Assembly: GCA_023627715.1 (NCBI GenBank)
Contig: JAMAHW010000122.1
Location: 1 to 64,000 of the forward strand
Length of the DNA: 64,000 bases
Direction: 5' to 3'
DNA from: Periconia sp. R9002
Taxonomy: Eukaryota > Ascomycota > Dothideomycetes > Pleosporales > Periconiaceae
Of this stretch, positions 1-64,000 are shown piece after piece; the first letter of the stretch is position 1; each line of letters begins with the position of its first letter. The position numbers were made by a program, and so were the translations under genes. Below the pieces are notes generated by a model. The model did no database searches. It was given only the letters and a program-made list of their open reading frames with translations, and was not told where the DNA came from.

Positions 1-447
1 TCTGTGAAAATCAAATTTCATAGAGCACAGTACGGTGTTTGTTATTTCTTTTCATACCTAGTCGTGGTTTCACACCGGACTTTATTCCTCTTTCTGGGGA
101 GTTGGTTACCTGACTTGGGTCTACATGTATATATCTACGTTTTACCTTACCTTACCTTACTGTAGGCTGAAGAGCGAAAGGAAAAGAAGAAAAGTCTTCA
201 TTTCAAGAAACCTTTTCCAAAAGTGCGCGCGCTATCGATCACTGTTATGTATAACTTGAGCCTTTGAAAAAGACCATGTCACCCACCTCCTTTGAGAGAG
301 ATTGAGCATGAGGAGAGGAAGGGAATTCTCGCCCAGTTGTTAAGGCGGAGAGGTGAGGAACATATCATACTCGACCGCGAACCAACGAAGCGGACCAATC
401 ACATAAGAGGTGAGAGATGCTTGGGTCCGAGTGCGAGAGCCCAACAT

Positions 448-455
448 TATATAAA
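448..455 (+). promoter_or_regulatory. TATA box of the 213-aa gene
   Basis: TATATAAA stands about 120 nt upstream of the ATG at 576, a usual place for a TATA element in a filamentous ascomycete. No other support. Confidence 0.4.
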
Positions 456-575
456 CCGAACGTTCACTCCATTTGCGTTGGCACTTGTATTGATCTCCCC
501 ATCACTCCACCTTAATACCATCTTCCCTTTCTGCACAGTACTGCGCCGCAGGGCTACAGCTTACCTCAGCTTATC

Positions 576-1217
576 ATGGATAACCCTTCAAAATTCGTCC
601 AGGAGCATCTTCTCAGGCTCCCCGAGGGCCAAGTTTTTACTAGAGACATGGATATTTCGCCGTACTACCGAAATTGGGGCTTCACCATCTATCGCACTGC
701 TTACGGCCCTGGATCTGACCAATGCTGGCAGACCATCATTGACAAAATAAATGCCCAAGTGTCAGAAGACGCCTTGGATCCCCACTCCGCGGATCTCGCA
801 GCCCATCGAGCAGTTCAGCTCTTTCGGCTGGATGCGCGGTCCGACCGCAATACATTGGAAGGCTTGAACGCAGACCAGGTGCGCCAGCTGTACAAGAATG
901 CAGTTGGGGGCCAACCTATGAATGCGGACGATCGAGCACGCCGGGTGTTTCTTCTTGTCGACGAAGAAGTAATTGAAGCAACCTCGCTGAAGGAATTCTG
1001 GGTCAAAGGCATCCAGGTCGATTATGCCATCGGCGACTACACCCACAACAATTGGCGACTGGGGTCTTCTCCCCGTTACTTTGGATGGATGAAGCTTGCT
1101 ATAAGGAGTGTCCCAAACTTCTGGGCATCGCTGTATTATCAGGATATGGATCGTCTTGCACCAGAGACAATTGGTGGCGCCGTTTTGAGTGTTTGGGACT
1201 GCGACGCTGGCTACTAG
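576..1217 (+). CDS. Hypothetical 213-aa fungal protein
   Basis: Single open frame of 213 codons from the first good ATG after a TATA box, ending at TAG. I do not recognise a named domain. It has no signal peptide and no membrane segment, and is rich in Trp, Tyr and Asp. The N-terminal part contains the motif RNWGFTIYRTAYGP, and a central stretch reads like an alpha/beta core (RRVFLLVDEEVIE). It resembles a lineage-restricted cytosolic family of filamentous fungi, from general impression only. A 42-base part of the frame (1049-1090, encoding SSPRYFGWM) recurs inverted at 1263-1304, so a paralogue probably once lay next to it on the other strand. The gene looks intact. Confidence 0.65.
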   Translation: MDNPSKFVQEHLLRLPEGQVFTRDMDISPYYRNWGFTIYRTAYGPGSDQCWQTIIDKINAQVSEDALDPHSADLAAHRAVQLFRLDARSDRNTLEGLNADQVRQLYKNAVGGQPMNADDRARRVFLLVDEEVIEATSLKEFWVKGIQVDYAIGDYTHNNWRLGSSPRYFGWMKLAIRSVPNFWASLYYQDMDRLAPETIGGAVLSVWDCDAGY

Positions 1218-1304
1218 TCCTCCATTGACTATGGTCTACAGAAGTACTACCAAGCTAGTTGAATCCATCCAAAGTAACGGGGAGAAGACCCCACTCGCCC
1301 ATTG
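1049..1304. repeat. 42-bp imperfect inverted repeat, arms 1049-1090 and 1263-1304
   Basis: The arms are complementary at 40 of 42 positions and separated by 172 nt. The left arm is coding in the 213-aa gene, and the right arm read on the minus strand encodes nearly the same residues (GSSPRYFGW). Confidence 0.85.
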
Positions 1305-2340
1305 CTGTCCAACATTATTGACGATTGTAGTCAAATACAAATTGATGCTTGGAGTCCCCTGATAGTTCAAGTAGCGTATCAGGCCAAATCGAGGCGCGTA
1401 TACGGGACAACACGTACTCCGGATGAGCAAAGTCAGAACTCAGCTTGTCGAGGTTGATGGGATTGTTACCTCGCATCAATTAAGATACCATCAGCACTTT
1501 TCCAGCAAACGTGAAAGCGACCTTAGAAAAGCTCTACTTACCGGCGTTTTCACCTTGTTGAGATCTTTGTAGGCCAGCACAAAGGTTCCCACGTTGAACT
1601 CGCTTCCTGCGATGTCTTGTTAGCGATGTCTCCCGGTTGACTGAAACGAGAACACCTAGGAGTTTTTCGACTTACCTAAACATTCCATAACCCTGTCGAA
1701 CAAATGGGAGAGGGAGCGCCCACCCGGCAAAGCAGGAGCCCTCAGGAAGAACATCCATCGTCCGAGCTACCCTGAAGAAGGACATATAGCAACGGCCCCC
1801 GTGCGCGCGACGGTGCCGCTTCTCAATCTTGGGTCTTCGAGTCAGTTTTCACATCCAGTCATCAAGACGGTGAGGAGGAGCACCTACCTTCCCGCCGCAG
1901 CATCACGCATAAACCGAGCCATGACATTGCCATCAAACACATGTTCGACTAGAATCGAGTAAGCACTTCGCGATCGCCAACTGGTGCTGTGATAAGACTT
2001 ACTCTCGAACGTTTCCCCGCATCTGCGGGAATATTCCTCGCTGCCACGACCGTATGGTGGTAACGCGATTGTGACCGCAAAGGTTTCTCCCTGCCGTCTA
2101 GGCGAGGCCATCGAAAACTATAAAGTCCCCTCGCTGATCGCACCCTTTTGTCAAGCTTTGCATGAGGTCGAGCAACATCGGCCTCGGAGAAATTCAAATC
2201 CCTGCGGATGGCAGACAAATCGTCATCATCGCCAAGATTCAGTCGTGCATATACCATCAAAAGCAATCGAGTGTTCCTCTTGCCAACCTTCGCCCGCGAG
2301 AGAGAAAGTTCCAGTAATGCATGACTGCACACCACGCTAT
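1263..2340 (-). pseudogene. Decayed minus-strand gene remnant(s), one part paralogous to the 213-aa gene
   Basis: Reading the minus strand gives exon-like pieces flanked by plausible GT...AG signals: 1827-1676 (contains MDVLPEGSCFAGWALPLPF) and 1606-1542 (contains SEFNVGTFVLAYKDLN), followed by a piece at 1304-1263 whose translation SSPRYFGW matches the 213-aa gene next door. The two clearest pieces do not join in one frame, and stops interrupt the last. This is what a decayed gene, or two overlapping relics, would look like. No function can be assigned. An intact gene with an exon structure I have missed remains possible. Confidence 0.3.
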
Positions 2341-2479
2341 GTATGAATCAGTTGAATTGGACCCTCTCACTTCCGTAATTTGGTTGTCCCGTGATGGAAA
2401 TCACGAAGCCCCGAGCCAATCTTCAAGTTGCTAGCTGTACGTCTCTCCAATGCCATCATTCCATATCTTACTCATTGCT

Positions 2480-2959
2480 TCAAGCATGGGCCGAAGTACC
2501 CGCCTTAGTAATCAGAGATAGAAGAAGCCCTTCAACCCTGATCACAGTTGGCTTCTCTAATGCCCTTTTGTAGAGGTGGTCGGAAAAGCTGTGATCGTTC
2601 AAGCCCGAACGTGCAACAAGCTCCTTCGCGCTCGCAGTATTGAGAACGGGTCCAGAATTTGAGCATGTCGGACTGTCAACGTAAGATTTCATATCGTATC
2701 TCCAACCATCGAGTTTGGGATTCTCAAACTTGTTCTGGACGGTGAATCCGTCGCTTGCTGAAGGAGCGGACTGCAGTGCTTCTCTCCTGCCCCAGACGGC
2801 CTTGTGTGTCGGTCCGACGTACCAGTGGAATGCGACGGTCCCAAATGGGACGGTGATAGCAACTGCATCGCTGGCGTTGGCAACGGGAGCGAATACGACT
2901 TCGATGTTGTGAGGCCGCGGCTTTAAGCTTGTATCGTAGATAATTAGGTAGTATAATAC
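2480..2959 (-). pseudogene. Orphan 3' gene fragment (about 159 codons)
   Basis: On the minus strand a frame stays open from 2959 to a stop at 2480. Its composition is protein-like: it includes HNIEVVFAPVANASDAVAIT, then VPFGTVAFHWYVGPTHK, then FTVQNKFENPKLDGWRYD. The only methionine is at 2692, past half of the open frame, so the 5' part must come from an upstream exon or has been lost. The upstream boundary coincides with the start of a TA-rich block (from about 2935), and a possible splice acceptor lies at about 2927. Either this is the last exon of a gene whose first exon is the signal-peptide frame at 3303-3097, or it is a truncated relic. I recognise no family. Confidence 0.35.
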
Positions 2960-3880
2960 CTATTTATAGCCTACTATAGAGATCTCAGACTTCTAGAAAA
3001 AAATCTATTTTTTTCAGGGTGTTTTTTTATAAATAGACCCTAGAGATTATTAGGGTATAAGCCCTAGAGGAAGGTACAAGGGCGATAGCCGGACATCTAT
3101 ATAGGCAGATAACTAGCTGATCCCGACTCTTTGGTGACTGGGACTTTTTTCTTTGGCGCTCTTTTAGACAACTCAGAAGGATATTGTTCGTCGGCTATCA
3201 CAGATACATCGTCCGACCTTGACGTTGATGGATTGGCATAAGCGCTGGCTACTTGCTTAAGAGCAAGAAGAGATAATAGAAACCCGAAAGAGAAAAGGCG
3301 CATAGTAAGTGTATATCTTAGTAATAGAAGAGCTTTAGTAGGCTTATTGTGCAGTATCGCAGACTAAAGTAGGGAGAGAAAGTATATGTGGAGGTAGGAG
3401 AAGCAAAGCGATAGGTATAGTACACTGTGTAGACGAGCCTAACTTTATATCATTAACTTTAACGTAAGCCCCATCCACTTTCTACTCCTTAGGACTAAGC
3501 ATAGGAATAAAACCCCTCCAAGCAACGCTGTTAGTACGCGGCGTATACATTAGAATATAGGACTCGTTTTATAGGTAAGGGTGCGGCGGCAGAGATCATC
3601 GTAGACAGTAAGCCAGGCATAGAAGGGGGCGCAGACTAAGTGAGTAACAATTATTAGATAAAGAAAAGTAGTGCAATCAAAACAGGTTAAGCCTACACAC
3701 ACGTAGTAGGGTAAGGGTATGCTCAAACGCTAAGCAAATAGGCGCTTACACGATTTTCCGATTCCTACGCCGCAATGCGTGCATATAGACACTTATTTGT
3801 TGCTGTGACTCTAACACAAAACCTCTACTGAACATAGAGACGTTCACTTACTAAGTGCTCTTCCGTTATTATACCTCCTT
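2935..3880. other. TA-rich, mostly non-coding block
   Basis: By eye this stretch is much richer in TA dinucleotides than its neighbours, with short self-complementary strings (for example around 3040-3070 and 2968-2982) and few long frames. It divides the orphan 3' fragment from the F-box gene and contains the short signal-peptide frame at 3097-3303. Such composition is seen in AT-rich islets and in old repeats touched by repeat-induced point mutation, but no transposon coding remnant or terminal repeat was recognised. The right end must also serve as promoter for the F-box gene. Confidence 0.4.
3097..3303 (-). CDS. Possible small secreted protein or first exon of one
   Basis: A 68-codon frame begins with a convincing signal peptide (MRLFSFGFLLSLLALKQVASA, cleavage after ASA at about residue 21). 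A polar stretch with an LSKR dibasic Kex2-type site follows at about residues 47-50, then a lysine-rich tail. There are no cysteines. The frame is short and lies in a TA-rich block, so it may be only exon 1 of a longer secreted protein (the open 3' fragment at 2959-2480 is on the same strand), or a relic. No donor site was found that joins the two in frame. Confidence 0.35.
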   Translation of the reverse strand: MRLFSFGFLLSLLALKQVASAYANPSTSRSDDVSVIADEQYPSELSKRAPKKKVPVTKESGSASYLPI

Positions 3881-3894
3881 GTTGCTCTCTCACT

Positions 3895-5205
3895 ATGCCT
3901 TCAGAATTTGTCTGCAATCTACTTGAGGCTCTCCCGCTGCCTCCTTGGAGGGAAGAGTTGGACTGGGGCCTTCACATAACAAGGCAATGGGAGAAACGCA
4001 TTCCGTTTTCATCCTACGTGAGGCCAATAACCAGTACTAGCACTACTAATGGCCTGGAGGGACGAGCAGCATCCTTCCCCCACTTTGGCAAACTTTCAGC
4101 CGAGCTACAATTGCAAATTCTTCGCATCTGTCCTGCCTCCACGCTCTTCCAGCTGATGCAAGTCTCTTCGGCCCTACGTACAGAAGCATCGAAACTTTTC
4201 TGGGCGAATCCAAGCGCGTACTTTGTCGTCGACGCGTATTGGCTCCTTGACGGAGGCTATCCTGGTCACCAAGGCTGCGATTTAACTTTCCTACAAAATG
4301 TGCAGAATGTCGAGATAGTCTACGAGCCTTACCTGAACAACGATATATGGCCGCAGAACGGTGGCGAAACAGCGGTCCGACAAGATCTGATTACTACTTT
4401 TTGGGATAGCATCAAACAGAGGTTTCCCAGAGTAAAGCGGATATCCATTAACCATAGTGGCGAACCGAGAATATGGGGAGGATTTGATACCGTTCCACCA
4501 CCACTGCACGCCCTGGTGCAAGCCTGTCCTTGTACAATTAAGATCTCGGTTCTTATCTTGGAGCGGCAACATTTTCCCAACGCCGATACTAGCACGGAAA
4601 TCCAGCCTAGGGAGACGTGGCAGAAATCCCAGTATCAGCTCACAAGTAACCAGATATGGGCAAGAGCAGACTCTAGACATAGCGAGACCATCCTCCTGCC
4701 TATGAGGCAATTTCGCGGACTAGTCGGCCGATTTGAAACACTCAAGCATAGAAGCTGGAGGGTCCAGCTTCAACAACAGGGCCTCTGGCCTCTTGCTATT
4801 GAAGCTCTTGATCGACATCATTTTGACGGGGGGAGAAACGAACCCTTTTCTTGTCCATGGCCGGAGTGCGATGCATACTTCGACAAAGCTGGAGCGTGGA
4901 CGAAACACGCGGTAGTGTCACATTATCAGCACGCAGGTCCCTTTAGCATCCTGCCAGATGAAGTACGAGCCTTGTTTGAGGAGCGGGCCCGCCTTTTAGA
5001 AGAAAGAAACAGACAGACGAAGACGCAGTTTGGCAGAATGAGAGATGAGTGGAATAACGCAGGACAGGAGGAGCGGATTGCAATAGAACGTGTGTGGACG
5101 GAGCAGCTAGAAAGCAACAACTTAGGGGACGTGGCCGGAGGGAAGGTAAGCAATAATAAGATCTGGGAATACTTTCTAGAGTGGGCCAATGGCAGCCACT
5201 ATTAG
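3895..5205 (+). CDS. F-box and C2H2 zinc-finger protein
   Basis: Intronless gene for 436 aa. Residues about 63-105 form an F-box (FGKLSAELQLQILRICPAST ... LFWANPSAYF), the segment that docks substrate receptors to Skp1 in SCF ubiquitin ligases. A single C2H2-like finger follows at about 318-346, with CPWPEC, then an H-x5-H pair. The C-terminal part (about 360-410) is charged and helical (EERARLLEERNRQ). The middle has alternating hydrophobic and Trp-containing segments without an obvious repeat. F-box proteins carrying one finger form an expanded, fast-evolving group in filamentous ascomycetes. The target is unknown. Start chosen as the first ATG of the frame. It stands alone, next to a TA-rich block. 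Confidence 0.75.
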   Translation: MPSEFVCNLLEALPLPPWREELDWGLHITRQWEKRIPFSSYVRPITSTSTTNGLEGRAASFPHFGKLSAELQLQILRICPASTLFQLMQVSSALRTEASKLFWANPSAYFVVDAYWLLDGGYPGHQGCDLTFLQNVQNVEIVYEPYLNNDIWPQNGGETAVRQDLITTFWDSIKQRFPRVKRISINHSGEPRIWGGFDTVPPPLHALVQACPCTIKISVLILERQHFPNADTSTEIQPRETWQKSQYQLTSNQIWARADSRHSETILLPMRQFRGLVGRFETLKHRSWRVQLQQQGLWPLAIEALDRHHFDGGRNEPFSCPWPECDAYFDKAGAWTKHAVVSHYQHAGPFSILPDEVRALFEERARLLEERNRQTKTQFGRMRDEWNNAGQEERIAIERVWTEQLESNNLGDVAGGKVSNNKIWEYFLEWANGSHY

Positions 5206-5670
5206 GTATATCCTTATCAAGACAACATACGAAACAATCGTGAAGTGGTGACGCAGAAAGTAAGAAGGAGGAATGAGAAGTGCGGATAATGCACTATGCA
5301 TATGTGAGGCTTCTACACCTACAACAGAGGACATAGGCTTCCTGGCAGCCCTGCCTTTAGTCTCTGCTTCTACGTCCGTGGCAATGTTGTTATGTTCCGT
5401 GCGCCCACTCTTAGCTTCTATTGCTTAAACGGTAGCTAAGTGGAATAAGGCTGACGAAGCCACGTAAATGCATGTTAAGAGTTTGACTGATGAGTAAGAC
5501 GATGCTCTGAAACACATTTTGCATCGACTTGGTTCCCTTCATTGCGTCTTCGACAAATACCTAAAATAGAACTCACCTGCGCGAGTTCTTACGTTGAGCG
5601 GTTTAGGTGGCGTAGCTGGTGATTGACATCTGCAGTTGCTCTTGCTTCACTGTGCCACTGAAGTCTTACA
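5206..5670. other. Intergenic, promoter of the small secreted protein gene
   Basis: 465 nt with only short frames. It holds the 3' flank of the F-box gene and the promoter of the next plus-strand gene. No repeat or RNA gene seen. Confidence 0.5.
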
Positions 5671-6316
5671 ATGAAGGCCGTGGTAAGGCAATCCCTTTAG
5701 CATTTTCTATTTGTTGTGTCTTTATCCATCAACCCTAACCCTTTAAGATGAATATCGCGCTTGCTGCGTCCGCCGCCGCTGCTCTACCCCTTGAGCAGTC
5801 CAGCACTACTGCGCCTGCTGGCGGAAAAAGTAGCATCCAAGTGCTTCCCGCAGACGTACACGGCCCTAACGTCAACCATCTTCGACACGCTCCCTAAAAT
5901 ATGACCAAACGTTTCTTCAGAAATATCAGCCGCTGGCCAATACCGCCAGCGCTCAGATTGGCGCCAAGGAACAAGCCGTGTTCACCTCAGCCGGCCACTG
6001 TTTCGCCGAGTTCCCTTGTTTTTCCGTCGAAAGAGGGGCCATGGCGACGATTGGGAGCCAGGAGGAGGTGACGCAGGCGCAGGTTTCTGCCATCCTGGAT
6101 GACCTTACGTCTTCGCCAACGGTCACCTTCAATCGCGATCCGGTTACCTCGCTAAGTGGTCTTAAGAGATCCGGGAACGGAGCGACTCTCGAGGTGATAG
6201 CCCCTAGTGGTTCTGTGTCTACTGACTTCCTAGCTGGTATCACCAATACACATATATACACATCCACACCTTGTCACAGGACGGATGAGAGGAAGATGAC
6301 GTATATAGATAGATAG
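5671..6316 (+). CDS. Putative small secreted protein, three exons
   Basis: Exons 5671-5682, 5748-5855 and 5921-6316 join in phase 0 across GT-AG introns of 65 and 65 nt, giving 171 aa; without splicing the frame is broken. The N-terminus (MKAVMNIALAASAAAA) is signal-peptide-like. The mature part has two cysteines (GHCFAEFPCF), one LKR dibasic site about two thirds along and no known domain. The last 25 codons lead into simple TTGAGA/GAA repeat DNA and look less conserved. It is consistent with a secreted effector-type protein, but that is inference. If the 12-nt first exon is wrong, the ATG at 5748 is an in-frame alternative start. Confidence 0.5.
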
Positions 6317-6317
6317 G

Positions 6318-6402
6318 TTGAGATTGAGGTTGAGATTGAGATTAGTATATACATTCATCATTCACGAGGTAAGATAAGAAGAAGAAGAAGAAGAAGAAGA
6401 AG
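6318..6402 (+). repeat. TTGAGR tandem and (GAA)n microsatellite
   Basis: Imperfect TTGAGA/TTGAGG hexamers at about 6318-6344, then a run of about nine GAA units at 6376-6402. They separate the secreted-protein gene from the convergent DUF7514 gene. Confidence 0.8.
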
Positions 6403-6531
6403 CGCTAAGAAAACGCAAGCAAGTAAACAAAAACACTACCCCAACAGCGACGTCAAGCCATCCATCCCCATAACCCCAAACCCGAAAAAGAGTACAAAGA
6501 TCCTCACTACATGACATACAGAACACCCCCA

Positions 6532-8595
6532 CTACCTCCACGGCGTATCAACAGGATACCTACGCCCACCGACCCCGCCCTCGACCCCCCCGGATGCAGA
6601 AGTAGAAGACATGTACCTATGCCTGCCACCTCCACCTCCACTACCTCGATCCGACCGACTCCGATTCAAGCTCGCCTCGCGACTCCCGCTGACCCTGGGA
6701 TCCCACTCATCGCGTACTCTCTCGTGACTCCGTGCCGTGCGGCCGCCATCGCGATCGCGCTCGCGGGGGAGGTCTTCGGATCGGCGACGGTGGTGTTGTC
6801 GCGTGTTGCCTGCGCCACTGAGCGGGGAGTAGGGTGAGAGGTCGCGCTCGCGAGGGTACTCGCGGTCTCGGTCTCGGTCTCGGTCTCGGACGCGTTCTCG
6901 TAGGTAGGCTGGTTCGTGGATGTCGGGTGGGGGAGGTGCTGGTGCTGGAGGAGGGGGTGCGGGCGCGGGCGGAGGAGGGGCGGAATATCGCATGCCGCTG
7001 GCGGCAGGTGAGCCTCGATAGCTCGAGCGCAGAGGAGTGCCGCCCATGTTCATCGTCGGGCGGCGGTCGGGGGTCCGGGATGGGGAGGTGTTGTAGTAGG
7101 TGTGGTGGGGTTGCATGTGGGCCACGTGTGTCGCGAAGATGGGGCCTTTGGTAGGGTAGATGGGTGGATGAAGGGCGTCGTTTTTGCGCCCGCTGAGACC
7201 GGAGCCTACAGCGTCGGGTCCTAGGGGCATTCCGCCACCGAATGAGGAAGAAGAGGATACGTCGTGGGAGTAGCGCCGGTCGCGGTCGTCGTTGTAGTAT
7301 GAGGTGAAGTAGTCTCTCGAGCCATCGTGTGCCTCGTGTGAGCGTCGGCGACGAAGGCCAGGGCTGTGTCCCGGGGCTGGGGTCCGCCTTCGGCTTGATG
7401 GACGGTCTGAATCAGAGGCTGTGTCTGTAGAGGAAAGGGAGCTTTCCCTTCGGTGAGGATGTGGGCGTTTGTGCGAGACGGGATACCCGTGGGCATGCAT
7501 ATATCTTGAGACATGCGGAGGGTGGGAAGCCATTGGCGTCATATCATTGTCGTCGTCATCCGAGTATTCATCATCCTGGGGATCATAACGACCGCTGGCT
7601 GGATGGCTCTTTCTTCTGTCCCGTGATCTGTCCCGCGATCTGTCCCGGCCAAAAGGATTAAGCATATGCCGTACGCTGTTGATCAATCGGCCCCTGTTTT
7701 CCTTTTCCTCCTCATGCCGTCTAGCTTCACGCGCCTCTTTTGAGATGTGGCGTGCAATGGGCGGCCGACGATTCCTATTGCGATAGAGTGGATCGGCAAA
7801 ATAAGATGCGGCAGCATATCGTTGGTCCCGCGCTCCTTCGTCGGACATTTCGCTTGATGTACGTGGTGCATGCTCATCGACGTTAACGTAAACTCGAGGG
7901 TCGCCTCCTTTCTCCTTGTTTGCAGCATTATCTTCGGCTTCCTTCTTTAAGCGTGCCGCGACCGTTTCGTACCAAGCTTCCATGGCATCATCTGGTTCTT
8001 GGGGTAGGCATTCCTTTGGCAAGATCTTGGGAAACAAGTTGCCCGTCTGTGGATCCTTGATGTCAAACTGCCTGACCGCGTTCTGCAAGTATGGAACATG
8101 TTCCTCAGGCCCGAGAAGCAGTTGAATTGTCTGCCAAGCGACAAAGCCCTTCTTCTTTAGCGCGGGGACTGTAGGGTACGAGTAGCCGTCATCGTCGGGA
8201 GCAGGCTGGAGTGAGTGAAAGGCACCAAGCGAGCGGTATATGAAAGAGATGTCTGAGGAAGGGGTCTCGATAAAAAGGACGTCGTAGTTACCACCGACGG
8301 CGCGGTAAAAAGCCGCAAGCCGTTGGGGGGTAAGGTCGGGGCACTCTTGGGTCGGTTCGAACTTTTGGCTCTGCAGGTCGTGCAATCAGTAAACCTGGAT
8401 AGTCTATTGGCCTTGGGCAGCGAGCGCGGTAACACTCACAACAACCTCCGCAATGCCTTCTAAAAGTCTGTTGAAAACATCCGTGCCGCATTTGTCTTCC
8501 CTGATAAGATAGCCCCAGTATTCATAAGCTTCCTTGTGCGCAGCCTCCTCGTTGGCCTTGTCCTGCGCGTTCTGGTCCTTCACGTCGGGCGCCAT
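6532..8595 (-). CDS. DUF7514-type protein with disordered RS/RD-rich tail
   Basis: Two exons, 8595-8440 and 8370-6532, joined in phase 0 over a 69-nt GT-AG intron, give 664 aa. The first ~180 residues are the folded fungal domain known as DUF7514 (EYWGYLIREDKCGTDVFNRL, then LAAFYRAVGGNYDVLFIETP). The remaining two thirds is low-complexity: RDRSRDRSRDRR, acidic DDEYSDDDDND, a PPPPAPAPPPP run and repeated RDRDRDRD, as in nuclear or RNA-associated scaffold proteins. The role is unknown. The start is the first ATG, and the splice is needed to join the domain's first helix to the rest. Confidence 0.8.
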
Positions 8596-9518
8596 TTCGC
8601 GACGTCCAGTGTATTTCGAATAGCAATACGGCTAAGCAAAACCCAGGTATTTTGGTCCCGATTTCATGTATAGCTGGACAGCAATGATCCAATACCGTTT
8701 TTGTCTCCGATTGATCAGTGTGGATGGGGTGTTGTTTGCTTCGGGACGTGTGGTTGTTGAGCGGTTACACTGACATGCGGTGAGACACGGAGGTGTGCGG
8801 GGTCGGGGTCGTATGAGGGGAACCAACACGGAGGGGAGGGCGGAGTATTAATTAAGTATGGTAGATAATAGTACTGTGATTCCACAGCTGCAAATAAGAC
8901 AGGAATAAAGAGTGGGAATCAGGCGCAAAGATCAAGAAACGGAAAGACGACTGCAGGCGCATTGCAGAAGTGCCTGCTGACTGCGCCTTGGATGTTGGAG
9001 ACACAGCTGGACTGCGCTGAGCGTAACCGGGCTGAGGAGTGGCTAGCGGGGCACCACTACGAATAATAACGGGATAGTCCGAGTTAGCACTGACATCACC
9101 AAGAAACATCCCTGTATCACACACTCTCTCTTTCACGACTTTACATCTGCGAGCCAAGGCTGAAAGGCCAGAAGCTGGGGAGAAGGCGACCAGGCAACCG
9201 TTAGGCACCAAGGCATCCTCAGCCTGTCCACATCACACACCAATATGCATAAACTTGGAAGCAAAAAAAAAAAAAACGTTTGTACAATCGTGATAGACGT
9301 GTCGTTCATTACGAATCTATATCCATGATGAGAACGCAGACCGCTGCGTGCCCTTTTTGATCCCCCTCAGCTAGCTAGCTACACGAAGCATGCACGCAAT
9401 TCCATTATCCACGAAAAAGCCCTCGCGAACCTCCAACACCGAAAGCAATGCCTGCAGAAAGTGACTACATCCACAATGTGTGAATCTTTTAAGTGCTCAA
9501 CCATACTACGGGAGCCAT
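8596..9518. other. Intergenic between the DUF7514 and UGP genes
   Basis: Holds the promoter of the DUF7514 gene and the 3' UTR of the UGP gene. A 14-base A run lies at about 9263-9276. A 119-codon minus-strand frame (9211-8852) has unlikely composition and is not called as a gene. Confidence 0.5.
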
Positions 9519-11644
9519 TTAGTGCTCAAGCAACCTGAGCGAACCCTGGACAACCACGTTCTCGAGGATGGAGCCCGGTGGGATGTCAATCGTCTGGCCC
9601 TCGGTGGCTACAATGATGACAGTACCCTTGAGAGTCACACCGCGACCCAGGTTGACAGGACCAGTGATGGTGAGATGATCCAGCTCGACGATCTTAGGGA
9701 TCGAAGGGATGCGAGCCTGGAAGCTCGAAACCTTCTTGAAGTCACTGCCGAGCTTGATCAAGGGAGCGGGGCCGAAACGGTTGGGGTCGATGACTAGCTG
9801 ACCGTGCTGGAGAGTGTAGAGGTCAGACTTGACGAGCATAAGATCCGAGCACGTCTTGACAGGCAAGAAACGTCGTCGGGGCACATTAACACCGTGTGCG
9901 TTCTTGAAATGGCGGATGGCAGCACCGACGGCCGTCTCGAGCTGGAGCACAGACACATCGGCCTCGCCCTTCTTATCAGCTGGGATGGACTTGCCGTTGG
10001 GAATAATCTCCATGGCAAGCTCGTTGTTCTCCACGACACGCTTGACAGCCTTCAAGTTCATCCAGATGTTGTTCGTGTTGAAGTACTTGAACTTCTTGAT
10101 CGACTTGAACTCGTTGACGTGCTCCTTGGGCACCTGGGCGATTTCGAGAAGACGGACGGAGCCCTCGTAATCGATGATGGTACCACCCTTGACGTCAGCC
10201 TTGGTCTTGTCGGTCAACTCCATGATGTACTCGGCGTTGGAGTCAACCATGTGCTGGAGGATGCGGAGATCGACGACAGCGCCCAAGTTGTCGGCGTTGG
10301 AGAGGAAGAGAATCTCGATGCCGCGGTCAAGGAGCTTGTCGAGAATGCCAGAGTTGTAGAGAGACTCGAAGACGTCACCGTGGCCTGGAGGGTACCAGTT
10401 GGAAATGTCCGAATCGGCAGTCTTGGGTGCAGGGAGCAAAGAGTCCTTGAGCACACGGGGGTATTTGGACTGGTTGAAGGTCATGATGTCGATGTTGTGG
10501 CCCTCGTACTTCTTGATGATGCTAGCCGTGTCGGAGTCCGTGTTGAACGAGTTCATGAGGACAAAGGGCACGTTGACATCGTATGTGCGGTTGAGGTATT
10601 CGATCTGACGAACGGACAGGTCCAAGAAGGACATGCCATCGCGAACCTCAATGACCGACTTGGGACCAACGCAACCCATGGAGGTACCCAGACCACCGTT
10701 GAGCTTGACGACTGCGAGCTTGTTGAGGTATTCGACGGCCTCGGAGTTGGGCAAATCGTCGTAGCTGACAACCTGCTCGGCCTTGGGAGGAGCGATGCGG
10801 TTCCAGTCGATGACATTGCCCTTGGCCTTGTCGTTGAGGTATCGTCGGAAGAGAGCGAAGAAGTTGTCCATCTCGGTCTCGATACGCTGTGCATGGTCAG
10901 CTCTGAAGCTACAATTGTGCCTCCGATACCCGTCCCCGCCAGCTGCAGGAGCCTCCAAAGAAACAAACAGGGGGTTGTTTTTTGCTTTGCAAGGTCTCCT
11001 GTTTAGGCGAAATCGGGTATGGGACTAGAAGAGGGATTACGCACCTTCTTCTCGACGGGGTCCGTGACCGAGTCCACGAGCTTGTTCAAGGAGTTGCGCA
11101 TCTGCGATGCCGCAACATTGGTCGAGGTATTCTCGAAAGCCTGTTGCATTTCCTTGTTAGTTCTGGCGAAATTCTGCGCATGTGGCCTCAGAGGCTCGCG
11201 GATTATGCTCGTTTGAGCCGTCCCAACTGGCTGTGTTTTGCCCATGTCTGACGCTGCAGCAGAAATGTCCAATTGAGAGTTGTAGAGTGGTCGTTCTGAT
11301 CAAGCTGAGGTATATGCTTGTAGGTATGCAAGCAGCCAGCGTGCTGGAGATGGCAGATGTTGCCCGCTCACGGACGTCATTGTCGTCTCCACCTTCTTCA
11401 AGCACAACCACAGAAGCTTCGGGCGAGGGGTTTTCGGGGCAAGAGCTCATGCTGGCAAACATGGCTCCTTCCCGAGGGGAAAAAAGGGAAAGTGCAAGTA
11501 GAATGATGGCAGGGAAACGGCGTAGAAGGGGAGAAAAGCTGTACAACTTACCATGTGCGACTGAGATTTGCCGTGATGACGCGGGGCCTCAGAGCCGTCG
11601 CCGGCGGCGGGCTTTAAATGGGAGGGGATGGCGCGAGAAGCCAT
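9519..11644 (-). CDS. ugp1: UTP-glucose-1-phosphate uridylyltransferase
   Basis: Makes UDP-glucose from UTP and glucose-1-phosphate in the cytosol, feeding glucan, glycogen and trehalose synthesis. Three exons, 11644-11552, 11173-11045 and 10886-9519, with introns of 378 and 158 nt, encode 529 aa, the usual fungal length. Exon joins read SHM/NFARTN and VEKK/RIETEM, both as in the family. The nucleotide-binding loop [12 protein letters not shown] is present, then [20 protein letters not shown] and the C-terminal left-handed beta-helix ([20 protein letters not shown]). The ATG at 11644 begins the first exon ([12 protein letters not shown]). A pyrimidine-rich leader (minus strand, about 11650-12050) precedes it, as for highly expressed fungal genes. 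A 400-codon frame on the opposite strand is a shadow. Confidence 0.95.
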
Positions 11645-13301
11645 GCTGGGTGAATGCGAGTTTGAGAGGGGAGGAGGGAGGAGAGTGAGGAGAGTGAGGA
11701 GAGAAAAGACAGGTGAAGTGAGAGAAAGGGGAGAGATAACGACGGCGGGAGAGGAGCACGTCGTACAAGTAGGTAAATAGTTGGCGTTGGCCCGAGCGCC
11801 GTGGGGCAACGGGACAGGCGATTTCGAGAACGTGCTGGGAGAGTAGGCGGAGAGGGACACTGGCACGGACGGCGGTGTGCAGCGATGCAATAGGGGTGCC
11901 AATGAACACTTATGTAGCCAATTGCGCCAAAATCGCTCGGGATAAGATGAATCCTCAGGGGGATAACGGGGACACGAGGAATTATGTACGGAGTGGCTGG
12001 CTTGTGTGAGGTTTTTTTTGGATAAGTTGATGGATGGGATAGCAAAATGTGTACATACAGACATTTATGTACATAATATCATCGTGACACACATGCCCCC
12101 ATAGCATCCACCCACAGGCACAACAACAAAGGGGGAAATGATGGCTTCGCCACATGCCATCCTTGATTTACTAATTGGGATGCAACCTGATGCAATGGCA
12201 TATCCATATCACCGACTGGCCGTCAACGTTGAGCTCTCTGTTTGCCGCAGCGTGTCAATCCATGCCCCTCCGAGCTTTCCCCTCGCCCAGCGCACCCCTA
12301 CCCCTCCCTCAACGACTAACGTTAGTAGTGGTGTAGTAGCGGTGGTCATGGCCAAGGTAAACAGAAAATCCCTTATCCAACAAAAACGGCACCAGCAGAT
12401 CAATTCGTCCGTCTTTTTTTCCATCTCAACACCAACAGCAGTGTTGCCATGCTCACCATCGAAAAATGTCATAGCTCCCTCGGGATGCAAATTTATCTAA
12501 AAGCGCCCCCCCCCCTCGTCCGCCTCCGCATAGCAACAATCCACCTGAGCCACTATCCTATCCGCCTCACATCCCTCGCCTAGCTCGGAAGGGCAAGCCG
12601 CAGACAAGGATCCGAGGGCGGTCAAGATTCTAGGTGCGCGCGAATGCGTCTCTGCATGGTCGCTATCGTCTTTTGCAACCCTCCATTGCTGCCTTTGCTC
12701 TGCGCTGGCCTGCCTGGCCTCTAGCCTGCGCTATCAATCTCTTGCTCAACAAGAAAAAAAATCTGCTCCTATCCTGGACGCGCGAGATGATGTGCGCCAT
12801 CCATGCAGGGTTTTTTCGGTTGGGCCATGCCATTGTTGACCCAACGGGATGCGAACAATAAAAATAAAAACGAAGTGCACAACATAAATCCATCATATAG
12901 ACGCCACAATTGACCATGTATTGAAGTGGCGTATCCACTCTCCCACGCGGCGTAAAAGCCCGTGGGGGTCAAGCCATGCCAGACGCGGCTAGCTTGTCAT
13001 CTCTTCACGCACTTGGCACCCCTTCTACATGGTGCTCATTCATCTCCACACACACCTGCATCAACTCCCTGTGGCTTCCCGTGGCTGCGGTGCGTCAACA
13101 CATTCAGGAACAACATGCCGCTGTTATTGCCGACGACGAGATAGGCGCAGGAACCTTGCAAACACCGCTAAGCTCCATATATCGGTTATGCACCCTCTTC
13201 ATTGTTTTTCTATCTTTGTTCTCAACGGAACGAGAGCGACTCCCTGTCTGCACGGAATCACGACGATAATGCATCATTCTTTCTTTCCCCAATCACCCCT
13301 T
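11645..13301. other. Long intergenic and UGP leader region
   Basis: About 1.65 kb without a supportable gene. The part next to the UGP gene is a CT-rich leader/promoter on the minus strand (11650-12050). A run of ten C stands at 12506-12515. The rest shows only short frames on both strands. Confidence 0.5.
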
Positions 13302-14172
13302 TTATGGCACCACGGGACGGAGAATCTCGATGACTGGCGCATCTGCAAAGGGCACCGCCAGAGGCTTCTCCACCCGTAATCTGATGCTCGAGCCCTCGTC
13401 AGCTGAAGTGAAGTAGTTCTTTCGTAGCTCTTCCACCACTTTGGTCGAAAGAGCTTCAAGCGTCTCAAACTCCGAATTGGCAATCGTCTGGTGCAAGTTA
13501 GCTCGTGTTTATCTTCTGTAACCGGCTAAAGGCACGTACGTTGACCACTGCAGTCTCCAACTTGGGATACTCGTCGATACGTTCTTCGTTCACTTTTTCG
13601 ATCCAGAGATTGACAACTACAGGTTGCTTTTGCAACCGCTCGTTTGCGTTGACGCCAATGATGCAGGGGACTCTGAGATTGCGAAGATAGAGCTCCTCCA
13701 CTCCTTGCGAGAATTGAGTCACGCTTTTTTTGTAGCCGACGCCGTCCCCAAACATGCTTCCTTTCAAGTAAAAGGTGTCGATTTCGAACGCAGCAAGAGG
13801 AGTCTGGCTAGCCGTTGATGTTTTCACGATTTGCCCAAGGAGATGGTTTGTAAAGTCTTTTGTAGACATCCAGTCGGACTCTTTGTCGGCAACGGCTTGC
13901 ACTAGATTTTTGCTCAGAATCCCGTAATGAATGGTACTATTGTCTAGCGAGTCTCCCTGGGCCGCAGTATCGAAAGGCTTTGGTAAGATCACTGTAGCGG
14001 TGATCAACGCTCGTTGTTTTTTCTGGCGACCCCAGACATCGACTCCAGCATTTGCGAGAACTTGGAGGTTTCGGACCGTGATTCTGTCGGCTTTTCGTAA
14101 ATTCTCTGCTTCGTCTCGTACTGCTCTTGCAAAGTTTTCCGGCTCCACTCCTGGTGGTAATCCTCTATACAT
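13302..14172 (-). CDS. FolB-like (dihydroneopterin aldolase family) protein
   Basis: Two exons, 14172-13540 and 13487-13302, joined in phase 0 over a 52-nt intron, give 272 aa. The layout fits tandem tunnelling-fold modules of the dihydroneopterin aldolase/epimerase family: an N-terminal half starting ADRITVRNLQVLANAGVDVWG and ending in a long helix (DFTNHLLGQIVK), then a second half (VEELYLRNLRVPCIIGVNANE) closing with RLRVEKPLAVPFADAPVIEI. In fungi the family acts in folate synthesis, and Fol1 carries two FolB modules plus HPPK and DHPS; this protein lacks the latter two, so it may be a stand-alone aldolase or a divergent paralogue. The ATG at 14172 is preferred; the frame is open further 5' but that part is unlike protein. 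Confidence 0.75.
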
Positions 14173-14601
14173 GATGGGTTGATGACCTTGATTCTTTATT
14201 AGGTAATCCTGTGAGGGGCAATACGGATTAAACGGTGGAAATTCAAAATGTAGAGAAGAGCGACCAAAGATGTAGCAGTTTATGTATGACTGATGATGTT
14301 TGGAATGCCGACAAGCTACGGCGTAGTTACTAACAAGTACTGAAGTACATAATATAGATGTACATGGTACAAAGCTTACTGTCGTCAATCGTGAATGGGA
14401 AACGCCCTGTTGCCCTTCAGCCCTAGTGCGTCGAGCCGCGCTTGCCTCAATTAGGTCGCGAGTGGGGCTCTTCCAGAGCTCCGCCTGTAGAAACATCCAG
14501 AAGCTCGACCGTAGATTTATTTCACCACTCCACCACCTCCGCCTACACGCCCGACTTCTTCAGATACCCGTTTACCTCACAATCGCACATCACACTCCGC
14601 C

Positions 14602-16523
14602 ATGGCTGACGCGCTGAAAGCCGAAGGCAACAAGCTCTTTGCCGAGAAGAAATTCGAGGAATCCATGTAAGTGTGGTACCAGGCATACGAGGCATGCCAA
14701 TTGCGATTCAAACATGCATACTAATGATGTAACAGCGAGAAGTTCTCACAAGCTATCGAGCTTGATCCTTCAAATCATGTCCTATATTCCAATCGCTCGG
14801 GCGCCTACGCTTCGCTGAAAGACTACCCCAAGGCCCTTGACGATGCAAACAAAGTAGTGGAGCTTAAGCCCGACTGGTCGAAAGGCTGGGGCCGCAAGGG
14901 AACGGCTCTACATGGTGTTCGTGACCTTGGTATGTATTCCAGGTCCTTTACCTTGAACCAGATGCTAATCATATACAGTTGGAGCAACCGAGGCTTTTGA
15001 GGAAGCCCTCAAACTCGACGCAAACAACGCCCAAGCCAAGTCCGGTCTTGACGCTGTCAAGCGGGCTGTTCAGGCAGAAGCAAGGGCAGATGGCATGGGC
15101 GGTGACCCCTCTGGCGGTTTGGGCGGCCTTTTCAACGACCCACAAATGATCCAGAAGTTGGCCGCAAACCCCAAAACCGCGTCTCTGCTTGGGGACGCCG
15201 ATTTCATGCGCAAGCTTCAGAATCTACAACAGAACCCCAACGATATTGGATCAGCAATGCAAGACCCGAGGCTCATGCAGGCTTTGAGTGTGCTACTAGG
15301 AATCGATATGCAGTTTGGCCAGCCACCAGCGGGTGCACAGCAAGCAAGTGCTGCTACCGAGGCTGAGGAGGATGTCGAGATGCCCGACGCGAAGCCAGCG
15401 CCTAAGCCTGAGCCAAAGAAAGAACCTGAACCGGCCCCGGAACCTGTAGAAGAAACCGAGGAGGAGAAGACTGCAAAGGAGGCCAAGGCCAAGGCCGACG
15501 AAGAGAAGAAGAAAGGCACAGAATTCTACAAGAAGCGCCAGTTCGATGAGGCCATTGAGCACTACACCAAAGCTTGGGAAATCCACAAGGACATCACGTA
15601 CCTCACCAACCTCGGTGCTGCCAAGTTCGAAAAGGGTGATTATGCCGGCTGTATCGAGGCTTGCCAACAGGCTGTCGAATACGGACGTGAGATTCTGGCC
15701 GATTTCAAGATCATTGCAAGAGCTTTTGCTCGCATTGGTACGGCTTACGAGAAGCAGGGTGATTTAGCCAATGCCATTCTCTATTACCAAAAGGCACAGA
15801 CTGAGCACCGGACACCTGAGGTGCTCGCTAAGCTCCGTGCCGCAGAGAAAGCAAAGATCACGGCGGAAAAGCAGGCTTACATCGACCCTGAGAAGGCAGA
15901 AGAGGCTCGTTTGCTCGGAAACCAAAAATTCAAGGAGGCTGACTGGCCCGCTGCCGTGGAGGCATACACGGAGATGATCAAACGCGCACCAGACGACGCA
16001 CGTGGCTACTCCAACCGGGCGGCTTGCTTTATCAAGCTTCTCTCGTTCCCTTCTGCTATCACTGACTGCGACGAGGCCATCAAGCGCGACCCCAAGTTCG
16101 TGCGGGCATACCTTCGCAAGGCACAGGCGTATTTCGCCATGAGGGAATACAACAAATGTATTGACGTGTGCACGGAGGCCATGGCCGCAGATGAGGGTGG
16201 TAAGAACGCTCGTGAAATTCGAGAACAGGAGCAGAAGGCCATGCAAGCCCAGTACTCTGCTCGGGAAGGCGAGACCGAGGAGCAGACCATGGAGCGCATC
16301 CAGAGGGACCCTGACGTAAGTCCATACCCGTAGACATCCCCACATAACGCATCAAGCTAACAACGTGTAGATCGTCGCTATCCTTCAAGACCCCATTATG
16401 CAGAGCATCCTGCAGCAAGCCAAGGACGACCCGGCTGCGCTCCAGGAGCATCTCAAGAACCCGGGAATCCGATCCAAGATCCAGAAACTGGTGGCGGCAG
16501 GTGTGATTCGCATGGGACGGTAG
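14602..16523 (+). CDS. sti1: Hsp70/Hsp90 co-chaperone Sti1 (Hop)
   Basis: Cytosolic adaptor that passes clients from Hsp70 to Hsp90. Four exons, 14602-14666, 14736-14929, 14979-16315 and 16371-16523, give 582 aa, close to yeast Sti1. The order is TPR1 ([20 protein letters not shown], residues about 5-115), DP1 ([19 protein letters not shown] ... [11 protein letters not shown]), an acidic Glu/Pro/Lys linker (about 225-265), TPR2A ([20 protein letters not shown]), TPR2B ([20 protein letters not shown]) and DP2 ([15 protein letters not shown]) ending VIRMGR. All introns have GTAAGT- or GTATGT-type donors. Complete and ordinary. Its 3' end faces that of the bZIP gene. Confidence 0.96.
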
Positions 16524-16976
16524 ACGTGCGAGGATGCTTCACTAGAGGATTTTTTTTCTTTCACTTTCAGAAACGAGGCTACGACTCTGATTCACGAATC
16601 TAATTTACACGAGGGTGAAATGAGCGTTCCTTTTTTTTCTTCATTCTCGACATGAATTACAGGCGTAGATGTATGTATACTGCATAGCGTTTTTAGGGAA
16701 AAAGGGGAAATGTTCAAACCTTTTGTTTTTTAGGGACGTTTGACACTTGAACAATATATAATGGAGACACGCCAGACTGCTTTTTCCCAGTACACCTGTG
16801 AAACTAGGTACTTTGCCTGTGCTTGTTTGTTTATTTTGTTTTTTCACCTCTCAAAAATACGAACAGTTCGCTTTAACGCTTTCCCAATCAAATCGCACAA
16901 AAGCTTCTAGGAAAGAAAAGAGTGCCTCCTTTCCCCCCATCTCTCCCTCCCTTCACCCTTGCCCCTACCCTCTCAA
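16524..16976. other. Convergent 3' flanks of sti1 and the bZIP gene
   Basis: About 450 nt of T-rich 3' flanking sequence, with no gene seen. The plus-strand frame that continues from here through the bZIP gene is its antisense shadow. Confidence 0.5.
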
Positions 16977-18014
16977 TCACACCCCACTAATAAAATCCAA
17001 CAACCGAAACAACGCCCCATTCTCCACCCGACACCCCTCGCCCTCCCTCCTCGCGCGTCGGTACCCGACAGACAACCACCGCCGGATCGTCGCCGCGTCG
17101 ATGCCGCGGAAGTTTTGCTGCTGGATCAGAATGTACGCCTGTGCGCAGAGCGTCGTGGATTCGGTTGGTGAGGGCGCCGGGCGTGTGTGGCAGGTTGTGC
17201 ATTCTGGGGAGGTGGAAGCCGTGGGTAAGGGGAGAGGTGGGGTTGAGGTGGTTGGGGGAAGGGCGGTGCTGGTGGGAGTGGCGAGGGGGAGGGGGATGTC
17301 GGTGTCGGTGCAGCAGGGGGGTGGGCCTGTGGGGAGGAGGAGCGGTGGGAGGGGGAGGGGGAGGGTTTGGGGTGGTAAGAGGGTGGTGGATGATGAGGGA
17401 GAAGGGGGAGAGATTGATAGTGGGCAAGAAGAAGGAGGAGGAGGAGGAGGAGGGGAAGAAGAATATGACGATGAAGTAGGAGATGTAGAAACTTCTCCGT
17501 ACACCACTCTTTCTTCCCCGTCCCGACGTCCCACGTCCTCTACTCCTCCGTCCGGCATCATCATCTCAACATCCCCATCCCCACCCACCACCACCTCTCC
17601 CTCGATATACCCCATCCCTCTCCTATCCGCCACCACAACATCCCTACCCAGCTCATCCTCATGGTCACAAAACAACGCCCGTCCCCCTTCCCCATCTCCC
17701 ACCCGCTGCTTCAACTCTTCAATCTCCGCCAGCGCCGCCGCGAGTCGCTGTTCCGTCTCCGCGAGCTTGCCTTCGAGCGTCGCGATGTAGTCGCGTCGTC
17801 GCGCCCGGTGGCGCCGTTGGTTCTCGCGGACGCGGGTTAAGGTGTGCTCGGCCGAGACGCGCTGTTTGCCTGTGCGGCGGGGGGGTTCTGAGGGTGAAGA
17901 GGATGAGGAGGGGGACGAGGAGGGGGAGGGAGATGTTGTTGTTGTTGGAGGGGAGGGAGTGAGGACTTTGAGGGTTCGTGATGGTTTGGTGGTGCGGGTG
18001 GGGTTGGGTGCCAT
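16977..18014 (-). CDS. bZIP transcription factor
   Basis: Single-exon gene for 345 aa. Residues 61-75 are a bZIP basic region (RVRENQRRHRARRRD) and 77-105 a short leucine zipper (YIATLEGKLAETEQRLAAAL). Ser/Thr/Pro-rich low-complexity sequence surrounds it (1-45 and about 175-260). The last 80 residues are a conserved module of a fungal bZIP group: a Cys pair (CTTC), then CAQAYILIQQQNFRGID and RRWLSVGYRRA, ending CRVENGALFRLLDFISG. The target genes are unknown. It is divergent from the arsenite methyltransferase gene with about 750 nt between their starts, so a shared control region is possible. Confidence 0.85.
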   Translation of the reverse strand: MAPNPTRTTKPSRTLKVLTPSPPTTTTSPSPSSSPSSSSSPSEPPRRTGKQRVSAEHTLTRVRENQRRHRARRRDYIATLEGKLAETEQRLAAALAEIEELKQRVGDGEGGRALFCDHEDELGRDVVVADRRGMGYIEGEVVVGGDGDVEMMMPDGGVEDVGRRDGEERVVYGEVSTSPTSSSYSSSPPPPPPPSSCPLSISPPSPSSSTTLLPPQTLPLPLPPLLLPTGPPPCCTDTDIPLPLATPTSTALPPTTSTPPLPLPTASTSPECTTCHTRPAPSPTESTTLCAQAYILIQQQNFRGIDAATIRRWLSVGYRRARREGEGCRVENGALFRLLDFISGV

Positions 18015-18765
18015 TGTGGTCGGATGGGCTTGTTTCTTTCTTTCTGTTTGGTGTTGTGGGACTGGAATTGAGGTTGTTGGTCGTTGTGAAGGTGTTCCTT
18101 GAAGTTTTGTCCTTCGTGGAATTCTTGCTGATTAGGGTTTCTTCCCGGTTTAGATGAGAGTCTGCTGCTATCGGAGCCAAAAGAGGTTTGTGTACATAGG
18201 TAGAGAGATGGGGTATCAATCGCAATGCTTTGTTCCGCAAAGGTAAGAACAAAAAAAGGGGGAAGGAAAATAATTTCGTACAAGTCCAACAAGCGAAAAT
18301 TGCGTGGAAAAGCGAGAGTCGGCAGAGAAGAAGAAGCACTTGGGGTTAAAGCTTTCAATGATGTGATGCCTCGGGCTGAGACAGCTCGCGTGAGAAGGTG
18401 GTGACATATCGACCGGGGGCGTCTTGTGATTGGTTGGTTGGTGTGACGAGCGTCGGAACCCTTCTCCTTGGGCTCGGAATCTCGGAATGAAACAATTGTG
18501 GATCTGCTGATGGCATCAAGGACTACCTTTGGTTATTTTCGTGAGGTCGAGGTATGAGTATTGAGTGATTTTCATGTAAGTAAGCATTGTAGGTTTGCCA
18601 CGTTCGAGAACGTGTGGGTGAAGCGGTGACATATCGCGCACATGACCTCAAGATATTTGTACTTACAACTCCCGTCTTCAAGTGATTTTCTATGACTTTC
18701 GTCAAAGGATTCCTTATCGCCCTAAGTACAGCAGTCATCTCTCACAAGTAAACAAACAGTGAAAC
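18015..18765. other. Divergent promoter region, bZIP / arsenite methyltransferase
   Basis: About 750 nt between two divergent starts, with only short frames. The bZIP leader is CT-rich on the minus strand. No confident binding site was identified. Confidence 0.45.
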
Positions 18766-19842
18766 ATGTCTACCCAAATGGATACCTCCACCATCTACCA
18801 AAACGTCAAAGATCGATACACGGCGAGCGCGCTGGCGCCATCCCTTCCTAACTACAGCAATGCCGTCGCTCAGGCTTTCGGATACAGTGCTGAAGATGTA
18901 CGCCGACAGTTTCTAGCATATTTTACATATGCTCCTTCGTGAGGAAGAACGACAACTGACACCTAACCAGCTCGCCTCCATCCCCGCAGACTCCAATCTC
19001 GGCCTAAGCTGCGGTAACCCCCTCGCACTGGCGCACCTCCAGCCCGGCGAAACCATCATCGACCTAGGCAGCGGCGCTGGCTTCGATTGCTTCCTAGCCG
19101 CCAACAAAATCGGTCCCTCGGGACGCGTCATCGGCGTCGATATGAACGAAGACATGCTCGCCAAAGCACGTCGCAACGCGGAGAAATCGGGCAAGGAAAA
19201 TATCGTTTCGTTTGTTCATTCGCGCATCACGGATATCCAGCTCCCTTCTTCAACGGCGGACGTTATCATCTCGAATTGCGTTATTAATCTTGTCCCGCAT
19301 GCGGAGAAACACCGCGTGTTTAAGGAAATGTATCGGTTGTTGAGGCCGGGTGGGAGGGTTGCGATTTCGGATATTTTGCTCAAGAAGGACTTGCCGGAGC
19401 AGATGAGGGACGATTTTGCGCTGTATGTAGGTTGCGTTGCTGGTGCGAGTAGGAAGGAGGATTACGAAATGTGGTTGAGTGCGGCGGGGTTCGCGGACGT
19501 ACTGGTGATGGACGCGGAAACGGACTTGAATGTATATACGCGGACTGACGAGGACAGTGTGAAGAGTGCTTGCTGTGGTGGATCGGTTAAGGAGACGAAG
19601 GAAGAGAGTAGCGATGGGTGTTGTAAGCCTAAGGAGGTCGAAGAGAAGAGCGCCGCTAGCTCATGTTGTGGCGTGGACAAGGCGGATGGAGGTGTCGTTC
19701 AGGATGTGAGAACAAACTTCAAAGATGTAAATCTGAATGAATGGGCTGGTGAGTAGTATCTGCGGAGTTCTCGAGAAGGATGTCTATTTGCTGACTTGTT
19801 GGGGTAGGGTCATACAAGATCTTTGCGGTTAAAGCAGCGTAA
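18766..19842 (+). CDS. arsM: Arsenite S-adenosylmethionine methyltransferase (ArsM/AS3MT type)
   Basis: Methylates As(III) with SAM and thiols, an arsenic detoxification step. Exons 18766-18897, 18971-19748 and 19808-19842 give 314 aa; the third exon adds SYKIFAVKAA. The SAM motif DLGSGAGFDCF is clear, and the three cysteines typical of ArsM are in place: LSCGNP, ISNCVINL and VGCVAG. After the methyltransferase domain a tail carries three vicinal pairs (ACCGG, GCCKP, SCCGV), likely extra arsenite-binding sites. The exon 1/2 join reads GYSAED/LASIPADSNLG, as in the family. The neighbour on the other strand is a bZIP gene; no arsenic efflux or reductase gene is in the window. Confidence 0.92.
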
Positions 19843-20055
19843 TGGCAGTTTGGCGGTATAATTTGGTGATATGTGCTCCGTTCACCTCATCAGTGATGCA
19901 GGTGTTTTTTTCTGGGTCGGGTTTTCTGCTGTTACTTCGGATGATGTGGACAGGGTAATCTCTCTAACTATGTACATATATTACGGTGCTAGTTCTAAAA
20001 AGAACATTATCAACCTCATCCTTTCCCCTTTTCTTTCTGAGAACATCTACACCCC

Positions 20056-21539
20056 TTACACATAGACATAACAAAACGGCCCCGCAAGTGTACTACTCGC
20101 CTGCCTGATCGTAATATCCGGCACGCCCACAAACCCCAAACTAAGAACATCATCCAAAGACGTGTTCCGACTAGGGGGCTGGTTATTTACCGTCAACGTA
20201 CCCCCGACTACATACATCCTATTGAGCACATCCAAGTTTTGCCACGTGAAGTACGCGCGATCAATCGCCGCGTGGTGGAAGTAGAATGCAGGGTCACCGG
20301 GCGAGGCAAACAAGTCGCCTCCGGGGTCTGCGCCGATGGTGAAGTGGCCCCCCGTGTGGACGCCGAGGAACCCGGCGGGGAAGTTGCCTTGGAGAGTTGT
20401 GGCGAAGTCAACAACCGATGGGCTTTGTTTGAGGAGACCTGCTACCGAGGGGTCGGGCGTCCAGGTCGAAGAGGCGGCCACTGAGATGTCGCGGCTGAGA
20501 CAGCGCGGGTTGTAGCCCAGTCCATTGGGGAGCGGGTTGGGGGGAATGTTGGCACTCACGGGGCTTACAGGCCCGAGGTTGACGGTGAAGCTTTTGGAAG
20601 GGAAGGTGTTAGTTGTGGTGAGGAGGATGGGGGAGGGGAGGCAGGAATAAGCGTACTTTTTGAATGGTCCGGATTTGAGACATCCTCCACCATTTCCAGG
20701 AGGCAGGCTGATGTTACAGGCGTCGCGGGAAGGGATACAGGTGTTGTTACGACCAGCCACAAACTCTCCGTCGCCCGAGATGGAAGTCTCGCTGCCATCA
20801 AAGAGAGGAGACTTGGTAGGGTCGTTGGCCCATTTTGGCCAGTTGTAGTAGGGTTGGTATCCCTGGGCCGAGAATCAGTATGAGAGCGAAGAAATTTCGA
20901 GGGGTGGTGTTAGGTTTTACCTTGTAGCCACACTCGTTCCTCAGTGCTTGTTCGTACGCCCACGTGAAGTAGCGGTGCCAAGTGAGGAAGTTACCCTGCA
21001 AGAGTTAGTAAGGAAGAGGAGGAGGGTGAGATGAATCGGTGATAGTATTACAGTTCCATGGATCGATAGAGTCTGGTTGATATGCGTCGCGACGAAGTCG
21101 TCATATCTCGTCTTCGCGCCGGGGGCAAGTTCAGATGGCGTTTTGGCTGGTTTCTGGGACAGACACTGCACTGCAGCGATATATTCCTTCTTTTCCTTCG
21201 CTGAAAGAGCGGACCTACTTTTCGTTAACCATAACGCTCTCCAACCTGCAGGTATTGTGTGTGGCCTTACCATTCCTTTCTCACGGCCGCATTCTCCAGC
21301 GTGCACTTTGGCGGACCCTGTTGCGGAGGACAAGTCGGACCTACAGCCTTCGTGTCTACACGTTGGCTCTGTTCGAACACTTTCAGATTCCGCAAACCCA
21401 GATCCGCTAACGCATCCGACTCCAGCTGAGTTTGGTTCTCAGGATGCGGTTGCGGTGGCGGTGGGGGACCGGGAGCGGGTGCGGCGCTGACACCGCTGCA
21501 AAGCAGTGCAACCGTTGCTGCAACCGTTGATACTTTCAT
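20056..21539 (-). CDS. Secreted short-type tyrosinase
   Basis: Type-3 copper oxidase for phenols. Five exons, 21539-21271, 21214-21052, 20995-20921, 20862-20657 and 20590-20056, all with GT-AG introns, give 415 aa. A signal peptide is present (MKVSTVAATVALLCSGVSAAPAP), then a Pro-rich spacer. CuA histidines lie in VATHINQTLSIHGTGNFLTWHRYFTWAYE: the ATH, SIHG and TWHR residues. CuB is HTGGHFTIG followed by DPAFYFHHAAIDR. There is no C-terminal lid domain as in the large tyrosinases; the enzyme ends soon after CuB (QASSTLAGPFCYVYV). It resembles the ~400-aa secreted fungal tyrosinase group. The stop-free exon 4/5 join (KK/FTVNLGPV) supports intactness. Confidence 0.9.
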
Positions 21540-24467
21540 TCTGCTTGACGTAGAGGTTGCTTGCGGGAAGAAAAAAAGTGGATGTTCTTTGCTTCCCTTA
21601 CGCTAGCCAAAGTATAAAATATACTTTCGATATGAATGGGATGGGATTTTGCGTCTGTGTGGGGGGAAAATGAGGGTGGCCGGAGGGAGGAGTGGCGTTG
21701 TGGTAGTACGCCTCAGGTAGAGTGAAGTGCGAAGAAACTATCGTACCGCTCACGAGATGGGCGATTGTCCCGAGTGGGCCCGAGGGGAAGATTGATGTCT
21801 TTATACGCAACATCGCCGTTTGTCTCTGTGTGGATTCATTCGTTGGAGGATTGATTTTATCCACCTTCCCCACATGGCACTCTGTTGTCAAGAGCGGATA
21901 CTATTATGCATAAGTAGCACAGAAATTTCAATCTTTTTTCCCTATCATTGATATCATGAGTCGATCCTGTACGTAGAATACCTGCGGCATCTCCCGAGTT
22001 AAACTTCTCCTGGTATAACTACAGTAAAAGCGATTAGTCAAAAACCTGATGGCGTCTACGTAAGTTACAACACGCGAAGTTGTACACCATCGAACGGAAG
22101 ATGTGGATCCCGGAGCTCATGAAATGAAGGGTGGTGGGGAATCGGAAGGGGGGAAGGGGGGGGTGAGTAGATCCGAGACTATACACACCCCACCGAAGTT
22201 GTTCGTGCCGTACAACGATGGGCTCGGAAGGGAATTAGTTGATGGGTATCGTAAAGGTTATTCCCTGATGGAAATCAGTAGCTTGTTCGTTAGTTAGGGC
22301 CAAGACCCTGACAAACTAATGTTCTGGAATTCTCCAATCTCCAACCGGGGAATGTATTGGTTGATTCAGAGGGTTTTATGCATCTCCTTCAATCTTGAAT
22401 CGTTCGATTTCTTGATCGTCGACTTGATTAGGCCCGATAGAGTGCAACTTTTTCATGATGCTACCGAGGTCCGATACCGACGTATTGAAAGTACTTGGGT
22501 GAAGCGGTCCCACTGCAACCCGCTTTCGTGTCAAGAAGCGTAGGGCTACTACTTCGTGACGGATCTTATCGTAGCATTTGGCTTGCGGAAAGAACCGTGG
22601 CGGGACAAAGTGGTGGAGTCGTTCAAGAGTAGGTAGTGCAAATTATCGACCGGTCAAAAACGCCTATCAATGTATGCATCTAACCAAGCCTATTTTCGTG
22701 CTCCCTCGACAAAACGATGGACGATGCAGGCGGGAAAAGAACAATAGACTTAAATAGCCGGTTGCAGAAAACACCTCCTAGGCAGTTGGAGGTGTTTTTC
22801 CCGCACGCAACGCGAGATTTGACAAGTCGGCAGTAGATTAGGGTATTACAGCCATGCGGTCCAGGTATGCAGCCTCGGAGCAGCCGCTCTGCAATGGCTA
22901 CACCTTCCTTATCGGAGAATCTTGCACCGTTTGTGTGACCGGCAATCCCGGGTAGTCCATCAACCCGTGTTTCCTAGGGACGGTTACTTAAATTAGTCAA
23001 AGAATGCTTGATTCGAGGTTTCAGTTGTTTAAGGGTTGAGGTAATTTTATCTCATCGTTTATCAAAGGTTACATACACAAAAAACCACATGCTTCAAAAT
23101 TTGTACAATTCCACCAGAACATGGTGTCGGGAAGTGTACTTTGTATATTTTGCATGCCATGATAGTTCAGTCAAATTCACGTGTGATACCGGCCAAGGGA
23201 GACCCGGGAGGCCTTAGTGGAGAGTGTGTGGGGTGGACCCGTATTCCTTAGCCAATGAACATTTGTACTACTTTAAGTTCAAGCCTCTACACGTAAAGAG
23301 TAAAAGAAGGATGAAGAGACTTTCGCCACCATATGGTAGCAATGAGCGTACACTGTATGCTCAACTTGCTCAAGTAAGCACTTGCTCAATATAACTAGTT
23401 CGCGAAGGCAAAGTGCCATGTTCCTTGAATGTTTTCGTCAGGCGTACATGTAGAACGAGCATGAACCATAGCATGAATCCGCTTCGGCGAGTGATGCGGA
23501 CGCTCCGGTTACCTGTTATTGATGTCGTTACTAACGCCGACTCCACTTTACCCTTGTCGTTGCTGTAATTCATAACCCAAGGTTTTGGCTAGATCTTGCG
23601 TTCGTGAACATATATGGAATGTAGAAACCTCATTGGACATGATTTCATACATTCATCGACTCCAATACCGACTAAGAGCATCGCGAGGAGGTGGTGGAGG
23701 TGATCATCGCTATGGATGGTCCGTCCACATCATGAGCACTTGGTGGTGGCAGCTCATTTGTTTAAATAGAATCACCCAGGAACATTGATGCGTTTCAACC
23801 CCTGCTAGTCCCAATATGCATCGACATGATTTTCAAACTTTATTCTAGCGTCAACGCTATTAGCTTTGACTTGGCACACGACTGAGGTCTGGCAGGCGTC
23901 AGGGCGTGTACATAGTAATTAGTGCATACGGCTAACGTCTACGTATACGGAGCTCTATCGACAGTGAAACGACTCTAAGCCACCAACCTCGGGAGTATGG
24001 TTGTATTTTTCCTAGATCTGCTTCATCTAGGCATCGAACTCGTGGATTTGCTAGGTAGAAACACAACTTCTGCATTTCAGGAAGAAAAGAAACGTGAAGC
24101 AGCCAATTACTTCCACATTTTCATCGGTTCAGTCACAAGTGATACGACGACTGCCGTGTCGCGTGGGAAGAAGATTGATCTGTGTAATCGATTTGATGAC
24201 TGTGGCGCATGATTATATAGACTCGCCCCTTGTTGAAATCCTTTGATCGAGCACAAAGGTCCCCATGTCCCTGCTCTCCGCTTTTCTGCGGCCTCTGTTA
24301 CAGGAATGTGTGCCCAATGCCATGGCACTAGCTTCAGGACTAGACGAGTGACACTCAGATTTTCACTTGAAGGAGTTACAGGTATAAGTGTACAAGTCGA
24401 ACGCAGACTTGTATAGGTGAACTCGAATCGCATCTCGACGTCTTCGACCTATGCTCCTTCTCCAAAC
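21540..24467. other. Long intergenic stretch
   Basis: About 2.9 kb with no frame above 110 codons and none with recognisable protein. One perfect 11-bp hairpin stands at 22768-22798. Either promoter and decayed sequence, or non-coding transcripts that cannot be seen here. Confidence 0.5.
22768..22798. repeat. Perfect 11-bp inverted repeat (hairpin with T tract)
   Basis: AAAACACCTCC at 22768-22778 and its exact complement GGAGGTGTTTT at 22788-22798, separated by a 9-base loop. It is terminator-like in shape and isolated in non-coding sequence. Confidence 0.7.
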
Positions 24468-25814
24468 ATGATGCTCCGGACGGTAGGGGTAGAAATGATA
24501 GTGAATAGGCAGGCCCAGGGACTACCTGGACCTCCACCTACCCCCGAATTCCTCGCCTTTTCGAAGGCACCAGAGATTCTTACAATCACTGGAGTCTTCT
24601 TCGCGCTATCATTAATCACAGTCCTGCTTCGATGCTATGTACGAACTGCAATGCTTGGTATTATGGGATCGGATGATTTTGTTATGATATTTGCGATGGT
24701 AAGTCTACTACGCACACTACAAATGATTGAAGGCTGACGTCGTGAGACAGATTTGCACGACCGCCACGTTTGTGTGCTTCGTCATCGAAACTCAACATGG
24801 CCTTGGGAAGCACTCTGTAGCTATCATGGTCAATCCGCAAGACTGGGAAGAGATCGCGAAGACCAATTACGCCCATGCCATCATCGTTATGATTGGAGTT
24901 TCTACTGTCAAGATCTCTATCGCGTTGTCTCTCCTTCGCTTGTCGCCGAGAAAAATATACAGCCGGTTTTTGTGGGGAATCATTGTCTTCGTGGTGATAA
25001 TGACCCTCATTTGCGCCTTGACATTGATCGTCCAGTGCATTCCTCTGCAGGCGGCGTGGGAGTCCAGCCTTCGCCCACCACCCGTGGGTACTGGGACAGC
25101 CAAATGCTATAATACGAATACGTTCAGAAACTTAGGCTTGATGAATAGCTGTGAGTTGAATCCTTCCATCTTGTGGATGTGTGTATCTAACATACTTCAG
25201 CATTCAATATCATCACAGACGTTCTCTTCGCCACCTTACCGATACCGCTCATATGGAAGTTGCAACTCAATATTCGCACGAAGATTTCACTCATTGGAAT
25301 TCTCTCCCTGGGCTGGTTTGCCTGTGCCGCCGCAATAGTGAAAGCCGTTCAACAGTGGCATGTTCTCGACGATGCTGACTGGACAGTCCACGATTCTTTC
25401 AACGTCTGGAATTTTATGGAGCTTTCAATTGGCGTCATTGCTGGCTCTTTACCATCTCTAAAACCTCTCTTTAACTGGTTCCTCAAAACCGCACGTGGAA
25501 TGACATCGAGCGGAAAATCGAGAAAGGGTGGAGTGACTGGCTATAAAGGACCAATCTCGTTGGGCTATCAGGACATGCAGAGTGGGTCGGGTAGGAGGAG
25601 CATTGCTCTTCAAAATTTGACAACCCATACTGGAAGTCCGACTGATAATGACCCCTATGGCGTAAGCATCACAACGCAACGCCAGAAAGCGAGGCCCAAG
25701 GACCCGTGGGATATAGAAAGTGCCAAGATCAGCGATGAGAGCATATCACCTCTACAAAACAGAGACCCCGGACAGCGCGGCATCTTGATGACAACAGAAG
25801 TGCGGGTCACTTAA
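24468..25814 (+). CDS. Fungal rhodopsin-domain integral membrane protein (7TM)
   Basis: Exons 24468-24698, 24751-25150 and 25201-25814 give 414 aa. About seven hydrophobic helices are visible, starting ILTITGVFFALSLITVLL and ending with FMELSIGVIAGSLPSLKPLF, with the DDF after helix 2 and the conserved short loop R-x-LGLMNS/FNIITDVLFATLPIPLIWKL. This is the 'rhodopsin domain, fungal' family of orphan membrane proteins related to PTH11-like receptors, though without a CFEM domain. The C-terminal ~110 residues are a polar cytosolic tail. The ligand is unknown. It faces the regulator of the neighbouring cluster tail to tail and may or may not belong to it. The frame is also open upstream of the ATG at 24468 but starts with GTG. 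Confidence 0.85.
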
Positions 25815-26604
25815 GGATAACAGACGAGATGAGGCATACGATGGACCTTTGGAGGCAGAGCGACTCAACACTATCGATCGCGCAGTCCCCCTAGATATGG
25901 AGTTAGAAGTGAATCATTTAATGCGATGGCTTCCGTTTTTTTTTTTGCCACACCGAGATATACCCTTTGTAAAAACATATTTACTTGTATTATATTAAAA
26001 TCCGTGTTTTCTCTGTTGTTGCGATCTTTCTCACGTTGGAAATCAATTCACTTCTTCCCTTAACTTTCCCTCATAAGCACCCATAGGACAGCGACTACAC
26101 TATTCCCGCTTGTATCTCCTTAGAGTCATGTCAATCATGTCACATTATCACAGCACATATAGTTTGACGTCCAGCTAATCAGATGCGTGATATAGCGATC
26201 TCGCTGGCGTCATCCATTCCTTCGCTCAACCCAGGGGTCGGCACAGGCCCATGACTCAATGTGTGGCGCAAGAGGAACAACTGAGTTTCTCGAAACTGTT
26301 ATGCAACAAACTTTACCGGATGCTAACCGTGAACTCCGAGGTTGGTGATCGGAAATTGCCTCAATCGTAAAACGAACATTATTTTATTAGCCGTAGGCCA
26401 ATATGTACCATGATTCATATCAAACATGTTCCGTTTCTCGAATAGGGAAATGCTAAAACCTGTCGACACTGCTTGCCATCTTCGATCGGATGTAGACCTT
26501 CATCTGACGAGGGATAGGTATGTGGAAAGGGTCATACAATTAACAAAAACCACCCTACGCAACCTCATTCAATGCATGGTTTTATGGAGGGCTATTTTTT
26601 TGGC
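25815..26604. other. Convergent intergenic region
   Basis: About 790 nt between the 3' ends of the 7TM gene and the regulator gene, with a T-run at about 25937. No gene seen. Confidence 0.5.
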
Positions 26605-29600
26605 TCATCGCAAACCTCCAAGCTCCTCCATCAATCTGCATAGCGCTTGCGACAACGGCGGGCCTTTCTCGCGCGGTACATTAGGATGGCAGGCTTCGAG
26701 TAGCTTAACTCCAACCCTCATTACCTGTGATGGGACCTTGATGTTACAAATCTCATGACAATCTGGTGGTCCGAGGGACTTATCATGAACCGAAACTATA
26801 CGCAAGCAAGGTATCCCCGAACCGACAAGAATGAAGGTATCAACCATCGATTGGTTTTTGTCTGAGTCATCGTCCAGGAAGACAATCGAAGATTTCTCTT
26901 GTTGCACTGCCCCCGAATTCGCTTGAGCGGGGGTATTTAGTCCTGTCTTGATAGCACGGTCGCGCAACATCATACTGTATGTCCATATCACCATGACTGC
27001 GTGGTAAATCATGAATGAATCGGCCCCTCGAATCTGGTACGCTGGAATCGCTCTTGCAGCTCTCAGCAGTTGCCCTGCATGCCACACCACTGTCCGTGCC
27101 TTTTTGCTTGATGACCATGGCTGAAGGAGCGTGTATGCGTGATGCGCTTCTTCTTCTCCGTACTTTCCTGCAAATCGCGAAATGATATCTAGATCAGCGT
27201 TTAAGTAGATCTGAAGAAATTTATGGAAAACACAGGCAATGGCTGGTGAGTTCTCGAGAGTGAAGTCAGCGTTTTGGAGACATTGCTCTCTGTACCACTT
27301 TGTCAGTCAGATCACTATTATGCATATTTGCACTCACAATTTCTGCTGTCTGGATTGTAGCCATAACTGAGAAGATGCATCTATTCCATCCTCAAATAAA
27401 GCAGATTGTTTCGAGTGTTCCCAGATTTGTGCTGCTAGGCCATGAAGATAGGCAGATTTGGCAACGGAAATATCTAGATTTGGCGATAGACATTTAATGG
27501 CAGAATCATCTTGAAGGAGCGTTTTTAGAGATGTTGAGCAGTCTTTAGTTATCGTCTTTAGGAATCGAGCTCTCCATATCTCAGCTGAAGGAGCGAGCCA
27601 GAGCGCACGAGAGGCAGGTAAGGGTAGTGTCAACTCAGCGTATGATGTGAGAGGATTTCGATTTTTGACCTGCGTCATTTTCATATCGTGTTCAAATAGG
27701 TGATAGACAAGCCTTGCATAATCAGCATCAAGCTAATTTTTTTAAGGGCAAGCTTACCTTTTGTAAGACTCATGTTCTACCCAGGTACGCCACTTCTTCT
27801 CGAGGATCTCTTCACTATCATCCGCAGTAGGAGAGGTGGCTATGTATGAGACCTTGTCTAGTTTACCTGCACGCCGTAATGCCTGAATTGTATTAGATAG
27901 ACTACGCAAAGAATAATTGATGGTTTTCTGACCGTTACCAGAGGTTGCAGACTACTCTCTGCTATCTCCATCTTCCTTCTAAATCCGCAAAAAGCTGCAA
28001 TATCTAGCCAGAGCATCGATGCTTGCAAATATTGTAAATCACGCATAGTACTATTGTCATGTTCAGTCTACACAGATGGTACATCAGCCTAGGTCTTCCA
28101 AAGTAACACACTACTCACTAGTCTGCCTAAAGCAACCCGCACAATCTCCTGAAGAACCAGGCCTGTTCTACTGACAGATGGTATACCGAAACAGACACAG
28201 CCTGCTGCCACCAAAGCAGTTAAAAATTCAGGTCGGGCTGTTTCGCTTTCGAATGTATAAGGATGAATCCAAGCATCGGTCTCGGTTCGTTTTGCAATGC
28301 CCACTTTCATTAATCGATCGAGACAGTCCGCCGAGGGAAATGAAGGGATGGATATGCGACTTTGAGCGGTTTTAGAAACTAACTGGAAGACGCGATCGCG
28401 AGCTTGTGGTGAAAGGCGGTCTGTAATACTCAGAGTGGCTGCCGAAGGTTCGTGTGGCGAAGAGGCTAGGTCGACATTCCGCTCGTCCAATATGATTTTG
28501 TCATCTTCGCTGAATGTATGCTGGTTTTGTGAGGGCACCCATAGCCTGCATTCGCCCACGTTAGTGTATTTTCTAAACTAGTATTGCATTGGTGATGAAA
28601 GGTAGGAAAACCAACCAAGGGGATCGTTGAAAAATAGCATGCCTCATGCGAGCTGCATCTTGGCGAGTCTGCTGTTGAACAGATTCTGAGCTCTCTTTGT
28701 TACTGGGATCCCTTTGGCCCACGTGTCCAACAAAAAATTCATCAAGCACCCCTTGAACCTCAAAGGTTTGGTCTATCGTGGGTGTGAAGTCTATACTAAA
28801 GAGATCCCCCTCGCCCAGTCCGTCTATGTCAGGCATCCATGTCATGAGATCAAGTGGTGGTTGGGATGTTTCCATTCCAATGAAGTCGGGCTCGGACACC
28901 ATGATCTGCTCAAAAAAGCTTGGTATACCAGGAGGTTGGATGTAACCATTGCTGTATAAGTCCAAAAGTGCTTGGGCGTCAGGATTGACAATGTCATGAA
29001 ATGAGTCGACACACAATTGATCTGCATTTTGTGGATTGGAATTTTGTGGCAAATGAGTTGGGCTTAGAATTTCTGGCGGAGTCGGGAAGGTAACAGTAGC
29101 ATCTACTGCAAATTCAGTAGCAGGAGTAGCAGGTGGACTGGAACGGGATCGCGTGGCGTTTGATGTGCATACGATGTTTCTCTTGCGGCATCGCTTTTCA
29201 ATGGTTAATTGCCTATCTCAAGGAGGCTGAATATATGGTTACATACCTGGCACGGCCTAGAGTTATCGCACTTCACCTTGGATAAAACACAGGTATCGCA
29301 TGCTTTAGCTGCTCTCTCAGCTGTCCGGTTAGGCCCAACCTGGCCTTCAGCTGCATTTTTGGCGTGTGTCGACTGGTGTCGGAGAAGTAGGTCCCTGTAA
29401 TTATCGACATGAGAGATGATCGAGATAATGACTAAAGCAAGCTTACTTCCGATTGAAGGCAGCCGGACATACCTGGCATTGGAACGGCCTTTGATTCCGA
29501 TCTACTTTGGTCAGCAGGATTTTGGGTGATGTATCACGTGCTTACGTGAATCAAGATGCCTATTCAGATGATCGACGCGTTCGTAGGATCGATAGCATAC

Positions 29601-29693
29601 TTGGCATTGGAGCGTTTCTGGGTTGGTATTCCCTTCCGTGAGACGCTGACGTTTAGACGCCCTTGTATTGGCTTGAAATCCATCGTCCTGCAT
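26605..29693 (-). CDS. C2H2 + Zn2Cys6 dual zinc-finger transcription factor
   Basis: Nine exons: 29693-29546, 29501-29447, 29394-29247, 29193-28616, 28545-28119, 28067-27939, 27882-27758, 27712-27338 and 27289-26605. All phases agree and give 889 aa without a stop. Two C2H2 fingers come first (C30, C33, H46, H50 and C58, C61, H74, H78), then a Zn2Cys6 cluster (C100, C103, C110, C116, C119, C126). The long C-terminal part matches the fungal-specific transcription factor domain (for example EKKWRTWVEHESYKRLVYHL and WSSSKKARTVVWHAGQLLRA). Regulators with this double DNA-binding head often sit inside the gene cluster they control. The next genes fit that. Its own promoter carries TCGGAAAGTGG and a GCGGGG box, which suggests autoregulation and CreA input. 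Confidence 0.9.
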
Positions 29694-29790
29694 GTTCGTG
29701 GGGAGGAAATAAGAATTGCGGAAGATGTGGGAGTAGAGGTTTGAATACCTAGCTAGGTAATTAATGATGGTGGGCGAGAGGATCGAGTCC

Positions 29791-29801
29791 TCGGAAAGTG
29801 G
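29791..29801 (+). promoter_or_regulatory. Shared motif TCGGAAAGTGG upstream of the regulator
   Basis: Identical 11 bases also occur at 35876-35886 and 38433-38443. Here it is 98 nt before the regulator's start codon. It contains a CGG triplet, as Zn2Cys6 sites do. Binding by the regulator is inference. Confidence 0.5.
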
Positions 29802-29814
29802 GGAGTTAGCCTTT

Positions 29815-29820
29815 GCGGGG
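29815..29820 (+). promoter_or_regulatory. CreA-type box GCGGGG upstream of the regulator
   Basis: GCGGGG fits the SYGGRG consensus of the carbon repressor CreA. The wider string TTTGCGGGGT recurs exactly in the MFS promoter at 35787-35796. Confidence 0.4.
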
Positions 29821-29972
29821 TCACATAGCCTACCATCTTCCGAAACATGGGCTTGACAGGGGATTTCCTCTTCTCAATTTCCTTGTGTCACGATAGCAAT
29901 GTACTTCTTTTTGATAAAATAACTTGTAAGCATCTATGTACACAATGAAGAGAATGACAAAGCGAAGTGCTG

Positions 29973-31277
29973 CTAGACTGTAATTTCATGCTGCCGCTGC
30001 CATTCTTTCGCACCGCGATACATACAATTATAATCCATAAACTCATCAGGGCGCCTGTAATCACGTCAAAATTAGTGACTATGCTTCATGTATCGCAGCT
30101 GCACTCACATCTTAATCTCTTTGCTACCCTTATCCGTTGCTGGTTTCGCTGCTTGCCGGCTGAATCCTTGTATGAGAGAAGCTCGATCGTACCGACACTC
30201 GAAAACCGTCTGCAGAAGAGAAGAAATCTTCTCGGTGGAAGGCCGTTCATTGACCTCGTCGAAAAATGCCCCCAATGCTTCCGCGTCTTCCACTGCCTGG
30301 CTCGCACCTTGTCCTTGAGTAGGAAGCATTGCATGCGCTGCGTCCCCTATCAAAATCACGCGCCCTCGTGTCCATATTTCTAAAGGATCTATGTCGCGCA
30401 ATTGCCATAGACCAATACTTTCCGAGTGCTGAAATGTATTGCGGATCCATTCGGGAAATTCTCGAAATGTTGCCAGCATTTTATTAAGGTCACCTTTCGT
30501 TACCCAAGATGATGCTTCATGCGAGTCCTCGTTCATCTTTTCATCGGGCACAAGGCCGACTATGCTGTATATGTCCCCATTACGAGCAGGACCCATAATC
30601 AGGCGGCACTCATGCGCTGCTACCATACTCGTGCAAGGATGGTGAGGGTTGATTTTGTCGAAAAATTCCGGGCTTTTCTCTTCGAGCGTGGCTGACGGAA
30701 TCATGAGACGATATGCGGCTATACCGGTAGGGCGCGCTTGAACCTCTCTCCCCAGAACGAATGTCCGAAGCTTGCTGTGAATCCCATCTGCAGCGACAAT
30801 CATGTCACCCTCCAAAATCTCGCCACTCTCCAGAACAACCGTACCAGAATCGCAATCACAACTGACAACTCGAGAGGAAGTACGGATGGCAGGTGGTGTT
30901 CCTGGTCTTTCATTACTTGTGGCAGCTTCTTTGAGATATTCGTGGAGATCTTGTCGGTGCCACATGATCCGGTCTGCGCCATATTTATTAGTGACAAGAG
31001 GTATCTCGTTTACCATCACCCCCTCAGTATTATAGACCCGAAACGCTCCATCCACCATTCCTCGAGCCTTTTCACGAACATTTCCCAATTTCCAAGATTC
31101 TTCCAGGACTCGTGTTGCGTTGGGTTGGAGTGAGATGGTTGCGCCGATTTCAGTATTAAGTCGAGATTGCTCCAGAATGGTTATCTCCCTGTTCGGCCCG
31201 CGAAGAGCTATAGCTGCCGATATGCCTGCGATACCGCCGCCCACGATGATGATCCGGAATGGCATTGATGATGACAT
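29973..31277 (-). CDS. FAD-dependent monooxygenase (salicylate hydroxylase-like)
   Basis: Class A flavoprotein hydroxylase expected to hydroxylate an aromatic ring using NAD(P)H and O2. Exons 31277-30109 and 30054-29973, spliced over 54 nt, give 416 aa. The ADP-binding fold is at residues about 8-23 (IIVGGGIAGISAAIAL), the DG motif reads VAADGIHSKLR, and the flavin-ribityl GD motif reads ILIGDAAHAMLPTQGQGA. The second exon supplies the conserved C-terminal end (RPDEFMDYNCMYRGAKEW); without it the protein would stop short. Divergent from the first PhyH gene with 478 nt between starts, and 279 nt downstream of the regulator's start, same strand as the regulator. Confidence 0.9.
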
Positions 31278-31755
31278 TGTGTGGGATTGAGTCTGCCTTA
31301 CTTAAAATTAAAAGGATAAGTGAAGATGATATTGCAGATTTAAGAACGGAAGAAGACATTTTGATGGTAAATTGATCGATATTCTTTGCGCGATACACAG
31401 AATAGTAAGCGCATATAGACCTTATCCGTGTGGTCGGCCGCCCAATTCCTGCAAGACTTGTTAAAACGTTCTGCTAAGTAAATCCATCCCCACAATTTCC
31501 GATAGGTGTAAGTGGGCAGCACGGAGCTGGTGAGGTGTCCGGGTCGCGAAATATCCATTAGGAGAAAATGCCATACGTATGTCGGAACATGTGGGCACTA
31601 CTAGGTTTGCTACCATTTTCACTTTCGGTCCTGCGGTTGGTACTAACCATGAAATCAACATATTTCTTGACTAGAAAACGCTACCTTCAAACTTGTATCA
31701 TCGCAACGGATTTCTCGAGACTCGACATTGTCTGTTCATTCTACAACTTATCGAT
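31278..31755. promoter_or_regulatory. Divergent promoter, monooxygenase / PhyH 1
   Basis: 478 nt shared upstream region of two divergent genes. It lacks an exact TCGGAAAGTGG but has a weaker relative on the minus strand (CCGAAAGTGA, about 31626-31635). Confidence 0.4.
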
Positions 31756-32872
31756 ATGATCACAACTACTCAAACTGGTTTCATGACCCTGGAAGGAGTT
31801 GACGAGGGGCGTATGCAAGTGGATGGAAACCGCACAAACTACGGCGATTGGCGCGATGACTTGGCGCGTGATGGGTATGCTTTGATCAAAGGGGCTATAC
31901 CGCGTGAAAGAGCAGACAAATATGCAGACCAGATGTATAGCTGGCTAGAAGGCTTGTAAGTGAATATCGATCCGACAAAATGTTTGCAAGGATTAACTTG
32001 TTCAGCAACCTTGGTTTCGACCGAAATGATCTGTCTACTGTACATAAAGACAACCTGCCAGCCATCACAGAGAAGGGGATGTGCTTGCAGTATGCTGTAA
32101 CTCACGAGAATTTTGCCTGGTCTATTCGAGGAGAGCCAGGAGTTGTAGGGGCATTTGAAAAAGTATACAACACCAAGGATCTCATCGTATCATTTGATGC
32201 TGTGAATTTCGGTTTCCCAAAGTCAGTCTCTCCTACCGTGCTCTGTTGAAACTTTCCTAACAGCGGTGCAGTCGTACAGATCTCCCTCCCAACAAGCCAT
32301 GGCCCCACCAAGACCAGGATCCTGCGAAGCCGGGTTTCAGGTGCCTTCAGGGCCTGGTCAACCTTCTACCCAATGGCCCCAATGATGGCGGTCTTATTGT
32401 GTGTCCTGGAGGTCATCTTCTATCTGATGAATTCCACAAAGATATGGCGGACGAGCCTCGTATTCCAGCTTGGACTCCAGAATGGTATGGCTTCACAGAA
32501 AATGGCATGAAATGGCTAGAGAACAAAGGATGCAAATGGATCAAAGTTTGCGCTGATCCTGGTGATCTGCTGGTTTGGGATTCACGCACACCCCACTACA
32601 ATCTCAGTTCGACGACAAACCAACCACGTTTTGCAATCTACACGTGCTACATGCCAGTTGCGGATGCAACCCAGGAGGATCTCAAGCGCAAGAAAGACGC
32701 TTATGAACGCTGGGTTGGCACTACACACTGGCCAAATGCGAGGCACACCGGCTCGAACGTGGGAAAAAGGGATGGAGAGGACGACCCTCACAATCGTTTC
32801 GAACCAGTTAACAAGCCAGTTATGGACGAAAGGACATTCAAGCTCACTGGTATTCCTTACATTAAGGCATAG
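31756..32872 (+). CDS. PhyH-family Fe(II)/2-oxoglutarate dioxygenase 1
   Basis: Exons 31756-31955, 32006-32221 and 32272-32872 give 338 aa, with phases agreeing. The N-terminal helix pair reads DWRDDLARDGYALIKGAIPR. The iron site is the HxD in WPHQDQDP and a distal histidine in RTPHYNLS, with a likely 2-oxoglutarate arginine in QPRFAIYTCYMP. Length and motifs fit phytanoyl-CoA-dioxygenase-like enzymes that hydroxylate or desaturate small molecules in fungal pathways. It is a clear paralogue of the PhyH gene at 38648, but not a recent copy. The second intron ends at a GCAG two residues into what would otherwise be a frameshift (join FPN/RTDLPPNKPWP). Confidence 0.88.
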
Positions 32873-33522
32873 ATTAATTTCATTGAAATTGTCATGATCA
32901 GAAGACTAAATCGAAATGTTTTATTCGTCATGTGAAATACAATAATAGATAAAAGAAGAATGTGAAATTTTGGGTAGAAGACAGATCTTCTGTGTTAACC
33001 AGCGATCTACGTAAAGGGCAATTTTCTGTCTATTAGCTTGCTTGTTCTTTGATTTCAACTCAATCATGTGCTGTTTACTATTTGGATCATGGGGACTATT
33101 CAATAGGATCTTGGCCTTAATCTCAGTCAGTGCAGCGTTGTATTGAGTTTCAGACCAGAATGTAAAGCGAGTGATGGTCCAGCGACAAACGAAAGGCCCA
33201 CATGCTTTTCGTATCAACACCATATCTTGACAAACGTGTATCGAAGACAATGTATTTCGTCACTTAAATGCTAAAGAGAAGTAAATATTGTCTCATAAAT
33301 GACGCTGTCATTGAAGTTATAGCACATATTTATTGTAGTGCCCAATCGGGCTACTGAAACAAAAAGCATCTGAAGACGTAGCAAACTGCGCAGACCCACA
33401 GTGACAATGTTCTCAGCGTGGAAAGCCAAATGAGAAAGATCTCCCCAGCCAAGTCTTTCCGGCTTAGTAGTTCCTACGAATGTGGATCGGAAGCTATCAA
33501 TAAGGGTTCCCCAATATCAGTC
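32873..33522. other. Convergent intergenic region
   Basis: 650 nt between the 3' ends of PhyH 1 and the MFS gene. A minus-strand frame of 109 codons (33250-32921) has no start context or protein-like composition that persuades me. Confidence 0.45.
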
Positions 33523-35450
33523 CTAGTACGACATGGAAGGGTGTCCAGTCTTCTCTTTCATAGCCCATCTACCTGTGAACATTCGGATTTTCTTGCCATA
33601 GATAAATACGGGGATACCAAGCAAGCCCAATAAGGCCGTTAATGCACCATAAGTCCCAAACGACCCATCATAACCAGCAGTTTCGATAAACTTAGCAACG
33701 CCGTAGCTAGTTCCAAAACTGACGAATCCGCGGAAAGCGGTGATGACCACCAACACGGGTCCTGCACGTGTGGGATAAGAATCAAGTAGGTACGTGATAC
33801 CGGCGATGTTCGCCCCCACAAAAGCGAAGTAGTATGCCGCATTCGCAAAAACAATGGTGAACCAATGATACTTCTCCGGATGTTGACCAGCTTGTCCGTA
33901 TAAGACAGCAGCAATGACACCTATCGAAGTTGGAATCCACAATAGAAGCAGGCGGTTCTCGGGTTCATGAATACCCCCGTTTCGCTTCGCACGCCATTTA
34001 ATCACGAAATCGGACCCGTTTCCGAGTAGAGGTAATGCGACTAATGCGATGACGATTTGACCAGCATTGACGTAAGAGGCCGACGAGTCTGACCAGTTAT
34101 AAGGTGGTGATGTGACAATCGTGCCATAGGTTGTTCCGATAGCGATATTGACACCGCTGATACGTATGTTAGATAAGAATACTGTGAACCCACGGAGAGT
34201 TATTGGCAATCTTACACTGTGAGACCATTCAAACAAAATGCCCATAGCACATTGGGAAAAAACAACACTTGGAAAGTATTCTGCGAAAACATGAGCTGTG
34301 AAAATGGAAGGGGACGCAGAACCCTAAAAGACTCACGATGAAGCCGCGCCAACCTTCTTTCCAGTCTGCCTCATCGGTGAAGATACGCATGTCGGACCAA
34401 ATCGTCCGTGGTGCATAGTTGACGGTGTCTAGTGGAGGCTTTTCGCTAACTCGGATTGGCGGAGGAGCTGTCGCTCTCGAGGAATCACCCTCTCCCCCTT
34501 CTTCCCGGGAGAATTGGCCATAAGCGACAAGTGAGCGACGGAAACGGCTCTCGGGTACCCAAAACAACGAGAGTATGAGGATCACAGCACAAAGTCCCGC
34601 ACCAAGATTATACCAGTTTCCCGGCCCGATTGATTGTGCGATTGGGGATGCGCATAAGATGTAGATAGCCGCAAGGATGGTCTGCACGGCAGACTGCCAC
34701 ATTAGAAACGTGCTTCGTTCATGTATGAAATGTATTTCCTAGCACAGATATTAGCAGAGAGACAAATGTTTCGATAATCCGATCTTACCTGAATCATCAT
34801 AGGTACAAGAGCTTCACTCTGCCCTGCAGCTAAACCTAGTAACATTCGCGCACCCAGGTGCCACTCATAATTTTTCGAAAAAGCAGCCAAAACAGCGGAA
34901 CCGATTAAGAGAACTAGAGAACCGAGATACACGGGACGTCTTCCGATTGCGAGTGCGAGCGGGGTGCCGATTAGGCAGCCTATGCCCATAAACATGGAAG
35001 GGTATGTCATTAGGGCTGTAATGTCGGTGTATGTCGCTCCTTTGGCGCTATAGATAGGAATGTAAAAGCCCAACACTCCGCCGAATCCGGAGACAAGAGA
35101 TAGACCAAGAGCTGAAACTATACTGTCTATCAATGCGCTGGAGTTGCCCTAGTTATTCATGCTGCTTACAAGTAGAGGTTAATATGACGAAAACAATTTT
35201 CCGCCATTTGGGCATGTTCAACGGATCTACTTGAGAGTCAATAAATTTCCAAATACCGACTACCATCGGAAAGCTCACCTCTGGGATCCACGCTTGGAGC
35301 TGGGATGAGAAACAGATCTGCCGTATCGTTTAGGGTCACAGTGCCCATCGCAGCAGACTGCTCAACCGTGTGTTTCCCCGTCTCAACATCGTCAATCGTC
35401 TCACAGTGCTCAACTGTGGGTTCTAACGTCTTATCTTCTTTCATCTTCAT
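33523..35450 (-). CDS. MFS transporter, DHA1/HOL1-like
   Basis: Six exons, 35450-35279, 35226-35170, 35126-34789, 34738-34337, 34280-34216 and 34156-33523, give 555 aa. The start is an acidic cytosolic tail (about 60 aa) followed by DPLNMPKWRK, the usual lead into helix 1 of drug:H+ antiporter-1 carriers. About twelve helices follow, with the signature loop IGRRPVYLGSLVLLIG and a Lys/Arg-rich central loop. IQEIHFIHERSTFLMWQS resembles HOL1-group carriers, known for polyamine or quaternary amine transport. The cargo is unknown. It lies in the cluster with the monooxygenase and PhyH genes and has TCGGAAAGTGG and GCGGGG upstream, so co-regulation is plausible. Confidence 0.88.
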
Positions 35451-35789
35451 AATGCACTAATAATGGCCCTAGACCTAGTCGTGTTGAAAAATATGGGAAA
35501 TTTGAACAATGATGCGCGATGAAGAAGATGAATGTAACCCGCTCGTCCCTTGGGAAGAGCAATCATCGAGGTCCTGGCCCACTGTGAATGTCTCCAAACA
35601 TTTGGATCCCAAAGACTGTATATATGAGGTAGATGGATCCATGTTCTAATTTGCTGTTGAGTGAGAACATGCCGTTCCCACTCACGCCGATGAAGGCTCG
35701 AGTGTTCAGTTTACGAATGCCCCACATCCCGGTCAATATCTTAATTGAGGACTACCCCGGATTTTTCGACCCTTCACGATTATGGATTT

Positions 35790-35795
35790 GCGGGG
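35790..35795 (+). promoter_or_regulatory. CreA-type box GCGGGG in the MFS promoter
   Basis: Part of TTTGCGGGGT, identical over ten bases to the box in the regulator promoter, 340 nt before the MFS start. Confidence 0.4.
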
Positions 35796-35875
35796 TACAT
35801 ACCCGGGGAAGTCATGCACCCCGCGCGATGAACGCACGAGGGAGGCGGGTGATCGTGAAAACTGCCTAGATAAGC

Positions 35876-35886
35876 TCGGAAAGTGG
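35876..35886 (+). promoter_or_regulatory. Shared motif TCGGAAAGTGG upstream of the MFS gene
   Basis: Exact copy of the 11 bases in the regulator promoter; here the match extends to twelve (CTCGGAAAGTGG in both). It lies 426 nt before the MFS start codon, and 372 nt past the 3' end of the hydrolase gene. Confidence 0.5.
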
Positions 35887-36257
35887 ACGCTAGTTCACAG
35901 CAAGCCAACACAGGCCGGTTGTTGGGACCGGTTTGAATACGCCCCTAAAAATTGATCTGAACCTCGTATCCGGTTTGTACTCGGACCTTTGTCAATAACA
36001 TTGGAAGCATACACAAGTACGTCAATTGTATTGAGAGGTCCATTTAGGTAGGGAAAAAGCTCAACGGGGAAGCGCCGTATTCGGGCCTTTTGCATAAGCA
36101 ATAAAGAAAGATGCATGGCATGAGCACAAAGCAGGGCTATACAGACTTAATATGCATTGGTGAACAGTGTACATTTCAGTAAAAAGATAAATTATGCTCG
36201 ATTCAAATATAATAAATTGTATTCATGATGTATGAAAATGAAAACTACCTCAGAGGT

Positions 36258-38099
36258 CTATAGCGGAACAAAAGGAAGAATAACTTTGCTAGGAGTCTGC
36301 GGTCCGCAATGTATCCTGTGTTCACCCTTGTTCTTCTCGGACTCCGGGCGAGGCACTGAAAATGTTGTGTACTCAGCAATTGACGGAAAAGTCCCACCAA
36401 CCTGCTCGAAAATTAGCCTCTTCTCACAAAATTTCATTTGCTATGCATTGCTTACCTGTACGCTTATCGATTCACCTTCGTCAAAATCCACGCCCATTGA
36501 CCAAATGCCAATCTCCAGCTTCACAATATCACCAGGGAGAATCTTCTGCTGTTCATCATGGGGATGGAATGGAAACTGTGGATGGATGGATCGTTCAGGA
36601 TCAAACTTCCGGTGACTCGCGCGCAACACTCCCACGCTTCCCAGGTGCAAGTTGAGACTCGCTTGTTCTTTTTCAGAAATGTCGTCTATGCTCTTCACGT
36701 GGGATGGTACGGCTGAGAACGGGAAAGTGAGGTGCATCAATAGTTTACCGTTCTTGTCCCGTTTTCGAAGTATCACAAAGATATTCATGTCATCGTGAGT
36801 AGGGCAAGACATGTAGAGGACCGCTTTCGGTAATCCAATAAGTCGGGACTTTTGAGAAAAGGTGTAGGTGAACTCTGCGATGGACTTTGCGTCTTCAGAG
36901 TCGTAACTTACCACCTCATCCTGGCTCCCGGCACTCTCATTCATTCCTGAGCTTGCAAGATGGAACTCACGGTACTCTGTTCCCGGAATTGGAAAATCGG
37001 CGAATTCGATATCATCAATAGCCTCGCGGTCGCCGAATTGGAGTGCTGACCAACGAACTTTCGGTGTCTTCTCCCAATCATTCTCGATCCCTTTCAGATA
37101 ACGGTTGAAGTATTTGTGCAATTCCGCGTCGGCTGATTTCACACAGTATAGCTCGTACCACTCCTGGTACGATGCCCATCTGATCCACTTATTATCATGG
37201 GGCAACTCCAGCCAGGCCCTCACAGATCCCATAGTATGGATACTACTGAAGTCGCTGCCGCTAATGTAAACTGGGATTTTGATTTTGGTCATATCCGGCC
37301 TCTTGTCTGCCCAATATGCATTACACACCGGAGAGCGCCGGTACATTTCCGCCATATCTTCAATGCCGCCCCCTGGATTGTTTGTTTTGATGATGAATTT
37401 GGTGATGAGATCGAAGTTGGACATGGAGAAGACTCCACCGCGACAGAATTGCTCTCGGTAGATATCACCTGAGCCCTCCCAAGGAGCGATTGCTGCGAGG
37501 TGCGGTGGCTGCAACGATGCGACGTGCCATTGGATAATAGCTAGCGCAGAATTGCCTGCCATTCCAACTTTTCCATTGCTCCATGGCATGGCTGCGAGTG
37601 CTTCAATCACGTCATAGCAATCTTCCGCATCTTGAGAGCCCATCAGAGGTATGGATCCATCGGAGTTTCCGGTTCCTCGTGAGTCGACTGATACAATAGC
37701 GTATCCCCTCGGGCACCAGACAACTGGATCCAGTCCTTCAAATTTTTCCAGGCCACTCAATGCTTCGCGTGGGACGCAGCAATTCCAAACGCAGATAGGG
37801 AGCATATGCAATGCCGAATATTTTTTGCCATAGCATGACCAGCTGACAACGGCTGGTAGCTTCTCCGTTTCTGGAACATCGGCGGGTCGATAGATATCTG
37901 CGTATAGTCGACACCCGTCTCGTACTGTGATCTCAACGTCGTGATCGATTCGGATATCGGATTCCAGTGGTCGTGCGTCGTAGCGGTTGGTGCCTTTCTT
38001 GAGCACCTCAGATTTGCCTGGCATAAAACCTTGATAGTTGTTGACACCAATTTCAGGTTTATCAATTGGCTTGAACGCAACTTGTATAGGAACCGGCAT
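36258..38099 (-). CDS. CocE/NonD-family (S15-like) acyl hydrolase
   Basis: Alpha/beta-hydrolase of the X-Pro dipeptidyl-peptidase/cocaine-esterase class, which cleaves acyl esters or amides. Two exons, 38099-36456 and 36401-36258, give 595 aa; the second exon (GGTFPSIAEYTTF ... LPFVPL) completes the C-terminal jelly-roll domain. The nucleophile elbow is GMAGNSALA, after RGTGNSDGS and a Trp-rich oxyanion region (PAVVSWSCYGKKY). A helical lid lies at about 230-300. The substrate is unknown; in this setting it could open the pathway by hydrolysing an ester or amide. Divergent from the second PhyH gene across 548 nt containing TCGGAAAGTGG. No signal peptide, so cytosolic. Confidence 0.9.
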
Positions 38100-38647
38100 G
38101 TTGGCGTTGACGAGTTGAGGGAGAAATTGGAGTGGTATTGATATAACGAAGCAGTCTTAGATTTTCGAGTGATTGAGTCAATTCAATTTAGTCTTGAAGT
38201 TTCAGTGTGATCTGTATTGACAAAAAAGTGTTTGGGGTATACCATTTTGTTCCGCGAAACCTTCCATTTTACCCAACGGCGCATAGCCTCTTCCGAGAAT
38301 TCCGATGGTTCCGAGCCGAGGCTACTGCATCTACCGGCCATTAGGGGATTAGGTACCCCACACTTACCCACCCCCGCAACTCCCGAAGTTTCATACACAC
38401 CTCAGATGTTCGCCCTGACTTTTAAGCGTCTTTCGGAAAGTGGGAAATTGATCTCCCCGCGCCGGGCAGGGGCCTTTGTGTCAGTGATGATACTGTTTGG
38501 GCGATACTGAACCCCTCAGCGGATGTGGTCTGTACTTATAACGGATTATCCAAGCTTCATACCTCAAATCCAGCACCTCTTTTCACACACAGATCCTATC
38601 ATTGAACTCTCTCAGTATCTCTATTACCACTTCACATCAGGCACATC
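38100..38647. promoter_or_regulatory. Divergent promoter, hydrolase / PhyH 2
   Basis: 548 nt shared upstream region. Besides TCGGAAAGTGG it has a palindromic GGTATACC at about 38237-38244, a GGTACCCC at 38352-38359 and a CCCCGC box (minus-strand GCGGGG) at about 38372-38377. Confidence 0.5.
38433..38443 (+). promoter_or_regulatory. Shared motif TCGGAAAGTGG in the hydrolase / PhyH 2 promoter
   Basis: Third exact copy, 205 nt before the PhyH 2 start and 334 nt before the hydrolase start. ATCTCCCCGCG follows within 25 nt. Confidence 0.5.
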
Positions 38648-39712
38648 ATGGCACCACACGCCGAAGAACCCAAACCAGATTCAGGCGTTGATCTGATTCA
38701 GCATGATGGTTCCAAGTACGGTGATTGGCGTGACGATTTCCACCGCGACGGTTGTGCCATAGTCAAGGGCGTCATCACACCTGAACGCGCTGAATATTAC
38801 AAGAAGAAGCAGATCGAGTGGCTACAGTCGTTTAATCGTGGTTTCGACCCGAATGACGAATCAACGTGGACCCAAGAGCACCTCCCCGTCAGTTTCAAGG
38901 GCGGCATGTACTTCGCCTATTCCAGCACCCATGAGAAATTTGTGTGGGAAGCACGCACGGAGCCTAAAGTAATTGATACATTCAGCAAACTATGGGGCAC
39001 TGAAGAACTTCTCTGCTCCTTCGACGGAATGAACATTACCTTACCTCGCCAGAAAGATTTGACCTGGAGCCCATGGCCACACACCGATCAAAGTCCTCAC
39101 CGAAAAGGAATGCAATGTGTCCAAGGCTTGCTGAACTACCAGCCAAATGGCCCCGATGACGGTGGTTTGATTCTCATGAAAGGTAGCTCGAAGCTGTTTG
39201 ACGACTTTTTCCGTGAGAAGAGGGAGCAGGACAACCACGAAGATAAACCCCCAGAGGAGGAGAATTTCAAAGATCTCTTTATCTTCAAGAAGGAGGATGT
39301 CAAGTGGTTTGAGGAAAGAGGCTGCAAGCTCGAGAAGATCTGTCTCGATCTCGGTGATTTGGTATGTCTCCTTGTTATCCCTCCACTTATACATCCAAGT
39401 CTCACATTGCGTCAGGTTCTTTGGGATTCCCGCACTATGCACTATGCCTGCTTTCCACAAGGGGACAGAATCAGACACGTTCAATATATCTGCATGACCC
39501 CTGCGAAGTTCGCCAAGAAGGAAGATTATGAGCTGAAGGCTAAGATGTTCAACACGTGGCAAGGAACCACGCATTGGCCACATTGCAATATTCGCGTGCA
39601 GGGCCCTCCCATGAGGAACGGGGAAGTCTGCTCTCAGAACCGGACGGAACCGCTCGAAAAGCCGATTATCACAGATAGATTGCTGCAGTTAGCGGGAGCC
39701 AAGGCGTATTAG
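38648..39712 (+). CDS. PhyH-family Fe(II)/2-oxoglutarate dioxygenase 2
   Basis: Coding span 38648-39361 and 39416-39712, 336 aa after removal of a 54-nt GT-AG intron. The intron has no stop and is a multiple of three, so an unspliced form would be 354 aa. The iron motif HxD is in WPHTDQSP (about residue 143), the distal histidine in TMHYACF and a strand follows with HVQYICMTP. The N-terminus DWRDDFHRDGCAIVKGVITP aligns with PhyH 1. An acidic/lysine insert (about 180-215, REKREQDNHEDKPPEEE) is absent from PhyH 1. A dioxygenase of small-molecule metabolism; substrate unknown. It may act in sequence with PhyH 1. Confidence 0.88.
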   Translation: MAPHAEEPKPDSGVDLIQHDGSKYGDWRDDFHRDGCAIVKGVITPERAEYYKKKQIEWLQSFNRGFDPNDESTWTQEHLPVSFKGGMYFAYSSTHEKFVWEARTEPKVIDTFSKLWGTEELLCSFDGMNITLPRQKDLTWSPWPHTDQSPHRKGMQCVQGLLNYQPNGPDDGGLILMKGSSKLFDDFFREKREQDNHEDKPPEEENFKDLFIFKKEDVKWFEERGCKLEKICLDLGDLVCLLVIPPLIHPSLTLRQVLWDSRTMHYACFPQGDRIRHVQYICMTPAKFAKKEDYELKAKMFNTWQGTTHWPHCNIRVQGPPMRNGEVCSQNRTEPLEKPIITDRLLQLAGAKAY

Positions 39713-39878
39713 TAGACATTTTGTTCTGTAACAAGAAACTTGATTTAAATCCAAAACTGAATGTAGTAGAAGTGACCTCTTAAAGTATTGCTCCTGGATA
39801 AATCTATTACGTTGCTAAATTCCTGAATGGCAAAAAAAAAAAAGAAATGCAGCTCGCCGAATTTACACTCCACTACGA

Positions 39879-40913
39879 CTAACTCGTAGCTTTACATAAG
39901 GCGTCTACCACCTTTGCCCCATCCAATCCATACTTGCTGAGCGCATCCGCACTGAAAGTCTCACACAAATACTCATGATACCCCTGAGTATTCCCCGCCC
40001 TCAGCACCTGGAAGATGAACAGATCAGTCATTGCATCTTTAAGCTCCCCCTTCGCCTTTTCGACATCAACAACCTTCTCCTTTTGCCCACAAACCAATTC
40101 TTTAACTGTACTCGCCACTAACCCCGTTTTCTGCACGCTGTATTCATATTTCGCCCAGTTGTTACAAACATAGTCGACTTGCTGAGGCTCTTTGGCGAGA
40201 ACCCTGAATACACGCCCCATGAATTTCGACATCAACACACCCACGTTCGCGACTACATCTGCCGGTTGCGTAGCATTAGTGTACGTTGAAAATGGCCCTT
40301 TTCCAAAATATCCCGCCGAAGCACAGAAACCGCTTTCAACATCTACACCTCCTTCATCCGTATCTAGACATGGCGCCCACAACCCTCTCAAAAGTGAAGC
40401 TTCCAGATACCAGCACATGTCGAAGTACCACTGCTTCGTCGCGCTTTGCGCAGAGTAGGCTTGAACGTTGAAGATTCCGCCGGTGTAGAGCTTCATGTAC
40501 CATAGCTGGTTCTGTGGGACGGGGAGAGGGGAAGGCGGTTTTGATGTTGATGCGGAACATATGGCGTCTTTCGCGAGCTTGGCAACGTCACCATCGGGTT
40601 GAGAGTACGCTGTGTAGTAGCGTGAGGAGAGAGTGTTGAAGTTGGAACATAGGTAGGCTAGTTCTGTGTTGTTGTTGGAAATCGTGTTGGTGGCGTGGGC
40701 GAGGGCTGCGTAGGTCCAGGAGTAGATGGAGGATATGTTACGCCCCGGTGCTTTGTTTCTGTGAGTAAAAGTCTCTTTGGAGTTGTTGTTTAAGCACATA
40801 CTTGTTATACTGCCTGGTCCATAGATTGTTCGCTTGTCTAGAGGAATTGTAGAAGCGCTTGCCCTCGGCAACCCCAAGGCAAGAAGCGTAGTAACGGTCG
40901 CAGAAAACTTCAT
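39879..40913 (-). CDS. Secreted cysteine-containing hypothetical protein
   Basis: Single frame of 344 aa with a signal peptide (MKFSATVTTLLALGLPRASA) followed by a Kex2-type LDKR site at about residues 25-28. The mature part holds ten cysteines, an even number fit for disulfides (SMCLNN, LCSNF, ICSAS, MCWYL, PCLD and others), and several N-glycosylation sequons. The middle (WYMKLYTGGIFNVQAYSAQS) is aromatic-rich. I recognise no enzyme motif. Proteins of this kind are known in ascomycete secretomes without a function. A donor-acceptor pair near 40750-40800 would shift the frame if used, so I keep it unspliced. It marks the right border of the oxidative cluster. Confidence 0.7.
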   Translation of the reverse strand: MKFSATVTTLLALGLPRASASTIPLDKRTIYGPGSITSMCLNNNSKETFTHRNKAPGRNISSIYSWTYAALAHATNTISNNNTELAYLCSNFNTLSSRYYTAYSQPDGDVAKLAKDAICSASTSKPPSPLPVPQNQLWYMKLYTGGIFNVQAYSAQSATKQWYFDMCWYLEASLLRGLWAPCLDTDEGGVDVESGFCASAGYFGKGPFSTYTNATQPADVVANVGVLMSKFMGRVFRVLAKEPQQVDYVCNNWAKYEYSVQKTGLVASTVKELVCGQKEKVVDVEKAKGELKDAMTDLFIFQVLRAGNTQGYHEYLCETFSADALSKYGLDGAKVVDALCKATS

Positions 40914-41561
40914 GGTGACAAATCTTGGCGAAATCTATCGATCTACCTGAAGACTACCTCAAATCTTCCGTAGCTTCCCCACAGCCCTATTAATACTGCC
41001 TTAGCGGAGGAGCCGGCTTGTTTTGATCCTGACGACCATGTGCGCATCCCCGCATTTCAAAATATAGTGCGCTTGATTAATTTGATGGGTGCAAAATTTA
41101 GAGTGTTTGGGATCACCGCAGGGAATAATCCGGGGATGGTCTTTTTAAATGCCGGCATGTTCATTTATTTTTGCTTGGCGGGATGAATCCTTCGGAAGCA
41201 AGCGTGAGGACTGTTACCAGGAAAATATGATTATGAAGCAGATCGGTGAGAAAAGAACCTCAGAAATGGAAACTTCATTGCTGCGGAGAGTCTTGAAATT
41301 GTCCTTGATGAAGAGATAGAACCATATGGGCTGTCTCATATGCTGATACGACTTCAGAGTTATCAAATTGGTCGAAGTTTCAAGAGACGGCAAGAAGAGA
41401 AGCATAGTATACATCGGTGTTACGATTACTATTAAAAGATTACAGAAGTACTCAATCGGCTAAACTCCTGTCGGGCATGATTGTCGCCATGTGCAAAAGC
41501 AGAAAGAGGCGCAAGTAATAATGTAGAAAAGCCCAACTACGCCATGAGGACGGGGGAATAT
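40914..41561. other. Intergenic, nothing supported
   Basis: About 650 nt between the secreted-protein promoter and the 3' end of the large tyrosinase. Short frames only. Confidence 0.5.
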
Positions 41562-43651
41562 TTAGCCGTCGATAGAACCGTGTTTCGCAAAATCAGCACT
41601 CCACTTCTCAAATTCCGTTGCGGAAGTCGCTGGTTGAACCTCTGTGCTAACCAACTCCACTGTCAAGGCTTTGACTTTCTCCTTCTCAATTTTCTTGCCG
41701 CCCTGTGGTCGTCAGTAACATAGCTGTAGAAAAGGGTTCAGGTCACTCACGATTTCCACACGATAGCTGACGTTCTCCTTCAAAAAGTCAAGCGCCTTCT
41801 CCGAGGTAGTTGTTCCCTTTTTGATGGCTTTATTCAAGGCAGACGTCAAGTCCACAAGGTGTGAGGCTACCTGGTCGTTCCTCATCTTCGCGCCACCCAA
41901 CGTTGACGCCATACCAACCAGGCTGTCAGAAGCGGCCCATGCCTTGGAATCACTGCTGACATTGCCTAGAAACACAATGACATTGTATGGCAAAGATCCG
42001 CCGTTGCCATCGTCAAGTGCATAGAGGGGGAGCTGAACTTCAGCTAGGTACCTCGTATAAGACGAAGCTCGCTTCGACGCCGATCTGCCTTGTAATGCTT
42101 CACCATCCTCAGATGAACCATATAGGCTGATGACTTTGGCCCTGAGTTGTTCTGGGGTGGTGTTGATCAACTCTGGGTAAGTATATCCAAGTTTATTGAT
42201 GTTACGAACGTCGGCAGAAGTCAAGAAATCACCAGCCTTGTTCTTGTGAAATGGAGTAAGTGCTGCCATCCATCATTCAGTAACTGTTCATCGAGATTTG
42301 GTGTCATATGCACTTACGAGAGGTCTCATTAAGGGTGTCCCCGAAGTTGATGGTGAATGTAGGTGTGAAAGCAAAACATTCAATTAGATAAGAGTCAGGA
42401 TTCAACGCCTGCCAGATTGCGACTTGCCGGTCGACAGTACTAGAGTGCTTTTAGTTTCCATATCCTCACTTGTTTATTCCATAGACTCACGCATGATGGA
42501 GCCAAAACACTGGATCGAAAGCTGCCGCACCCGGAGGCGCCATGTGACCAGGGAAATGTAGCGTATGGGGAGGGCCATGGACGGATTCTATGTTTCCAAA
42601 TCTATCCGATCCACAACCCTGAGTGGTTGCAATGGAGTTGAAGTTCTGGCCTTGCGTCAGGACTCTGGATAAGCCACTCCGTTGACCATCCAAAATGTTG
42701 CGGAAATTTGTGTTCAGCTCCGCCGTGGAAGGGCGAATCGTGGACGGAGAGTTTTGGCATACGGAAGGGTCACCCGCACCCTCTGGGCAGCCCTAGGGAA
42801 TGAATTAGCGAGTGCAAAAACCGGAAGAGAAAGACCACTAACCGTTCCGTTAAATTCTCTGTTGTTGAGAGGATGGAAGTCATAGTTGTAAAGTGGGTTA
42901 TCAATCGTAGCAGCGGTCCCGTTAGGGAACGTGACACGGACCTGTACGTTGGAAACTGCAGTGGGATAAACCGGCTCGTTTGCACCAACTGCTTTCGCCC
43001 AATCCCAATGCGGAATGCGAAGTTTGTTCGCAGCGTCCTGGTATTTTGCTTTTACCGCTGTAGGGAATTGGCTCGCGATGTTCTTCGCAATACTTTGCAG
43101 TTTTTGCTACGCAGAATTAGCATCAATATGCACTACCCTGGATAGGAGGCGCTCACTTCGAACAGCATCAAATACGGCCTATGCCATGTCGAGAAAAGCA
43201 ACTGATTGTGAGGACAGTAACCCATCTCTGGCCTCTGTGGCACGTCTACGCCATCCCAGGGGTACCTGAAGAATGAGTAAAGCACGAAATGTAAGTAGCA
43301 GAGTTCTAATCACCATGGCATCCCGTGTATCCCTGCAATCTGGTAGTACGAATCAATGACTTTCTGGTCAATTGCTTCAAACTCCCTCAAAGCTAACAGG
43401 TACAAGTTCCACATCTCGCCTGGGAAATTAGTGAGAAAATGATTGAACGTGGATCAAAATTGACTTTGCTTACCAGTTCGTTCCAAATCTCGAATCTCAA
43501 GACGTGGGAAAACACCACCTGTGGCACCAGTGACTGGATAATACGATCCTGGTTTCTGCCTTGTCACGAGCTCGCCTTCTTCGGCAAGGAAAGGCTTGCC
43601 ATTCACGCATGTAGCCAGCAGTGCTGCTGCTGCTGCATACTTCGACAACAT
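41562..43651 (-). CDS. Secreted tyrosinase with C-terminal domain
   Basis: Type-3 copper phenol oxidase. Eight exons: 43651-43474, 43419-43314, 43265-43157, 43106-42843, 42792-42491, 42439-42318, 42262-41751 and 41702-41562, giving 577 aa in phase throughout. A signal peptide is present ([20 protein letters not shown]). CuA includes GIHGMPW, then [19 protein letters not shown]; the C-x-H in CPH matches the cysteine that forms the His-Cys thioether in fungal tyrosinases. CuB is [13 protein letters not shown] followed by [15 protein letters not shown]. The GYTYPEL sequence resembles the Tyr motif that ends the catalytic domain; about 180 residues of lid domain follow and contain a KR site. Full-length and apparently functional, unlike the short tyrosinase at 20056. 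Confidence 0.92.
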
Positions 43652-46600
43652 GATGAACCTCTAAATATGCGAAGGAACTTCCAAGCAAAGGAAATTAATA
43701 ATAAGAAACTTCTTATAATACCACGATGGTAGTAAGAGGGAACACCTAAACCGCTTCTTATATGTCTCGCATCATCAGCAATATGCGAACGCATTTTGTT
43801 ACTCAACTGCATGACGAGGCGCATACTGGTCCAGACTATTCCATTTAGCTTCTAGAAGGCAAGCGGAGGCATCGAAAAGACGTATTGGAAAAGTCTTTCA
43901 TCAATAAGGCCATCTTCGAGCCGGGTGGTTGGGTCAGCCGCCACCAAGTAAGCAGCCCCTCAGCTTCACGAACGTGCACCTGCATGCGTACGATGATGTG
44001 GTAGTATCGCGCGGTATGGCTGGTCACAGCAGCTACGGCAGTTACTTAACGGATCAACCGTTGAAAAACAGTGAGTAATCATTAGCACCATTCAATGTGC
44101 GAGAGAAGTAACGTGAGCACTAAGAAGTGAACTCCAGGTTTCCGTACATTTGTCACCTACGGTCTTCAATATCTCACTTCACCTAAGTTAAGCAGAGAGC
44201 TGATTGAAGAATTTGGTTCTTTCAATTGTTACACAGCATGGGAATCACTCGTTCCTGCCGAGATTAAGAGACCTTCCCATTCAATCCAAAGCATAGCGGG
44301 TAAATGACTTGTCCCGGGTCATTGGTGAACTCGAACATCTACTATGCAAGTAAACCTTGGCAAATCATCGCAATCGAACGATTCATTCTAAGAAACGAGC
44401 GATACGAGACGGCACAGCTGCAGACATGCAGCAACTAATCCTTCCAATACCAGCCTTCTCAACATATTCCATTCGCATCTCCACGGCGCCTATTCGAACA
44501 TCATGACCCAGTGGACGCAACCGTCATGCTGCAACAAGTCATGCTGCAGCAATTCATTCGTGGAACAATTATAAGTGGCCTTCGTAAAGGGTTGCTGAGC
44601 TCAGGATGATGGATCAATATCATAAGCGAGCCGTCGGGCATGAGGATTAACGGGAAGCCGGGTTGGTGGCGAGGAACTAGATTCTGCGCCTTGCCTAACT
44701 GTGTACGCCGAATGCAGGGACGGACGCGGACCACCCGCCGCTACCGGTACCGGTTCGTAGGAGCCAACCCATGCACCCAGGACGTTCTAACCGATCAATG
44801 GATGTTCTCGAAGGAGTTTTGCGCTTTGACGTCAGTCAGAAACTCCAATCAAATGTGCCGGTGAAGATCCCAACCGCATCGTCAAGTCAGTACAGGGGGC
44901 CATTCTAGTACTTTGTTGAAAAATAGAGTTTCCTGACTCGATCACTCAGCAGGAACCAGTAACCCACGTGCCCGGCTTCACCGCCCGGCACGCCGAACCC
45001 AGGCAATGTCCGATGTCGTATCCTGAGATTTCGGCTTATGATATTTCGGCACTTCCCATCTATTTCCTTACCGTCGTATTGGTAAAGGATGTATAGACTT
45101 TGTACGAAAAAAAGTGGAAATGACATGATCTGAATCCTTCGTGAAGATAGGAATATCGGCACGGCTTCGAGAGATGAACTATTGAAAGATGAAACAGAAA
45201 CCCTGATCACCGTATCTTTACATTCGTCGTTCTATACATAGCATAAATCTAAAAGTAAGTGATTTAACGCAGTGGAATTTACGTAAAACACATTACCCTG
45301 GGGCGTATCAATTTCCAGGATCGCGTTCTCCACAAAGTGATCATTTCTGCTTTCTGTTTGAAAGCTGAACGGTGAATAGGATTGCTCCCTCCAAACTTCC
45401 ACCTGCTACACATTATGTGGAAGGAAATTGGATAATTCATTTTGGAAGTGTGGCTCTGGATCTAAACACTTTGCTATGCCAAAATACACATCACAGAATA
45501 GACCCACATAATAGTTGGTACTCTCGGAAAATAGGTATAACTTTAATACCTCGTTGCCATGTGTTGCCATATCCGACATGAATGGAGCTGTGTCAATATC
45601 GAGCAAATCTTGATACGTTCGTCCATTTTCTAAAGTTGGAGTAAGGCACGATGGAAGCATTCCTGCTCGGATCGGTGTTCCAACAGCGAGAGCGTCACTC
45701 ACTTACAAGCCAATCGGCACATGAACATAATATATAGAAGACAAGAAAGCTATGCTGATATGTCACCTGTCTCTTTGAATGTCACCAGTCAACAAATCAG
45801 CATCACAAGGCACCGCATCCATCCCCTACACTCGAAGTATTCAGGAGAACGGCGGTTTGGTAGTTTAGTCTGTCCTAAATTCATTGAATTCCGCGCTGCA
45901 CAGAAATAATGAAACGTTTTGTAGAACTGGTGCTTGAACCAATTTACCTCACGTGATTAAATAGTACAGATGTGCACCTGGGCATGTACATCGATTTGTT
46001 GTATGTTGTATTTGCGAAGAGGTTGCTGTAATAGGTCATGCGCTATTTATACTACAAGCAATAGAAATACCATAACGCGATTACTTTATATATTTGATGT
46101 ATGCTCAAGCTGTCTTCGATCAAGGACTGGCTTGAACCATTACAGAATTTGGCAGATTATCAAATTGAACTAATCTTCAGAAAACCATAAGGCAGAACAA
46201 ACACAAATGTAATGGCCGTCATAGCTGATATGATGAATCAGCGAGGTGGAACTACTTAGGTAACATGAGGGACGCTGTTAGGCGTAGACACAGTCAGCCC
46301 TCCAATGACTCAGCTGATCAAAGTAATACCCCGTGCATTGCTTCATTTTGAACCTTTGTCTAGACCGTTGAAATTTACGGGGTTGAAGGATTGTGGCTTC
46401 CCTAGGCGTGTCTCATCTTACACCATGACCCAGTGACATTCTCGTGACTTCAGCCACAATGGATATGCTGGACATACTTTCGGCAGTTACTGATCTCGCC
46501 TATCTCAATAACGGCATATACTGTGCAGGATTGACACCTTCTAAGCATGGGTCGGGTCTGATCACAAGGGTCGGTCTTTTCGACTGTGGAATACCCGACA

Positions 46601-46734
46601 GTTCAGGTCTTATGTCAGTCAGCGCCATAGCTATAGATTTCCACTCGGATATGAAATTTAAATGATTCACGGGGCCATATTTTGTGTGAGAAGGAGTAAG
46701 ATACAAGGCTGGGGTTCAGCTATTGGACATTGAT
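43652..46734. other. Long intergenic stretch
   Basis: About 3.1 kb. Scattered frames of 60-100 codons on both strands, none with clear protein character; the best, 45702-45406 on the minus strand, could be a relic. A 15-base tandem (GTCATGCTGCARCAA twice) lies at 44523-44552. Confidence 0.5.
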
Positions 46735-48153
46735 TCAACCAACAAAGGTCGCAAACTTTGACCATTCAGCATCCTCCTTCAGCCGCTCCAAATCATCTTT
46801 GCGCAGACAGACTCCGACTGCAATATCTCCCTTCCTATCCTTCGGCATAATATACATCAAAGACTCCACCGGTAAGAACGCGGGCCTTCGAACCGCTTCC
46901 GGTTTCCCCAGCCCCAACCCAAAGTCCCACTCAAACGCCTCGATTTTCGCCCATGAACTCAACATGATATCCGCATCTGTCTTCAATCTCGCAGTAACGT
47001 TGACTTTGAGCGCATTTTCTGGTGATTGACTCAGATAGGTTATCAAAGCACGTGTTCGCAAAGCAACATCGGAAGTGTCAGGGTCAACCTTCTCCCGCAT
47101 GTCGGCTGCGATATGTCCAAGAGGAGTGTCGATAAGATCAGATAGTTGGTACTTTGTATAGGTCATGTTTTGTAGAATTCCAGGGTATTTTGGGTCGACG
47201 CCCATGTAGCGTCTCGCATCGACGGCGCGAGCAAATGTGACGAGGCGTTGCTCGTCCAGTCGCGGTTTTCGTGCGCGCAAAACAGATTGGAATATGAACG
47301 CTGATATGGCATCATCTGTGGATATGAAGGAGATGCCTGATGGTAATGTCTGGCTAGCGGAAGTTTTGAGAGCTTCGAGAGCTGTTGCGCTGAAGTTGAC
47401 ATAAACCCACGAACATTCTGGTTGCTCGGGAGTTTCCGCAACTTCTGGTACAGGCGCTGTATCTGTTGCGGATAGCTTTTTTTCTTCTGGTGGCTCTTGA
47501 GGTGTCAAGATTTGGTCGTCGAGAATATTTCCAGGGTTCCAATTCTGATCTTCTATCAAGGAGACTGTTTTCGTTCTATCCATCTGCCCAAGTTTGATCT
47601 CGTGATCGGTGAATTCTTCTCCGCGGCAAGCTTTTGAGAACCATGCCATGATTGCGGCTTGCCCCATCATGTCGCAAACATTGTGTTGCAAGTTGATACA
47701 TAACACAACACCTCCTTTGATGAAACTGAGCTGTACGAGCATGACCGGTGCGGGCTTGTCTGGGCCCCAGGATAAACTAGCTAAAGTCGCACAGGGAGCC
47801 CAAACATCCTCGTTCAACATATGCATCGGAAATCCAGCCTCCTTTAACTGTAAAAAGCTCGGCACAGCGGCGTTTTCAGTGTAATTTTTCACAATTAGTT
47901 CTGGTGTAGAGTGCAACGGTCGGATTTTGTACTTCGCTGATGTTTCGTAGCCGGCGTTGGCATTTACGACCTGACCGGCGACCCACGGGAAAGAATGAGA
48001 TAGTCGCTCCAGTCCTCCATATAATGCGGAAATCATGGACGGCTCTGATACTGAATCCGATTTAGGGTAAACGAAGGTAAGTTGGGTGTAAAGCTTGAAA
48101 AGAGGTGGTTGGCATCCCATAGGGTCCAGATCCAGGTCCATATTGAGCGCCAT
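46735..48153 (-). CDS. BAHD-type acyltransferase (trichothecene 3-O-acetyltransferase-like)
   Basis: Transfers acyl groups from acyl-CoA to hydroxyls or amines of small molecules. Single exon of 472 aa from the ATG at 48153. The catalytic HxxxD is present (LQHNVCDMMG, mid-protein) and a DFGWG-like motif is degenerate: DFGLGLGKP near the C-terminus. The start of the fold (PPLFKLYTQLTFVYP ... FPWVAGQV) is in place. The frame is open 30 more codons upstream without ATG, to a stop at about 48246, so a short 5' exon cannot be excluded. Its distance from the 26-40 kb cluster (7 kb, past a tyrosinase) makes membership uncertain. A role in modifying secondary metabolites is family-based inference. 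Confidence 0.82.
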   Translation of the reverse strand: MALNMDLDLDPMGCQPPLFKLYTQLTFVYPKSDSVSEPSMISALYGGLERLSHSFPWVAGQVVNANAGYETSAKYKIRPLHSTPELIVKNYTENAAVPSFLQLKEAGFPMHMLNEDVWAPCATLASLSWGPDKPAPVMLVQLSFIKGGVVLCINLQHNVCDMMGQAAIMAWFSKACRGEEFTDHEIKLGQMDRTKTVSLIEDQNWNPGNILDDQILTPQEPPEEKKLSATDTAPVPEVAETPEQPECSWVYVNFSATALEALKTSASQTLPSGISFISTDDAISAFIFQSVLRARKPRLDEQRLVTFARAVDARRYMGVDPKYPGILQNMTYTKYQLSDLIDTPLGHIAADMREKVDPDTSDVALRTRALITYLSQSPENALKVNVTARLKTDADIMLSSWAKIEAFEWDFGLGLGKPEAVRRPAFLPVESLMYIMPKDRKGDIAVGVCLRKDDLERLKEDAEWSKFATFVG

Positions 48154-48972
48154 CTGAGTGGCTCTAGAGTGATCTGGCAGTGAAATTGTAGGTAGCAATT
48201 TTTCAATATCAAAGGAATGGACAAGAAATAAATAATTTGACAATTATATAGCTGTTTACTTTGAAAGTTGCTCGTCAATATTAGGACAGTAGTGGTGACC
48301 AAATCGGGTGAGTCAAAATGACTCATCGTATGGATGCTAGTACCATAAATGACTCGCCCGCAACATTTACGGGTTGAGCCATGAGGATGACGCGCTCTGA
48401 TGCAATTTCTTTCTTGACAAGTTTCTAGTGATAGAAAAACGAAAATGGACACTGTAGGATCGCCTTTATTTAAAAATCAGAAATCAAGAATCTGTCGATT
48501 CTGACGGATGAGGTATGAAACTGAGATCGCTCATTCCACAAACGGAAATAATTATGGTGGCTGTGCCTCGATCGTCAAAGGTGGGCCTCTGTGGGGTCAA
48601 CAACACAATAAAATGTGGCAAATAGAAAACAAGCTACTCAGAACTCTGCCATTACTTCTGTTTTAAAACTGTCAAATATGTACCGTCTCCTGACCAGCTA
48701 TGTACAGAGGAAATCCCAAATATACTGTCCGTTGAGGCTATCCATAACCACCAAGTTAATCCATCGCGTCATACACGTCGCGTCTTAAGAATATTTACAG
48801 GTTGAAATCAATCAAGTATCGTATAAGAATGGGAGGAAGGGAAAAGGTAGGAAATGGGGGAAAATGTCAAGGAGAGGTGAGAGAGTGGGTGGAGGTGGGA
48901 AAGAATATCAAAACAATAAGAAAAGAGAGAAGAAAGTCAAGGCAAGCATCGCCAAGAGTAGAGTATCGACGA
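48154..48972. other. Intergenic, nothing supported
   Basis: Promoter of the acyltransferase (minus strand) and 3' flank of the laccase. Purine-rich plus strand at about 48825-48950. Confidence 0.5.
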
Positions 48973-51208
48973 TTAAATCCCCGAATCTTCCTGCATAGCG
49001 TAGTTGAAGCGATCGGGGTGGTCTGCCAACCAATCCGTCCACTTCTCACAGCCCGCATCTATCGGTTCATGCGGGCCAATCGTCGTGTTGATCTTGCTTT
49101 GGTTCTCCAGGACTTGAAGACCCAGGCCTTGAAATCCTCAAAATCAGCATATGAATTTATGGTGAGACAGAATACGAAAAGGCAGGTTTGCACTTACCGG
49201 ATCCAGCATGCCAAGCAATATGGCAGTGAAGCAGCCAAGCCCCAGGGTTGTCCGTTTTGAACGCAAGAACTAGATGGCCGTTGTTAGGCAACATAGCTAC
49301 ATCGCGACGGACAGGATTAATCAAGTCCCATGAAGGTGGGGATGAGGGATCGATGTTTCCTGCCCCTTGGGAGACGACCGCAAAGTCGTGACCGTGGAGA
49401 TGGATTGGATGGGTGCCCTGTTTAGAATTAGCAAGCGATACCAAAACAAGGCAACGGTGAGAATTACGTTGAAAGCGTGATTTCCAGAGTTGATAAGAAG
49501 ATAAGCGAATCCTTCAGGGTCATTGTAGTCGTCTGCAAAGCTGTGGTTAGTTACAACGTTCTTCAAAAATATTGCTATTGACTTACAAGGCTGAATGTTA
49601 TATTCCTCGTTCCATGTTTTGTTGTTCAAGTTGTTGATCGTAGGGTCGGAGAAATTCAACCAGAGGGGTTTGTCGGCTACCTCCCATCGATTGTGACCGT
49701 GAGTAATCTCACCAAAACCGGCAAAATAAGTGTTTGTGACAAGGTTGTTTTGCGGCTTGGACACTGTCCACTTCACATGAGGCTCGAATTGGGGGTCAGT
49801 GCAACCGACAGGATCAGTGAAGCGTGTAGTCGTAGGTTCTCCAGTGCTGTTGGTGCCGTATCTGATAATGCCGACACGTTGGGTGACACGGTCAGGGTCC
49901 TGATCCAAGGGTCTATCGGGGAAGTTTGTTTGGTTTCCGGTGCACCCGAGGAATCCGGTACTGTTGTATTCAGCACGCATCCAGTATGCGCCGTTGGGGG
50001 AGGCAGTTTGATTGGCTTCGACAATAACGCTGTAGCGCTGGCCGATACCGACGGAAAGACTGTTGGTGTAGAAAGGCTCGATGGGAACAAGGTCGGCGGT
50101 GACAACCTTGAGCACATGGTTGTCAATGGAAAAGTGATAGTGGAAGTCTGTACCGCCATTGATGATGCGAATCAAGTGCTTCTTGCCGGGCTCGAGGGAT
50201 CGTTCGTAGTAGTTTCCGCTGTTTGAGGGATAGTTTTTCCCTGTTCCGTTTACGACGAGGGAGTCGATGGGAGGTGGAAAATTGAGGGCTGTTGTAAAGA
50301 GTTCGTAGGCATTTCCATGGTACCAGTCCGAAATGATAATAGGAGACCATTCTACTTCCCAGTTGTCTGTATGGGGGCCGTGGATCAGAAGTGGGGCGGC
50401 GACACCATCAGTATACTGAGCAGAGTAATGAGAGTGGTACCATGTGTGGCCGTATTGTCTCAAGTGGAACTTGTATTGCATTGTGTCCTGCTCCGAGATG
50501 GGGCACTGTGTGACACCTGAAATAGCTGTTAGTATCTCACTAGCAGGGTGCGGCTCGCTGAGGTCTTACCGTTCACACCATCTTGCTCGTTCTGATTGAG
50601 CATTCTCAATCCGCTACAAGATGTCAGTTCAGGAGCTTGGTCAGTCGACTGATTGCACTCACTGCCAGTGAATTGTAGTTCCATTGGTCGGCAATGTGTT
50701 TTTCACGTTTACAACAAGAGTATCGCCCCAGCAGGCTTCGATCAGTGGGCCAGGGTAAGTGCCGTTGATGGTTTGTGCAGCTCGTTTGAGAACGCCATCG
50801 GGAGAAATATCTGCCTCTCCGACTTCGATCCAATACTGGAACACTTGTTAGTATTGCTCACCAACACTGAACCTTCTCCGAGAGGGTTTGCTCACAGGTC
50901 GTTCGATTCCTATCGAATATCAGCATCAGCGGCTCATAAGACAGTTCTATCTACTCGCACTTACCTTCAGGAAAGTCATCCTCGTAATCAGTGTCGATGT
51001 TATACTCCTTGCCAGTTGCTGTGTTTCTCATCCAGCAGCCTCTGTTGGCTTCGGTGTTGCACCATTCAAACCCATCCGGAAGATGGCAGGAGAACCCAGG
51101 AGACGCCTGCCTTGCTTGAAGTCCTTTTGGAACGGTAAGACCAGACACAAGATGATAGGTAGCTGTTTGAGCTAGAAGAAAAAGTAAAGAGCGACGGAAA
51201 GAATCCAT
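48973..51208 (-). CDS. Ascomycete laccase (multicopper oxidase)
   Basis: Secreted oxidase of phenols. Eight exons: 51208-50965, 50909-50896, 50835-50663, 50613-50570, 50516-49587, 49532-49468, 49417-49198 and 49127-48973, giving 614 aa. Exon 2 is only 14 nt. All four copper signatures are present: HWHG (its second His codon is split by the intron between exons 3 and 4), WYHSHYSAQ, HPIHLHGHDF and HCHIAWH. The residue ten after the cysteine is Leu, as in ascomycete laccases of higher redox potential. The protein ends DSGI, the C-terminal plug typical of asco-laccases. Signal peptide at 1-22. Roles in lignin/phenol oxidation or pigment are family knowledge; the actual role is unknown. Confidence 0.93.
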
Positions 51209-52840
51209 TGTGAAAATTATACTGTCAATGAAAGAGTGTCTTGAACGAAAGTGTTGAAGGCAATGATGAGTTCAATTTGTCGTGAAAGGCTTCCTTTATA
51301 TATTTTCTCTGAAGGATAACGACTCTCACTTCAGGTACTTTTCGTGACTCAATTTTCAACTGCCGAACTTCCAGCAATCCTCATCTCAGCTGCTCTAGGC
51401 ATCTGGAACGATGCAGCGGCCTAAAGAGACCATGCGTCCCTGCAGGATTCCCAACTCAATAGTGGAATACATGCATCCCAGTCCGCTTCAGGCAGCATTC
51501 CACGAGGAGTGAAACAAAATTACGGTTCCGTTAGGTGCAAGAGCCACTCACTCTAAAGATGACTAGGACTCTTTCTCTCTATGACCATGTCATGGTGTGG
51601 TCACCGGAGTTGCTTCAGGGGCGGGCCCTCAGTAGTGAGGTCGAGCCTTGCTATAGTCCCCATGCTGTGCCTCCATTAGTTTCATACACAGGGAGCTGAA
51701 TCATCATATGGTGTTCTTACCATACAGGGGTTGCCCTACCTCGTGTTGGCATAGAGATTTGTGGCTTACGTTGCCTAGGGCATAATTTCTTAGTCTAGGA
51801 AACGCCACGTAACGCATGACACTATCTGCAGGGCTGATTTCAGTCTCTACTGAATTTTCGATTATTCACAGGTACCTTCAATCAATAAGAAGTGGATCCT
51901 CGGTACTGAGGAATTGAAAGAAGTCTTCCTGGTGTTCATCATAAATGAGTCTCTCAAGAACGAGTCTCTTTCACTCCACTCCGATATTCTGGTATTTGAT
52001 AAGACATATTTATTTATAGACACTGAATGAACTATAGTATAGACGTTAAGTAGGTATACTTAGGGAAAAAAAATGTTACGCATTTCGCCCTGGAACGCAC
52101 GTGGCGCGCAAAAGGCAATCGACAGTAAGCTTAGATAGCCAACCAGGTGTGGCTTCACCCAATACGATGAGTAAAAAGCCGAAGGGCCACGCGGTACTTG
52201 TTCGCGTTCGGCGAAACAATAAAGTTTGCTGATCTTGGCGCATCATCGCTTCTAGAAAGCCATAAGGAATGCTATTGGCCGATATCTCCGACTCGAACGG
52301 CTGTTCTTACAAGTCATGCTCCCAGCGTCCTCCACCAACATTGAAGGATCTCCGAGTTCGCAGGAGTACAGAATCCCATACACCACATTTTTAACTCGAT
52401 AAAGCTCGCTTAGCTGACACGAACTCGGTTCCGAGTCAAAGGTCAAAGCTCGGTAGATACTTCATGCCGTTCCCTGCAATCAGAAAAGGGAAAGGGAGCG
52501 ACACATGAGCAGACCGCAGAATACGCCAAACAGTCCAAAATGAGCGGTCCCGTTACAGAAAATAGTACGCGTCGTCCACAATTGATGCGAAGTAAGTAGT
52601 AGCCCATGTCCGAGCCCACCAAGATCGGTTTTTCGGTTTTAGAAAGTTAAATTTCCTAGTGTACTCGTTGCAAATATCTACTTGACTCCTAACGCAGTTT
52701 TGGGGTGCTTGGATGACATACCCTTAGCGCCCGGCTTTGGTGCAAAGTATTCACCCGAATCCCCGTCCATCCAGTGTTAGTATAGTCTCCGGTCCGACCC
52801 GTCACCAAAGTCGGTATTTGCGGAACCGAACCGAGATTTC
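51209..52840. other. Intergenic: laccase promoter and GH28 3' flank
   Basis: About 1.6 kb with short frames only. The left part is the laccase promoter. Nothing else recognised. Confidence 0.5.
51295..51302 (-). promoter_or_regulatory. TATA box of the laccase gene
   Basis: TATATAAA on the minus strand, about 87 nt upstream of the laccase ATG at 51208. Confidence 0.45.
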
Positions 52841-54403
52841 CTATACACAATCTACCATTCCTTCAAGCTTGTCAATGTTTCCACATTCGTATAATGCCGC
52901 CCCACTAGGACTCGTAATCCTAACATCGCTCACTGTGATGTTCCCACAGACCGATGGGCTCGAACACACCATACTCCCAATGAGGGGGTCGTGTTTTGCA
53001 CTAGTCATGCCGTTGAAGTTACGGAAAGTGATGTCCGTGATTGTGAGGTTGGAAGGATACTGCAGACTAAATCAGATATTGCAACCATTGGAGACGAAAT
53101 AGAATGAAACGCGATAGAAAAGAAGTGATGAGGAGAGGTAGAGAAAACGTACTTGTTGGCAAAGCGTCAAGTTCTTTTGCCCGTAGCACTGTGTTATCTC
53201 AATAGCATAGTCAACATTGGAAATAGTCATTCCATCGTATGTGATATTCGCGACCGTGCCGGAACCTCCACCACCTTGAAGATCGCCCGATAACGCAGAG
53301 GAAATGCCGGGCCAGACCTTGATACGCGCACCCGATGTAGCATTCGAAAGAGTGACATTGTGAACCTGCATATAAGGATTAACCAGGGGAAGTGTTGTTT
53401 GACGCATTCCTGTAGGAATCAAGACTAATGCAGGGGAAACGTTCGTATACGCACGAGGATGTTTTTAACGATATCGACCTCTCCCACGTACTGTCCCAAA
53501 CTACCGACACTGATGCCGTGGCTACCGTTGCAGGTAAGATTCCGCACAACGATATCGGTGCTGTTGGGCTTGAACGACACGCAGTCGTCTCCGTTATCAA
53601 CATGGGAGTTTTGAATGACAATGTTGGATGAACGGTATGTGTCCCAACTGCCTGTCAGTTAGCACTCCCACCAAACTTTCTGCGCATTGATAACAGCATC
53701 ACCCACCCGTCTGTGTTTTTCGCTGTATTCTCGCTGGAGCTCCCTCCCGCGATGTTGATATTAGAAAACACGACATTGCTGGAGTTAGCCACTAGGTTGT
53801 ACCACTGCGGTGAGTACCTAAGATTCAAGTCCTCAATGCGGCCGCCTTTGAGCCCGATGGTCCCGAACAGGATGGGGCGGAGAATGTAGATATCCTCCGC
53901 ATAGAGGTCGTACCATACTTGACCGTTGCCGTCGAGTGTACCGCCACCATATACGTTAACATCCGAGCCTCCGAGTTGAAAAAAGGTAGTCGCATTCTGG
54001 AAAGTTTGATTGAAGGCGTTGGCTTGCCAATAGTCGGTATCGTTTGTGAATTGTATGGTTCCTTGGATATCTATCTTGAATCAGACGAGACATGACAGGC
54101 TTCTTACTCTCGATTAAGTCACCCACCGATATCGATACTCTTCAGAAAGGTGAGGTCCAACGCAGTTCCGATGATGTACTTCGTATCTTTTTCGAAAATC
54201 ACATGACCTCCATTGTTACACTCCTCAATGGCGCTCAAAACGGAGCGTGAGTCGTCTTCGCCATTTCCATTGCTCTTGACTGTGCAGGTCTTATTCCGAA
54301 TGCGATATTCATTCCGCGGCAAGAGTACATTGGCATCGAAGAAGGAAGCATACACTAATGAAGCTTGTAGCATAGCCACACCGGCGAATGCGGAGACGTG
54401 CAT
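52841..54403 (-). CDS. Exopolygalacturonase-like GH28 enzyme
   Basis: Secreted pectinase cleaving galacturonan. Five exons, 54403-54127, 54070-53707, 53647-53455, 53365-53153 and 53059-52841, give 421 aa, normal for GH28. A signal peptide starts [19 protein letters not shown]. The parallel beta-helix carries the GH28 signatures [29 protein letters not shown] and ARIKVWPG, which hold the catalytic aspartates, the active-site histidine and the substrate-binding [12 protein letters not shown] near the start and the long N-terminal lead are more usual in exo-acting members, so exo activity is an inference. The third intron (110 nt) restores [16 protein letters not shown]. Typical of a plant-associated fungus. 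Confidence 0.92.
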
Positions 54404-57400
54404 CGTGTCGAGCCTTCTTTTGATCAGCTTATGTGTGTCGTTGAGTCAGCGTGGAGTGAGCGATGGGGGCCGGACTTCGTATTATAACGCCGTGTGCTCG
54501 CAATAATTACCCCCTTCACAAGCTAGTCAGATTATTCCATCTGGATAGAAACACGACAACTTCGTGCGGAGAAAAATCTTCTGTTTACCCGCCGGAGTCA
54601 GGAATTAATCACGAGTCCACTCGCCACACTGTGGCTTTAAGAGAGCTAATCTGAAAATAGAAAGGTATTGCGTGCCGTTCCGTAGGATTGGTGGAGGATC
54701 TTGATCCCGGTATTTCAATATGCTATACCCGGTCTCCAGGGTCTCGGAGAAGAAGATGATATCCGGATCCGGAGCAGAACATGATATCCGAATGCTTTGG
54801 ATCTGCTTTTCTATAAAAATACAACTTCTTTTGCTTCTAAAGATGTATCATCCAGGTATTCGTTGATTTTAAGTCACCTTTTCTTACCCAGCATGCGCTT
54901 TTAACTAAATGAACATTGTAAACCCTCTATTGAACACCACGCGGCTATGGCGTGCAGAGATACCATGCGCGGCAGCTACCAGGTCGCATGTGGCGCATAT
55001 CGCGTGGACATTGCAGAATTACCAATGACGGGTAGGGCGTACCCAGAGCGGGTGTCACGCATACACCTTACCATAAATTAAGCACGTAGCCGTTACCAAA
55101 GCCAGACTCTCGTCACGTCGGCCTTTTATGCCATCATTGGTCCCTTGGAAATGTTCGAGTAGTATTCAACAATCCAACTCGATTTAGTGAGTGTGTACAC
55201 TAGTTCAACCAATATCGGTTTCGTTTTCTTCAGCCTCGGTCCGTTTCACACCCACTTGCGGATGAAAAAGTGATATATCCCATCTTTCCAAAGTCGGAAA
55301 CTAATGAGCCTTCACGCATCATTAGAAATCCTGCAACAAGGTAAACCCTGTAACATGACATGATAGACATGCAATCAAGTGTCCTCTATGATTGCACGAC
55401 AGATTACCTTGCATGAAATACTGTCAGCTTCAACGACCAACAATATCATTTTCTGCACGATATTCTAGACTGGCGTTAGTTTACAGTTTCCTCGCAAATT
55501 TTTACCTTTACGGGGGATGTATATTGAAACAGGAGCCTGTAAACTTTACAGAAAGCCCCGATAGCAAGGGGTTGGAATCGGCGTGGGGAAATGTGGAAGT
55601 CAGTGAATCAGTTCGCGCTCGTCTACGTGAACCTGTGTGGAGGAGCCATTGGAGGTGGAGAGTCTTGAGCGAGAAGTTTAGTACTTCACTGAAAGACCTC
55701 TCACGACTTGCTTCCCATCGGACCGTATTAATGACCTATCCGACCTACAAGCACTACTCTCGACGACGTCTGCCAAAACCTCGCACTATGGAGTCAACCA
55801 AGATAGAAACAACGTTCTCAGCTGACTGCTGAACACCCCACTCTCCATCCACTTATCCTTTTGCAAATAATCAGTGGTCAGGGACAGACCGTTTATCATT
55901 CAGGCTTGCGTGGTACACAACACGACAGTTTCCGGGGCACCGCGCAACATGCCGCTGTCCCACCTCTACCCTTGTTGTGGCTTGATACAAGATCCTAGAC
56001 AAAGCAAGGGTAAGCTGGTAATCTGCGATTTATCCTCATTCGAGACCGTACACTCGTATCTGCTGTTGGATCAACTTCTTTCTCAACGGTGATAACGAAT
56101 TTCATGAGAATCGCTATCCTCATCGAGGGGAAAAAAGAAAAATTAAGCAAATTTAGGTTCTGATAGTAGGAAGAGAGCCAGATGTACAATAAAGTTATCA
56201 AAACACAATTCAGTGTCCAGCCTACAGTGCTTAGGTTCAAACCCAAGATCTAATCCCCTTTGCTTCATTGAACCTTCTCTGCTCCGGGATTTAATCCGAG
56301 CCAGTCTTGTCCAATGTCTAAGAATGAAGGTCGGTACATATATCCTCTACCCTTTCCATATTCGCGGAAAGTACCGAAACAACCCTTCTGTGTATACCGA
56401 CCCGAGCGGCGCGCGACGCTTCAACCCCTGTTTTCGGGCCTTCCCGTTTGCTCCACGAATTTCGTCACACTTGGCTGGATGCTGTCTGGGATGTATGCCA
56501 GAAACTACGTGTGGCGGGGTGTTACACGATCGGTGGGTATTACGTGGAGGAGTGTATATCCATGCGTATCTATCTATGTGGGAAATGTATATTCGGTAAA
56601 TGAAGATGAGATCTCATGCCTGGAGTGGTACACTGCCTCTATAGCGTATGCATACATATACGACCCCCTGCATCGAGAGCCCGATACAGAAGTTTGGAAC
56701 GTCCCTCTATATATGTGGTGCGACCCCGAAGGACTGTTATGCACATAGACGAGAACTTCCATCCAGCATCCCACGCAACTTTCTTTTTCGATCTTCGTAA
56801 CTCTTCTGCACCCCTCCCCCAAAGCTGACTTTGTAACAACATGACTCGCTAATGCAGCCTCCTGCATCACGGTACCGAGTCTCCACGCGCAGTCATACCA
56901 AATCCCACTTTTACATCTCACTTCAATGGAAGAAATAACTCCCCAAACTTCGATACGAGCAGTCATATTGTATCCTCACCCCCACGAATAGGCCCACCTA
57001 CCCACTCACCCCCGCCCCCATACTTTCCTCAAAAAGATCTACATGCATGTTTATTTATGCACAAGCTTACTTCTCCCACGCAGGGCGCATATACGCTTAC
57101 TCAAATGACACATAACATGATGGACGCACTGCATCTTGTCCGCTTGGCTGCGTGATGCACTGCAAACATGGAGGATTGGGGAACGGTGAGGGGAAACGGG
57201 AAAATATCCGATTGAGATTGTAAGTTGTGGTACTGTAATACGGTGGATACGGCTGTTGTCGAAGGGGGAGGGGTGTGTACATACGTTATTGGGCTATTTT
57301 TATGATACAGTTTCGAGGATTTTGTGCAAGTACTTCAGTCCATATTGTGATAATAATACACTCGTGGCAAGACGTATCAGAAAAAAAAACGGAACAAGAG

Positions 57401-57975
57401 ACAGGTGCGTTGTGCGAAAGCTTTTTACCGAAGAACATAGTGAAGGGAAATCGAGGTTGGAAAGATTATCATTAAACATGAAAATGAGAGTTTTAATCTA
57501 AACGTCTACGCAGTCCACCAAGAAACATAACAGACCTCTTTAAGCACAGAAAGAAATCTAATAAGGTGCAAGGATATACAAGGAAGAACAAAGTTACCTC
57601 TCATTTGGGACTCCGTTCCGTTTCGTTCGTTCGTAAAGTCATGGGCCAATGAGATATGACAGGGACAAACGAGAAATAGCCAAAATGCCATAGTCATGCG
57701 CTTTTACCGACCTCGCGCCATGCAATGAAAAAAAATCAAAGTTGTTAATCCGAAAAGAAAGAAGGCAAACACTTCAAGCAAATCCCTGCTCGACCCCTTC
57801 CATTCCTGCTCAACGGCCCAAATAGAAGCGAACTGCATATCAATCCCCCTATAAAAGAACTTGCAGCAGACATGGCGCACCGCTGTGCAGCGGAAAAGAG
57901 AAATACGGGTCATGGGCGCGACACGGACGCGTACATCAAAACGACAACGTACCTCGTACACGACGTCTGAGATGA
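54404..57975. other. Long intergenic stretch
   Basis: About 3.6 kb, the longest gap in the window. Frames of 130-146 codons exist (55392-55832, 56314-56748 and an opposite one) but their composition does not look like protein. Left part is the GH28 promoter; the right end is 3' flank of the forkhead gene. Confidence 0.5.
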
Positions 57976-59767
57976 TCACGCAGTACCGTTGGAGTAGTAA
58001 CTATAAGCCTGATCGCCGACGCTCATATCCAACGGACCGAAGGCCGCATCATCCGAAGAGGTCAGTTCCCAGACACCGCAATCCTTTCCGGAAGCCGAGA
58101 ATGAGTCCGGGGTGCGCGGCTCGTCGGTGTCTTCGGGGGATGGCGCGATCCAGAGCGGCTCGGAAGCGTGTATATCGGCGCCGGAATGGCTATGCTGGTC
58201 ATCGCTACCATTGCTATCATGCTGAAAGAGCGGCGTCGGTTCAGGGTGCGTAGGGATTTCAAGGGGGAAGAGCGGGGGGGTGCAGTGCTGCGTGTTGTAC
58301 GATGCGCAATCAGTGGTGGAGAAGAGATCGAAGTTAGAAGTCGAAGGGGTTGATGGAGAGAGTATGCATGGTCGTTCCACCGGAGCATTGTCGAGTTCGT
58401 CCCGCGCCTGGTAACCGTAGTCGGCGTCTGAGAGGACGGGGGAGTCATTGTAAAACGGTGAATCTGTCGTGTCGAACATGGGTGATGCATGGGCTGTCGT
58501 ATCGCAACCGGTGCTAGTACTGGGTTCCGACCGATACGCGTGTTTTCCTACGGTTGTGTACGGTTCGTTGCTGATTCTCGCTGCTTTGCGGTTTTTGGCG
58601 GAGCGACGGGCGGCGACACCGCCTTTTGCGCCGGAGGCTTGTCGTTTGGGGACCGATCTCTGGTTGCGATAGATCCGTTTGTTGGGTTGCTTTGTGCGGT
58701 AACGGGTGGTGGATTTTACGCCGTTGCGGATTGCGTCGTCGGTGAGGCGCCATATGTATCCCCTTCGTGTATCATCAAAAGGATGCTCTACTTTCTCAAA
58801 GCCCTAGGTGTGGTTAGCCACTATGAGAAGAGTGGTTTTAGGAAGAGCTTACCCCGTTCATGGAAAGATTGTGTCGGATACTGTTCTGCCATCCTGTGGC
58901 GTTCTTGTCACCTGCCTTGTCGGTATTTCGCTCAAACCACTCATAGATTTCTCTCAGAATCATGCTGTGACCAGGGACTTCCATGAGCGCGCGGTATATT
59001 AACTGAGCATATGGCTGCTCTTGCGCATTTGTGATATCCTCGTATTTGCTTGTGTATTCGTGAGAAACAATGCGTTCATTTCCGTTACGTGCCGACGATG
59101 GAATGATGGTAGTTGGTTCGTATGTGCTGTCATATCCCGCGTGCTCGTCATGTCTAAATCCAGACCCAAAGTCGTCGTGATTATCACCCGTCAAGAAATT
59201 GTTTCCGTTGCCGTTGATGCTGAAATATGAACATTCCATGGCTTCCACTGGCTGAAATTGATAAGCGTTCGGTGGATAAGATGGCAAGATACCGTCCCGA
59301 GGTAGGCCAGTGAGGTCGGTTTCCGTATGATATGAGCAGGAATGAACGGGGTGAAGGTAAGAAAGCTCATAGTCATTTTCGTATTGCATATTAATCAGCT
59401 GAGAAATGTGATGGTCTGAATCTTGATACTCAGGGAAGTTCTGTCGTGTTCCAAAGTAGGGCATTTCCTGCTTGATAGAGTGGCTGAAAATGGTTTCATG
59501 GTCAAGCTCCCACTTCATGATGTTGGGGGTGTCAAAATCCTCGTAAGATACGATGAGATCTGACGTAGAAGCATTTGTCGGGGAGTGGGCTTTCATCGTA
59601 ACCAATGTTGCAGTGCTATTAGGAGCTGATAATGGAAGCAGGGCATCGGAGATATTTTTAGTAGGGCATACGTCCTTTTGTGGTTCAACGGTATCAACAC
59701 TAGCGGTACCATCCACTGAGCTGGATCGGATGATTGAGTGGGCGTGGGGCATATTTTGCGGTCCCAT
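57976..59767 (-). CDS. Forkhead transcription factor
   Basis: Two exons, 59767-58853 and 58803-57976, joined over a 49-nt intron, give 580 aa. The winged-helix domain spans the intron: QPYAQLIYRALMEVPGHSMI, then YEWFERNTDKAG and GWQNSIRHNLSMNG, and after the splice FEKVEHPFDDTRRGYIWRLT. The recognition helix (WQNSIRHNLSMN) is canonical. A basic nuclear signal follows (RRSAKNRKAAR), then an acidic/Ser-rich C-terminal region. The domain sits in the centre with a long polar N-terminus, as in fungal Hcm1/Sep1-like factors, though I cannot fix the subgroup. The start is uncertain: the frame is open to 60187 and an in-frame ATG at 59968 would add 67 residues. Confidence 0.85.
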
Positions 59768-61228
59768 CACTACGACCAGGCTGCCTGCGTATTGAATGTA
59801 TGGCTGATTGGAGCTTGGGCAAGGATCGCTACCAACACGGTCCGTGAGATGAGAAATAGTGAAGGAAAAGGGCGAAGAAGTAGGCCACTGCTTTCTTAAC
59901 GGGATGAGGTAACAGCTAAGGCGTACGAAGTGTCTGGCGGTGCAGGATTGGATACCGGACGCTTTCATTGTGACGCGAATGCAACTTCCCGTCACCAACT
60001 CACTGGCAGAAGCTTGATGCTGAGAGGTGGGGGATTGTATGCAGTAATGCGCCAGGCAAACACAAGACAGGATGTCAAAGGACTGACTTACATGCCATGG
60101 CCAATCCCGTGGGTAAGTATCACGAGGGTTACCGTCGCCGAAAAGCCTCGCTGACAACAGAGTAGATCCCGGCCGGATGACATCCAAGCCTCAATCCGTT
60201 GTCAATGGACATGTCCCACGAAGGCGGCCCGTTTTCTGTACTGAGAGTTGATTGAACCTGACTGGCTAGGCCGGCCCGGGAAATGCAGGAGCACGAAATT
60301 ACTGAAAGCCGTATCCCAAATACATCCCGGCCTCAAACGTTTTACTGTACGTATCCGGCTTTCGCAAAGTTTCTAGAAGTCTGCAAGGGCAATATGGCGT
60401 CTTTTTTCTCGGTCGCGGTAGAGGGGAAGGCGGTCAGTCGTTTCGGACCTACAAATACCTGCTCCAACAATATAAGCATAGTTAGAACTAGGCGAAATAG
60501 AACATTATGTATCGAATGTGATGTAAAGAACAGAATCTGGCAATAATTTATCATTCGACTCTGAATTTGCGTTCCAAAGTAGCGAAGAGAGTGGCTCATG
60601 TGAAACAGCGCTTGCCCTGTATCCATCTGCAGCGTGCTTCTACGAAAAGCCAAAAAGCAAGCATCCGTGGGCCCCACCTAGCAGGTGTAACACAATTTGA
60701 CAATCTTTTCCGGTGAAAGGTGTCATCACCTAGTCCGATTTTATTGCTGTATTTTTGCCCTGATTTTCATTGGCTACTGAGCTGCAATGGAGGGTGTGTC
60801 TTGAAGTGCCTATGTACGTATGCCGCAAGGATGCAAAAAGTCCGATTTGATCGTTTAGATAGCCGTACAAGTTCCATTACGATAACTTGGCATCACGCTC
60901 TTCTGCACGATGCGACCACACATAGTTGTACCTAATGGGACTCTTCCGTTTCAGTAACCAAGCATGAAATCAACACTTGATAGAAGACGTGTTGATACGC
61001 TGGTACCATGTGGCATCTAATCAGCGGCCGGAACTTGGGGGAATACTGCGCATTCTGGGAGAGCACCAAGACTATTTATCCAAATGGTTTCCGAAAAATC
61101 AACTATCCCCATTTTATGAAAGTGACGTACTCCATTGAAGAATAGTGGGTTGTAGCGATGTACAAGTACGCCTCATTTGATGTAGAACAGACGAATTAGA
61201 CTGCCGCCTGGTCGGCAGTGTGGCCAGC
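59768..61228. other. Forkhead 5' region and intergenic sequence
   Basis: About 1.45 kb. The first 420 nt are an open continuation of the forkhead frame and may be N-terminal coding or leader with introns (a GTAAGT donor at about 60087-60092, minus strand). The rest shows nothing. Confidence 0.4.
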
Positions 61229-62972
61229 TCATTTCCTGTAGTAAATTTTCTTGAACTGGAAATGGAGTTGCAATATTCCCTTCCTAACGTTAGCTTCGTA
61301 CAGATACTAGGGATTGCATAATGAAGATGAGAGGATGTTGTAACTATTACGACTGTCCAAACCACATAAGGTAGAACAATATTTGACATACCTTATCGAA
61401 ACTGCTTTTGAATCCGCGTTCCCTTTTTGCACTGTAATCCCATTCTTTGTCCACGATGCGGAACGCAATGTCTTCGTAAGGTGGACCGGCAATGAAGCGG
61501 ATCAAACATGTATCGTCCTCACCAGCGGGCGCAAATGACTCACCACGTCGCCTACCATTCTCACGCTCGATTTTGTACGTTGGGGCCTTGGATTTGTCGA
61601 TGAGGTCAGGGTAGAAAATATTGAACTTGTAGCCCTGAACGACCTTGGGGGGCGGGTTATCGTGATCGTAGTGCGTCTGGTTGTACTTGTTCCACTCGTA
61701 ACCCATTTGTACACGGTTGAAATAGCGTGGTTTCCTGGCCTTGTATGGCTTCGCGGACCTAACCTCTTCCTCGGCGGTGAAGACCTCTTCACCCTCTTCC
61801 ACACCTCGAGCGACCTCCCTCTCATACATAGCCATGGTGACCTGTGAAAAATCCTCTTTCTCGACGGGCGCGAATCGCGAGGCAGATGTAGAACCAACCG
61901 GGGTAGCTTTGGCCTTGGTGAGGACACTTGTAGTATGTTCCACCTTATTTTGTACGGGAACATAACCCATCTTCAGGACCTTGCGACGCTCGCTCATGAC
62001 GCCTTCCAAGAATTTCTTTTCGTCAATCTGTGGCAGCGCTTTCTCCTCGGCGCGAAGCTTCAGTGAAGGTTCTGGGTCCAGAGAAGGATCGTACGGAAGA
62101 GCTACATCAAATGAGCTCTGCCGGGGCTCTCTGGCGGCAGAAAGCATTTTTTCCACTTTCTCCTTGACGGTGAGTGCCGCTTCTTCTTGCTGTTTGCGCA
62201 AGGCTTGCAAGCGCTCGCCTAGTATTTCCTGCGACACCTTCCTGAGCTTGGCCTTTGCCTTCCACACGCGCAGGTTGCGCAAAAGTTGTTCCCAGTAGTC
62301 ATAGTCGATCGGTTCGTCTGAATCTAGTTTCTTTTTGACCTGTCCCTCAAGCGTTTCCAGTTGTTCATATGTTTTTGGCGCGAGTAGGCGGTCGATATCG
62401 GCGGAAACGGAACTGGTACTCCGGGCATCTCCTGAAGCGCGGAATTTGCGTATTCGGTCTTTGCAAATAATATGTAGCGACTATATGAGTCAGATTAAAG
62501 TCATTAAGAATGCGGGTAAGGGGTGGCCTACATTCCAATAGTCACGGTTGTTTCGGTTAGTCTCCAGCGCAAGGTAATTGTCCACTTCCTTCTCTAGCTC
62601 TAGCAGATCATCTTCGCTGAGACCCTCCATCACACCCTCCGGGTCCACAATGTCTAGTTCATGATCCTCAATTTCTTCGTCCAACATGGTTTTGGTGGGA
62701 TCCACGAAGCGAAGGGTGACAGCCAGCCAGTCGATGGGCTTTGCACGGCCGCTTTTGACGCGCAATGCCGCCTTTTTCTTTGCCTGCTGTAGCACGAAGC
62801 GATCTTCGTCGGCAACCCATGCCTCCTCTTGTGCGTTCGTAGAGCTCGTGAAGCGTTTTGAAGGTTTCTCGTACGCGTGAGAGTTTGCGGAGCGCTTTGC
62901 GGGTATGGTAGATGAGGGCGCTTCTCCACGGCGCTGGTCGTTGCGCCACGGCGGAGGATTTCGAGATGACAT
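61229..62972 (-). CDS. cay1: Cactin, spliceosome-associated protein
   Basis: Three exons, 62972-62532, 62480-61392 and 61279-61229, give 526 aa. The mid-region domain is seen at about 85-250 (EDRFVLQQAKKKAALRVKSG, AVTLRF, YWNSLHIICKDRIRKFRA, LRNLRVWKAKAK) and the highly conserved C-terminal domain closes the protein: YKFNIFYPDLIDKSKAPTYK, DDTCLIRFIAGPPYEDIAFR and IVDKEWDYSAKRERGF. The last 16 codons (GILQLHFQFKKIYYRK) come from a tiny third exon after a 112-nt intron. Nuclear; in fission yeast and animals cactin supports pre-mRNA splicing. Divergent from the Nej1 gene with a 312-nt shared upstream region. Confidence 0.95.
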
Positions 62973-63284
62973 GATCCTCGAATTCGCTGTATATCTTTGT
63001 TGAGGAGATAAAACTGTCGTCTGTCGCAAATGATCTACCAAATCAGATTATCCTCGGTCCTTCACCTACGTGACGTAGAAGCACAGGCGCTATTCTTAAT
63101 CAGGCTAGCACGGAGATTGGCTTACTCAGCTGCTGCCTCGCAACTCACTCCGTCTTCCGTACGAATAGACAGATGCGTGTAGAAATTGACATGTAACGGA
63201 GATGAATCAATCTGGTACTTTTCTCATAATACTTTAAGAACTGCCAGATTGTATGCGTTGAATTATACCAGTCAAAACGACACC
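62973..63284. promoter_or_regulatory. Divergent promoter, cactin / XLF-Nej1
   Basis: 312 nt between two divergent start codons. No motif singled out. Confidence 0.4.
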
Positions 63285-64000
63285 ATGTCGTGCTGGCGTG
63301 TGCTACAGCTATCAGATCAACTAAACGACGAGCATATTCCACAACTTTTAGTCAAACCTCAATTCGACTCAGAAAGATATACCGTCTTCCTGACCGATCT
63401 CAGCAACATATGGAGTGAAGAGTTGGATCTGGACCGCATCGCACTTCGCGCTTCTACCCAGAAATCACCAATCGAGGTCAGCGAACACGACACTACACAA
63501 CTCGCCATTCTACTCGACAATGTCCGGAGGTCCTTAGAGACTTATCCTGATACAACCTGTCATATCACCAAAACTGATGACGCCGATGCCGATGCAGATG
63601 CTGATACCGTCATCCTTCACACTACTGTTGCCCTTCCAGAGCCTTTAGATTCCCTACACTGGAAATTCCACTTACGCAAAAGAAGCCCCGTGAGTTTTGT
63701 CCCAGGTACAAAATTGCCAAACCCACAATGCTCATGTCGCATGGTGTTAGGCGTTGTCAACGCTGAAGCATTTCAGCTTGAATTTCAACTGACTCTGTAC
63801 TCGTGATGTAGGCGACACTCAAAAATGAGCTTATCCTGCCATTGCTTGTTTCCTCGCATATCCAACTGGAGAGAATCGTTGGATTGATTGGAACTATATC
63901 GGAAAAGGATAGGGCAATTACGCGCTTGACGGATCAATTTGAATCTAGCAATATGGATCTCGCTGCAGCCTTCCCTAGCATCGGTGGTATGAAATCCGGA
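63285..64000 (+). CDS. nej1: XLF/Nej1-type non-homologous end-joining factor (partial)
   Basis: Partial at the right edge. Exons 63285-63689 and 63812 onward, with a 122-nt intron in phase 0. The N-terminal globular head is visible (MSCWRVLQLSDQ, SERYTVFLTDLSNIWSEELD, DTTQLAILLDNVRRSLETYP, LHWKFHLRKRSP) followed by the start of the coiled-coil stalk (LVSSHIQLERIVGLIGTISE). These fit the XLF family, which with DNA ligase IV and Lif1/XRCC4 joins broken ends in the nucleus. A DADADADAD run inside the head domain (about 63585-63606) is unusual. At least 198 codons are present; the C-terminal region is outside the window. Confidence 0.85.
63579..63606 (+). repeat. GATGCN coding microsatellite
   Basis: Four to five GAYGCN repeats encode alternating Asp-Ala within the Nej1 head domain. 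Confidence 0.6.

Follow-up and report, generated by a model that had tools for sequence, protein, structure and literature searches.

A probable self-regulated catabolic gene cluster with a shared promoter element in Periconia sp. R9002

Six adjacent genes of Periconia sp. R9002 probably make up a catabolic or detoxification regulon, governed by its own regulator, for an esterified or amidated aromatic compound. The genes lie in the window, by which we mean the whole stretch of 64,000 nucleotides that was analyzed (contig JAMAHW010000122.1). All six are intact; the genes for a CocE/NonD-type hydrolase (CocE), an Fe(II)/2-oxoglutarate (2OG) oxygenase (PhyH2), and a flavin monooxygenase (FMO) show conserved co-location; and the promoter regions of the cluster share a sequence element. 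We infer the direction of the pathway, while its substrate and the order of its reactions are guesses.

Gene content of the cluster

Spliced models with GT..AG introns of 41 to 70 bases gave six proteins without interruption; the exon boundaries in these models are inferred, not cDNA-based. Together with Pfam, the models confirm that the six genes proposed in an earlier note on this DNA are present and intact and start where that note had placed them:

26605..29693 (29693-26605), minus strand: cluster regulator, 889 aa, 9 exons; two C2H2 fingers, Zn2Cys6, and a fungal_trans region
29973..31277 (31277-29973), minus strand: FMO, group A, 416 aa, 2 exons; salicylate/vanillate hydroxylase-like
31756..32872, plus strand: PhyH1, Fe(II)/2OG oxygenase, 338 aa, 3 exons; HxD and distal His present
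33523..35450 (35450-33523), minus strand: MFS carrier, 557 aa, 6 exons
36258..38099 (38099-36258), minus strand: CocE/NonD-type hydrolase, 595 aa, 2 exons; Peptidase_S15 and PepX_C
38648..39712, plus strand: PhyH2, Fe(II)/2OG oxygenase, 336 aa, 2 exons; 42% identical to PhyH1

The idea that the MFS and regulator genes are broken was rejected: the apparent frame breaks were misplaced introns, and all six frames close. Both divergent pairs described earlier (31277/31756 and 38099/38648) are real, with gaps of 478 bp between FMO and PhyH1 and 548 bp between CocE and PhyH2. Pfam assigned Zn_clus to the regulator and zf-C2H2 to its second finger, so that C2H2 and Zn2Cys6 domain types occur together in one protein. 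A double-finger model spans both fingers at 28.9 bits, short of its cut-off of 40, and Fungal_trans scored 20.9 bits, slightly below its cut-off of 23. FAD_binding_3 was found in the FMO, PhyH in PhyH1 and PhyH2, and MFS_1 in the carrier. Neither the six models nor 30 further window open reading frames (ORFs), drawn from 143 stop-to-stop ORFs with a minimum length of 100 aa, yielded a PKS, NRPS, terpene, or DMAT domain, and over this set the reported lack of such a core holds.

The FMO and PhyH enzymes retain the residues expected of their families. The FMO has the group A motifs, with an N-terminal GGGIAG and with D164 G165 and G311 D312 kept in 115 or more of the 121 rows. Its closest solved relatives are aromatic-acid hydroxylases, the first being the decarboxylative vanillate 1-hydroxylase 8x38. 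This protein and 8gsm (an entry named 4-hydroxybenzoate decarboxylase) are group A flavin monooxygenases that match most of the FMO length, but they are distant (phmmer E values of 1.5e-49 and 2.9e-34, respectively), and their substrates are not transferable. In PhyH2, the metal triad and 2OG arginine (H145, D147, H247, and R258) are invariant in 37 aligned relatives from 120 listed, and PhyH1 has the same H/D/H/R residues. Fold matches of PhyH2 include natural-product oxygenases (SnoN, KanJ, SptF, and PrhA among them) and the DUF1479/YbiU/GIG2 group (for example, 4rgk and 6akz), whose identity to PhyH2 is 14-16% and whose function is not transferable. These Foldseek/VIA rows speak to fold only, and absence from the lists excludes no family.

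A shared element in the cluster promoters

Each of the cluster's four promoter regions contains the sequence TCGGAAA(N0-2)GTGG, and the rest of the window lacks it, which supports the earlier proposal of a cluster with its own regulator. An identical 11-mer, TCGGAAAGTGG, is present in three of the four regions:

29791..29801, plus strand: TCGGAAAGTGG, candidate regulator site within the promoter of the regulator itself, 98 bp before the first in-frame ATG
31490..31502, minus strand: looser candidate site TCGGAAATTGTGG(GG) in the FMO/PhyH1 bidirectional promoter
35876..35886, plus strand: TCGGAAAGTGG, candidate regulator site in the region preceding the MFS gene
38433..38443, plus strand: candidate regulator site TCGGAAAGTGG in the CocE/PhyH2 bidirectional promoter

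The element can be parsed into a CGG half-site and a core resembling GTGGGG, an arrangement that would fit a Zn2Cys6 and C2H2 regulator. We predict that the regulator binds it and that the six genes are coexpressed.

An 11-mer common to at least three of four regions was found in 0 of 3000 non-overlapping random window quadruples and in 0 of 2000 shuffles. When overlaps were allowed, 16 of 2000 random quadruples had an 11-mer common to three of four, which we attribute to the overlaps because the non-overlapping quadruples gave none. No 8-mer is common to all four promoter regions. Genome-wide (42.9 Mb), TCGGAAAGTGG occurs 26 times (reversed control, 18), with 3 of the 26 in three cluster promoter regions, and the count for the looser form is 88 (control, 82), with 4 of the 88 in the cluster, one per promoter region. 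Since the element was discovered inside the cluster, these counts are not an independent test; the first motif search held out the regulator's promoter only. By a crude stop-to-stop test, 18 of the 23 sites outside the cluster fall within open frames 110 aa or longer, as does the regulator-promoter site, which lies upstream of the first ATG. We claim no additional regulon member from these 23 sites.

Other motifs were counted in the same regions. The predicted HxnR site GHGGGG, picked ahead of counting from PMC8478523, occurs 11 times versus 2.8 in shuffles, with 0 of 1000 shuffles reaching 11; against random window quadruples, enrichment was weaker (3.7 expected; P = 0.022). Nitrogen- and carbon-control sites were considered and rejected: the nitrogen-control site HGATAR is at background (7 versus 6.7 in shuffles), and SYGGRG is only mildly raised (12 versus 6.7 in shuffles), an excess for which overlap with the G-rich motif may be the sole cause. 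A further sequence, AAATTGATC, recurs in three of the promoter regions (expected number of nine-mers, 0.015).

Co-location in relatives

To score co-location, we looked for equal contig sizes across the match lists of relatives, a procedure for which shifted-size controls average 0.07-0.11. PhyH2 and CocE share 16 contig sizes, CocE and FMO share 11, PhyH2 and FMO share 5, and all three share 2; some of the shared contigs are only 6-14 kb. Locus tags of CocE and PhyH2 are consecutive in two species. The relatives in which these two genes are co-located are 59-78% identical to the window proteins and belong to what we take to be four classes, Dothideomycetes, Eurotiomycetes, Sordariomycetes, and Leotiomycetes, while the named cases with a linked FMO are all Dothideomycetes. 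Different contigs carry the listed relatives of CocE and FMO in Aspergillus filifer, A. versicolor, and Aaosphaeria arxii, and the FMO is therefore not a universal member. CocE and PhyH2 form a widespread core, and conservation is uneven across the six-gene set. The earlier note had named scattered orthologs as evidence against its cluster; for CocE, PhyH2, and FMO, relatives instead share contigs far above chance.

A paralogous regulator with ring-cleavage-type neighbors

Among the scored genome matches, the regulator has one other near full-length relative, on contig C9. Its neighbors are a CocE hydrolase, an MFS gene, an FMO, and LigB and fumarylacetoacetase-type (ring-cleavage-type) genes. 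By analogy with this paralogous cluster, we favor a catabolic role for the window cluster; of the two readings offered earlier, catabolism or stand-alone tailoring, it is the former that these neighbors favor. Duplication of a single block was rejected, as the CocE, FMO, and MFS comparisons argue against it: the C9 CocE is nearer to a CocE on contig C49 (57-69% identity) than to that of the window (21-44%), the two FMOs are only 32% identical, and the first C9 MFS stretch does not truly resemble the MFS carrier of the window. Because of the low CocE and FMO identities, we regard the regulator family, and not one duplicated block, as the feature that the two clusters have in common.

Proposed function and alternatives

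In the proposed regulon, the regulator would bind the bipartite site TCGGAAA-(N0-2)-GTGG(GG) once per promoter region, its own included, and, when an inducer is present, would switch on itself and the other five genes. The MFS carrier would import (or expel) the compound, and the CocE-type hydrolase would split an ester or amide. The freed aromatic acid would then be hydroxylated by the FMO, perhaps with loss of CO2, and the two PhyH oxygenases would further oxidize the aromatic or the released side chain. Two points count against the catabolic reading: the six genes include no ring-cleavage gene, and PhyH enzymes occur in biosynthesis as often as in breakdown.

This last point bears on a rather unlikely alternative, a small biosynthetic cluster in which the FMO and PhyH enzymes tailor a metabolite made elsewhere, the CocE enzyme catalyzes acyl transfer or ester formation, and the MFS carrier exports the product. 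Many fold neighbors of PhyH2 are natural-product oxygenases, the solved FMO relative 6pvf, listed as an FAD monooxygenase, presumably comes from fungal alkaloid biosynthesis, and an MFS carrier and a regulator are the usual trim of biosynthetic clusters. However, the models and ORFs scanned contain no core enzyme, the co-location of CocE and PhyH2 across four classes resembles utilization more than patchy biosynthesis, and the paralogous regulator on C9 sits beside ring-cleavage-type genes. That six unrelated oxidative genes of large Pezizomycotina families are merely adjacent by chance is extremely improbable. FMO-type genes are indeed abundant in the genome (55 matching stretches, counting the window itself), and genes of the MFS and Zn2Cys6 families are commonplace, but only three loci each were found for CocE and PhyH among the scored matches, and both the conserved co-location and the element at all four promoter regions argue against chance.

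It is also very unlikely, if somewhat less so, that the six genes represent a diverged hxn or FDB1 relative that scavenges nitrogen from an N-heterocycle or lactam. FDB1 and FDB2 of Fusarium verticillioides are benzoxazolinone detoxification clusters, and, according to PMC4726666, FDB1 resembles the window cluster in having a linked regulator with Zn2Cys6, an MFS gene, hydrolase(s), a monooxygenase of the salicylate-hydroxylase-like kind, and a paralogous second cluster elsewhere in the genome. The nicotinate co-inducible hxn regulon of Aspergillus nidulans, as listed in PMC8478523, likewise combines a C2H2 and fungal_trans regulator, MFS carriers, a 2OG oxygenase, oxidoreductases, hydrolase(s), bidirectional promoters, and the predicted site GHGGGG, which is enriched here. 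There are also differences. Zn(II)2Cys6 is the sole domain listed for the FDB1 regulator, whereas that of the window adds C2H2, and the listing for HxnR gives C2H2 fingers and fungal_trans alone. HxnY belongs to the PF03171 type of oxygenase, unlike the PhyH pair. By Pfam, the six genes include no counterpart of HxnS (a molybdo-enzyme of the xanthine oxidoreductase group) or HxnT (an old yellow enzyme), nor of the metallo-beta-lactamase, amidases, and dienelactone hydrolase listed for FDB1 along with an amino-acid transporter; in their place, the window cluster has CocE and two PhyH genes. The background level of HGATAR sites further argues against nitrogen scavenging.

Clusters of this kind are known (compare FDB1 and hxn); what is new is the promoter element common to the four promoter regions. 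No described cluster with this gene content was matched in the literature searched, whose coverage excludes most subscription journals, and our description of the cluster as undescribed extends to that literature only. A 2018 survey of phenylpropanoid-degrading fungal clusters reportedly exists and may include similar FMO-anchored clusters. If the catabolic regulon is real, fungi would have a further conserved module for catabolism, whose cis element and regulator are concrete enough to be tested quickly, and the substrate could be sought through growth or induction on aromatics with an ester or amide linkage.

We also put forward, tentatively, a broader model that may well prove wrong. Zn2Cys6 would take CGG and the two C2H2 fingers would take GTGGGG, 3-5 bases apart, and this site grammar would define a previously undescribed, widely conserved aromatic ester/amide regulon of the Pezizomycotina. 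Each regulator paralog would command a CocE-anchored catabolic cluster with its oxidative modules swapped (the PhyH pair here; LigB and fumarylacetoacetase type on C9). If true, this would provide a model for site choice by C2H2 and Zn2Cys6 regulators, testable through the paralogous cluster pair.

Active-site residues of the CocE-type hydrolase

Sequence P0121, which is 95% identical to the window CocE, scored 186.9 bits against TIGR00976 (cut-off, 66.3). Among 121 aligned rows, the nucleophile Ser184, His288 in the strand-7 loop, and Gln312-Glu313-Trp314 in the strand-8 loop are kept in all 121, and residues 304-318 contain no all-His column. The C9 and C49 paralogs have His-Asp in the strand-8 loop; ungapped alignment puts their His on the Glu313 column and their Asp on that of Trp314, a match uncertain by one residue. 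In six bacterial relatives, the Gln312 column holds Gln (three), Met (two), or Leu (one), and Glu is found at 313 in all six. None of the six bacterial loci has an FMO, PhyH, MFS, or regulator neighbor at an E value of 1e-4, and a bacterial operon context was rejected on this basis. We also rejected a dead hydrolase (pseudoenzyme), because the bacterial relatives share the pattern of Glu313 without His at 312 and the strand-7 His288 is present in 9 of 9 aligned sequences.

The cluster enzyme may have a rearranged catalytic triad. Its AlphaFold model was of low quality (mean pLDDT, 53.7) and was left out of the analysis. In a profile search, cocaine esterase gave a good match only in the nucleophile half (residues ~126-250); the part that carries its Asp and His, which we take to be Asp259 and His287 of the triad, was left unaligned. 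PDB entry 3ib3 (CocE/NonD) has full-length homology to the cluster CocE (E = 1.5e-73; profile, 5e-96), and both proteins have the Ser, the strand-7-loop His, and the strand-8-loop Glu.

Conservation of the six-gene cluster

The cluster at 26605..39712 is real and conserved. Exon models were built by hand and then checked by script; all six genes have closed frames with GT..AG introns, and Pfam confirmed each of the families that the earlier note had named: a C2H2+Zn2Cys6 regulator, an aromatic-type flavin monooxygenase (FMO), two PhyH dioxygenases (PhyH1 and PhyH2), an MFS carrier, and a CocE/NonD hydrolase (CocE). Their order along the window, which lies on contig C122 of a 42.9-Mb genome in 267 contigs, is regulator (-), FMO (-), PhyH1 (+), MFS (-), CocE (-), and PhyH2 (+). 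The closest matches of CocE (95%) and FMO (87%), among the best 120 of 1,129 and of 2,917 matches, respectively, were from Periconia macrospinosa. As far as our literature searches show, this gene content is undescribed; the novelty lies in the gene combination and in a bipartite promoter element rather than in the enzyme families.

Genes around the cluster
about 25 kb: fungal rhodopsin-domain gene (Pfam), just outside the cluster
20059-20874: tyrosinase-type gene, on the opposite flank from PhyH2
39879-40934, -: orphan gene, 351-residue frame, no Pfam match, directly beside PhyH2; N terminus secretion-like as judged by eye
41712-43106: tyrosinase-type gene, just outside the cluster on the PhyH2 side
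46738-48243: TRI101-like acyltransferase, further out
49324-50565: multicopper oxidase, further out

Co-location in other fungi was measured for PhyH2, CocE, and FMO by equal length of the longest contig bearing each match. We infer that equal length denotes the same contig; species agreed in 13 of the 13 PhyH2/CocE pairs that carried names. The best 120 of 542, 1,129, and 2,917 matches gave 119 distinct lengths for PhyH2, 120 for CocE, and 119 for FMO, with one row in each of the PhyH2 and FMO tables lacking a contig. Because only the best 120 matches per search were used, the counts are lower bounds: at least 16 lengths were common to PhyH2 and CocE, at least 11 to CocE and FMO, at least 5 to PhyH2 and FMO, and at least 2 to all three. 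Control lengths shifted by up to 100 bases gave mean overlaps of 0.07, 0.065, and 0.11. Several common contigs were short (6,199 bases for PhyH2 and CocE, 12,882 and 13,184 for CocE and FMO, 13,793 for PhyH2 and FMO), which fits the gene spacing in the window; on megabase contigs, co-location means the same contig and does not imply adjacency. In two species, Verruconis gallopava (PV09_08627/08628) and Coleophoma crateriformis (BP5796_03549/03548), the PhyH2 and CocE relatives bear consecutive locus tags; in Penicillium cataractarum (N7496_006605/006602), the tags differ by three.

In this check of synteny, which the earlier note had proposed, CocE and PhyH2 were co-located, with FMO also linked in some species. 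Three species speak against a general FMO link: among the matches listed, the CocE and FMO relatives of Aspergillus filifer, A. versicolor, and Aaosphaeria arxii lie on different contigs. All named cases with FMO on a common contig, among the same matches, are from species that we take to be dothideomycetes. With FMO on a separate contig in the three species above, the conserved core of the cluster is CocE plus PhyH2.

Two CocE relatives (P0170 and P0171) were listed for Aspergillus parasiticus. P0171 and the PhyH2 relative P0014 have an equal contig size (671,608 bases), and P0014 is closer to the window PhyH2 (72%) than are the relatives from the other top-group aspergilli listed (mostly 65-67%); transfer is a possible explanation.

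A candidate regulatory element in the cluster promoters

Four stretches bear the cluster promoters (29694-29972, 31278-31755, 35451-36257, and 38100-38647). A common-word search of the last three returned 11 seven-mers, TCGGAAA among them, and the first stretch, left out of that search, also carries it. The word forms part of an element, TCGGAAA-N(0-2)-GTGG, whose exact form is an identical 11-mer in three of the four stretches.

Sites of the element
29791, 35876, and 38433 (starts): TCGGAAAGTGG, in three of the four promoter stretches
31490: TCGGAAATTGTGGGG, on the opposite strand relative to the three TCGGAAAGTGG sites, in the fourth (31278-31755)

The 64-kb window holds no further site within one mismatch of the 11-mer, C122 holds no element beyond these four, and the convergent gap at 32873-33522, expected to be promoter-free, has no TCGGAAA. 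Genome-wide, the 11-mer occurs 26 times (3 in the cluster) versus 18 for a reversed control and is therefore not a common word; the element occurs 88 times versus 82 for its control, with 4 in the cluster, one per promoter stretch. An 11-mer in three of four stretches arose in 0 of 3,000 random non-overlapping window quadruples (a 10-mer in 9), in 16 of 2,000 with overlap allowed (a 10-mer in 61), and in 0 of 2,000 shuffles (a 10-mer in 10). Seven-mers common to all four stretches numbered 4 versus 0.24 expected (P = 0.006); no eight-mer was common to all four. The six genes are probably co-regulated.

The finger helices of the regulator read E-R-V-D-H-L-N-R and N-R-K-D-L-L-L-R and, by the usual C2H2 contact code, would favor GGG and GNG, predicting 5'-GNGGGG-3'. 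PMC8478523 gives GHGGGG as the predicted site of HxnR, a related regulator, and we adopted this word and counted it in the promoter stretches. The four stretches contain it 11 times, compared with 2.8 in shuffles, none of 1,000 having as many as 11, and with 3.7 in quadruples drawn at random from the window (P = 0.022). For GNGGGG, the count is also 11, compared with 4.0 (P = 0.009). Because CGG is the usual Zn2Cys6 half-site and GTGG(GG) matches the predicted finger site, the element reads as a candidate bipartite site, CGG plus a G-rich finger site with 3 to 5 bases between. Two of the four sites have the full GTGGGG; the remaining two have GTGGAC and GTGGGA.

Paralogues and the likely role of the cluster

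With 51 of 55 candidates scored, one near full-length relative of the regulator, likewise of C2H2+Zn2Cys6 type, was found elsewhere in the genome, on contig C9 (28-32% identity). Its neighbors within about 12 kb are an FMO, an MFS carrier, a LigB-type dioxygenase, an M20 peptidase, a CocE, an acetoacetate decarboxylase domain, a cupin, and a fumarylacetoacetase-type gene; the region (C9:466001-496000; loci L029-L031) also holds a cytochrome-domain GMC oxidoreductase. Given that the genome has two CocE loci besides the one in the window cluster, the chance of a random regulator lying within 8 kb of either is about 0.0007. Sequence comparison ruled out duplication of the window and C9 genes as one block. 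TCGGAAAGT occurs at 486032 and 490355 on C9, in two promoter gaps whose limits were roughly drawn from open frames; with so few sites, the finding is no more than suggestive.

The C9 genes likely form an aromatic ring-cleavage catabolic cluster, since ring hydroxylation, LigB cleavage, and fumarylacetoacetase-type hydrolysis all belong to catabolism. We infer from these steps that at least one cluster under the control of this regulator family is likely to serve aromatic catabolism. For the window cluster, the predicted catabolic or detoxifying role is most likely, and the order proposed in the earlier note (hydrolysis of an ester or amide, ring hydroxylation, then two Fe/2OG oxidations) is possible.

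In the subfamily comprising the window CocE (36258-38099), relatives P0121-P0240, and bacterial loci L034-L039, the strand-7 loop carries an invariant His and the strand-8 loop a Glu, where the paralogues on C9 and on C49, another CocE locus, have an Asp one column on; the subfamily lacks the strand-8 His of those paralogues. These residues suggest a possible rearrangement of the catalytic triad relative to cocaine esterase. A third PhyH relative, 50-53% to PhyH2, lies at C34:284900-289700 (L033), adjoining a Fungal_trans gene and a sugar-transporter-type MFS gene.
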